From the IMG/VR virus record IMGVR_UViG_3300045135_002424, positions 1 to 34,983 of that record: a DNA stretch of 34,983 bases. One strand, written 5' to 3'. Below are positions 1-34,983 of the stretch, one piece after another. The notes beneath the pieces were generated by a model. The model worked only from the letters and a program-made list of their open reading frames with translations, did no database searches and was not told the DNA's origin. How positions within the stretch are numbered: the stretch's first letter is position 1; every line of letters starts with the position of its first letter. Position numbers and translations under genes: made by a program. The stretch is from a virus.

Positions 1-1
1 A

Positions 2-799
2 CGTAATCTTAATAAGAGAGTAACGGAGCAACAAGGATATGCTCCAGATGAATACGAAGTTCTATTTGAGGGTGAAGATATTGATGAAGTATCAAGGCTA
101 GAGATAGAACTTCAAAAGTCTTATGGCTATCGTGTTGATAGAAAATTATATAAAGATTTATTTAAACCAAAAACTATGAGAGTAAACCCAACAAACCAAA
201 CCACTACATTCCCCGTGCCTGTTGAAAAACTTAAAGGCCGTCTTATGGACAATATAGGAATGAGCTGGATTACACCGCAGGGTTATCGATTTACAATTGA
301 TAAAACCAATATCCGCTGGATCATGGATAATTGTCGTGTATCACATTTTAATCCTGACCGCTGCTACATTTACAACAAAGCATTTCACGAATACGAACAA
401 GCACGCTTTAAAACACAAGAAGCACCAGAAAACGAATGCTGTTTAGGGGAATACCAGCCGTTTGATAATATTAGATGTTGGGCCAAAGAACGTGGCATCT
501 ACGACAAAGGCGATACTAAAACACAATATGCAAAACTAATGGAAGAGTCTGGCGAATTAGCTAAGGCAATTTTAAATGAAGATGACGTTGAGTTTGTCGA
601 TGCCATTGGCGATTGTGTTGTTGTACTAACTAATCTTGCATACCTTGGAGGCTATACTATTGAAGAGTGTATTGACGCTGCATGGACGCAAATATCAACG
701 CGTAAAGGCAAAATGCAGAACGGCACATTCGTTAAAGACGACAATCATCCAGGTGAAACCATTGCTAAATTTTTAGCATCTAAAACCGCAACACTATGA
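2..799 (+). CDS. MazG-type nucleotide pyrophosphohydrolase domain protein, 5' partial
   Basis: The reading frame is open from the left edge, so the gene starts outside the window; an internal ATG lies at 176. Numbering from that Met, residues about 98-188 form a MazG-like all-alpha NTP pyrophosphohydrolase domain. It has the metal-binding pattern EESGE (123-127), ExxD (E139, D142) and D146. Such enzymes hydrolyse (d)NTPs to monophosphates and are common in phages. The 58 residues before the Met read like real coding sequence (charged, helical), and residues 1-90 after it contain a TTTFPVP stretch and several Cys residues I do not recognise. The protein is therefore an unknown N-terminal region joined to MazG, unless translation restarts at 176. 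Its stop overlaps the next start (ATGA), implying coupling with a second MazG-like gene. MazG assignment is good; the true start is unknown. Confidence 0.75.
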   Translation, partial: RNLNKRVTEQQGYAPDEYEVLFEGEDIDEVSRLEIELQKSYGYRVDRKLYKDLFKPKTMRVNPTNQTTTFPVPVEKLKGRLMDNIGMSWITPQGYRFTIDKTNIRWIMDNCRVSHFNPDRCYIYNKAFHEYEQARFKTQEAPENECCLGEYQPFDNIRCWAKERGIYDKGDTKTQYAKLMEESGELAKAILNEDDVEFVDAIGDCVVVLTNLAYLGGYTIEECIDAAWTQISTRKGKMQNGTFVKDDNHPGETIAKFLASKTATL

Positions 800-1041
800 A
801 ACCAATAGCATCACACGATACTATCGTACCAATGCAGTTTCGCGACCCTGTTGTGCGTCGTGTCTGCCAAAAGTTTGTAGGCCGTTCAAATGTCGGCTAT
901 GAAAAATACGGCGTTACACTCGAAGATGATCCAAGCGAAATGCTTACTTGGCTGAATCACTTACAAGAAGAGCTTATGGATGCCGTCTTGTATTTGCAAA
1001 AAGCCAAAGAAAAGTATGAAGCACAGAGCTCCGAGGAGTAA
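796..1041 (+). CDS. small MazG-like protein
   Basis: This is an 81-residue all-helical protein. It has the pattern R-x3-G-x2-KYG-x-TL (residues 30-42) and WLNHLQEELMDAVLYLQK (52-69), in which E58, E59 and D62 form a minimal ExxE/ExxD-like acidic helix. Short phage proteins with this signature are usually placed with the MazG-like nucleotide pyrophosphohydrolases; the assignment comes from pattern memory. It overlaps the preceding MazG-domain gene by four bases (ATGA) and sits just upstream of the nuclease. A role in trimming the nucleotide pool is reasonable but inferred. The domain is much shorter than full MazG, so it may act as a dimer or may not be catalytic. Confidence 0.6.
   Translation: MKPIASHDTIVPMQFRDPVVRRVCQKFVGRSNVGYEKYGVTLEDDPSEMLTWLNHLQEELMDAVLYLQKAKEKYEAQSSEE
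1033..1038 (+). promoter_or_regulatory. Shine-Dalgarno sequence for the endonuclease gene
   Basis: GAGGAG lies four bases before the ATG at 1043 and decides the start of the nuclease. It stands out because most leaders in the window are A/T-rich and lack such a motif. Confidence 0.55.
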
Positions 1042-1042
1042 T

Positions 1043-1525
1043 ATGAAAAAGAAATATAGTATAAAGAAAGGACCAGTGAGATCGAAGAAGGTGTCAATTG
1101 ATGGCATCAACTTCGCCTCCGGGCTTGAGAAGTATATGTATCTTGCCTTGAAGAAGGCTAAAATTCCAGCAATATATGAGGGCGAAACATTTGAACTACA
1201 ACCCGCTTTCGAATTCCCCTTTGAAAGTTACGAGTGCCAGGGGAACGGTAAAGGCGAGTTCATTAATAGAGGAAATAAAAAAATCCTTAACATCAAATAC
1301 ACGCCAGACTTTGTAGGAAAGCATTTCATCATTGAATGTAAAGGAAGAGCTAACGAATCTTTTCCGATGCGATGGAAGCTATTCAAGAAGTATGTAGCTG
1401 AGAATAAACTCGAGCCGTTTACATTGTATAAACCACAAAATCAGAAACAATGCGACGAAGTAATTCAGCTGATACTGGAAAAGCAAAAGCTATCGCCAGG
1501 CAAAAGTACGCAGAGCGCCAAATAA
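1043..1525 (+). CDS. endonuclease I / PD-(D/E)XK Holliday-junction resolvase-like nuclease
   Basis: This 160-residue protein has the layout of phage T7 endonuclease I. It shows SGLE (26-29, E29), an acidic residue in IYEGE (E46 region), YTPDF (86-90, D89) and IIECKG (96-101, E98 and K100). These match the PD-(D/E)XK catalytic set. T7 endonuclease I cuts branched DNA and junctions during replication and packaging, so the same role is inferred here. Residues 1-17 are very basic, which suits DNA binding. The frame is open further upstream to 980, but the ATG at 1043 is preferred because GAGGAG at 1033-1038 is a good ribosome site and the earlier part overlaps the MazG-like gene. This is one of the few clear Shine-Dalgarno sites in the window. 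A generic phage PDDEXK nuclease is the alternative. Confidence 0.78.
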   Translation: MKKKYSIKKGPVRSKKVSIDGINFASGLEKYMYLALKKAKIPAIYEGETFELQPAFEFPFESYECQGNGKGEFINRGNKKILNIKYTPDFVGKHFIIECKGRANESFPMRWKLFKKYVAENKLEPFTLYKPQNQKQCDEVIQLILEKQKLSPGKSTQSAK

Positions 1526-1617
1526 AAAAATGGGTGGACTGGTCGTGGAATATGCGCGGCAAGGTAATATATAAAGAATTAATACAACAAATAGAAAAAT
1601 ATGAGCAAAGAAAATAA
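1450..1617 (+). CDS. small basic protein, unknown function
   Basis: This 55-codon frame overlaps the 3' end of the nuclease gene by 76 bases in another frame and ends 17 bases into the next short gene. The translation is basic and amphipathic, with an aromatic patch KKWVDWSWNMRGKVIYKE in the middle, and looks more like real protein than a shadow frame. Together with the 48-codon gene after it, it fills the gap between the nuclease and the reductase. The ATG at 1450 has no strong ribosome site, so the true start could be a later non-ATG codon. I do not recognise a family. Confidence 0.45.
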   Translation: MRRSNSADTGKAKAIARQKYAERQIKKWVDWSWNMRGKVIYKELIQQIEKYEQRK

Positions 1618-1747
1618 AGGGTGGGCAATTTCAATCGGGTTTTATCCCGGCGTATTAATAGGTATGCGCAGCTACTTTCAAGAGGATATGACGTCCCACG
1701 TAGTATATCTTCCGTTTTTTGATGTAGCATTTCAAATCGCACACTAA
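1601..1747 (+). CDS. 48-residue conserved-looking small protein upstream of ribonucleotide reductase
   Basis: Begins MSKENKGWAISIGFYPGVL and ends with LPFFDVAFQIAH. It carries the hydrophobic pattern W-x-I-S-I-G-F-Y-P-G and a second run HVVYLPFFDV. I remember very short phage proteins with this same SIGFYPG/YLPF pattern in marine phages, but cannot verify it. Its TAA overlaps the ATG of the reductase beta gene by one base (TAATG at 1745-1749), which is strong evidence that it is translated and coupled to that gene. It is too short for default gene-finder cut-offs. Function is unknown; it is not predicted to be a classic membrane protein, although about half of it is hydrophobic. Confidence 0.68.
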   Translation: MSKENKGWAISIGFYPGVLIGMRSYFQEDMTSHVVYLPFFDVAFQIAH

Positions 1748-2715
1748 TGGGGTTATTTGATGAACGCATTCCGTATAAGCCTTTTGAGTACCCGGAGTAC
1801 TACACAGAAGGCTGGCTGAAGCAAGCGCAGGCATTTTGGTTGCACACCGAAATCAGCATGCAAGGCGATGTCAAAGACTGGAACGAGCATCTAACCCCGG
1901 CTGAAAAGAACCTGGTAGGAAATATCCTACTGGGTTTTGCTCAGACCGAATGTGCCGTATCCGATTATTGGACACAAAAAGTTGTAGGCTGGTTTCCTAA
2001 GCATGAAATCCAGCAAATGGCTATGATGTTTGGTTCGCAAGAAACCGTACATGCTGTAGCCTACAGCTATTTAAATGAAACATTAGGACTTGAAGATTAC
2101 GAAGCATTCTTACACGAGCCAGCGACAGCAGATCGTTTTGACAATCTCGTTGCTTACGATGGTAATGACCCTGTGGGCATTGCTAAATCACTAGCAGTAT
2201 TCAGCGCCTTTGCAGAGGGTGTATCACTGTATTCATCATTTGCAGTGTTGTATTCGTTCCAAATGCGCAATAAGCTTAAAGGCATTGGGCAGCAGATGAA
2301 GTGGTCAGTACGTGATGAATCACTGCACAGTAAGATGGGTTGTCAATTGTTTAGACATATGTGTGAAGAGGATGCTACGCTGTTAGAAGCTGTAAGGTCA
2401 CATGTAATCGATGCAGCCGAAACAATGGTAGAGCTTGAGCTTAATTACATTGATAAGATGTTTGAAGCCGGTGATATCGAAGGCATCAAGTCTGAAGACT
2501 TAAAGAATTTTATTAAAAAGAGAACAAATGAAAAGCTTGTTGAGTTGGGGTATATTGACCTTGGCAATTATTTCCCTTTTGTGGAAGCCTCGGCAAAAGA
2601 ACTAGATTGGTTCTACCATCTCACCGGTGGTGTAACCCATACAGACTTCTTTGCTATTAGACCTACAGATTATTCTAAGGCAGGAGAAAACGAAGACTTT
2701 GAAGATATTTGGTAA
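1747..2715 (+). CDS. nrdB: class I ribonucleotide reductase, beta (small) subunit
   Basis: This 322-residue ferritin-like protein makes the radical used by the alpha subunit to reduce ribonucleotides. The expected metal ligands are visible: E68 (in QTEC), E99 and H102 (in ETVH), E157 (in FAEGV), and E191 and H194 (in RDESLH). Y106, seven residues after E99, sits where the radical tyrosine of E. coli NrdB lies, so this looks like a tyrosyl-radical enzyme rather than a radical-free class Ic type. The first ligand appears to be Glu instead of the usual Asp. The start overlaps the preceding small gene (TAATG), and the stop is one base before the alpha-subunit ATG. The beta-before-alpha order is the reverse of E. 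coli nrdAB. The family call is very secure. Confidence 0.95.
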   Translation: MGLFDERIPYKPFEYPEYYTEGWLKQAQAFWLHTEISMQGDVKDWNEHLTPAEKNLVGNILLGFAQTECAVSDYWTQKVVGWFPKHEIQQMAMMFGSQETVHAVAYSYLNETLGLEDYEAFLHEPATADRFDNLVAYDGNDPVGIAKSLAVFSAFAEGVSLYSSFAVLYSFQMRNKLKGIGQQMKWSVRDESLHSKMGCQLFRHMCEEDATLLEAVRSHVIDAAETMVELELNYIDKMFEAGDIEGIKSEDLKNFIKKRTNEKLVELGYIDLGNYFPFVEASAKELDWFYHLTGGVTHTDFFAIRPTDYSKAGENEDFEDIW

Positions 2716-2716
2716 T

Positions 2717-4438
2717 ATGTGGAAAGAAGAATGGATTAAAGGTGTCGATTACCCGGAGTGGGGCGACACAGAAGTATATAAGAAAACAATTGCCGGCGGG
2801 TATTTACTTGCCGATGAAACACCAAAAGATGCATACGAGCGAGTGGCCAAAACGGTTGCTCGCCGTTTGTACAAACCAGAGCTAGCTCAAGTATTCTTTG
2901 ATTACATTTGGAAAGGCTGGCTAAACCTTGCGTCACCTGTGTTGTCAAATACAGGTACCGACCGTGGTCTACCGATCAGTTGTTTCGGTATTGACGTTGC
3001 TGACAGTATTCAAGATATAGGTGCTAAGAACCTGGAAATGATGCTGTTAGCTAAACACGGTGGGGGCGTGGGCATCGGCATTAATCAGATCAGACCTGCT
3101 GGTTCTAAAATTACAGGGAATGGAACATCAGATGGAGTCGTACCTTTTTGCAAAATCTATGACTCAACGATCCTCGCTACTAATCAAGGAGCTGTTAGAC
3201 GAGGAGCTGCGTCAGTCAACATCAATATTGAGCACGATGATTTCGAAGAGTGGCTTGAAATCAGAGAGCCTAAAGGAGATGTCAACAGACAATCACTTAA
3301 CCTTCATCAGTGCGCAATTGTTGGTGATAAGTTTATGCGAAAGCTTGAACACGGAGATGCAGATGCACGACGCAAATGGAGCAAATTGCTTAGAAAACGA
3401 AAAGCAACTGGCGAACCGTACGTTATGTTTAAAGGAAATGTTAATAAACAAAATCCTGAAGTATACAGACAAAACGGCTTAAAGGTGCACATGACAAACA
3501 TCTGTAGTGAGATTACCTTACATACAGATGAATCACATAGCTTTGTATGCTGCCTCAGCAGCCTTAACTTAGCTAAGTACGACGAATGGAAAGACACGAA
3601 TCTTATTTACGATGCTATCTGGTTTTTAGATGGCGTAATGGAAGAATTTATCCAACGTGCTAAAGGATTGCGTGGCTTTGAGAATGCAGTGCGTTCAGCT
3701 GCGAAAGGTAGACCATTAGGTCTTGGCGTTTTAGGCTGGCACACATATTTACAAGATAGAGGCATTGCCTTTGAAGGATTACCTGCACAATATGAAACTA
3801 GAAAGATTTTCTCTCAAATCAAAATTGAAAGCGAACGAGCTTCTAAAGACTTGGCCGATGTTTATGGCGAACCTCTTTGGTGTAGCGGTTCTGGTATGCG
3901 GAACACTCATCTTAGGGCTATTGCTCCTACTGTTTCAAACAGTAAATTGGCTGGGAACGTTTCTCCTGGTATTGAGCCGTGGGCCGCAAACGTATTTACG
4001 GAACAAAGTGCTAAAGGGACTTTCATACGTAGAAACCCTACTCTTGAAAGAGTTTTAGAAGAACACGGATTGAATACTGAGCGTATCTGGAACCAGATAT
4101 TAGAAGACGGCGGATCAGTACAGAACATAGCTGAGCTGGACAACGTATTGCTTGGTAGCTACGAATATCCTGCTAAAGAAGTATTTAAAACGTTTAAAGA
4201 AATAAACCAACTAGAGCTTGTCAATCAAGCAGGCATACGCCAGCAGTATATTGATCAGTCAGTTAGTTTGAACCTTGCCTTCCCTAAAGAAGCTACGCCT
4301 AAGTGGATTAATAAAGTCCACATGGAAGCGTGGAAGAAAGGTATTAAGACATTGTATTATACGCGTACCGAATCGGTATTGCGCGGAGATATTGCCGCGA
4401 ACGCAATGAGCGAAGATTGTGTCGCGTGTGATGGCTAG
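2717..4438 (+). CDS. nrdA: class I ribonucleotide reductase, alpha (large, catalytic) subunit
   Basis: This 573-residue enzyme converts ribonucleoside diphosphates to deoxy forms. Active-site residues are all present: C89 (in ISCFG) and C278 (in VCCLSS) form the redox pair, and N261, C263 and E265 (in NICSE) form the thiyl-radical site. Y547-Y548 (in LYYTRTES) is the radical relay, and the C-terminal tail has C568-x-x-C571 for reactivation. It is shorter than E. coli NrdA (about 760) because the N-terminal ATP-cone is absent, so the overall dATP on/off control should be missing, as in many phage enzymes. The frame is open upstream to 2651, but the ATG at 2717 is preferred because it follows the beta stop by one base. 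A terminator follows. No thioredoxin or glutaredoxin partner is in the window. Confidence 0.95.
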   Translation: MWKEEWIKGVDYPEWGDTEVYKKTIAGGYLLADETPKDAYERVAKTVARRLYKPELAQVFFDYIWKGWLNLASPVLSNTGTDRGLPISCFGIDVADSIQDIGAKNLEMMLLAKHGGGVGIGINQIRPAGSKITGNGTSDGVVPFCKIYDSTILATNQGAVRRGAASVNINIEHDDFEEWLEIREPKGDVNRQSLNLHQCAIVGDKFMRKLEHGDADARRKWSKLLRKRKATGEPYVMFKGNVNKQNPEVYRQNGLKVHMTNICSEITLHTDESHSFVCCLSSLNLAKYDEWKDTNLIYDAIWFLDGVMEEFIQRAKGLRGFENAVRSAAKGRPLGLGVLGWHTYLQDRGIAFEGLPAQYETRKIFSQIKIESERASKDLADVYGEPLWCSGSGMRNTHLRAIAPTVSNSKLAGNVSPGIEPWAANVFTEQSAKGTFIRRNPTLERVLEEHGLNTERIWNQILEDGGSVQNIAELDNVLLGSYEYPAKEVFKTFKEINQLELVNQAGIRQQYIDQSVSLNLAFPKEATPKWINKVHMEAWKKGIKTLYYTRTESVLRGDIAANAMSEDCVACDG

Positions 4439-4455
4439 TTGTTGTTTAGTTAATA

Positions 4456-4489
4456 AGAAAGGGGACCCGTAATTGGATCCCCCTTTTTT
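4456..4489. terminator. convergent (bidirectional) rho-independent terminator
   Basis: On the plus strand, AAAGGGGACC and GGATCCCC pair with one bulge around a short AT-rich loop, followed by six T residues (4484-4489), giving a good intrinsic terminator for the reductase transcript. On the minus strand the same stem is followed by a weaker TTTCTT tract. It lies between the nrdA stop (4438) and the stop of the leftward gene (4488), exactly where the two transcription units converge. Confidence 0.75.
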
Positions 4490-5021
4490 ATTTCTTTCTG
4501 CTATTCTTTATCCAAGACGCAGCAGCTCGCCCTAGCATAAGCCCAGCTCCTATTGCACTTGCTTTTTCAACAGGATGTAGGTCTTTCCATGTCCTGTCAT
4601 CATTGCCAGCAAATGGATTGCTATTTAAATTACCACTGCTTGTGTTAGTTTGAAAATCAACAGATAAATTACCGGTTGGTTTATTAACCTTTTTAGTATT
4701 ATTGCTGCTGTTCACTTTCATGCTAGCATTGGTTTTAGTTTGCTTTGCTGGAGAATTCTTTTTAAGCTCAGACCTATCGTACTTAGACACTCTACCTTTT
4801 GCTTTTCTTTCCGCTTTCGCTGCTGCTAAATCAGCAGGGCTAAGCTCAGAATAAGTTTTAGGTGTATCCTTGCTTATTTTCTTTGTAGGTCTAAAAGTAC
4901 CGCTATCACCTTTGCTGTATTCTTCTTTACCCTCAGGTGTCTTCCACTCTTCTTTAAACCATCGTTTAAGAGCTAAGCCTTCTTTGGTCTTTCGAACTTT
5001 TTTGAAAGGTGACTTATACAT
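4488..5021 (-). CDS. basic protein with a conserved WFKEEW / RPTKK-TPKT domain, unknown function
   Basis: This 177-residue, strongly basic protein starts MYKSPFKKVRK. Residues about 15-60 carry KRWFKEEW, FRPTKKISKDTPKT and SELSPAD. This resembles a domain of unknown function that I remember from phages and giant viruses, usually with extra Cys residues that are missing here. The middle (80-140) is rich in Asn, Ser, Thr and Lys and looks disordered. The C-terminus (about 148-172) is a Gly/Ala-rich hydrophobic segment (AIGAGLMLGRAAASWIKNS) that may insert in a membrane. It is the last gene of the leftward unit, coupled to the preceding gene by TAATG. It shares an SP-x-K motif with its neighbours. 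No function can be assigned. Confidence 0.7.
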   Translation of the reverse strand: MYKSPFKKVRKTKEGLALKRWFKEEWKTPEGKEEYSKGDSGTFRPTKKISKDTPKTYSELSPADLAAAKAERKAKGRVSKYDRSELKKNSPAKQTKTNASMKVNSSNNTKKVNKPTGNLSVDFQTNTSSGNLNSNPFAGNDDRTWKDLHPVEKASAIGAGLMLGRAAASWIKNSRKK

Positions 5022-5221
5022 TACTTTTTAGATTTATTTCCCCAATTAGCCGCACCAACCTTGCGACATTTAGCGATAGCTCCGCTAGCGTACGCCGAAG
5101 GGAATACGTCATAGCGGGCTTTCACTTTATTGTAACACGCGTCTTTTGCTTTTAATGGACTACCGCATCCTGCTTTTAAAGGACTCCCAAGGCGTTGTGG
5201 TCCACAACCCTTGTAAGCCAT
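5021..5221 (-). CDS. small Cys/Lys-rich protein with the RYDVFPSAYASG-CRK-GAANWG domain
   Basis: This 66-residue protein is nearly all one conserved motif: CYNKVKARYDVFPSAYASG (residues 28-46) followed by AKCRKVGAANWG. I recognise this pattern from phages and from eukaryotic giant viruses, where it is a domain of unknown function; this is memory, not a search. The N-terminus holds two direct copies of GSPLKA (residues 12-26) and four Cys residues that might bind metal. Start and stop both overlap neighbouring genes by one base (TAATG), so the three basic genes 4488-6210 are translationally coupled. High charge and small size suit a DNA- or virion-associated protein, but that is inference. Confidence 0.75.
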   Translation of the reverse strand: MAYKGCGPQRLGSPLKAGCGSPLKAKDACYNKVKARYDVFPSAYASGAIAKCRKVGAANWGNKSKK

Positions 5222-6210
5222 TATCCTCTTAGCTTAGCTGCTTTAGCCTCTAGGCGATCAGCACGTTTTTCTTTGCGAGTAGGTTTAGCCGCTTTAGCCG
5301 CTTGTCTGTTAGCTTTCTTATCTAAGCGTGCAAGTCTAGCGTCTGCAATAGCACCTTTGATACGGCCTTTACCAATTCGCTTAGTAGTTTTAGTAGTTGT
5401 AGTACCGTCCTTCTTAGTCTTGGTTACCGCACGGGTGTTCTTGTCTTTAACAACAGTCTTTTTAACGCCAGTCGCTTTGTTAACTGTTTCTTTCTTAGTG
5501 GTACCGCCTTTGTTTGCGCCACCACCAGTTTTAGTCTTAACCGAGCTGATGTTGTTGTTCTGCTTGATAGTTACTGAATCTTTACTGCCTTTGTTGCCCT
5601 TAGGTTTAGCAGGCGCAGACGGCGCCGACGGCGTAGTTTTAACAAGCTCAGGTTTCTTTGGTGTAGATACCGAAACTGTTTTCTTTTTAATGTTCATAGG
5701 CTCCTCAACGCGGTAGCGTTTGCTGCTGCCCATTTTTGCGTTGATTTGGTTCTGAACTTTATTGTACTCAGCGGTTCCTTTTTTCAAACCTTTGCGCTGG
5801 CTAACCAAGCTGTTCAATTCTTTATCCCATTTAACACCACCTGATTTAGACGCAGGAGCATTAGCTTTAGGTGCAGGTGCAAATTTTTCCATTGATGCAA
5901 CGTCACTTGGTTTTTTACCTGGCGCGTAAACGCGCTGTGACGGATCTAGTGTATTGCTCATTGCCTCTCCAGCAGATGGTGCTTTGCTTGGAGATGGAGC
6001 AGATGCTTGCGATCCACCCATGCCTTCAATCTCAGAAGAAAATGGTGGAGGATATGCAGGTACGTTTTCATTCACGCCCGGCCCATATTCTTTTTTAGCC
6101 GGTGATTCTGGCGCAGCCTTGATCGCATCTTGCAATGGACGAGGCAGCCTGTGTTGGTTGCCTACTAGCGCTTTTGCAATAGGCGATTTTGGATTCTGTT
6201 TGTAAGCCAT
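5221..6210 (-). CDS. long low-complexity basic protein, possibly DNA-binding or virion-associated
   Basis: This 329-residue protein has no recognisable fold. Residues 1-45 contain KSPIAKA and ESPAKKEYG, copies of the SP-x-K-type motif shared with other small proteins of this phage. Residues 45-200 are Pro/Ala/Ser-rich. Residues about 200-280 are Thr/Lys repeats (KKTVVKDK, GTTTTKTTKR), and the last 55 residues are an Ala/Lys/Arg helix (RQAAKAAK, RKEKRADRLEAKAAKLRG) reminiscent of histone H1 tails. It follows the amidase and starts a string of three coupled genes. Its leader is ATTAATTAATTAATC with no Shine-Dalgarno site. DNA condensation or packaging as virion cargo is plausible but unproven; a long opposite-strand frame is an artefact of its base composition. 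Confidence 0.7.
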   Translation of the reverse strand: MAYKQNPKSPIAKALVGNQHRLPRPLQDAIKAAPESPAKKEYGPGVNENVPAYPPPFSSEIEGMGGSQASAPSPSKAPSAGEAMSNTLDPSQRVYAPGKKPSDVASMEKFAPAPKANAPASKSGGVKWDKELNSLVSQRKGLKKGTAEYNKVQNQINAKMGSSKRYRVEEPMNIKKKTVSVSTPKKPELVKTTPSAPSAPAKPKGNKGSKDSVTIKQNNNISSVKTKTGGGANKGGTTKKETVNKATGVKKTVVKDKNTRAVTKTKKDGTTTTKTTKRIGKGRIKGAIADARLARLDKKANRQAAKAAKPTRKEKRADRLEAKAAKLRG

Positions 6211-6212
6211 GA

Positions 6213-6226
6213 TTAATTAATTAATT
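6213..6226. repeat. TTAA short tandem repeat in a leader
   Basis: Three and a half TTAA units span the amidase stop and the leader of the 329-residue basic gene. It is probably just an A/T-rich translation leader, but could vary in length between isolates. Confidence 0.4.
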
Positions 6227-6634
6227 TTTGTATTCAGCTTGCACGTCAAACGATGGACATGCTTTGTTTGCAAATTCGTTGTGGCCGTGAATAGTAGCCC
6301 CAGGGTATTGATCAGTTAAATCGAACAATAGACCGTCTAATGCTGCTTTTTGTTCCGGTGTGCGAGTATCCTTAGGTGTTTTACCATCTTTTTCAACCCC
6401 TCCAATATAACAAATACCTATAGATGTAGAGTTATACCCTTTGGTATGTGCACCTGATCTTTCTACCGGACGACCAGGATGTACAGTCCCGTCGAGGTAG
6501 ATTACGTAATGATATCCAATGTCAGACCACCCACGTCCATTAACGTGCCAATCACGGATAGTGTCAACATCGATATGCTGACCCTCGCGAGTAGCGGAAC
6601 AGTGAATGATAAGCTTTTCAATTTTACGATTCAT
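6221..6634 (-). CDS. N-acetylmuramoyl-L-alanine amidase, T7 lysozyme-like endolysin
   Basis: This 137-residue protein cleaves the bond between N-acetylmuramic acid and L-alanine in peptidoglycan and is the lysis enzyme. It covers a complete Amidase_2 domain. The zinc ligands are H11 (in IIHCSAT), H118 (in HGHNE) and C126 (in NKACPSFD). K124 and Y41 (in GYHY) match the catalytic Lys and Tyr of T7 gp3.5, and the spacing H118-K124-C126 is identical to T7 H122-K128-C130. The frame is open upstream to 6823, but ATG 6634 gives the normal family length and lies one base after the stop of the upstream coiled-coil gene. No signal peptide is present, so it needs a holin; the two membrane proteins just upstream are candidates. 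T7-type binding to RNA polymerase cannot be judged. Confidence 0.92.
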   Translation of the reverse strand: MNRKIEKLIIHCSATREGQHIDVDTIRDWHVNGRGWSDIGYHYVIYLDGTVHPGRPVERSGAHTKGYNSTSIGICYIGGVEKDGKTPKDTRTPEQKAALDGLLFDLTDQYPGATIHGHNEFANKACPSFDVQAEYKN

Positions 6635-6635
6635 A

Positions 6636-6947
6636 CTATTTATTTTTAAGCCGCTCATTTTCTTTTTCAAGAAACTCGACTTTAATTCTAAGCGCAGATA
6701 CTTCTTCAGTAAGCGCCAATACTTGATTACGTAGTTCATCTTTTTCGTCGCTTGAATTTGCAAGCATCGCTTCCAAATTGCGCACACGGTGTTTAAGGTC
6801 GTCTCTGTATTGCACCCCGTCACTGTTTTCTAGTTGTGATTTTTTTTCCTCTGACTTAACCTTAAGTCGCGTTTGTAAAAACTGCCAAATACCCGCAGAC
6901 CCTAATACGGTTAGAGCGGTAATGACGATCTGCGTGTAATCACCCAT
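6636..6947 (-). CDS. small membrane-anchored coiled-coil protein (possible lysis accessory)
   Basis: This 103-residue protein has one hydrophobic N-terminal helix (about residues 6-25, VITALTVLGSAGIWQF) followed by a long charged helix. Heptad-like leucines (LKHRVRNLEAML, LRNQVLALTEEVSALR, VEFLEKENERLK) indicate a parallel coiled coil. The order membrane protein - this gene - amidase is that of a lysis cassette, so a spanin-like or holin-accessory role is plausible, but no lipobox or known spanin motif is seen. Its start overlaps the end of the upstream membrane gene by eight bases and its stop is one base from the amidase start. Confidence 0.65.
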   Translation of the reverse strand: MGDYTQIVITALTVLGSAGIWQFLQTRLKVKSEEKKSQLENSDGVQYRDDLKHRVRNLEAMLANSSDEKDELRNQVLALTEEVSALRIKVEFLEKENERLKNK

Positions 6948-7320
6948 GTCTTTGATTTTTTTCTTTAAATACTCTTATAGTATTCCAAAAAGCGAAGAAC
7001 ATAATTATAGCCCAACCTACGCGGCTACCATTAAACAATCCTTCTGCAATTAGATTTTCAACTGTCATTAACGCAATTATGGCTGCAATTTGCACGGCAA
7101 TTAATCGCATTCTAAGCGTACCGTTCCATACTACAGCCCATAACTGGAATGAACCAGCCGCAATACCACCTAAACAAAGTAATACTGAAGGGTGCTCGAA
7201 ATCAACCATCAGCGCTGCTGGCAATGCAAAAATATGGCACATTGCAATAAGCACTTCATTAGGTTCGCTATCGCTGTACCAAAACAGCTCTTTAATTTTC
7301 GCTAGTCCCTTAGTTTTCAT
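6940..7320 (-). CDS. multi-pass small membrane protein, candidate holin
   Basis: This 126-residue protein has about four hydrophobic segments: near residues 23-40 (VLIAMCHIFALPAAL), 45-65, 70-90 (RLIAVQIAAIIALMT) and 98-115 (VGWAIIMFFAFWNTI), ending in a basic tail. Small size, several membrane spans and its place directly before the coiled-coil and amidase genes fit a holin, but sequence families of holins are diverse and I do not recognise this one. Its leader contains two AATAAATA-type runs and no Shine-Dalgarno site. An unrelated inner-membrane function cannot be excluded. Confidence 0.55.
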   Translation of the reverse strand: MKTKGLAKIKELFWYSDSEPNEVLIAMCHIFALPAALMVDFEHPSVLLCLGGIAAGSFQLWAVVWNGTLRMRLIAVQIAAIIALMTVENLIAEGLFNGSRVGWAIIMFFAFWNTIRVFKEKNQRHG

Positions 7321-7339
7321 TATTACGTGATTTTATTAT

Positions 7340-10300
7340 TTATTTATTAAACAGTTCATTAATTAAATCTTCTTCGTCGGTAGTCTTTTTGTTTTCTTTA
7401 TTTTTGCGTCTAGTCTCTTTCGCTTTCTCTATACCTTCTTTTTTACGCTTTTCTTTACCGGCCGCTTTGATTGCATCACCCTCCTCATCAATAGCGCCAA
7501 CATCCCAAGTCTTCCAGCCCAACGCTAATGCTATACGCTGCCATGCCGAATTACGAGCATCCATTGCTTCGCCTATAGAATTTAATTCGTCAATAACACG
7601 ATCAAGTGGAACGTTAAGTGTACCTGATACAAGGCTTCCGCCGATTGACCACCCTGGCCCAAAGTCTGGACGACCATTAGTTGCTACATCAAATGGCCGC
7701 GCTTCTAGCTGATCTTTTTCAAACTTGTATGTTTGTATTGCCGAGTATATCTTTCTTAGCTTAGAGTTAATAGGTGGAGAAATACTAGTAGCCGCAATAA
7801 CAGTATAAGCATGGTCAGCTAAGAAGCCTTTTTCGTCTTGCTTCATGAACTCGTCTATAACATTTTTAACTGTAGATATTATAGCACCGTACATTCCACT
7901 ACCGCGCAATATTGTATCTAACATGCTATCCAGTACTCGCGCAACCTTAGCTTCCTCTTTAGCTGCATCTTTTTCCTCGTCATCGTCATCAAACCCTGGG
8001 ATCAATGCAAACAATGCACTTTGTAAGGCAGAGAAAATGAAGTTTTGCACAAACCCGTAATATGCAATCTTGCTTACGTTTGTTTTCCAATCCCCGCGAC
8101 CATTTATAAGGTCAAGACCGGCTTTTTTCATCAAACGAGTGTATTGCATAGGCGTGTTAGCAAAAGCAAACACCAAACGTCCTAAAACGCTTCTTTGTTG
8201 CTGTGATACAAGAGCTGGATCAGATGACTGCTGTGCTTCATCAGAAATCTTTGTAAAGTCTAGCCATGCTTTTTCCTCTGCCTGTTCTTTGCTTAGCCCT
8301 TTCTTTAAATAGCTGTTTACCCTATTGCGATAGAATGAAGCACCACCTGTGGCAATTGCAAAGCTATCCGCAATTTGAGTAGGTAAGAAACCTATCTTTA
8401 GCAAATATGCCAATACAGCACGAGGGTCACCTTTACTTCTGTTCGCGGCTTGTGCAAGTTCAGATTCACTAACATCTGTTTTCAACCCCGATCTACGTTC
8501 TTTAAGTTTATCCGAGTTAAATATCATTGCCCAGTCTGACCAAAATTGCTTTTGATTAGCAAACGCCGCTGCGGCCTTTATAGGGTTGTTATCCGACCAA
8601 TTAATAAAGTTTGTTGTAGAAAGCATCTGCAACAACGCTGAACGGCGGTTAAAGAACATGATAGCACCCGTAGAGCCGTTAATCCAGTTAATAAACTTGT
8701 TAACTGTTGCGTTGCTTCCGCTTACACGGTTTGTACCGTTTTTCATAGAATACAAAGCGTCTTCTATTGCCTCACGATGTGCTCTACCTTTAATAGCCTC
8801 AATCTTGTTGAGATTGTCTTCGGTAAAAATAGCATCTGCGTTTTCAATAAACTCTTGCAAGAACTTTTTACGACCAATTTTTTCAGTCATGCTGTTCAAG
8901 TCTGAAAGCACAGTCTGTGTTTGCCAGTATTCACCTGGCTCCATCCATTCGTCTCTTCTTGCTACTACAAGTAAAGAATCGGCGAACGCAACCATTTCCG
9001 GATTTTGCTTAATCGCATCTAATAATAGTTTTTTATCTCTTTTAGAAATACCGGGTACAGGCGTGCCTTGTCTGTCCCAAAGGTAAACACGTAGTGCCTG
9101 GTCGTATGTAAAGCCTGAATCACCAATCTTTTTATCAAGCATCTTATATTGATCCTTGAATATTTTGATTGTTGCTTTATAGTCTCTTTTAATTTGTTGG
9201 CGTACACGGTTAATAGCCTCAACACCTTTGAAGTAAGGGTTCATTAACTTGTCTTCAAACCATGCCATATCAGCATCACCTTGCTTACCTTTACCAGAGA
9301 AAGCATAATGTACCAAACCTCTAAAATCATCAGCACCAGGCGGAACAAAGAATTTAAATCTACCCTTCATCGCACCTCTGATCTCAGCTTGTACTTTAGA
9401 GAACACTTTAAACGATGCAACCCCTGAGCTTCCTTCTAGTATTTCGTTGAATTTAGCGCTTAGCCCTTTGCTGTATCTAGCCGGCCCTGTTTCAAGGTCT
9501 TTGTAAAGCTTATCTAAGAATGGCTTGGGCAATTCTTCACCCATTTTAAGCTCGTTCGTATTAAGCTCGTAGAATTTATCGCCAAACTCTTGCTTGTATA
9601 ATTTAGCGCTTTCTTGTACCGCGTCCCACGTGCGCTCTACAATCATATCCGGCAGTGCTCTTTCTAACCTAGCTTTGTTTCTAGCTATTGCTTCTGCTTT
9701 AGAAGTATTAGCAAATACAATTGAAACCTCGTAGCCGGCTTTGCGCAGGGCATTGATTTTTTTCATTGTAGCGTTATATGAAGCGCCGGTTCCGTCTACA
9801 ACCATGCTTTCACGGTTGGTCATATACTTTTCCATTTTCGCTTCCGCGGCTTTGCGGGCCGCCGCACCTAGCTTAGCTCTCATCGAGCGCTGCTCTTTAG
9901 TGTATTGCTGCTCATTTGCGGGTAAGCCAGCTTGTTCCTTCATTGGTTCTAATGCCAAATCTTGGTTTACAACCTTAAAGCCTCTTCGTCCTAACTTAAG
10001 CCCTTTTCCTACATTTGTTTTGCCAGCCCCTGGTCCGCCAACCATGAATACTGCTCTTGGCACAGATCTAGAAAACTTAGCACTACCCGTGTCTTCCATT
10101 TGAAGCATTAAATCAAGTGCGGCATTATCAGTAGCCATATTGCTAAATTCAGCCCATTTTTCACCGTATATAGTGCCTTTGTTTTCGCCACCAATTTTTT
10201 CCAATGCATACATGTTGTTCATGCCAAAGGTTGTAATATTAAAGTAACGAGACGGCGACATGTCAACGGTAGGGTCAAACTTAAGTGGCATTGTAGATTG

Positions 10301-13300
10301 AAACTGCAAATTAACGTTTGCGTCCATGTCTGTTGGTATAATAGCTACCGAGTAAGCATCTCTTAACGCGTTTAGGTCAACCTTAGATTTTTTATTCCAA
10401 AAGTGATTGGTCAACTGCAACATTATATAGTTAGTCGGTATAATGTGCTCATATCTTACCTCAGCATTTGTTTTGCCAACAAAATAGTATTCTACGTTTG
10501 CGGCAGCTTTAAGAAGACTAGCCATGTTGCTGTCAAGACTCTTCATTGTTGCCACCCACAATACAGGATTATTTTGAGCGCGCACAAAAGCTAAAAAGTC
10601 TGTTAGCGTTGCCCAAGCTTCCTGAGCCTGCTCTTTTCTTTCATCATATTCGTTGGCAAAATCCTCTTTAGTTTTTGGAACTTTTTTGCCATTAACGGTT
10701 TTATATGCTTTTTGCGTAGGTGGTGATTTAAACTCAACAAGCTCACCTTTATAAAACACTTTTGTGCCTTGGACTGTAACCCCTGGTATTAAAGCAATAT
10801 TATTTTGGTAATAATCTGTTTTATTAGCATAGTATTGTCCCCTTCCCTTGCCGATTTTAGTAGAAGTATAATTATGACCTCCCATCCATTTAAGGATTTT
10901 AACAAGACCAGCGGCACCTTCTTTTTCTACTAGCTGAGCGTTATACTCAAGCTCGACAGCTCTTCTTTCTTTTTGGATACTTTCAATATCCATCATAGCC
11001 TTAAAGCTGCCAAATATATCCTCTAATACAAGTCCAACCTCGGCAAGCAGGTTAGTTGAAGTCTCAGCCTGCTCGATACCGTTAACAACAAAGTTAGTAA
11101 AGTCAACAGCTCCAATTTGATCAGCTTTATCAATAAACTTAGCTACATGCTTGTGACCGTCTTTAGCTATTTTTCTCAACTGATCTTCGGTTAAAGATGT
11201 ATCGTTGTTATCTATGTATACTTTTATTAGCGCATTGCGCAAACGAGCTTCTGTTACACTTCCGTTGTTTCGCAGCATTGTTAACAGCTCTTCTTGATGC
11301 TTACGCAGCTGCTGTGCCTGCGCGGCTGTCATAGAGTATTTAACATTACCGCGCTCAATGTCTCTTGCTACTTCAGTTACATAGTTTGCCGCAAGCTCAA
11401 CGCCAAGTAGGTCTTGACGCATTTCATATGCTTTGCGGATTTCACTATTCTCGTCTTTAAGAGCTTCATTGATAATATCGAATGATATTTCTTCGGCCAT
11501 TGCTTTAGCTAAAGACTCTTTTCTACCGCGTATTAGCGAACCATCTTCGTTAAAGAAGTTTGACAAGAAGTCAGCATCGGACATTCTTGTGGCTGCATTA
11601 GGCATACGGCGCACAAGTTCAGCACCTGATGTTCTACCGGCGTTGTCCGTAGATACGCTTTCGCGATCGATTTTTTTGCCTTTCCAGTTGCTAGTCCACT
11701 GTCCATCTACTTTTTTCTGAACAGCGTTAGGCATTGCGGTCATCAACCATGTGGTGGTCATGTTCTCTAATATTGCAGCCTTATTCCTTAATAAGAATTT
11801 ACGCAATTGCCCATCTTTCAAACCGCCCATTTCTTTTTTCAAATCAATGTCAGCTTGCTTACCCATGGTCTTACGCAGCTCAGCAATATATGGCTTTACA
11901 GTAACATTCTTAGATACCGATTCGTCCATGCGCTTTTTCATTACACGCACGGTTGATAATACTTTCTTTTGAACGTTTTCTAAAGTTTCTTTACTTAGTA
12001 CACGACGTTGTATTAGGTTTTTATATGTAGGCGCCTCTTTCTTAGACTCGGTAGGAGCTTGATCAAACTCTTGTGTTTCTGTAGTTTCTTTTTCAAGTAC
12101 CTCAAGCGCATTTGTTGAAAGCTGATTAAGGTACATTGGAGAAGCACTATTTCTGTCTTTCTTAAGTACATCTAGAATGGTAAACCTAACAAGACCGTTA
12201 ATATAGCCATATAAGGTTCCCTTGCCGTTCCAGGGGCTCTTTCTTAATCTTTCTAACGTACCAACAAGCACCTCAGAAATAAAGTCCATTTTGGAGTCCG
12301 AATCGAATCTAGCAGCAAGGTTGTTTACTTGTGCTTCAATAATGCCGTAAAGCTCGCCTTCAACCATGCGGTTTCCAATTGCTTGCTCCGGTGTTAACTT
12401 GCCAAACGCTTCTTTTATTTTATCAAGTCTAGCTACAGATCTACTTTTTCTTTTTCTGTTATCCGGCTCGTTATCTTCTTCATAAGCTTTACCAAATAGG
12501 TTTAAAAGCTCAGATGTTTTAGCACCTCTATTTCGATTAGCATATCTAGCTATGAAAGCATATGTTTGTCGCCCGTCTTTAAGGCTTAGTCTGTCAGTCT
12601 TAGATGCTCTATTAAAAAGATCGTTAAAGAAAGTTTTCAAGCGCATCATGGTGGGCATGTCTAATTTACCACCTTCCGAAATATAGTCGGACAATGCGTT
12701 CATCGCCTCTTCGTAATAAGCCCCATCACCTTGATACGAGGTTTCCAGCCTAGCCATTACATAAGCGTGTGCTTCAGGAGAGTTTTGCTCCATCCATTCA
12801 AGAAGCTTTTTTCCCGCGGCGTTTTCATTACCCTTGCCTAATCTATTTGTAGATATAGCGTGCAACAGCTCATGTGAGTATACACCGATTCGACCGTTCA
12901 ATGCAGCCGCATCGGCGTTTACATATATTTTGCCGTTAACATATTGAGCCTCGCTTTCTTTGCCAAATTTAGCGGTATATTCAGCATCTGTCATTTCTAC
13001 AAAAGAAATGTTCATGCCCATTGCCTTAGCTAATTCCTGGGCACTTTTTTTGTCTTTCGCTATTTGGTTCGTGTTTTCCGATGCGTAAAACTGTATGGCG
13101 GCTTCATTTTCAATAGCTTCCTTAGTAAGCTCCGCGCCGCGCTGTTCTAGTACTGCCGCTGCCTTTTTCTTGTAATTATTTTTTGCAACTTCGCTCAGGT
13201 TTTTAAATCTACGTGCAGAATTAATAAATTTAGCATCCGCTTGATTTTGCAACATAACCTCTAAAGCTGCTCTTCCTGCAAAACCAACTTGTGTAGCTGC

Positions 13301-15709
13301 ATTTTGTAATATAGGATCAGCACCCCGCATATTGCCGCCTATAATAGCGTCTCTTTCTTCAGCAAGCTTATTAAATTCAGCTTCCATTTCTTTTATAGCG
13401 GCCATCATACCCGCTCCTTGCGCACGTCCAGAGCGAGCGGCCTTCATTAGGCGCTCGTTAAGGCGGCGCATGCGCACATTTCTTTTGCCAATTTCAATAG
13501 CATCCTCCGCAGTAAGGGTAGATCCAACTCTACCGACCGCTGCCATTTTAGCAAAATCAGCCTCAGACTGTATTTCCTCAACAAGCGTTGCTACCTCCTG
13601 CGTCATTGGCATTTGGTTTAGCCTTGGATCAAATATATTGTTAAGGTCTTTAAGGCCGGTAAGCTCCTGCAGTTTTTTAACTTTATTTGCGTAGTCTCTT
13701 TGCTCTTTAGCGGTCATTAGCTCAAACGCCATCATATCATAAGCCGCCGGGGCAGAACCTTTTATTTCCATCGCACCCCCTACAAGCGCACCGCCGTATA
13801 TAGCTTCGCCTACACCTTCAAAAATATTATTGTTTTCTCCTAGTATAAGGTTTTTAGAAACATTGTTAACAAATTCTGTAGCTCCTTCAGAAAGACCTTC
13901 TTGAACCATTGACTTACCTATAGCAACATGTATTTTAGGCTTTAATGGGTTAACTGCTCTATTTACACCTTTAACAATAAAGTATTTTGAAGCTCCTTCA
14001 AATGCTACCTCGGCAATGCCCGATACAACTTGTCTTCCAAGTTTTTGAGAATCCGTTAAATTTAAAATTCTTTCTTGGTCTTTAATTTCCTCCTTTAAAA
14101 GCGAAAGAGAATAAGGGTCTAACTCGTCCTCGCCACTTTCGTGTTTTTCTAATCTTAACAAATTAGCCTCAAGCCCTTTTGCAGCGTAGTAGTCGTTCTT
14201 TAAGTTTTCTATTCGAGCACCCCCGTAGCCGCTTGCAAAAAACAAAGGCATCGCCGCCGCCCCTGTATATGCCATTGCCACCGATGGCGCAGCTTGTACA
14301 ACAGTCCTAGCTGCAAAATTAGTAAAGTCTCCAATGCTGTTAAAGGACTGGTCCATGGTAGGACCCTGAGCTAGCATTTCTCTAGCTATATCTGTTTCTA
14401 TAGAGCGTTCTAAAAGCTTTTGATCGTGTCTTTCACCTACATACGCTGCCAATGCTTTTCTTTGGTCTGGAGTAAGACTAGATAATACCCCGCCAACACC
14501 CTGTAGACCCATTCCTTGCCCACTCTCTATTGAAGAAACTACAACGTCGCCTATAAAGCCTTCTAGGCTATTAATAGTCTCTCGACCAGCTACACCTAAC
14601 AAACCAAGCAAAGAATAATCTTTGTTAAAATCTTTAATAGCCGCTAATAAATCCTTTGTTTGCTTTGAGTCAACGGATTCTATAAAGTCTTCAAATTCGT
14701 CTTTGGTTGTATTGTATTCTAGTATCCTGGCTTGTATTGCATCGTAACCCTCTTGTGTTGGATTTATTTTAAAAGCTTCAATTTGATTATTAATATCGTC
14801 AACCATAGCGTTAATTGAAGCCGCTTCTTTTTCAGAATTTTTTATTCTGTAATCAAGCTCAGCACCTTTTTTACTTACGAGCGCTTTAACTATTTCTTGC
14901 TGCTCACCGTCAAGACTTGTTACGTAATTTTCACCAGCTAAATTAAGGTCTGCAGCCTGTCTTTCTAATCTTTGCGTTTCAATTTCTTCATCTGTTGGTG
15001 CAAAAACGCCTGTTTCTTTCCACTCCTCGTATTTTTGACGAAAATAATCGCCGCGTTTGTCTAAAAGATCTTCCGCATTAAGCTTGGCTTTTCCAGGGCC
15101 GTCTTGTAGTTCCTCTATTCTTTGGAACTCTTTTAATGTGTTGCTTGTATAATCCTCTTCCCAGGTATCTTCATCAATTCTAACAGCATCTCTAGCGTTG
15201 TAATATCCCTGTAATACCTCTGTGTTTTCAGCCTCCATCTGATTAGCATAGTTCAGATCACCATTTTCAGTAATGAAGTCATTAAACATTTTTAATGCAT
15301 TATCTCTAAAGCTTTTTGAACCTATAAAAGATCCGGTTCTTTTTCCGCTTTTTGATCGTAAATCAATCGCGTCTAACCCTGGGAATGCTTCGTCAATTTC
15401 AATACCGATAGCAGCCATTCTAGACTGCAAGCGAGCTTTTACTTCTTCTTCGCTTCCTTCTAGATCTTCTGGCGTTAAAAGATACGCTTCAATTCCGGGT
15501 GACCCCAAAGAAGTACCGCCCGAACTGGATTCCCCAGCGGGCGTTTGGTTTGAGCTCGCCGATGGGGTCGTTCCCGCCGAGCCGTTCTGCTTTCCCTCTT
15601 TAAGAGTAAAGCCGTTATTTTTAGCAAGCTCTTCAACCGAAATGCCTTCGATTTCGGCCCATTCTTGCATATATTGCAAGCTAAAATCTTCAGTACCGTC
15701 AGTGTACAT
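7340..15709 (-). CDS. giant polyvalent ejection protein with metalloprotease motif and zeta-toxin-like kinase domain
   Basis: At 2789 residues, this is almost a quarter of the window. Features in order: a Ser/Gly-rich linker (about 43-70); helical, partly hydrophobic regions (about 370-690), including a possible membrane segment near 465-500; HELLH (946-950), the zinc site of gluzincin proteases, with acidic residues downstream; a helical segment at about 1128-1186 resembling sigma-factor region 2; and MVGGPGAGKT (1889-1898), a Walker A followed by a zeta-toxin-like domain to about 2000 (NQD, VVDGTG, LRKAGYEV, RNKARLERALP). Near 2550-2580 a hydrophobic stretch ends in DDDDEE, and the C-terminus is basic. 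Giant multi-domain phage proteins of this kind are thought to be carried in the virion and injected. It directly follows two probable internal virion proteins, which supports this. Domain activities are inferred from motifs. Confidence 0.85.
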   Translation of the reverse strand: MYTDGTEDFSLQYMQEWAEIEGISVEELAKNNGFTLKEGKQNGSAGTTPSASSNQTPAGESSSGGTSLGSPGIEAYLLTPEDLEGSEEEVKARLQSRMAAIGIEIDEAFPGLDAIDLRSKSGKRTGSFIGSKSFRDNALKMFNDFITENGDLNYANQMEAENTEVLQGYYNARDAVRIDEDTWEEDYTSNTLKEFQRIEELQDGPGKAKLNAEDLLDKRGDYFRQKYEEWKETGVFAPTDEEIETQRLERQAADLNLAGENYVTSLDGEQQEIVKALVSKKGAELDYRIKNSEKEAASINAMVDDINNQIEAFKINPTQEGYDAIQARILEYNTTKDEFEDFIESVDSKQTKDLLAAIKDFNKDYSLLGLLGVAGRETINSLEGFIGDVVVSSIESGQGMGLQGVGGVLSSLTPDQRKALAAYVGERHDQKLLERSIETDIAREMLAQGPTMDQSFNSIGDFTNFAARTVVQAAPSVAMAYTGAAAMPLFFASGYGGARIENLKNDYYAAKGLEANLLRLEKHESGEDELDPYSLSLLKEEIKDQERILNLTDSQKLGRQVVSGIAEVAFEGASKYFIVKGVNRAVNPLKPKIHVAIGKSMVQEGLSEGATEFVNNVSKNLILGENNNIFEGVGEAIYGGALVGGAMEIKGSAPAAYDMMAFELMTAKEQRDYANKVKKLQELTGLKDLNNIFDPRLNQMPMTQEVATLVEEIQSEADFAKMAAVGRVGSTLTAEDAIEIGKRNVRMRRLNERLMKAARSGRAQGAGMMAAIKEMEAEFNKLAEERDAIIGGNMRGADPILQNAATQVGFAGRAALEVMLQNQADAKFINSARRFKNLSEVAKNNYKKKAAAVLEQRGAELTKEAIENEAAIQFYASENTNQIAKDKKSAQELAKAMGMNISFVEMTDAEYTAKFGKESEAQYVNGKIYVNADAAALNGRIGVYSHELLHAISTNRLGKGNENAAGKKLLEWMEQNSPEAHAYVMARLETSYQGDGAYYEEAMNALSDYISEGGKLDMPTMMRLKTFFNDLFNRASKTDRLSLKDGRQTYAFIARYANRNRGAKTSELLNLFGKAYEEDNEPDNRKRKSRSVARLDKIKEAFGKLTPEQAIGNRMVEGELYGIIEAQVNNLAARFDSDSKMDFISEVLVGTLERLRKSPWNGKGTLYGYINGLVRFTILDVLKKDRNSASPMYLNQLSTNALEVLEKETTETQEFDQAPTESKKEAPTYKNLIQRRVLSKETLENVQKKVLSTVRVMKKRMDESVSKNVTVKPYIAELRKTMGKQADIDLKKEMGGLKDGQLRKFLLRNKAAILENMTTTWLMTAMPNAVQKKVDGQWTSNWKGKKIDRESVSTDNAGRTSGAELVRRMPNAATRMSDADFLSNFFNEDGSLIRGRKESLAKAMAEEISFDIINEALKDENSEIRKAYEMRQDLLGVELAANYVTEVARDIERGNVKYSMTAAQAQQLRKHQEELLTMLRNNGSVTEARLRNALIKVYIDNNDTSLTEDQLRKIAKDGHKHVAKFIDKADQIGAVDFTNFVVNGIEQAETSTNLLAEVGLVLEDIFGSFKAMMDIESIQKERRAVELEYNAQLVEKEGAAGLVKILKWMGGHNYTSTKIGKGRGQYYANKTDYYQNNIALIPGVTVQGTKVFYKGELVEFKSPPTQKAYKTVNGKKVPKTKEDFANEYDERKEQAQEAWATLTDFLAFVRAQNNPVLWVATMKSLDSNMASLLKAAANVEYYFVGKTNAEVRYEHIIPTNYIMLQLTNHFWNKKSKVDLNALRDAYSVAIIPTDMDANVNLQFQSTMPLKFDPTVDMSPSRYFNITTFGMNNMYALEKIGGENKGTIYGEKWAEFSNMATDNAALDLMLQMEDTGSAKFSRSVPRAVFMVGGPGAGKTNVGKGLKLGRRGFKVVNQDLALEPMKEQAGLPANEQQYTKEQRSMRAKLGAAARKAAEAKMEKYMTNRESMVVDGTGASYNATMKKINALRKAGYEVSIVFANTSKAEAIARNKARLERALPDMIVERTWDAVQESAKLYKQEFGDKFYELNTNELKMGEELPKPFLDKLYKDLETGPARYSKGLSAKFNEILEGSSGVASFKVFSKVQAEIRGAMKGRFKFFVPPGADDFRGLVHYAFSGKGKQGDADMAWFEDKLMNPYFKGVEAINRVRQQIKRDYKATIKIFKDQYKMLDKKIGDSGFTYDQALRVYLWDRQGTPVPGISKRDKKLLLDAIKQNPEMVAFADSLLVVARRDEWMEPGEYWQTQTVLSDLNSMTEKIGRKKFLQEFIENADAIFTEDNLNKIEAIKGRAHREAIEDALYSMKNGTNRVSGSNATVNKFINWINGSTGAIMFFNRRSALLQMLSTTNFINWSDNNPIKAAAAFANQKQFWSDWAMIFNSDKLKERRSGLKTDVSESELAQAANRSKGDPRAVLAYLLKIGFLPTQIADSFAIATGGASFYRNRVNSYLKKGLSKEQAEEKAWLDFTKISDEAQQSSDPALVSQQQRSVLGRLVFAFANTPMQYTRLMKKAGLDLINGRGDWKTNVSKIAYYGFVQNFIFSALQSALFALIPGFDDDDEEKDAAKEEAKVARVLDSMLDTILRGSGMYGAIISTVKNVIDEFMKQDEKGFLADHAYTVIAATSISPPINSKLRKIYSAIQTYKFEKDQLEARPFDVATNGRPDFGPGWSIGGSLVSGTLNVPLDRVIDELNSIGEAMDARNSAWQRIALALGWKTWDVGAIDEEGDAIKAAGKEKRKKEGIEKAKETRRKNKENKKTTDEEDLINELFNK

Positions 15710-15724
15710 ATATTAAATTTTTAT

Positions 15725-17029
15725 TTATTTTTGGCCAGTAGCATTTGCGTACCAATCTCTAGAGTCTTCTATAGCGTTTACACCTCCATCAGCATTGCGC
15801 TGAGGTTTAAATGTGCCGCTTGATCCGCTTCTTGCAAAAACAACCCATTTACCCGGTGCATTTGAGCCGGCTGGGTTTGGTACATATCTAAGCTGAACAT
15901 TAGCTTTGCCCGGTACATTAACAATTGTATTTTCGGTATTGCCGCTAGATGCAGCCCACTCAATCTCACGCATTTGCAAATAAGCTGCGTCGAGGTCATC
16001 TGAGTTTTTAAACACTCCGCCGGTACCGTCATATATATTTTCGTTAGAAGCACCTCCGCCGCCGCCGCTTCCACCTCTTCCACCACGGCCACCACGACCG
16101 CCTCTTGGAGATGTTCTTTGTCGTTCTTTTTCAGCAAAGCCTTCATCAGCGACCTGAATAAGCGCGTCCATAATGGCGTCTTTTACCTGCATACGTGTAC
16201 CAGCCACGTCATTCGGATCGTAAGCGATATTGCTAAGGTCAATACCATGCCCTGCAAAATCGCCGGATAATATAGACTTAATGCTTCTAGGGTCTGCAAG
16301 CATAGCTTCTACTTGCGTGCCTAATAACTGTATTTTAGTGCTATTGAGCTTTTGACCGCTAGTGTAAAGCTGGTTTGTAGTTTCAAGCAATGCATTCATG
16401 GTTTTGTAGTCCTTTAGCATTGGCTCTTTATAGTCCTTATATAATTGCGTTTGGCCGTTAACTTCAAATTGAAGATGACCACCCTTGCCTACAGAAAACA
16501 TTGCAGGCACCTCAGGATCTAATCCGTATAACGATGCTGCCATTTGAATCTCATCGCCGCTTGCGGCGTTAGAATACAAATCAGCTTGATGCGTTTCTGC
16601 ATAACCGTTTTTGGCTTCTCTATATGTTTTAAGTTCTTCAGCTAAAGTAACAAAACTACGATTAACACCGTTCATGATGTCTACGTAGTATTGGTATTCA
16701 GGAGATGAAGCATCGTCGATTTTAGCAATTTCATTAGCAGCGTGAGCGTAAGCGCTTCGCTCAGACATTAAAAATCCACGCAGTGCATTTTCCTGTTCCG
16801 CTGTTAGCCCGTCTAAATCAACATTAGACTTCATATTTTCTATGTAGCCGTTTACTCTAGATTTAGTAGCCTCCTTGCGCTCTTTTTCTTTTATATAAAA
16901 GTTTTCGCCCTGCCCTGGATTTGCGGATTTAATGGCTTCCGCGTAGTTAACAAAGCCTTGTGACTTTGCTACTAAGCCTGCACCTTGTATTAAGGACGCT
17001 GAAGCGGATTGTCGTTGTCTTTTAGCCAT
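15725..17029 (-). CDS. probable internal virion (ejection) protein with an RGG-repeat linker
   Basis: This 434-residue protein is mostly helical and polar in residues 1-300, with no recognised enzyme motif. Residues 309-326 are a run of RGG units passing into poly-Gly, unusual in phages and similar to RNA- or DNA-binding RGG boxes. The C-terminal 105 residues form a separate part, probably beta-rich (IVNVPGKANVQLRYVP, GKWVVFARSG). It lies between the 219-residue Ala/Gln-rich protein and the 2789-residue protein, the same three-gene order as the gp14-gp15-gp16 ejection proteins of T7, so a role in the DNA-ejection apparatus is inferred from position. No direct similarity to gp15 can be claimed. 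Confidence 0.6.
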   Translation of the reverse strand: MAKRQRQSASASLIQGAGLVAKSQGFVNYAEAIKSANPGQGENFYIKEKERKEATKSRVNGYIENMKSNVDLDGLTAEQENALRGFLMSERSAYAHAANEIAKIDDASSPEYQYYVDIMNGVNRSFVTLAEELKTYREAKNGYAETHQADLYSNAASGDEIQMAASLYGLDPEVPAMFSVGKGGHLQFEVNGQTQLYKDYKEPMLKDYKTMNALLETTNQLYTSGQKLNSTKIQLLGTQVEAMLADPRSIKSILSGDFAGHGIDLSNIAYDPNDVAGTRMQVKDAIMDALIQVADEGFAEKERQRTSPRGGRGGRGGRGGSGGGGGASNENIYDGTGGVFKNSDDLDAAYLQMREIEWAASSGNTENTIVNVPGKANVQLRYVPNPAGSNAPGKWVVFARSGSSGTFKPQRNADGGVNAIEDSRDWYANATGQK

Positions 17030-17034
17030 GTTAT

Positions 17035-17694
17035 TTATCCTTTAAACAGGTTGCCTGTTGCACCAGCTACGCCCTCACCTGCTGCCGCCATCGCACCTTG
17101 GGCTGCGTTAGCTGGGTTAGCTTTTAAGAAAGCGCCCGCTACTTGACCCACACCGCCTACTAATGCTTGAGTGGCTTCTTGTCTTGCAATATTTGCTGCA
17201 GCCAATCGCTGTTGGCTCATTCCTAATTCCGTTTCGTATTGTTCGCGCTTCATTTGGCGTGATAGCATATCGCCCTCGCGTTCCATAGATTGAAGCTGTC
17301 CAGCCATCTGCGCTTGTGCTTTCTGATTACCCGCTTCTTGACGAGCGATATCAGCGGAAGCTGCTTGTGCGTTTTGAGATTGTTGATTCGCCATGGCTTG
17401 CGCAAGGGCTGCAATACCAGACCCACCAGCCGCACCTTGCATGGCTTGCATAGTGTTAGCCATACCCTGGGCTTGCTGCTGAGCTGTAAAATCTGCTGCC
17501 TGCGTATTTACCGTAAGGTCTTCATAGACGTTTTCCATATTCGCATATGGATTAGATAGGTCTTGATTCTGGTAACGAGCCATGTTCATATCAAACTGCT
17601 GTTGTGCCGCAGCTTGCTCTGCTTTTCTTCGCTTATGCCCGATAATGCCAGATGCAATACCTACACCGCCTTGAATTACACTATCTATTAACAT
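17035..17694 (-). CDS. Ala/Gln-rich internal virion protein (T7 gp14-like position)
   Basis: This 219-residue protein has a short hydrophobic Gly-rich N-terminus (IQGGVGIASGIIG, residues 8-19). A long Ala/Gln/Met-rich helical body (about 20-175) follows, then a Gly/Ala-rich hydrophobic C-terminus (ALVGGVGQVAGAFLKA, about 177-192). Size, composition and weakly membrane-active ends resemble internal virion proteins that form the channel through the cell envelope, such as T7 gp14. It sits after the tail gene and before two larger candidate ejection proteins. It is low in complexity, so similarity searches would be uninformative; the call rests on composition and order. Confidence 0.6.
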   Translation of the reverse strand: MLIDSVIQGGVGIASGIIGHKRRKAEQAAAQQQFDMNMARYQNQDLSNPYANMENVYEDLTVNTQAADFTAQQQAQGMANTMQAMQGAAGGSGIAALAQAMANQQSQNAQAASADIARQEAGNQKAQAQMAGQLQSMEREGDMLSRQMKREQYETELGMSQQRLAAANIARQEATQALVGGVGQVAGAFLKANPANAAQGAMAAAGEGVAGATGNLFKG

Positions 17695-17728
17695 TTTTAT
17701 TCTATTAGTTATAAGTTATTATTACGTA

Positions 17729-20700
17729 TTATTCGCTGCTGATAAATATTTCAGAGTTAACCGCAAAGAGCTCTTTTTTCTCCCCACTGCTAGTTTCCAT
17801 CTTAGTAGAAGCATAGTAGCCAATGATGCCAGAAGTATTCTTCTCAGTGTCCTTGACAAAGAAAACAAAGTCTAAAGTAGAGGGGTCATGTTCGCCGGTC
17901 CAGTCTACAGTAACCGTGTTTCCAGAAATAACCAAGCATGTGCCTACAATTTTAGTTGCATTTGCGTCACTAGTATCTCTAAAGTACACTTTATCGCCCT
18001 TTTGAAGTGACACATTTATAGACGGGAACACAAGGTCATATACCTGATATTGTGTGCCGTCTATAAGCCTATTGTCATCTGTTGATGAAGTTGGGAAACC
18101 TAAGCCTTGTATAGCAAATTCCGCCGTGTCCATGTCGTTAATCGTGGTGGCCAAACCTTTAATATAGTTAAAGTAAAGGTTTTCTTTCTTCTTCCAAGCT
18201 TCAACTTCACCGTCTTGTTGGTCTGTATCAACAAACGCAACCCAACCTGCATCACCTTCATAAGAAAGCGTTTTGAAGTTTTTAATGCTTGACGGTGCGT
18301 CGTTAAACAAAGGTGTAATGCTTGTTTTTTCTTGAGTACCGTAGAAGTTTGAACGAGTTGAATTAGAATGCTCCCACATCTCGCCATCTTTAAACGTGTA
18401 AAACTCATTATTTAAAGAAAGCGATGCTTCAGGATAAAAGCTTAAGCGAGAAACCCAACCATCAGCTTTTTCTTTGAATATAGTACTTTCGTCATCAATA
18501 GCTAATACGTAGCCGCCGTTGCGATCATCGTAGCCCCCGAGTGCTTTTGATGCTATTTTTAGCTTATCAGTAAAGTAATCAGACATGCCTTTATCAGCAA
18601 TCTCCGTAATACCGTCTCTAGATAGTCTAATTACAGTTCCTCTTGCTTTGTCTGTAAAGTAAGCTCTGAAACCATACGATGCAAACGATTCGGGGTTTTT
18701 GGATATACCAAACTCTCCCGCGTACGGTATCGCTTGTCCAAGCACATTGTTATTAGAAGTGACGTTGGCGTTTCCATCTGCGTTATATAATGCGTCTTTA
18801 TTGGCTAGAACACGGAATATTTTGTCCTCTAGCATTGTTACTAAATCACCATCTCTAGCGTGCAATTTCTGAATTGTACCATAGGACGGGTTAAAATCTT
18901 TTGTAATGTTCTCTGCTATCAAGAACTGATTCAAATCGTTTATACCGCTAATAGAGTTAAACAAACCTGAGAATATCATGCTTGATCCCTTACGCTCTTC
19001 TTTGTACTGCGTTTCTATAATAGACGACGCTTTTGTACCCTTGTCAATTGTAGGTGCATTAAAGTCATCGCGTATACGGTTTGATTCAACACCATTACCA
19101 AAGCTGTAGCAGTTAAAGTAATCTAGTGTTTGAGTCGAGCTGTGATTGGCTATTGGAATAGCCTTGGATGCTTCGTAATAAATATCAATATCTATAGCCT
19201 CAGCAGGCTCCGTTTCAAAAATCGCAGGGTTGCCGCTAGAAAGAACGGTATTATTGCTCGTAAGTATTCGATCCCAATCTGTTGCTCTTTCAAATATTTC
19301 AAAGTTATAGGTATCAGCGGTAGGGTTGCCGGTTGTCCAGTCATTTGGATCGTTAATAAGGTCCTCTGTAAAAACAATACGCTTAAATATATTAACATCC
19401 TCTGCACTTAAGCTCCCAGCTGAAGCTGAGGAACCCGGCCTTTGGCTAACTGTAGTTGTTACGGATTCTATTTTATAATAATGGCCGGCGCCATCGTTAA
19501 CAAATTTAATAAAATTACCAGCTTTTAAACCACTATCAAACCATGGTTGCCCGGTAGGAGCCGCTGCAGACGCCGGCGACGTGTCTAAGTTGCCATTGCT
19601 ATCAACCCCGTCTCCAAAAGGCGCATAATAAACATAAAAATCGTCACTGCCCTCCGCTGGAGTATACAAACTGGCTGTTGTGCCGTATTCCGCAAATGAA
19701 TAAGATGCAGGCTCTGCAAAGCCATCATCAGGATCGTCGCCATGAGTTAGTTCAGATACGTTTGAATTATATATTTTATCATACGCGGGATCTAACTGAA
19801 CAAGATTATTTATAATATGCTCGTCAAAAGCGGGGTTTCTTTTAATCTTAGCAAAGAATTTTCCTTTGTATTCTTTTTTAAATACACTTTTGTATTGATA
19901 AAGCTGACACATAAACTCATCATTCTGAGCTAAATCAAACAAAAATCCAGCATCATCACCAAACCCTTCTTCTAAGTATATTTCATACTCACCATAACCA
20001 ACGGCAGTTGAACCATTATTTATAATTATTGTTTTTCCGGTATACCCGCCTTCTTTAATTTTGTAATAATCACTTCCGCTTTCCCCAGCTTTCCATACTC
20101 TTAAATATATATCTTCAGTAAATGCTTCAAAAAAGTTCTTATTACTTTCCCAATCTTTAACCGCAACAGCGGGGGAAGGCAATGCCTCTTCTCTAATTGG
20201 ACCTGCAAATTTAATGTATTTCCAGCCTTTTTCGGGTCTTGAGTTTCTTATTTTTACATTATGTTGCGCAACCTGAACACGTTCTTGAACAATATCGTCT
20301 GGAGCTTCATTAGAAATATCTAATACTTTAAAGCGCGCTTCTTCATCAATAGCATTATTAGTGTCGTGCTCTTTTTTAAGCACTAAAAATCCACCTTCTC
20401 TAAGTTTGTTTCTTTCGGCAGAAGGGAAGGATAGCCATACGTTCCCATCGTCGGAAGCATAAAATCTATCTAATGCCATATTATAATATTCATTAGAAAT
20501 ATCTTTAATGAATATTTTAAAATAATCCGCAAAAGCAGGTGCGGCTGTAGATATAGTCGTGCTTAGAGAAACTTTGTTTTTTGCATTTGATTTTGGCAAG
20601 GTAATAGCGCCGGTGTCGCATGTAAAAACAGGTGTTTCACGCCCGTATTTATCACCATAAACTACGCCTAGCTGATACGTTCTCATCGATTTTATAGACT

Positions 20701-22135
20701 CCTTAGGATTGCCTATATCGCCATGTGCGGCCGCTGTTTTTGAAACCGTAAATGTTGGAGAAATATCTACATCGCCGCTGGTCTTTAAATTAAAGTTTTG
20801 TAGGTAATTACCGTAAACTAATCTATTGCCAATAAGCTCTTGCGCTAATGCCCTCCGAGGTACATTATCCCACGGCCTAAGTATTTGATTAGCCGGCAAT
20901 ATATTACCAATAAGCTCTGTCGTAATTTCATATTCGCTAAGAGACGTGGGGATATCATCTACTTTATATACCGCCGCCGAATTTGCTTTTTTAAACAAAA
21001 TTTCAATACGTTCTACATCTGCCGTAATATCATCGTCTAAGTCCTCTAATGTAAGTTTTCTAAGATTATTAGACATACCTATATTATGAGCTTGCGCGGA
21101 ATTATATCCGAAAGAATTGCCAATAAATGCAACTTTAGAAAACGGCGAGAATGTTGAGTATTGGCCGTCTTTATATTTCCATCTATAAGCAAATCTAACA
21201 AACTCAAATTCAAACATAGGAGGGTCTTCCTCTCTGATAGCGGACCATGTGTACGAAAAACTTAAAAGATTGGCGGATATGCTTATAATATTTGCCGTAA
21301 CGTTACTACCTTGTATTGCGGTAACTTGAATTCTTACTCTAAATTCGTCCTCAAAGTTATTGTCGTTTGTTTTACTAGCGTCTAAAGAAATAGTGTCGCC
21401 AACAATCCAGTTTGGCGCCGCGCTAAATGTAAGAGTAACACTGTCTCCGGCTTCTAAAAACGGGCTTCTAAAATTTTTATTTACGGTTACGGGGTTAATA
21501 CCTAATCCTACCGTACTGCCGCTTCTGCGGGTCGGGCGCATGTTTAGTGTTGGCGGATTACGCGGTCCTTTCTTAATAACAGTTATATCGTCTGCAACAA
21601 AAGACCTGCCGTAAACAGTTGTGTGTGTATTAAGCGTAGCGCCGCTTTGTGCAGACCCAGCTTTAAACGTTTCAATGTTTATAATTCTAGGCTCGTTTAA
21701 ATTATCGGTCCATGCCAATAACCCTTCAAAAACATTAATACCGGTTATATAATAATCAGTGCTAAAGTTTAGCTCGCTACCTGTATCGACTAGAATTGGC
21801 GCAATAATGCCCGTGCTTTGGTCGTACTCCATAATAGCATCAACGCTGCTACTTGTTATAAACCAATATATTTTTTCGTTTTGAGAGTCTGCAATTGCAC
21901 CAATACATTCAGCACTATTGCCAAGCCCAAAATTAGAGTTCCAAGTTGCGTTACCTGATGTTCTTTTGTTTATTAGCGTATTACCTAATATGTTCTCAAC
22001 AGCGCCGACGTCTGAACCTTCCGATGTAGATATCTGGATATTCAAAGCGTCACGATATTGGCCGTTGGGCACAAGTCTCTCATCGAGATCCTTGTTCATC
22101 TTGCCCTGGACAAAATTGTGCTTTAACTTTGGCAT
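17729..22135 (-). CDS. large tail / tail-stabilisation structural protein
   Basis: This 1468-residue protein begins HNFVQGKMNKDLDERLVPNG and continues YRDALNIQIST-EGSDVGAVENILGN. That N-terminus is typical of a tail protein family that I remember from marine and Bacteroidota podovirus-like phages, functionally comparable to the T7 gp12 tail-nozzle proteins. A second recognisable stretch near residues 1230-1280 has NEFYTFKDGEMWEHSN and FYGTQEKTSITPLFNDAP. The bulk is beta-rich, with many short strands and Gly-Asp turns, as expected of a nozzle with propeller-like blades. It is much longer than T7 gp12 (about 790), so extra domains, perhaps fibre docking or receptor contact, are likely. Three bases separate it from the upstream connector gene. 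No lyase or hydrolase motif is obvious. Confidence 0.75.
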   Translation of the reverse strand: MPKLKHNFVQGKMNKDLDERLVPNGQYRDALNIQISTSEGSDVGAVENILGNTLINKRTSGNATWNSNFGLGNSAECIGAIADSQNEKIYWFITSSSVDAIMEYDQSTGIIAPILVDTGSELNFSTDYYITGINVFEGLLAWTDNLNEPRIINIETFKAGSAQSGATLNTHTTVYGRSFVADDITVIKKGPRNPPTLNMRPTRRSGSTVGLGINPVTVNKNFRSPFLEAGDSVTLTFSAAPNWIVGDTISLDASKTNDNNFEDEFRVRIQVTAIQGSNVTANIISISANLLSFSYTWSAIREEDPPMFEFEFVRFAYRWKYKDGQYSTFSPFSKVAFIGNSFGYNSAQAHNIGMSNNLRKLTLEDLDDDITADVERIEILFKKANSAAVYKVDDIPTSLSEYEITTELIGNILPANQILRPWDNVPRRALAQELIGNRLVYGNYLQNFNLKTSGDVDISPTFTVSKTAAAHGDIGNPKESIKSMRTYQLGVVYGDKYGRETPVFTCDTGAITLPKSNAKNKVSLSTTISTAAPAFADYFKIFIKDISNEYYNMALDRFYASDDGNVWLSFPSAERNKLREGGFLVLKKEHDTNNAIDEEARFKVLDISNEAPDDIVQERVQVAQHNVKIRNSRPEKGWKYIKFAGPIREEALPSPAVAVKDWESNKNFFEAFTEDIYLRVWKAGESGSDYYKIKEGGYTGKTIIINNGSTAVGYGEYEIYLEEGFGDDAGFLFDLAQNDEFMCQLYQYKSVFKKEYKGKFFAKIKRNPAFDEHIINNLVQLDPAYDKIYNSNVSELTHGDDPDDGFAEPASYSFAEYGTTASLYTPAEGSDDFYVYYAPFGDGVDSNGNLDTSPASAAAPTGQPWFDSGLKAGNFIKFVNDGAGHYYKIESVTTTVSQRPGSSASAGSLSAEDVNIFKRIVFTEDLINDPNDWTTGNPTADTYNFEIFERATDWDRILTSNNTVLSSGNPAIFETEPAEAIDIDIYYEASKAIPIANHSSTQTLDYFNCYSFGNGVESNRIRDDFNAPTIDKGTKASSIIETQYKEERKGSSMIFSGLFNSISGINDLNQFLIAENITKDFNPSYGTIQKLHARDGDLVTMLEDKIFRVLANKDALYNADGNANVTSNNNVLGQAIPYAGEFGISKNPESFASYGFRAYFTDKARGTVIRLSRDGITEIADKGMSDYFTDKLKIASKALGGYDDRNGGYVLAIDDESTIFKEKADGWVSRLSFYPEASLSLNNEFYTFKDGEMWEHSNSTRSNFYGTQEKTSITPLFNDAPSSIKNFKTLSYEGDAGWVAFVDTDQQDGEVEAWKKKENLYFNYIKGLATTINDMDTAEFAIQGLGFPTSSTDDNRLIDGTQYQVYDLVFPSINVSLQKGDKVYFRDTSDANATKIVGTCLVISGNTVTVDWTGEHDPSTLDFVFFVKDTEKNTSGIIGYYASTKMETSSGEKKELFAVNSEIFISSE

Positions 22136-22138
22136 GTA

Positions 22139-23050
22139 TTAGTGTTTAATCCATTTAGACTGATTTCTCATTACCTGTGCAAGTTCCTCAATTTTAAGGT
22201 TTGACATGCGTAGCTTTGCAGTTCTTTTGGCTGCGAACGCTTCTTTCTTAAAGCGCGCTACTAGGTATTCTTGAGTATTAGCTCTTGTCGCCAGAATAGC
22301 GTGAGCAATATATTTGTACATAGCTTCTTCGGCAAACTTGTGCACTCGCATTTCTTCGTCTGTGCCAAGGCTGTCGCTAATGTATTTTAGAGTTATAACT
22401 TTGTTAACAAGGTTTGAACTAAAGTGCGCAATACCTTTTAGGCTATCAATATAAAATATACCGTTAGCTTGTGATCTTTCTGGGTCTAAACCGTATCTAC
22501 GCCCAAATCGATATAAGTTAAACAGCTCAGATGTGCTGAGGTCTAGTTTTTTACCGCTTGCTGACGCTGCATTCGCGCCTTCAAAGTTTTTAAGCGTTTC
22601 GGATTTATCTGCATAGAGGAGATCGCCCGCACCGCTAAACGTATATTCGTAATCGGAATCTTGTGTGATTGCGCTTGGATTGCTTGTATCTCGCGTAGGG
22701 TAAATAATGTGTTCACCCCCGTCATCATCCGTCCATGAAAATCTAACATAGTTAACATAATCTTGAGGCAGAATCATTTCTAATGCTGGCCCTAATTCTA
22801 TTTCTATTGCTTTTTCTGAAGGAAGTGTGTCAAACGAGAATTCTTGTAAAGCACGCTGAGCATGAAATGCAACATCGGTTCGTTTGATTTTAGAAATAAT
22901 TTTATCTTCGCCCACATAAGCAATAATGAAATTGTTTATAATATCTTTTAGGGTAATAAACTGGTAATCACCGTAATTTTCATCGCCACTATTCCAGCTG
23001 TTATCCGCACCCTGGTAATAGGCTTTTTGCGTTTCGTTTATTAGTCCCAT
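22139..23050 (-). CDS. head-tail connector / tail tube protein
   Basis: This 303-residue structural protein has a helical N-terminus (TLKDIINNFIIAYVGED, DVAFHAQRALQEFSFDTL). A beta stretch follows (KAIEIELGPALEMILPQDYVN then VRFSWTDDDG), and the helical C-terminus ends in a basic segment. The AFHAQRALQEFS and LPQDYVNYVR patterns are familiar from marine phage structural proteins placed next to the large tail protein, equivalent to T7 gp11 or P22 gp4 adaptors. Position (capsid, unknown, connector, this, nozzle) supports the role. It is separated by three bases from the genes on both sides. Which ring of the neck it forms cannot be decided from sequence. Confidence 0.65.
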   Translation of the reverse strand: MGLINETQKAYYQGADNSWNSGDENYGDYQFITLKDIINNFIIAYVGEDKIISKIKRTDVAFHAQRALQEFSFDTLPSEKAIEIELGPALEMILPQDYVNYVRFSWTDDDGGEHIIYPTRDTSNPSAITQDSDYEYTFSGAGDLLYADKSETLKNFEGANAASASGKKLDLSTSELFNLYRFGRRYGLDPERSQANGIFYIDSLKGIAHFSSNLVNKVITLKYISDSLGTDEEMRVHKFAEEAMYKYIAHAILATRANTQEYLVARFKKEAFAAKRTAKLRMSNLKIEELAQVMRNQSKWIKH

Positions 23051-23053
23051 TTA

Positions 23054-23740
23054 TTAAGCTTTTTCTTGTTGAGTGTTTTGAACTTCCATTTGGTTACCAA
23101 CTTGGTAAACTTGAAGTTCTTTAATAGAAAGCCCGGCTAGCTGTAGTATTTTATATACAAGCTCTGTTTCTTCAGAAATATGTAATTCAAAGTCAACTTT
23201 ATTGTTTACATCATAAAGTGCTCGACCTGCAATTTCTTGGTAAGCCCAGTCTACCTTTGCCGGCTTTTTAATATAATTACACGATACGCCCGTAGTTAAT
23301 TCGGAAGTTCCATAGACTTTATAACCATTATTGCTAGCAACAAAGATTGGTCTATCGTTTGTGGGTTTTGTAAGCGGAGATGCATTAATATATAGGTATT
23401 CATTTGCGTTTATTCTTTCTGCTTCAATGCTATTATAGATAATTGTGCCCATGCGATACAAATCGCTGGGTTCGCTCCAGTAGCCATTTGAATACGTCAT
23501 GCTTGCGTTCTTTTCAAAGATATTGATCTTTTCATTTAGAATGTTAAGCATGTCTGAATACTCAGTATCGTTGCCGTGCAATCGGCCGAACTGGTTAATG
23601 TCGTAGAAGTATTGCTCAAAGATGTCCATCTGTGCTTGGTTAGCAAACAAATTGAATTCTTGAGGTGTTACATACCCACGTTGTTCTTTGTTAAGGATAG
23701 CTAATACTCTTTGGTATACTGTATCTACGCTTACTGCCAT
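23054..23740 (-). CDS. neck/connector structural protein
   Basis: This 228-residue protein starts with a helical region (VDTVYQRVLAILNKEQRGY, then TPQEFNLFANQAQMDIFEQY) that I remember as common to connector-type structural proteins of marine phages. The middle is beta-rich (about 90-165, RMGTIIYNSIEAERIN and VYGTSELTTGVSCNY). It ends with a helix (LVYKILQLAGLSIKELQVYQ) and a Gln-rich tail. It lies immediately before the adaptor-like gene and after a hairpin-containing gap. A head-completion or portal-adaptor role is inferred from position; no enzymatic motif is present. Confidence 0.6.
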   Translation of the reverse strand: MAVSVDTVYQRVLAILNKEQRGYVTPQEFNLFANQAQMDIFEQYFYDINQFGRLHGNDTEYSDMLNILNEKINIFEKNASMTYSNGYWSEPSDLYRMGTIIYNSIEAERINANEYLYINASPLTKPTNDRPIFVASNNGYKVYGTSELTTGVSCNYIKKPAKVDWAYQEIAGRALYDVNNKVDFELHISEETELVYKILQLAGLSIKELQVYQVGNQMEVQNTQQEKA

Positions 23741-23767
23741 TTTTTATTTATTTATCTATATTATGTA

Positions 23768-23795
23768 ATTAGGCCGCCTGTTACAGCAGCCTAAT
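23768..23795 (-). other. intergenic RNA hairpin ahead of the tail genes
   Basis: In minus-strand RNA, AUUAGGC pairs with GCCUAAU. The stem extends inward by a U-G wobble, a G-C pair and a short CUG/CAG helix with one bulge and a UAA loop. The same sequence on the plus strand has a C-A mismatch where the minus strand has U-G, so it is built for the leftward transcript. No U-tract follows on the minus strand, so it is more likely an mRNA end-protecting or processing structure, or an attenuator, than a full terminator. Confidence 0.55.
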
Positions 23796-23810
23796 CACAA
23801 AAAGTATGTA

Positions 23811-24665
23811 TTATAGCTGTTTCTCTACGGCTCGTAATACCTCCATGCCCTCATCTGTTTTAAAGTAAGCAGCAAGAGCTGAGTATGGGTGTTCATTAAA
23901 TGGTACTGTCAGCAATTTTCGCCCGTTACTTCCAAACGTAAAGGTTCGCTGATCTTGTGATAACACAATAATTCCCATTTCTGTTGCTCGAATACCAATG
24001 TTTCTCAACATTACGTTATCGTCATTCGCTAAGTCTAAGAACAAATTAGGTTGACGACGAGCAAATATAAGTAAATCGCGTTTGAGCTCCTTAGAAGAGG
24101 CCTCAGATACCGATTTTGAGCCATATTGAGCTCTTAGGATTGCTTCAGCCTCATCTACATCCATAGATTTAGCAATTGTCATTGCTTCAAGTTCTAGCTC
24201 AATCCAGCCGGTTTCGTTTTCAGCGATCTGTTCTGGCTTATATTCCATTATACGTCCATCAAGAGTATATGGGTGGTATAAAGACAATAGCTTTTGAAGG
24301 GCTACATTTTCTTTTGGTACACGAAGAATACCATCTCTAAATACAATACGCCCCAATGTTGCCGTTCCTTCTTGTTCGTCTACAAAAGGCGAAGCCTGAT
24401 TTGTGGCATATCGTAATTCACGCTGATACCCTACTTCTTTATCAAAATACAAAAGAGGGGTGCGTGCGGAATGCACGGTTGGTACAGTATACACTAGAGG
24501 CTTGCGCCCTGAGGTAATTTCGTATAAACGATCTTTATATTCCCAAGTGTCTTGAGGTGGTGCAGGTGCACTTACAGGTGCAGCTACTGTTTGTTCAACA
24601 ACCGCTGGTGCGGGTGTAGTTTTTGGTGCAGCTTTTTTAGCTACAGGTTTTTTAGCTTGTGCCAT
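23811..24665 (-). CDS. conserved phage protein between capsid and tail genes, unknown function
   Basis: This 284-residue protein has a histone-like N-terminal tail (KKPVAKKAAPKTTPAPA, residues 5-21) and then Pro/Ala/Val linkers to about 40. A folded domain follows, with VHSARTPLLYFDKEVG, RELRYATNQASPFVDEQEG and RVPKENVALQKLLSLYHP. The second half is helical, with SKELKRDLLIFARRQPNLFL, and ends NEHPYSALAAYFKTDEG. The middle pattern (YFD..., VDEQ-G, VPKEN-LQ-LLSL-HP) is familiar to me from marine phage capsid-associated genes of unknown role. Placement directly after the major capsid gene, bracketed by two hairpins, suggests a virion protein in high or tuned supply, for example a decoration or internal DNA-binding protein. 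Confidence 0.6.
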   Translation of the reverse strand: MAQAKKPVAKKAAPKTTPAPAVVEQTVAAPVSAPAPPQDTWEYKDRLYEITSGRKPLVYTVPTVHSARTPLLYFDKEVGYQRELRYATNQASPFVDEQEGTATLGRIVFRDGILRVPKENVALQKLLSLYHPYTLDGRIMEYKPEQIAENETGWIELELEAMTIAKSMDVDEAEAILRAQYGSKSVSEASSKELKRDLLIFARRQPNLFLDLANDDNVMLRNIGIRATEMGIIVLSQDQRTFTFGSNGRKLLTVPFNEHPYSALAAYFKTDEGMEVLRAVEKQL

Positions 24666-24692
24666 GATATAATAAAATTAAATAAGGTAATA

Positions 24693-24720
24693 ATTACCCC
24701 CGGCCGAAGCCGAGGGTAAT
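24693..24720 (-). other. very stable UUCG-tetraloop hairpin after the major capsid gene
   Basis: Minus-strand RNA reads AUUACCCUCGGC, UUCG, GCCGGGGGUAAU: a 12-pair stem with a single G-U wobble, closed by C(UUCG)G, the most stable tetraloop type. On the plus strand the wobble becomes a C-A mismatch, so it is meant for the leftward transcript. It starts 16 bases after the capsid stop. There is no T-run after it, so partial termination or protection of the capsid mRNA 3' end is more likely than full termination. Confidence 0.7.
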
Positions 24721-24736
24721 ATTATATTAACTCAGA

Positions 24737-26155
24737 CTATGCTTGAGTTTTCTTCAACAATACGAAGTTGTTAGCAGCTTGAACACAAAGTGCGCGCTCA
24801 GAAAGGAAGTGTACGTTCATTTCATCAGCGTCGCTTGTGTAGTTACCACCTACAGAACCAGTCACCCAAGACTTCATGCGGCGATCTTCTGCTTCAGAAG
24901 CGCGGTAACGCACGTGCAAGAATGGACGAGAAATGTTCTGACCCAACACTTGGTCGTATACTGTAGAAGTACCTGCAGGAACAATAACACCCTCGATGTC
25001 AGCAATGCTACCACGAGTTGTAGAGTCGTTCAAGTATTTCCAGTCAGTTTTGTAGAAGTCGTAAGAACCGCGGCGGAAACCAGAGAATCCTAGGTTCAAA
25101 GCCATATCTTCAGAGTTTTCAAACACACCGTAAGATGTACCGCCGCTACCGTAGTTGTTAGCGCGTGCAAGCATGTTATCAACATCCAAAGCAGTGCGAC
25201 GATCCAAGAACATCATGTTCTCTTCGATAGCACCTTGCTTATCCAATTCCTGAAGGATAACGTCAAAGTCACCCAAACCAGTCAAACCGGTAGTGTTGTT
25301 AAAGTCTTGGTCGTTAAATACCAAACCGCGAGACTCTAGAGCGGCAAACAAACCTTCAGATCCTTCAATCTTAGCAGTGTTACCAAATCCAGAACCTTGG
25401 TTGATAGTGGTTACAGCTTTTTCAGCTTCAACCATGCTCATTTCCAAGTAGTCTTCGAAACGTAGACGAGACTCGTGCTCAGACTTCAAGTACCACAAGT
25501 ATCCAGAAGTACCAGCTTCAGTAGTTACTTCAACCCAACCGATTTGAGCAACATCAGAACCTTTCACGTTGTACTTGTCGCGCAAGATGATTGGTTTGTT
25601 GTCAAAAGTTGTGAAAGAAGCATCGATAGAATTACCAGCACCGCTTGATCCTTTAGTGTACTCAGAACCGTAAACGAATAGTTTAGCGTCAGTAGCTGAA
25701 TCGAAAGAATCGTCCAAGTTACCATCTGCAGTGTCGTAAACAGCGATGTTTACAGTTTGACCAGATACAGAAGTAACGTATGCTTTGTGTGTAACGTATC
25801 CTTTAGATACCACCAAAGTCATACCTGCGCCAATCAAGTGGCCAGAAGGCAAAGTAAGTGCATCACCATCAGCATCAACAGTTACGTTGTCGTATGCGAT
25901 GTGTAGACGTCCTTGCTCTTGCCATACCACGCGGTCAGAAGCCATAGGCATTTCTGCACCAACCATGCGCAAGAATCCAGAGATAGTACGGTTACCGAAG
26001 CGCTCAACTTCTTTTTCGTATACCTCAGGAAGGAATTGTTGTGTAAAGTCCATGTCAGCCACAGACAAATAGTTGTCACCAAACAAGCCCTTAACAGGAC
26101 GTGGAGTTAGGTGAGCTAAGTTAGCCAAAGTACTTGGCGACGTTGCAAAACTCAT
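24737..26155 (-). CDS. major capsid protein
   Basis: This 472-residue protein has a moderately acidic, evenly mixed composition. It starts MSFATSPSTLANLAHL and continues LPEVYEKEVERFGNRTISG, FLRMVGAEMPMASDRVVWQE and GRLHIAYDNVTV. This N-terminal pattern (YEKE-ERFGNRT, SGFLRMV-AEMP, W-EQGRLHIAY) is one I remember for major capsid proteins of marine podovirus-like phages. The remainder has the beta-hinge and spine-helix look of an HK97 fold (EHESRLRFEDYLEMSMVEAE, MMFLDRRTALDVDNML). Placement right after an acidic scaffold gene and before the connector genes supports it strongly. Its codons look more C-rich and regular than those of its neighbours (many aac, ttc, tac, gaa), as expected of a highly expressed gene. 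Confidence 0.85.
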   Translation of the reverse strand: MSFATSPSTLANLAHLTPRPVKGLFGDNYLSVADMDFTQQFLPEVYEKEVERFGNRTISGFLRMVGAEMPMASDRVVWQEQGRLHIAYDNVTVDADGDALTLPSGHLIGAGMTLVVSKGYVTHKAYVTSVSGQTVNIAVYDTADGNLDDSFDSATDAKLFVYGSEYTKGSSGAGNSIDASFTTFDNKPIILRDKYNVKGSDVAQIGWVEVTTEAGTSGYLWYLKSEHESRLRFEDYLEMSMVEAEKAVTTINQGSGFGNTAKIEGSEGLFAALESRGLVFNDQDFNNTTGLTGLGDFDVILQELDKQGAIEENMMFLDRRTALDVDNMLARANNYGSGGTSYGVFENSEDMALNLGFSGFRRGSYDFYKTDWKYLNDSTTRGSIADIEGVIVPAGTSTVYDQVLGQNISRPFLHVRYRASEAEDRRMKSWVTGSVGGNYTSDADEMNVHFLSERALCVQAANNFVLLKKTQA

Positions 26156-26177
26156 TGTTTAATTATTTTTTAATGAA

Positions 26178-27353
26178 TTATTTTTTAAACTTAACCTTGA
26201 GTTTAGAAGTGCTTTCACCGTCGTTTACCGCTCTGATGGTCCACCCGTTTGCAGTCGTAACTTTCTCATGAGTCCCTCTCGGATTCATATTGACGTTCTT
26301 CGTGCGAGCCATACTGTCTTTCATTGCATCGGCTTTGCCTTGCTCATAAAAGTGTTGAGCGACTTGGTCGGCGTTCATGGCGGTGAACAATGATTTGTGG
26401 TAACCTTTAGCGTCTGACATTTCATTATTTTCGTTCAAGAACTTCTTGACAAAGTTATTAATGTCGCTTTGGGTACTTTTAACCTGCTCAGCGTCTTTAA
26501 CTTTAAAACGATAGGTTTTGTCTCCGACTTTGTAATCAAACCCTTGAAAACTTTTATCGAATACTTTATCGCTTTCCATTTTAAAACGCTTTGCTTGACG
26601 TTCAGCCATGGCAGCAGTTTCTGCACTCTCTTTATTATAGCGATTAAAAAATTCAATCGCTTTTTGCTGTTCGGGGTTCAAGCGAGAACCCGCTTTAATT
26701 TCTTCGTAATATTTAGACTTCATGCCCTCAAGGTGGCTTTGCGCATTTGCAAGCGCTTGTTTTCGCTCAACCTTTTTACGGCGGATTTCACGTTCGTCGT
26801 CAATGTCCTCTTCGTAAGAAAACTTGTCTTCAAGCATGAAATCAATATCCTCTTTGTCTAAATGTGGATTAGTAGCCTGATAGTATTCGCGAAGTAGCTG
26901 GTCTTCGTTTAGCTGACTATAATCCGTGTTAAGGCGTACATAGTCTTCTAGCGTGCCGCCTGTGTCATTCATAAAGTCCACAACTTTTTGAATGTTTTCT
27001 GGAAGGTCGACACCTGATTGTGCTGCTTCTTCTACAGCTTCCGCTACTTCATCTTGTAGCTGCTCTGTAGCCTGCTCAACTTGCTCTTCGGTAATTTCCT
27101 GTAATACAGGTTCTTCTACCTCTTGTACTTCTGCAATGGGCTGTTCATCTTGAACGGGGATTTCTTCTCCGGCAGATTCTGTAACTGGCTCTTCGACGTT
27201 TTCGACTGGTACTTCTTCGCTAACTGCGGGTTCGTCGCGTACAGGAACCTCATCTGCGCTTTGCTCTTGAACGGCATTTGCTCTTAGGTCTACTTTAATA
27301 GTTCCATCATCACCCGTTGATACAGGTGATGTGTCCTTAGTTTCTTCACTCAT
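26178..27353 (-). CDS. scaffolding protein (acidic, coiled-coil)
   Basis: This 391-residue protein has an N-terminal 110 residues dominated by Glu, Val, Pro and Gln (EEVPVENVEEPVTESAGEE, EEVEQATEQLQDEVAEAVEEA), probably disordered. The middle is charged and helical (about 140-290: YEEDIDDEREIRRKKVERK, NPEQQKAIEFFNRYNKESA). The C-terminus is basic (STSKLKVKFKK). An acidic helical rod with a basic capsid-binding tail, encoded between portal and major capsid protein, is the classic pattern of a phage scaffolding protein, which directs shell assembly and then leaves. No Ser-protease motif is visible, so it is not an obvious self-cleaving scaffold. Confidence 0.8.
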   Translation of the reverse strand: MSEETKDTSPVSTGDDGTIKVDLRANAVQEQSADEVPVRDEPAVSEEVPVENVEEPVTESAGEEIPVQDEQPIAEVQEVEEPVLQEITEEQVEQATEQLQDEVAEAVEEAAQSGVDLPENIQKVVDFMNDTGGTLEDYVRLNTDYSQLNEDQLLREYYQATNPHLDKEDIDFMLEDKFSYEEDIDDEREIRRKKVERKQALANAQSHLEGMKSKYYEEIKAGSRLNPEQQKAIEFFNRYNKESAETAAMAERQAKRFKMESDKVFDKSFQGFDYKVGDKTYRFKVKDAEQVKSTQSDINNFVKKFLNENNEMSDAKGYHKSLFTAMNADQVAQHFYEQGKADAMKDSMARTKNVNMNPRGTHEKVTTANGWTIRAVNDGESTSKLKVKFKK

Positions 27354-27386
27354 GATATAATATTATAAAATTGTACAAATATATTA

Positions 27387-29816
27387 TTACTTAGGTTCAA
27401 AGGTTCCTAAACCAAAACCACCGCCTAAGATGTCGTTACCCCCTGATTCAAAACGTTTTGGGGGCGTTTGTTTTTGTCTTTGTTCGATAAGTTCGCTCTG
27501 CTGCGATGCTTGTATTTTAGTTCTTTCGTCTTTGCGATCTTCTGTTTCTTTGATCTTAGACTTAGCCGCGTCAACTTCAATGCCCTTGAGCTGCATGTTA
27601 TATTGGAACTCAAGCTGCATTAACTGCATTTTAGCCTGAACCTCCTTATCTATGCGCTGTTGCTCGATTTGACCCTTAAGCTGCTCAAGCTGCGCTTTTG
27701 TTTGGAATGCTGCTTGATCTTTTTGCATTTCTGCCTGCGCTGCAACCTGTTGTGCCTGTGCATTTGCTTGTGCTTGCGCCTGCATGTTTTGTTGCTGCAT
27801 CGCTTGATCGCGCTCGCCTTTTTTCTTGCGGCGTAGCTTTAACAATTGGTTAGCAAGCTTTAAATTTCTTACTTCGCGAATATCAATGGCATCATCTAAA
27901 TCAATAAGACCAGCTGAAAGTGCTGTTTGTATATTGTTTTCTAATAATGCTTTTTCTTCTTCGTCTGGCGCAAGTTCTAATACAATGCCAAAATCGTGCA
28001 GGTGTAAATCTTCAAGTTCACCTAGTGTGGCTACATTGTGCCCACCAATCTTTTGTATAAACGCCTCACGCGCAGGATCAAATTCAATAATATCGGAAAT
28101 ACGCAAAGATAAACATTCCGCGGTTTCCGCCGTTAAGAACAAACCGGCATCAAGAATATGGCGTGTAGCTGTATTTGAATTTGCCGCCGCAAGCTTTTGT
28201 ACGCCCACTAATGTTCTTGAGTCAGGCATGGAACCATCGCGCGCTTCATTTAGACCCGTTACGTCGCGAATCATTTGCAGATAGTAGTTATATGTCTGAA
28301 TAAGTGTCTGTAGCTTTTGACCACCAGCGCCTGTTTGCAATGGCTGAATTGGCACTTTGCCTGGATTCATATCGCCCTCGCTGGTAAATGAACGCCCAAT
28401 AACAGAACCCGTTTGGAAGAACATATTAAGTGCCTCCTGTGGGTTGTAGTTTGTGCCGTTACCTAAATCAATTTCAGCAAGACCGTCAGCATCCATATAA
28501 ACACCGTCTGGCATCATCTTGCTTAACACCTGCTGCATTTTAAGGTGCGTGATTTGAATCATGTCTGCAAAACCGGTACAACGGCTTACAATAGATTCAA
28601 TTCTACCTTTATACATACGCGGTGCTACAATGCTATAGTTCATTTTAACTTTAGCATAATCGCTTTTTGGGCGCATCATGTTTTTAGCCATCTCCCACTG
28701 TAGCAAAATGTCGGTACCTAAAATATGCACACCTTCGTATAATACTTCTAACGACCGCGCCATTTTACCGTACTGACCCTCCATAACTTCAACAGGTGGA
28801 TCAAACTGATCATCGCGTACAATAATTTTAGAAGCGCCTGTAGACGTCTCTTTAACTTTGTACACTTCGTTCATGTATGTTTTGTAATTAAAATACAACA
28901 CTTGAACAACGTTATGATCGCGCACGTCATAGTTAGTTAACGATTGATCGTAACCAGCGCTATAATTTTTAGTTCCCTGCTGTTGTACTTTCTTTAATTC
29001 CGCTTCGTCTAAACTAGGGAATTGCTTTTTTAATTCATTTAGTGGCACAAACTTAACCTCGCCAACATAATATATGTCGTCAAAATAAGGCGACTCGCTA
29101 TACGAATGTACCAAATAAGCTGGATCAACATACTCGACTTTAACACCTTCCGCTTGTGTAAAGCTGTTTTTAACTGCAGCAATACCTAAAGTTGTTAAGT
29201 CGTAATATAAACGCTTTTTGGTTAAACCATAATTGTTACCGTCAAGCAATGTATTAATCGCTGTTTCTTCTGCAATTTCAACACCTTGCTTATAGCTTAG
29301 CTGCATGTGCAACTCAAGCTCTTCTTTTGAATCAGGCAATTGTTCAGGATTATTTTCGAACAAATTCATGCCAAACTCTTTTTGCGCAAATTCGTTTAGT
29401 TCCTTAGTTTGCAAGTCACGAATAATAGACTCCATATATTTCGTGCGCTTACTTACGCCGTATGGGTCTTGTGAATACGCTTTTAGGTCAAACGATCTTT
29501 CTGCAATACCGTTAACCACAATGTCTACAAACTTAGACAAGATAGGTACCGGTTTCCAATCCAGGTTTAAATAAGATAAGTCACCGTTTACCGATAGCTC
29601 ATCTTTATATTTTTGTATGCTTTGCTCTCCTCTCGCGTACAACCTTAAATTATGAAATGTATTTTGGTTGCTTCTATATCGAGACGTGCCAGAATTGCTA
29701 GAGAACCATTCGTTTTGAATAGCCCTTGCGACCTTAAGCCCGTAGTCGTAAGACATTTTCTCAGCGTCACTTACGACCTGGCTAGGAAAAGCACTGTTTA
29801 TAACTGAGTTAGCCAT
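27387..29816 (-). CDS. portal protein
   Basis: This 809-residue protein forms the dodecameric ring through which DNA enters and leaves the head. Evidence is its place between TerL and scaffold, its size, and the N-terminal portion. That portion has RYRSNQNTFHNLRLYARGEQ, WKPVPILSKFVDIVVNGIAE and a charged helical wing, typical of portals from podovirus-like Bacteroidota and marine phages. Residues about 660-770 are a long Gln/Ala/Lys-rich helix (QQQNMQAQAQANAQAQQ, LEQLKGQIEQQRIDKEVQAK), equivalent to the barrel extension that reaches into the head in P22-type portals. The C-terminal tail is Gly-rich (GGNDILGGGFGLGTF). The gene follows TerL with a three-base gap. Confidence 0.85.
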   Translation of the reverse strand: MANSVINSAFPSQVVSDAEKMSYDYGLKVARAIQNEWFSSNSGTSRYRSNQNTFHNLRLYARGEQSIQKYKDELSVNGDLSYLNLDWKPVPILSKFVDIVVNGIAERSFDLKAYSQDPYGVSKRTKYMESIIRDLQTKELNEFAQKEFGMNLFENNPEQLPDSKEELELHMQLSYKQGVEIAEETAINTLLDGNNYGLTKKRLYYDLTTLGIAAVKNSFTQAEGVKVEYVDPAYLVHSYSESPYFDDIYYVGEVKFVPLNELKKQFPSLDEAELKKVQQQGTKNYSAGYDQSLTNYDVRDHNVVQVLYFNYKTYMNEVYKVKETSTGASKIIVRDDQFDPPVEVMEGQYGKMARSLEVLYEGVHILGTDILLQWEMAKNMMRPKSDYAKVKMNYSIVAPRMYKGRIESIVSRCTGFADMIQITHLKMQQVLSKMMPDGVYMDADGLAEIDLGNGTNYNPQEALNMFFQTGSVIGRSFTSEGDMNPGKVPIQPLQTGAGGQKLQTLIQTYNYYLQMIRDVTGLNEARDGSMPDSRTLVGVQKLAAANSNTATRHILDAGLFLTAETAECLSLRISDIIEFDPAREAFIQKIGGHNVATLGELEDLHLHDFGIVLELAPDEEEKALLENNIQTALSAGLIDLDDAIDIREVRNLKLANQLLKLRRKKKGERDQAMQQQNMQAQAQANAQAQQVAAQAEMQKDQAAFQTKAQLEQLKGQIEQQRIDKEVQAKMQLMQLEFQYNMQLKGIEVDAAKSKIKETEDRKDERTKIQASQQSELIEQRQKQTPPKRFESGGNDILGGGFGLGTFEPK

Positions 29817-29819
29817 AAA

Positions 29820-32030
29820 TTATTTTATTATTTCTGAAGTAAACCCGTTTTGGCGGTATCTCGCTATATTGAGATTCAATTTTGTTCTTTCTAATTTGGC
29901 AACAGGTCTATATAATTCTTTATTACACGCCATAATAGCTAGCCCCGAGCTAATCGATGCATCGTATTTAGTACGATTATTAATATTAAATTTTGACCAG
30001 TCATTTAATGTATCGTTAAAATACATATTGCCATACTCGTTTTCTGCATTTAAACCAACGTACTTATCTATGTACATTTCAATTGCAGCAGCATGAGCTT
30101 GCTTCATATCTTCACTGGAGTTTGGAATACCCCCAATTTCTTTTTCTGTTACAGATAGTTTATTCCACAGTCTGTCAGGGCGGTTCATTGAGTAACCCCT
30201 ATAACCTCTGCGCTTAAAATGATAAAGCAGCCTAGGTTTGTTATTCTCTGCTAATATCGGCATACCATAAAACACACAAGCCATCAGTACATCTTCAAAA
30301 AAGATTTCTGCGGTTTGTGGTCTAGCTATGTATTCAAGGAAGAATGTACTTGGCGGTGCATCTTCCATAGTGAATTTAGTGAGTCCGTGTAAAGCTCCTT
30401 TCGAACCTTTTCCGTCGGTAGTTCCTGAAATGTCGTAACTATCGCAACCAAATGCGCCAATGTGCTCATTACCCGGGTATCTAACACCATTCTTTGTTAT
30501 TTGCCTGTTCTGCAGATTTGCGCTTGGAATCCAAGAGACTTTAAACCTACCCTGAGGCGTTGGCATAAATACAACTTTTGTATCTTTTACACCATTAACC
30601 CACTGAAAGTTACCAGTAGTTATAACATTACTATTACGCAGATCTTCGTTATAATCAATCTGTTCATAGATTTTAGCGAGATTAAACAAGCTATTTTTTG
30701 TTTCATCTCTAAATGCGTGTTCCTCTGTACGCGGAAACTGGCGATAGTATTCATTTAAAGCATCCTGGTCTTGTTTAAGGCCCTCAACTTCATTATCCCA
30801 GTAATCTATAACCCCTTGTTCAATAACGTCCCCAAACGGGTCTAAAACCTCTTCTTCGGGTGTATTGAAAACAGGCTGGCCGTATTCATCTATAAAACCC
30901 TCATAGTTCCATTCCATTGGAATAAAAAGAGAATACAATCCAGACTTTGTTTGCCCATTCGAATTTCGTTTAGTAACGTCCGAATCAGCGTATAGTTTTT
31001 TAAAGTTATCGCCGCCTTTATCAAGTGCATTTGATGTTGATCCCATCATACACTTACCAATAATTCTAGAACCAAGACGTAGCGTTGTTTTAGTAACACG
31101 CCAGTTGTTTAGAATATTATCAGGGCGCTCCCATTTACCACTCTCGTCATGCACAAGCAATTTAAGCTTTTCACCATCATAAGAGTTATCGCCCGTGTTC
31201 TTCCAGTCAATTGTTGTATCAAGACCTTCAAGCTCTATTTGCTTTTCTTGCGACTGTATTGATTTACGGGTTAGCTTAGAAGCAGGAACCCTATACGCCA
31301 ATTCAGTCTTCGGTCTATCCATACCATCTTGAATAGGTTTGAAGAAAAACGGGTAGTTGACCGAGATGGGTACGACTTTATCGGTAAACATCTTCTTTGC
31401 ATCGGCACCTGTTTTTGATAAGATACCGAATCTAGCATCACTTGAGATTGTAGCCATGTTGACTGTTTCTCCTGATGCCATAAATGAGAATCCACTCCGT
31501 CTGTTTTTAAGATAGCACATTCCGTAGCTTCTCTTATCGGCTTTGCATGCTTCCCAGAAAATAAAGAAGATTCTGTTTGCTTCGCGGTAGTCTGGATGTC
31601 CAACGTCAATCTTACTCCACTGCAAGTACATGTAGTGAGTGCCAGTGATATAAGTAGGAACACCCTTATTATAAAACCAATACCCACCATCACGCCTGTT
31701 AAACTCTTCGTCAATATAACCTTCCCACTTACTTTTAAATTCATCGGGGTACGTTTGCCAATCAAATATACTTTTAATTCGCTTGAGCTCTTTAGGATAC
31801 TCTGCAACAGCCCACTTGTTAGCACCTTTCTTTAATCCCTTCGGAACGGGAGGCAATGCTATACACAAGTTTTGCACCTTTATAATTTCGCCAATCTGCC
31901 CCGTCTTGCTTATAACAACAATATCATGTTCTTTGTTATAACCGTATTTCCAGGATTTTGACTTATTTAATCTGCTTATAGTCGTAAGCTTTATCGGCTG
32001 CACGACTGTCACTAGACTCTGCTCGTACAT
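29820..32030 (-). CDS. terL: terminase large subunit (packaging ATPase and nuclease)
   Basis: This 736-residue DNA-packaging motor shows the expected parts. The ATPase domain has a degenerate Walker A-like loop KNRRSGFSF (175-183) that lacks the usual Lys before Ser/Thr, Walker B LLVHDE (291-296, D295-E296), and a coupling motif GSTSNALDKGG (330-340). The linker YRQFPRTEEHAFRDE (429-443) is characteristic of TerL. The RNase-H-like nuclease domain has FGCDSYD (527-533, D530 and D533) and LAENNKPR (593-600, E595). The start overlaps the stop of the small upstream gene by one base (TAATG), as expected for a terS-terL pair. Length exceeds the usual 450-600 residues because of an extra N-terminal segment of about 110 residues. 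Confidence 0.92.
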   Translation of the reverse strand: MYEQSLVTVVQPIKLTTISRLNKSKSWKYGYNKEHDIVVISKTGQIGEIIKVQNLCIALPPVPKGLKKGANKWAVAEYPKELKRIKSIFDWQTYPDEFKSKWEGYIDEEFNRRDGGYWFYNKGVPTYITGTHYMYLQWSKIDVGHPDYREANRIFFIFWEACKADKRSYGMCYLKNRRSGFSFMASGETVNMATISSDARFGILSKTGADAKKMFTDKVVPISVNYPFFFKPIQDGMDRPKTELAYRVPASKLTRKSIQSQEKQIELEGLDTTIDWKNTGDNSYDGEKLKLLVHDESGKWERPDNILNNWRVTKTTLRLGSRIIGKCMMGSTSNALDKGGDNFKKLYADSDVTKRNSNGQTKSGLYSLFIPMEWNYEGFIDEYGQPVFNTPEEEVLDPFGDVIEQGVIDYWDNEVEGLKQDQDALNEYYRQFPRTEEHAFRDETKNSLFNLAKIYEQIDYNEDLRNSNVITTGNFQWVNGVKDTKVVFMPTPQGRFKVSWIPSANLQNRQITKNGVRYPGNEHIGAFGCDSYDISGTTDGKGSKGALHGLTKFTMEDAPPSTFFLEYIARPQTAEIFFEDVLMACVFYGMPILAENNKPRLLYHFKRRGYRGYSMNRPDRLWNKLSVTEKEIGGIPNSSEDMKQAHAAAIEMYIDKYVGLNAENEYGNMYFNDTLNDWSKFNINNRTKYDASISSGLAIMACNKELYRPVAKLERTKLNLNIARYRQNGFTSEIIK

Positions 32031-32308
32031 TATCTAGATCTTTTTTCAGCAAAACCAGAAAAAGTTTGCTTTTCTTCTTCTTGCTTTGGTTTGTTTTCAA
32101 GTATGCGCTCCTCTTCTTCGATGCGCGTTAGGATTTCAAAAGCGTCAAATATTGCCAGCTTCTTTGTAGCTGCGGCGTTTTTCAAACGGTCAGCAGACAC
32201 ATCATCTTCTGTATTAGTGATGATTTTTTCTTCGGCAACTTTTATAAGTTCCTCAACTGCTTTGCGACCAGCTTGGATTATACTCTTTTTCGTTTCCTTG
32301 GTATTCAT
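32030..32308 (-). CDS. probable small terminase subunit
   Basis: This 92-residue helical, charged protein begins MNTKETKKSIIQAGRKAVEE. It continues with DRLKNAAATKKLAIFDAFEI and LTRIEEEERILENKP, then a polar tail. The gene directly precedes TerL and is coupled to it by TAATG, the usual place of the DNA-recognising small subunit. The long two-helix coiled part would serve oligomerisation, but no clear helix-turn-helix is visible. The open frame continues upstream to a TTG at 32359; ATG 32308 is preferred because it is the first ATG. Even so, the gene overlaps the GroES-like gene by 56 bases. A non-terminase TerL partner is the alternative. Confidence 0.6.
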   Translation of the reverse strand: MNTKETKKSIIQAGRKAVEELIKVAEEKIITNTEDDVSADRLKNAAATKKLAIFDAFEILTRIEEEERILENKPKQEEEKQTFSGFAEKRSR

Positions 32309-32843
32309 ACTTGATTGTAATTCGATTAGCGGGTACTCTATAAAGCTTTTCCCCTTCAATATTAAATTCGTATTCCGTACCAGGCGTAAACCCTATTAAG
32401 TCTCCGGCTTCAAAGTCTCCGTAAGCATATTTGATTTTACCTATCAAAGGCCTTTCAGTATGCTCAGAAAACATGCGTTCGTCCATTAACGGTTTAACAA
32501 ACACAAAACCTGCCACAGGTTTCCATTTGCCATTCCTTTTGAAAGCATATATTTGGTCCGGATAAACAAAGAATAAATCTTCGTCGTAATAAGAGCGGCT
32601 ATTTTTTTCGTTGCCACGTATATCTCTAAATCTTCTAAACACATTATGGTGCACAATTATTTCATCACCAGTTTGCAAAGATAGATCGTTAACTTTTGGT
32701 ACGGCTTTGACAACGCCGTGTCTGCTGGTATAAAGATGGTTTTGTAATTCTGTATTCAACAGTAGCGTTGTACCGTCTATATCTTTTTCCGCCGTTGTTC
32801 TTTTAGCAAACGGAGAAACAATAAAGTTGTATATGCTTTGCAT
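32253..32843 (-). CDS. tandem GroES-like protein, putative phage co-chaperonin
   Basis: This 196-residue protein reads as two GroES-type beta folds in a row. The first (about 5-103) has HGVVKAVP, LQTGDEIIVHH and LFFVYPDQIYAFKRNG. The second (about 112-181) has GFVFVKPL, RPLIGKIKYA, EAGDLIGFTPG and LYRVPANRITIKYE. Each follows the GroES order of V-KP/KR strand, G-V-AV strand, GD-V-F strand, then the closing strand that ends near I-AI. GroES is about 97 residues, so this is twice the length. Co-chaperonins cap GroEL and help fold large capsid proteins, as T4 gp31 does. No GroEL gene is in the window, so host GroEL would be the partner. A GTG lies two codons upstream, but ATG 32843 forms a TAATG overlap with the previous gene. 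Call is from fold pattern only. Confidence 0.5.
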   Translation of the reverse strand: MQSIYNFIVSPFAKRTTAEKDIDGTTLLLNTELQNHLYTSRHGVVKAVPKVNDLSLQTGDEIIVHHNVFRRFRDIRGNEKNSRSYYDEDLFFVYPDQIYAFKRNGKWKPVAGFVFVKPLMDERMFSEHTERPLIGKIKYAYGDFEAGDLIGFTPGTEYEFNIEGEKLYRVPANRITIKYEYQGNEKEYNPSWSQSS

Positions 32844-33061
32844 TACCACTTAAGATCATATTCAATAGAAACAGCCATGTTCTTATTAAAGTCTTTCCAT
32901 GGCATTACCAAATCGCCTTTTTGAATATAGATAGAGTACTTATCTTCCTCTTCTATAATGTTAACTATAGTATGACCGCCATACACTTCCTGTCCAACAG
33001 AATAGTGCATGGCGTCATTTTTATAGTCCTTCCCAATACTAATTTTGCGAATTATCTGCAT
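32843..33061 (-). CDS. small conserved-looking phage protein, unknown function
   Basis: This 72-residue protein begins MQIIRKISIGKDYKNDAMHY. It has a compact beta-rich look: VGQEVYGGHTIVNIIEE, DKYSIYIQKGDLVMPWKDFN, then VSIEYDLKW. I remember short phage proteins with this IRKISIG-DYK-AMHY start in marine phages near head genes, without a function. Its stop overlaps the GroES-like start (TAATG), and its start overlaps the upstream gene by 23 bases. The repeated strand-turn-strand pattern would suit a small beta-barrel, but that is speculation. Confidence 0.6.
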   Translation of the reverse strand: MQIIRKISIGKDYKNDAMHYSVGQEVYGGHTIVNIIEEEDKYSIYIQKGDLVMPWKDFNKNMAVSIEYDLKW

Positions 33062-33293
33062 TCTCAGTAAGGGTTCCGTCGGCTAGGTTAATACTTACGT
33101 TTCCGTATTTTTCCTGTAGCTCCTCTTGAACTTTTTGTAGTTCAGCGCGAAGAAGATTCATTTGCTGAATAGCTTCGTACTTTTGAGCCTCTAGCCCGCC
33201 GATTTGCATTTGCGTTTGGTTAACAGCGCTTACATAGTTTTGTACTTTTGTCAATTCTTCACTAGTAAGCGACTTTACTTTCTTTTTTGCCAT
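33039..33293 (-). CDS. small coiled-coil protein, unknown function
   Basis: This 84-residue protein has a basic start (MAKKKVKSL) and a long helix (residues about 15-62) with heptad hydrophobics: VQNYVSAVNQTQMQIGGLEA, then MNLLRAELQKVQEELQEKYG. It closes with a strand-like VSINLADGTL. Small coiled coils ending in such a V-I-x-DG motif are frequent in marine phages, from memory. It precedes the packaging genes. Its leader is a long A/T-rich run with AATAAATAAATAAT and no Shine-Dalgarno site, so it may be a fresh translation start after a short gap. Role unknown. Confidence 0.6.
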   Translation of the reverse strand: MAKKKVKSLTSEELTKVQNYVSAVNQTQMQIGGLEAQKYEAIQQMNLLRAELQKVQEELQEKYGNVSINLADGTLTENADNSQN

Positions 33294-33322
33294 TTGATTT
33301 AATTTAATTGATTATTTATTTA

Positions 33323-33637
33323 TTAACAGTTCCACCTGCGACGCGCCGCTCGACCTCTTTCGCTGGTCCAGCCTTTAGAACGCGCGCAAAATGATTTTCT
33401 TCTTTTCCAAGCCTTACTACCTTTCTTTAATTTAGAAGGGTCTTTAGTAACAGCTGTTTTTAATTTGCTGCCTGGATTATCTCTTTTATATTTGTCAACA
33501 CCCTTCTGCGACATACCACCACCGGCATCAGCACCGGTGCCTGTAGGCTTAGCTTCATTATAGTAGCCTAAAGACTTTTTATGAGAAGGCGCATCGCCTT
33601 TCTTTTTAAACGGAGAGTTATGTTGTACGTAAGGCAT
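33323..33637 (-). CDS. small basic protein with FCARSKGWTSERG-ARRRWNC motif
   Basis: This 104-residue, highly basic protein starts MPYVQHNSPFKKKGDAPSHK. It contains GVDKYKRDNPGSKLKTAV, then KRRKSFCARSKGW and RAARRRWNC. The last 60 residues match a pattern I know from many marine phages and that I believe has been given a domain-of-unknown-function number (DUF6321-like); not verified. It has two Cys residues in the C-terminal half and an SPFKKKG motif near the start, like other small proteins at the far end of this unit. Charge suggests nucleic-acid or virion association. Confidence 0.65.
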   Translation of the reverse strand: MPYVQHNSPFKKKGDAPSHKKSLGYYNEAKPTGTGADAGGGMSQKGVDKYKRDNPGSKLKTAVTKDPSKLKKGSKAWKRRKSFCARSKGWTSERGRAARRRWNC

Positions 33638-33638
33638 A

Positions 33639-34967
33639 TTATTTATTTTTAAAGTAACCCTTTTTCATTGGGGTACGCTGCTTAATACCTATGTTTTGTT
33701 CATAGCGCATTTGAGTCGGCGCCATTGGCGGGCGATTTTCGCGCGTTGGAGTTCCGTCAACTAAAGGCGCGCTTGTTCTATTGTAAGAAGCCCGATCAGC
33801 AGTACCTGTATTTGCTTGAATGTTTGCGGCTGTATTTTTATTGTCAGCTGCAATTTTTGCATTTTTTTGATCAGTCAATGCTTCGCTAAGATCACTAAGC
33901 TCTTGCGCACTCATGCCGGTACCACCTACACCTTTGTAATTAGATTTTTTAACGTTTGTAGGCTTTAGCGCCGGTGCGGTAGATTCTTTAATGTCTAAAG
34001 ACGCTGTTTTACGCGGAGCATTCATTATTTCCTGCCCCTCCTTCATTTCCGCACGAGTTGCTTTACGCTCGGCGCGTTTTGCTTTTGCGTTATCAACCGT
34101 ATTTTGCAAACGGTCGCGCCATGTTTTCTTAGCTTGTGGTGCATCCCCGGCTTTACTTACACCTGAACCTGCATCCGCAATTGAAGCGGAACTAGTGTTG
34201 CTCTTTGCAGCAAGTTCACCTTTTGCCGCTTTTTCACCCATTTCCAAAGCTTTAAATTGGTTCATGGTTGACTGGCTAGCGCCGGCTAAATTTCCATATT
34301 TATCAAAGGTAGGGCGCATAAGAGCTTTGTCGGAAGTAGGCGCATCCATTTCCATATCATAGGTGCTTGTTACTTCCGGTGCACTTGTTGGTAAAGTAAA
34401 CTGCTCGGTTGTTCCAGCGGTTTTTCCTGGCTCAACTTTCCCCGGCATACTTGAAGTATTTCCGCCAGATGTAGTCGTTGATGTTGTGCCGTTGTCGTAC
34501 GTGGTTGTTTCGGTAACGGTAGTCTTAGGCTTATACTTATAATTTGGATTGTAACCTTGATGTCTGCCTATAACCTCTTGTCCGCGTTGTGTGCTTGCAT
34601 CAGCGTCGGTCATTTCTCTTGCGGTTCCTAAAAATTGCTCACCGCGAGTAATGCCCTTGTTAAACTGGTTCTGCTGCATGTCAGAGCTGTACGAACGGTT
34701 TTGATCTTCGTTTAAGCCTCTTGAAGTATTGTACAAGCGCTCTTGTGTTTCATTCTGAAAGCTTTTGCCAGTCATAATGTCGCGCTTAGCTTTGCGGCCG
34801 CCCATAAAGCCATCGCCCGCCTGGCGAGCATCACGAGCAGCCTCTCTTGCTTGGCGACGCAAATCGCGCTTAGCCTCATTACGCACAAAGCGCTCACTCT
34901 GACGAGCAGTACGCATGTTAAAGCGATTTTCCCACGGTGTAATGCCAGTATATTTATCCTGGATCAT
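33639..34967 (-). CDS. low-complexity basic protein, probably 5' truncated by the window edge
   Basis: This 442-residue product, from the ATG at 34967, has no recognised domain. The first 60 residues are Arg/Ala-rich helix (NEAKRDLRRQAREAARDARQ). The middle is Thr/Ser/Gly-rich (TTTYDNGTTSTTTSGGN), then comes a basic helix (KTWRDRLQNTVDNAKAKRAE). The C-terminus ends KQRTPMKKGYFKNK, close to the SP-x-K motif of other proteins here. The ATG has no ribosome site and the frame stays open to the window edge (the last codons read EEYTP before the Met), so the real start probably lies outside. Composition resembles the 329-residue protein at the other end of the unit. Virion or DNA association is a guess. 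Confidence 0.55.
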   Translation of the reverse strand: MIQDKYTGITPWENRFNMRTARQSERFVRNEAKRDLRRQAREAARDARQAGDGFMGGRKAKRDIMTGKSFQNETQERLYNTSRGLNEDQNRSYSSDMQQNQFNKGITRGEQFLGTAREMTDADASTQRGQEVIGRHQGYNPNYKYKPKTTVTETTTYDNGTTSTTTSGGNTSSMPGKVEPGKTAGTTEQFTLPTSAPEVTSTYDMEMDAPTSDKALMRPTFDKYGNLAGASQSTMNQFKALEMGEKAAKGELAAKSNTSSASIADAGSGVSKAGDAPQAKKTWRDRLQNTVDNAKAKRAERKATRAEMKEGQEIMNAPRKTASLDIKESTAPALKPTNVKKSNYKGVGGTGMSAQELSDLSEALTDQKNAKIAADNKNTAANIQANTGTADRASYNRTSAPLVDGTPTRENRPPMAPTQMRYEQNIGIKQRTPMKKGYFKNK

Positions 34968-34983
34968 AGGGGTGTATTCTTCG

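Follow-up and report, generated by a model that had tools for sequence, protein, structure and literature searches.

The cargo-loading peptide of encapsulins is short and terminal and is recognised inside an HK97-fold shell. The SPKK motif of histone H1 and sperm histones needs a basic residue after SP. It is written as SPK(K/R) in the account given by PMC9903204. In bacteriophage T4, the capsid-targeting sequence (CTS) comprises about 10 N-terminal residues that are common to the different small internal proteins IPI-IPIII and that also load foreign proteins, and ten N-terminal residues of IPIII are described as sufficient for head loading (PMC9026906).

Here we describe a tag of the form SP-[F/L/A/M/I]-(x)-K in small basic late proteins encoded by a window of 34,983 bases, which is the whole of one IMG/VR virus record (G000) and most likely itself a fragment, and by its relatives. 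Like the T4 CTS, the tag consists in its longer form of about 10 residues common to otherwise different proteins (13 families, 38 distinct proteins). Unlike the CTS, it has a different sequence, occurs also at C-termini and between modules and is only a putative packaging signal, and no protease that might remove it was noticed among the window proteins scanned. Encapsulins differ in that the present carriers belong to phages with scaffold, portal and DNA. With the histone SPKK motif the tag shares the S-P start, lysine-rich surroundings and repeats in basic proteins, but its third residue is hydrophobic or Ala, K/R being avoided there, and it is lineage-restricted. We show that the tag is genuine, moves between unrelated proteins, marks late proteins only and is confined to one phage lineage; on balance it probably serves as a lineage-specific docking address on a head-assembly protein, its carriers being enclosed with the DNA, which they would condense, and/or being ejected.

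The Motif in the Window

The late genes of the window lie on the minus strand, from 34967 to 4488, and the early genes, among them what we take to be those for both ribonucleotide reductase subunits, lie on the plus strand; judged from their strand, the tagged genes are presumably expressed late. The window MCP is 44-50% identical to those of the Flavobacterium elemo phages, Maribacter phage Panino and Manatee Spring ctfjg026 and 37% identical to that of Cellulophaga phage phi40:1, and the in-frame stop seen in many MCP matches is the normal terminal stop (three records checked). At the position homologous to that of the acidic scaffold-position protein of the window (Table 1), phi40:1 encodes gp092, which was detected by MS. 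Where the window encodes the 2789-aa late protein, phi40:1 has giant virion proteins that were detected by MS and elemo has a structural protein.

Table 1. Window features named in the text, with motifs (residue number in brackets) and the bases that encode the tags.
Feature	Position	Strand	Motif (residue)	Tag bases	Remarks
177-aa basic protein	4488-5021	-	SPFKK (4); SPAKQ (90)	4998-5012	MYKSPFKK tag, DUF5872-type WF..EEW domain, NSPAKQ at 90
66-aa protein	5021-5221	-	SPLKA (13, 21)	5174-5185, 5150-5161	two GSPLK tags, then KDACYNKVKARYDVFPSAYASG..CRK module
329-aa basic protein	5221-6210	-	SPIAK (9); SPAKK (36)	6172-6186, 6091-6105	MAYKQNPKSPIAK tag and ..APESPAKK ending the LP..L...I..AP module
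2789-aa late protein	7340-15709	-
MCP	24737-26155
Acidic scaffold-position protein, 391 aa, pI 4.6	26178-27353	-			between portal and MCP
53-aa KSKAQ mini-protein	27116-27277	-	SPFKMNSPLQ (C-terminus)	27149-27160, 27128-27142	+1 frame of scaffold gene; C-terminal KKSPFKMNSPLQK tag
GroES-like protein	32253-32849	-	SPFAKR (12)		motif probably due to chance
104-aa basic protein	33323-33637	-	SPFKKKG (8)	33602-33616	MPYVQHNSPFKKKG tag and DUF6321
442-aa basic protein	33639-34967	-	TPMKKG (432)	33660-33674	C-terminal TPMKKGYFKNK, relaxed tag form

An earlier note on this sequence had claimed that short SP-x-K elements recur in basic proteins at both ends of the late unit, and every instance that it named was located (Table 1). 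It did not list SPAKQ of the 177-aa protein or the C-terminal motif of the 53-aa ORF, which is nested in the scaffold gene; the phenomenon is bigger than that account. The comparison with shuffled proteins that the note had proposed (28 own gene calls, 1000 within-protein shuffles) found SP-[hydrophobic/A]-(x)-K strongly enriched: SP[FLIM].{0,1}[KRQ] was observed 8 times versus a shuffle mean of 1.4, and 7 times versus 0.55 in window proteins of up to 450 aa, numbers reached in 0 of 1000 shuffles in both cases. The loose form [ST]P-x-K is enriched only weakly, with 17 occurrences of [ST]P.{1,2}K versus a mean of 7.7, which was reached in 3 of 1000 shuffles. Two instances were rejected as conserved tags. 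The GroES-like SPFAKR is probably a chance match, since 3 of 150 family members have the motif within their first 20 residues, and SPLTK of a 228-aa protein, where 31 of 85 family members match the motif, looks like unremarkable sequence within a folded structural protein.

Restriction to Late Proteins and to One Lineage

The comparison covered ten related contigs (46-69 kb), the genes of which were called by our own hexamer-based script. Within the first 30 residues of proteins of up to 400 aa, the tag motif was found in 26 of 285 late proteins versus 0 of 296 early proteins (p = 5e-9); 1000 shuffles of the late set gave a mean of 1.2 and a maximum of 5, and five permuted motifs gave 0-1 late and 0-2 early matches in the same contigs. 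Because the ten relatives have common ancestry, such p-values are optimistic and the count per family is safer: with the window included, the motif is present in 12 of 87 late families versus none of 117 early families (p = 2e-5), or in 11 late families once the unconserved GroES-like match is dropped. At the level of plain permutation the lead is small, SP[FLIM]K occurring in 16 of 208 families, KSP[FLIM] in 14 and the other permutations in 3-12, so that the case rests on the N-terminal position, the contrast between late and early proteins and the lineage restriction.

The last of these was revealed by the tag alone. DNA patterns for MA[FY]KMxSP[FL]K (pattern A) and for a variant with K/Q at position 5 were scanned over 2.9 million viral contigs, which yielded 38 stretches with pattern A and 4 with the variant. 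These 42 loci encode 38 distinct proteins, which form 13 families after removal of the first 10 residues. Position 7 is S in 31 of the trapped proteins, T in 1 and R in 6, as the pattern permits, the six with R having NRPLK or KRPLK in place of SP. Among the 41 tag records tested, MCP was found in 37, terminase in 39 and either in all 41, the four without MCP having terminase and the two without terminase having MCP; the 42nd record, G002, has MCP. The tag shares its strand with MCP/TerL in each of the 38 pattern-A records. The permuted control MA[FY]KMxPS[FL]K found a single stretch in the same contigs, of 23 codons and within a longer frame, and the true tag had one match, of 18 codons, in 84,980 bacterial genomes. 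Chance as the sole origin of the tag is ruled out by the shuffles, the permutations and the permuted-tag scan. The tag has been adopted by one marine tailed phage lineage that is related to flavobacterial podoviruses; no SP-tag start on small basic proteins was found in the phi40:1, Panino, elemo, ctfjg026 and phi18:3 regions. Its confinement to one lineage suggests that its partner is lineage-specific. Literature searches for SPFKK, MAFKM and SPLKK as words and for DUF6321 found no paper, and DUF5872 was found in one paper, as a table row.

A late-only, lineage-specific distribution would be predicted equally well if the tag directed late proteins to another lineage-specific target outside the virion, for example the transcription machinery of the phage or the nucleoid or envelope of the host, and a putative metallopeptidase-like protein (DUF6782-like, E = 0.015, below the cut-off) does have SP-[MA]-K/R near its end. 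Such a destination is unlikely, however, given that homologs of three tagged families are found in virions by MS and that one tagged gene is written within the scaffold gene, both of which are described below.

Conservation and Composition of the Tag

Within families the tag is kept to different degrees. SP[FL]xK is found near the N-terminus in 14 of 17 distinct orthologs of the 177-aa protein when L186 is counted, the 177-aa family or DUF5872 forms without it being L174, L178 and L180. In the 104-aa family SP[FLAV]xK precedes DUF6321 in 57 of 58 distinct orthologs, all but L166, and the residues that flank it vary. Relatives of the 329-aa protein have an equivalent start in variant wording (MAFKMNARSPLMK, MAFKMNPKSPLLK and MGSPFKMNPKTPLMK). 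The C-termini of four members of the 442-aa family read RTPMKKGYF, RTSMKKGYF, SSALKKGYF and ASPMKKGYF, and the 442-aa protein is the weakest case among those kept as tagged.

Shared tags could reflect descent, if a 5' coding cassette had been spread between genes by recombination and had since drifted without function, and in four trapped loci two adjacent tagged genes are indeed separated by only 169 bases. Orthologs nevertheless keep the tag in differing N-terminal surroundings (MKGSPFK, MNSPFK, MAYKQNSPFK and MYQSPLSK), and the tags of one genome are written in different synonymous codons, with TCT, TCG, AGT and TCA all used for Ser in the window. This variation in codons argues for selection at the protein level, and we regard a drifting cassette as very improbable.

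In late proteins of up to 200 aa, the residue directly after SP is A in 35, F in 16 and L in 13 of 103 cases (64 together versus about 17 expected) and K/R in 3 versus about 16 expected (K 2 and R 1 are among the residues tallied), while K follows the hydrophobic residue in 62 of 121 cases. The analogy to the SPKK motifs of histone H1, which the earlier note had drawn, is therefore not borne out: a histone SPKK reading calls for S/T-P-[K/R]-[K/R], and here the third residue avoids K/R. The same figures bear on the wider suggestion that the tag binds DNA or other nucleic acid, its SP turns and lysines clamping DNA as SPKK does and virion location simply following. While the basic nature of the carriers (pI 9.8-10.6 for the 177-, 66-, 329-, 104-, 442- and 53-aa proteins) and the frequent K after the hydrophobic residue would suit such a role, the third position favours A/F/L over K/R, the longer tag is found in one phage lineage only, as a general DNA binder need not be, and the same basic modules are untagged elsewhere (0 of 80, see below). 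We consider a nucleic-acid-binding tag decidedly unlikely.

Tagged Modules and Their Untagged Counterparts

The statement of the earlier note that the tagged proteins otherwise differ has to be qualified, since the 66- and 104-aa proteins and, with less certainty, the 177-aa protein are modules that co-occur in large proteins of other viruses. The 177-aa protein matches Pfam DUF5872 (E = 1e-12; 49.1 bits, above the cut-off of 27.5) over profile positions 43-114 of 116, and the 104-aa protein matches DUF6321 (E = 1.1e-10; 42.5 bits, above the cut-off of 28.5). The 66-aa protein matches modules of phrog_727, 38880 and 3477 and has no match in Pfam, and a trapped 66-type protein matches DUF5872 at positions 5-39 with 19.2 bits, under the cut-off of 27.5. 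DUF5872 may itself combine a 66-type module (5-39, below the cut-off) with the domain found in the 177-aa protein (43-114); the window counterparts of these two parts are adjacent genes. The 66-type module, CW..KKGMKKKGN..C, LWDNIHAKR and DUF6321 match separate segments of common PHROG profiles, namely 263-308, 316-345 and 356-430 of phrog_727, 3-36, 49-76 and 301-372 of phrog_28131 and 431-472, 755-780 and 855-928 of phrog_3477.

Modular basic proteins of cyanomyoviruses (phrog_727, 3477, 10346 and 28131; S-CREM2 gp137 and gp160; S-T4 AXQ70586) contain the same modules, which are fused and untagged there, whereas here they are separate small tagged proteins. In S-T4 and S-SSM7 the modules lie inside large proteins, in which DUF6321 is confirmed by Pfam and the DUF5872-like part is recognised by eye only. 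Judged by these profile matches, several tagged proteins are stand-alone versions of modules fused in large cyanophage proteins.

Among the best 80 matches of the 66-aa module, the SP-tag was found in the 22 residues upstream of the module in none. Seven of these 80 records have the MCP of this lineage, one at 36% identity only, and the lineage terminase is present in 3 of the first 40, but many of the records are short, so that a missing MCP says little. The untagged 66-type modules in lineage records indicate that the tag is not obligatory even within the lineage, and no tagged neighbour was seen beside them in the available flanks of the seven records. The phage collection contained no match to the 177-aa protein, to the metallopeptidase-like protein or to the 53-aa family, and NCBIfam gave none for six proteins. 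A structural model of DUF6321 (pTM 0.57) had a best E of 7 against PDB and that of DUF5872 was poor (pTM 0.18), so neither pointed to a function.

A second portable module, approximately [ST]P-x-x-K-x-L-x-G-x-Q-x-x-LP-x-x-L-x-x-x-I-x-x-AP-x-K, opens the proteins of the 329-aa family and closes those of the 442 type; it was found in the 329-aa protein of the window and in G003, G004, G007, G008, G009 and G012.

A Tagged Gene within the Scaffold Gene

The tagged 53-aa gene that is overprinted in the scaffold gene is new. It begins 76 bases after the scaffold gene start and is nested alike in 75 of 80 loci. The third-position entropy of 57 scaffold genes is 0.37 in the overlap versus 1.23 downstream (p = 8e-18), and such frozen wobble of the scaffold gene is what selection on the +1 frame would produce. 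The scaffold frame is acidic and the overprinted frame encodes a basic protein, which matches phrog_1375 (E = 4.6e-05). That two proteins here share the same DNA is well supported. The strict C-terminal tag is present in 23 of 67 distinct orthologs of the 53-aa protein, and most of the others have a degenerate tag, such as SAFKM, SALKM or SPTQFKM.

Virion Homologs and Proposed Function

Protein gp080 of phi40:1, annotated as structural from MS/MS, and its homologs in phi38:1 and Calle_1-3 have the core SGKDYDH..NRG in common with tagged 84-92-aa proteins; gp080 is homologous to these, with 43% identity to that of G006 in a six-row alignment, but unlike them has no SP-x-K tag. In the record of Synechococcus phage S-CREM2, the sole places matched by the 66-aa and 104-aa queries are gp160, which contains the 66-aa module, and gp137, which contains DUF6321. 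Both are in the virion proteome of 52 proteins, gp160 with 7 unique peptides and gp137 with 4 (PMC10665884, Table 3), in which, according to its authors, some non-structural proteins could be contaminants (PMC10665884); a virion proteome is reported for S-CREM1 as well. Three tagged families have virion homologs by MS in other phages, and these homologs are themselves untagged, so that in the lineages of phi40:1 and S-CREM2 virion location is tag-independent. Another small basic protein of phi40:1, gp069 (L004 744-1085; 113 aa, pI 10.9), is annotated from MS/MS and is likewise untagged.

The capsid-targeting role that the earlier note had suggested fits all of the measurements: the tag is late-only, lineage-specific and portable, its end is predicted to be disordered and its families have virion homologs. 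Late expression, the virion homologs and the overlap with the scaffold gene together indicate head assembly. In the model of the 104-aa protein residues 1-14 have pLDDT < 50, which may point to a docking motif rather than a fold. We infer docking, a partner, packaging of the tagged forms and a role as cargo, and propose that SP-[F/L/A/M/I]-(x)-K is probably an address tag that works like the T4 CTS. Its fullest N-terminal form is M-A-[F/Y]-K-[M/Q]-x-S-P-[F/L]-K, and in small basic late proteins it is placed either in a disordered end or in a linker that separates modules. The tag would dock its carriers, as the prohead forms, onto a head-assembly protein specific to the lineage, for which the 391-aa acidic scaffold-position protein is our first candidate and the inner MCP face our second. 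The tagged proteins would then be enclosed together with the DNA, and the enclosed cargo would help to condense the DNA and/or be ejected into the host.

The residues of the T4 internal proteins unite targeting and cleavage in the same 10 positions (PMC9026906), and the present tag might similarly be a processing site, conserved for cleavage, near whose SPF-K a head protease would cut to free the cargo. This is most improbable, as Pfam and PHROG scans of 9 and 10 window proteins, respectively, revealed no prohead protease and the tag is often at the extreme start or end of its carrier, where cleavage would free little.

A docking address of this kind may, more tentatively, form part of a plug-in cargo system, in which 10 residues at either end or between modules would load into the head any small module that acquires them, where cyanophages instead package modules by fusion, and in which one cargo, written inside the scaffold gene, would be co-made with the scaffold; we consider such a system possible. 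If the tag is a packaging address, virion-borne small proteins could be predicted from sequence alone in a group of ocean phages for which metagenomes are the main source, and widespread families without a function (DUF6321, DUF5872, phrog_727 and others) could be assigned to the virion and given a role open to testing. If it works at either end and on many modules, the tag could also provide a loading handle for laboratory phage particles.

Other Short Elements in Late Proteins

Another common start, [TKI]PIT-x-[RK], is found upstream of SP tags in several late proteins of G002, G004, G007-G009 and G012, examples being MNKPITSRV, MGKNIPITARV and MKATPITQKC. SPAKM repeats lie beside GIGPNKIG motifs in the proteins at 62092-62643 of G002, which had no match in the phage collection, and at 10529-10894 of G004 (late-strand coordinates).

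Follow-up and report, generated by a model that had tools for sequence, protein, structure and literature searches.

A giant polyvalent protein of a podovirus-type phage joins a zincin-type protease site, an exchangeable kinase module and candidate self-cleavage junctions

Large polyvalent proteins of phages and conjugative elements are very long chains encoded in virion gene blocks, and they combine several unrelated enzyme domains, including a zincin-like metallopeptidase (Iyer et al. 2017, PMC5512222). No domain is more frequent in polyvalent phage proteins than the zincin, whose targets have so far been a guess. Iyer et al. define its signature as an HExxH motif with a downstream Glu, and both the occurrence of zeta-like kinases in polyvalent proteins and a proposal of autoproteolysis by the zincins are already to be found in that work (PMC5512222). 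P1 DdrB is processed before packaging; the N4 virion RNAP is packaged uncleaved even though it has a zincin of this kind (PMC5512222). Other described systems resemble the protein reported here in single respects: the T7 ejectosome genes gp14, gp15 and gp16 lie one after another behind the tail genes and encode a small, a medium and a giant protein; the Pnkp enzymes pair a P-loop kinase with a HAD partner; and zeta toxin and PezT are P-loop kinases with their own toxin genes.

The window that we analysed is a stretch of viral DNA of 34,983 nucleotides (IMG/VR record IMGVR_UViG_3300045135_002424, positions 1 to 34,983). It belongs to a tailed virus with a podovirus-type genome akin to those of Bacteroidota phages. 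Its terminase shares 65% identity with that of MW202828 (Manatee Spring) and about 47% with those of Flavobacterium elemo phages, and the next-nearest terminases belong to Cellulophaga, Tenacibaculum and Maribacter phages. The virions of Gundel and Calle are podoviral (PMC8776804). In genome collections, the MAGs that contain relatives are labelled Bacteroidetes, Sphingobacteriales and once Maricaulis; these labels fit Bacteroidota hosts, but binning may account for them. The genes that matter here lie in a minus-strand block with several further virion proteins.

29820-32030, minus strand: terminase, in the upstream block
27387-29816, minus strand: portal, in the upstream block
24737-26155, minus strand: match to phrog_13704 (virion structural), probably the major capsid protein
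17729..22135, minus strand: large tail/virion structural protein of 1468 aa, matching phrog_14478 (6e-151)
17035..17694, minus strand: Ala/Gln-rich protein of 219 aa
15725..17029, minus strand: protein of 434 aa
7340..15709, minus strand: giant polyvalent protein P0001 of 2789 aa, in one open frame of 2789 codons

The giant gene ends the structural block, preceded by the 219-aa gene and then the 434-aa gene, so that a small, a medium and a giant protein follow the tail genes in a row, as in T7. The 219-aa protein is conserved next to the giant gene and gives a weak match to Pfam T7_gp14 in 2 of 35 members (E 0.012); it is a probable gp14-like internal virion protein. The 434-aa protein, conserved in position and sequence among the relatives, is a probable second one. 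Comparison of the two small proteins with PDB profiles returned nothing convincing. In contrast to the T7 proteins, no transglycosylase domain was found in the giant, and there is no sequence match to T7 gp15 or gp16. Gene-order comparison places giant proteins, mostly labelled structural, at the same locus in the named relatives: MW202828 (3859 aa), elemoF gp18 (3694 aa), Gundel gp074 (2482 aa), phi38:1 gp101 (1691 aa) and phi13:2 gp127 (1990 aa). The MW202828 counterpart (741-12320), which contains two HEFGH motifs, is annotated as a "reticulocyte binding/rhoptry protein", and this annotation is misleading.

By the features tested, P0001 is a member of the large polyvalent protein class. It is a very long chain in a virion gene block with terminase, portal and virion genes upstream, and it shares the HExxH motif with a Glu on a later helix. 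An earlier note, made from the letters of this DNA, had described a polyvalent protein in a single frame of 2789 codons at window 7340-15709, with a protease motif, a zeta-toxin-like kinase, hydrophobic and acidic segments near the C-terminus and two probable internal virion proteins before it. The frame is borne out, on the minus strand, which the note had not named, and its motif positions are exact (HELLH 946-950, GGPGAGKT 1891-1898, VVDGTG 1970-1975 and LRKAGYEV 1988-1995). The two preceding genes are as described and are conserved in relatives, and a hydrophobic and acidic segment is found at about residues 2545-2580, within a domain conserved in all homologues. The class assignment is supported by a zincin site and a P-loop kinase in one chain and by the C-terminal fold match. 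As for the suggestion of a takeover or entry factor, the polyvalent class and the position in an internal-virion/ejection gene block agree with it in part. The features of P0001 are given below (residue r corresponds to window positions 15709-3r+1 to 15709-3(r-1)).

13010..15709, minus strand: N-terminal region, residues 1-900, poorly conserved, with Gly/Ala-rich hydrophobic segments around 365-650
12521..12979, minus strand: zincin metalloprotease domain, residues 911-1063, predicted from conservation, third ligand and the elemoF gp18 link
12860..12874, minus strand: HELLH, residues 946-950
12707..12709, minus strand: Glu1001, predicted third zinc ligand
12140..12397, minus strand: sigma-70-region-2-like domain, residues 1105-1190, between protease and core
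11303..12040, minus strand: conserved core block, residues 1224-1469, up to 95% identical between relatives
11333..11344, minus strand: VKYS (junction motif 1), residues 1456-1459, a putative site of cleavage (model segment 1454-1461, pLDDT <50)
10100..11212, minus strand: module with an EHxxP motif (E1754, H1755), residues about 1500-1870, the EH nearly invariant
10070..10081, minus strand: AKFS (junction motif 2), residues 1877-1880, a putative site of cleavage immediately ahead of the kinase (low-confidence linker 1861-1881)
9488..10069, minus strand: P-loop kinase domain, residues 1881-2074, polynucleotide-kinase-like or zeta-like
10016..10039, minus strand: Walker A motif GGPGAGKT, residues 1891-1898
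9470..9481, minus strand: ARYS (junction motif 3), residues 2077-2080, a putative site of cleavage immediately behind the kinase (low-confidence segment 2076-2079)
7343..9484, minus strand: C-terminal domain common to the whole family, residues 2076-2789; helical, includes hydrophobic and acidic segments

Searches of phage records with the whole of P0001 matched only the kinase domains of other phages, and one scan of viral contigs gave no match. Relatives came by other routes: the neighbouring 1468-aa tail protein, used as the query, led to 31 IMG/VR loci, and a scan of IMG/VR with the C-terminal domain gave 294 relatives, of which 80 were kept. De-duplication left 69 giant homologues of full length. 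The family is thus widespread, with 294 related contigs from one scan. The N-terminal region is divergent in relatives, yet alignable, and comparison of the sequences indicates that the constant parts of the family are the protease and the C-terminal domain, with the kinase as an exchangeable, optional module.

The C-terminal domain ties the protein to other phage giants. It matches Gundel gp074 (hhalign 96%, E 3e-9), and its predicted fold is shared by the C-terminal pieces of many giants from Caudovirales (E-values down to 1e-13), a number of which bear the annotation large polyvalent or ART-PolyVal protein. An ART-PolyVal domain (3e-5) also occurs in the variable region of one homologue (alignment A7, 57 sequences). 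The closest BFVD entry is an uncultured virus protein annotated as UDP-N-acetylglucosamine kinase; it aligns over both the kinase and the C-terminal domain, and the pairing of the two is therefore already in databases under a zeta label. Family libraries gave no match for the C-terminal domain, the zincin or the core block.

The protease site is supported mainly by its conservation. Exactly one HExxH is present in 68 of the 69 full-length homologues, with 0.56 expected by chance over all of them together, and in shuffles of P0001 the motif is expected 0.005 times (0.13 times for the bare P-loop pattern). The single homologue without HExxH, L096:4450-11295, also lacks the kinase, the HAD domain and the junction motif. 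A downstream column, 44-105 residues past HExxH, holds Glu in 70 of the 71 aligned relatives besides P0001, and in the 72-sequence alignment the most conserved residues are the two His and two Glu (E947 and E1001). Both motifs lie on helices of the model (H44-58 and H99-112) with pLDDT of about 85-94. The region also matches the HExxH region of elemoF gp18 (hhalign 94.6%, E 7e-8). The zincin sequence is diverse between relatives. No family-library model matched the region, PDB profiles gave nothing convincing, and neither Foldseek nor a second aligner found a zincin match for the model of residues 900-1863. We place little weight on the failed fold match because this model is long and mostly helical, and so is little informative. 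Structure prediction around the two motifs of the earlier note thus returned a P-loop kinase fold for one and no zincin match in the structural library for the other; a zincin fold is inferred from the motif, the spacing of the ligands and the conservation.

Downstream of this site, short peptides of the form [VIA]-K-[FWY]-S recur at the boundaries between modules. P0001 carries three, with Arg in place of the motif Lys in ARYS, and its kinase sits between the second and the third. All three sites fall in stretches with pLDDT <50, although other such stretches exist. Across 68 representatives, [VIALT]-K-[FWY]-S occurs 80 times where 34 are expected, and 51 of the 80 copies fall within junction zones, which account for 1.9% of the length; variants with T, N, A or D replacing S show no enrichment in the same set. 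The motif was seen 7 times against 10.4 expected upstream of the protease, 47 against 12.5 between zincin and C-terminal domain, 22 against 0.3 at the boundary of the C-terminal domain, and 4 against 8.1 inside it; enrichment is thus confined to sequence downstream of HExxH. The junctions concerned are of four unrelated types (end of the core, start of the kinase, start of the HAD domain and start of the C-terminal domain). Since the motif was first spotted by eye, we ran an open scan of 1680 reduced tripeptides; the only two present in at least 10% of members at each of the four junction types were K-aromatic-S and, overlapping it, aromatic-S-K. Sites of a single junction type occupy homologous columns of related proteins and so do not give independent counts; more weight attaches to the fact that the motif recurs at four junctions that are unrelated. 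The motif is encoded by 21 DNA versions that use both serine codon blocks, and therefore selection acts on the peptide; a DNA recombination site is ruled out by the same observation.

These properties suggest that the [VIA]-K-[FWY]-S peptides are a set of candidate self-cleavage sites. In the corresponding reading, which we hold tentatively and at somewhat less than even chance, P0001 is a self-processing injected polyprotein whose zinc protease cuts the giant ejection protein in cis at a K-aromatic-S code and frees exchangeable effectors, much as in animal-virus polyproteins, here in a tailed phage. What weakens it most is that the strict motif is missing downstream of HExxH in 28 of 67 homologues and that the named giants mostly lack the motif: the motif is absent from MW202828, phi38:1, phi13:2 and Gundel, and occurs once in elemoF, upstream of its HExxH. 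A possible but unlikely alternative is that K-aromatic-S serves as a tag for packaging or docking, or is cut by another phage or host protease. The placement at module starts would suit a tag too; the location of the three sites in low-confidence linkers of the model and the confinement of the motif downstream of the zincin fit cis-processing, neither of which is proof.

We next consider the module that the second and third sites enclose. The kinase domain matches Pfam AAA_33 (6e-14, 52.9 bits) and Zeta_toxin (1.2e-13, 51.4 bits), both above cut-off (the curated value for Zeta_toxin is 22.3 bits). A model of residues 1861-2789 (pLDDT 84.7, pTM 0.70) has as its best whole-domain match the polynucleotide kinase of C. 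thermocellum (CthPnkp, 4gp7; Z 17.1, 2.8 A, 164 of 171 residues), nearly tied with O-phosphoseryl-tRNA kinase (Z 16.1) and followed by zeta toxin (Z 15.1) and T4 PNK (1ltq; Z 14.1). The catalytic motifs are invariant in six relatives, and a dN/dS of about 0.065 between P0001 and L035 indicates that the kinase is under strong purifying selection.

What occupies this slot in relatives bears on its function. Just upstream of the C-terminal domain, 46 of 73 homologues have a HAD domain, 10 a kinase, 2 a kinase inside a HAD domain and 15 neither. The HAD domain carries the motifs DFDDTL, LTARP, AKAxW..K and YFADDA and, in 16 of 27 members, hits phrog_415, which is annotated "polynucleotide kinase" (best 1.5e-6); against PDB profiles it gave nothing convincing. 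In the two nested cases (L073:6424-7614 and L104:7846-9027) the kinase is inserted between HAD motifs I and II of the giant virion protein. The occurrence of kinase and HAD phosphatase at one site, sometimes nested, is by analogy the pairing of Pnkp, in which the kinase likewise has a HAD partner; P0001 itself differs from Pnkp in that its kinase lies inside a giant virion protein and the HAD partner is absent. From this pairing, nucleic-acid end processing is preferred over cell-wall poisoning. The domain is most likely an enzyme of polynucleotide 5'-kinase type, with RNA or DNA ends as the candidate substrate.

It is doubtful that the domain is a genuine UDP-N-acetylglucosamine kinase of zeta type, acting on entry to weaken the cell wall, a role proposed by Iyer et al. 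for other polyvalent proteins (PMC5512222). The Zeta_toxin match lies above its cut-off; Foldseek E-values rank zeta toxin (1gvn) first, and it is also among the PDB profile matches of the domain; and zeta-toxin-like kinases have been reported in polyvalent and MuF proteins (PMC5512222). However, the whole-domain fold favours polynucleotide kinase (Z 17.1 against 15.1), with a target TM of 0.72 against 0.50-0.56 for zeta, and the slot in relatives holds a HAD domain of polynucleotide-kinase type, twice with the kinase nested in it. P0001 shares with zeta toxin and PezT (1gvn, 3q8x and 2p5t) the P-loop kinase, the Pfam match and a fold Z of 14-15, but here the domain is part of a larger chain and not its own toxin gene, and the whole-domain fit is below that of Pnkp. 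Of the kinase named in the earlier note, then, the P-loop kinase fold stands, and the identity as a "zeta toxin" is not borne out in that form: the predicted fold is nearest bacterial polynucleotide kinase, and a PNK-like HAD is its slot-mate in relatives. The zeta family is nevertheless close in sequence and fold.

Taking the locus as a whole, we judge it somewhat likelier to hold than to fail that P0001 is the largest product of a three-gene ejection block: a polyvalent protein carried in the virion, processed by its own zincin at the junction motifs and bearing a PNK-type kinase. The gene-order match to the giant structural proteins of named phages is one of its supports, and the processing of P1 DdrB is a precedent for it. 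The universal C-terminal domain would probably place P0001 in the particle and help in its delivery, and position and class suggest that the chain enters the cell with the DNA. The single zincin would most likely process its own chain, during assembly or on entry, at the [VIA]-K-aromatic-S sites downstream, the likeliest order being packaging or assembly with the ejection proteins, processing and then delivery. Cleavage would free two separate proteins, one made of residues 1460-1880 and the other the kinase (about 1881-2078), and would leave an N-terminal part with protease, sigma-like domain and core, together with the C-terminal domain. The kinase could then repair or re-phosphorylate host or phage RNA or DNA ends cut by host defences, and in relatives it would be swapped for a HAD phosphatase of the same pathway. 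Against this reading, phi38:1 gp101 and phi13:2 gp127 are without any HExxH, so an ejection protein at this position can do without a zincin, and the uncleaved N4 virion RNAP is a counter-example to processing. We found no mass spectrometry or cleavage data on the P0001 family, and nothing relevant on elemo-phage proteomics in the literature.

That the zincin is instead an effector which cuts host proteins, the junction peptide having no cleavage role, seems improbable. Such a function is among the possible roles listed in PMC5512222, and the variation of the zincin sequence between relatives would agree with it, but one copy is present in nearly every homologue regardless of the other modules, and the junction motif is confined downstream of it. 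Least probable by far is that P0001 simply serves as a gp16-like ejection protein and that its enzyme-like parts are vestiges, a view that would suit the gp14/gp15/gp16-like block but sits badly with the purifying selection that acts strongly on the kinase (dN/dS about 0.065) and with the conserved catalytic residues of zincin and kinase.

Compared with the proteins of PMC5512222, the P0001 family adds the repeated junction peptide, the exchange of kinase and HAD at one slot and a sigma-70-region-2-like domain, and we found no earlier description of these three, or of the nesting, in the open-access literature; the word "sigma" is absent from PMC5512222. The giants of elemo phages and Gundel_1 share with P0001 the gene position and either a related zincin region (elemoF gp18) or the C-terminal domain (Gundel gp074), but they have neither the kinase nor the junction motif downstream of their HExxH. 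The junction code makes the zincin target directly testable, with predicted cut sites. The exchange of kinase and HAD suggests injection by these phages of enzymes that repair nucleic-acid ends, possibly as a first-minute answer to host nucleases.

For the sigma-like region, residues 1105-1190, Sigma70_r2 is the best Pfam family in relatives (3 of 13 members, best E 0.0011), while a Pfam search of P0001 itself gave no Sigma70_r2 match. Against 22 bacterial sigma factors, the region aligns in register (hhalign 88%, E 3e-6), and a column-shuffle control, which applies only to an earlier and poorer sigma profile, gave a real P of 0.0009 with 0.18 for the best shuffle. The top folds are region 2 of sigmaE (Z 6.9) and sigma70 (Z 6.4), values below 8 that in a helical region are weak alone. 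Comparison with PDB profiles returned nothing convincing, and the profile found no match in two Bacteroidota genomes. Taking the Pfam, profile-profile and fold results together, residues 1105-1190 are quite probably homologous to sigma-70 region 2, which suggests early contact with host RNA polymerase. The adjoining core block has no match in family libraries. The EHxxP module (window 10100-11212) is universal in the family and likewise without a family match; from its sequence it might be a nuclease.

Directly downstream of the giant gene, on the minus strand at window 6221-7320, an Amidase_2 endolysin (6221-6823) overlaps a coiled-coil protein (6636-6947), and a possible holin (6940-7320) adjoins them; the three form a probable lysis cassette. 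Elsewhere in the window, the small and large chains of ribonucleotide reductase are encoded on the plus strand at 1747-4438, where the frame listed for the large chain starts at a TTG (2651) inside the small-chain gene, and a MazG-type protein is encoded at 176-799.
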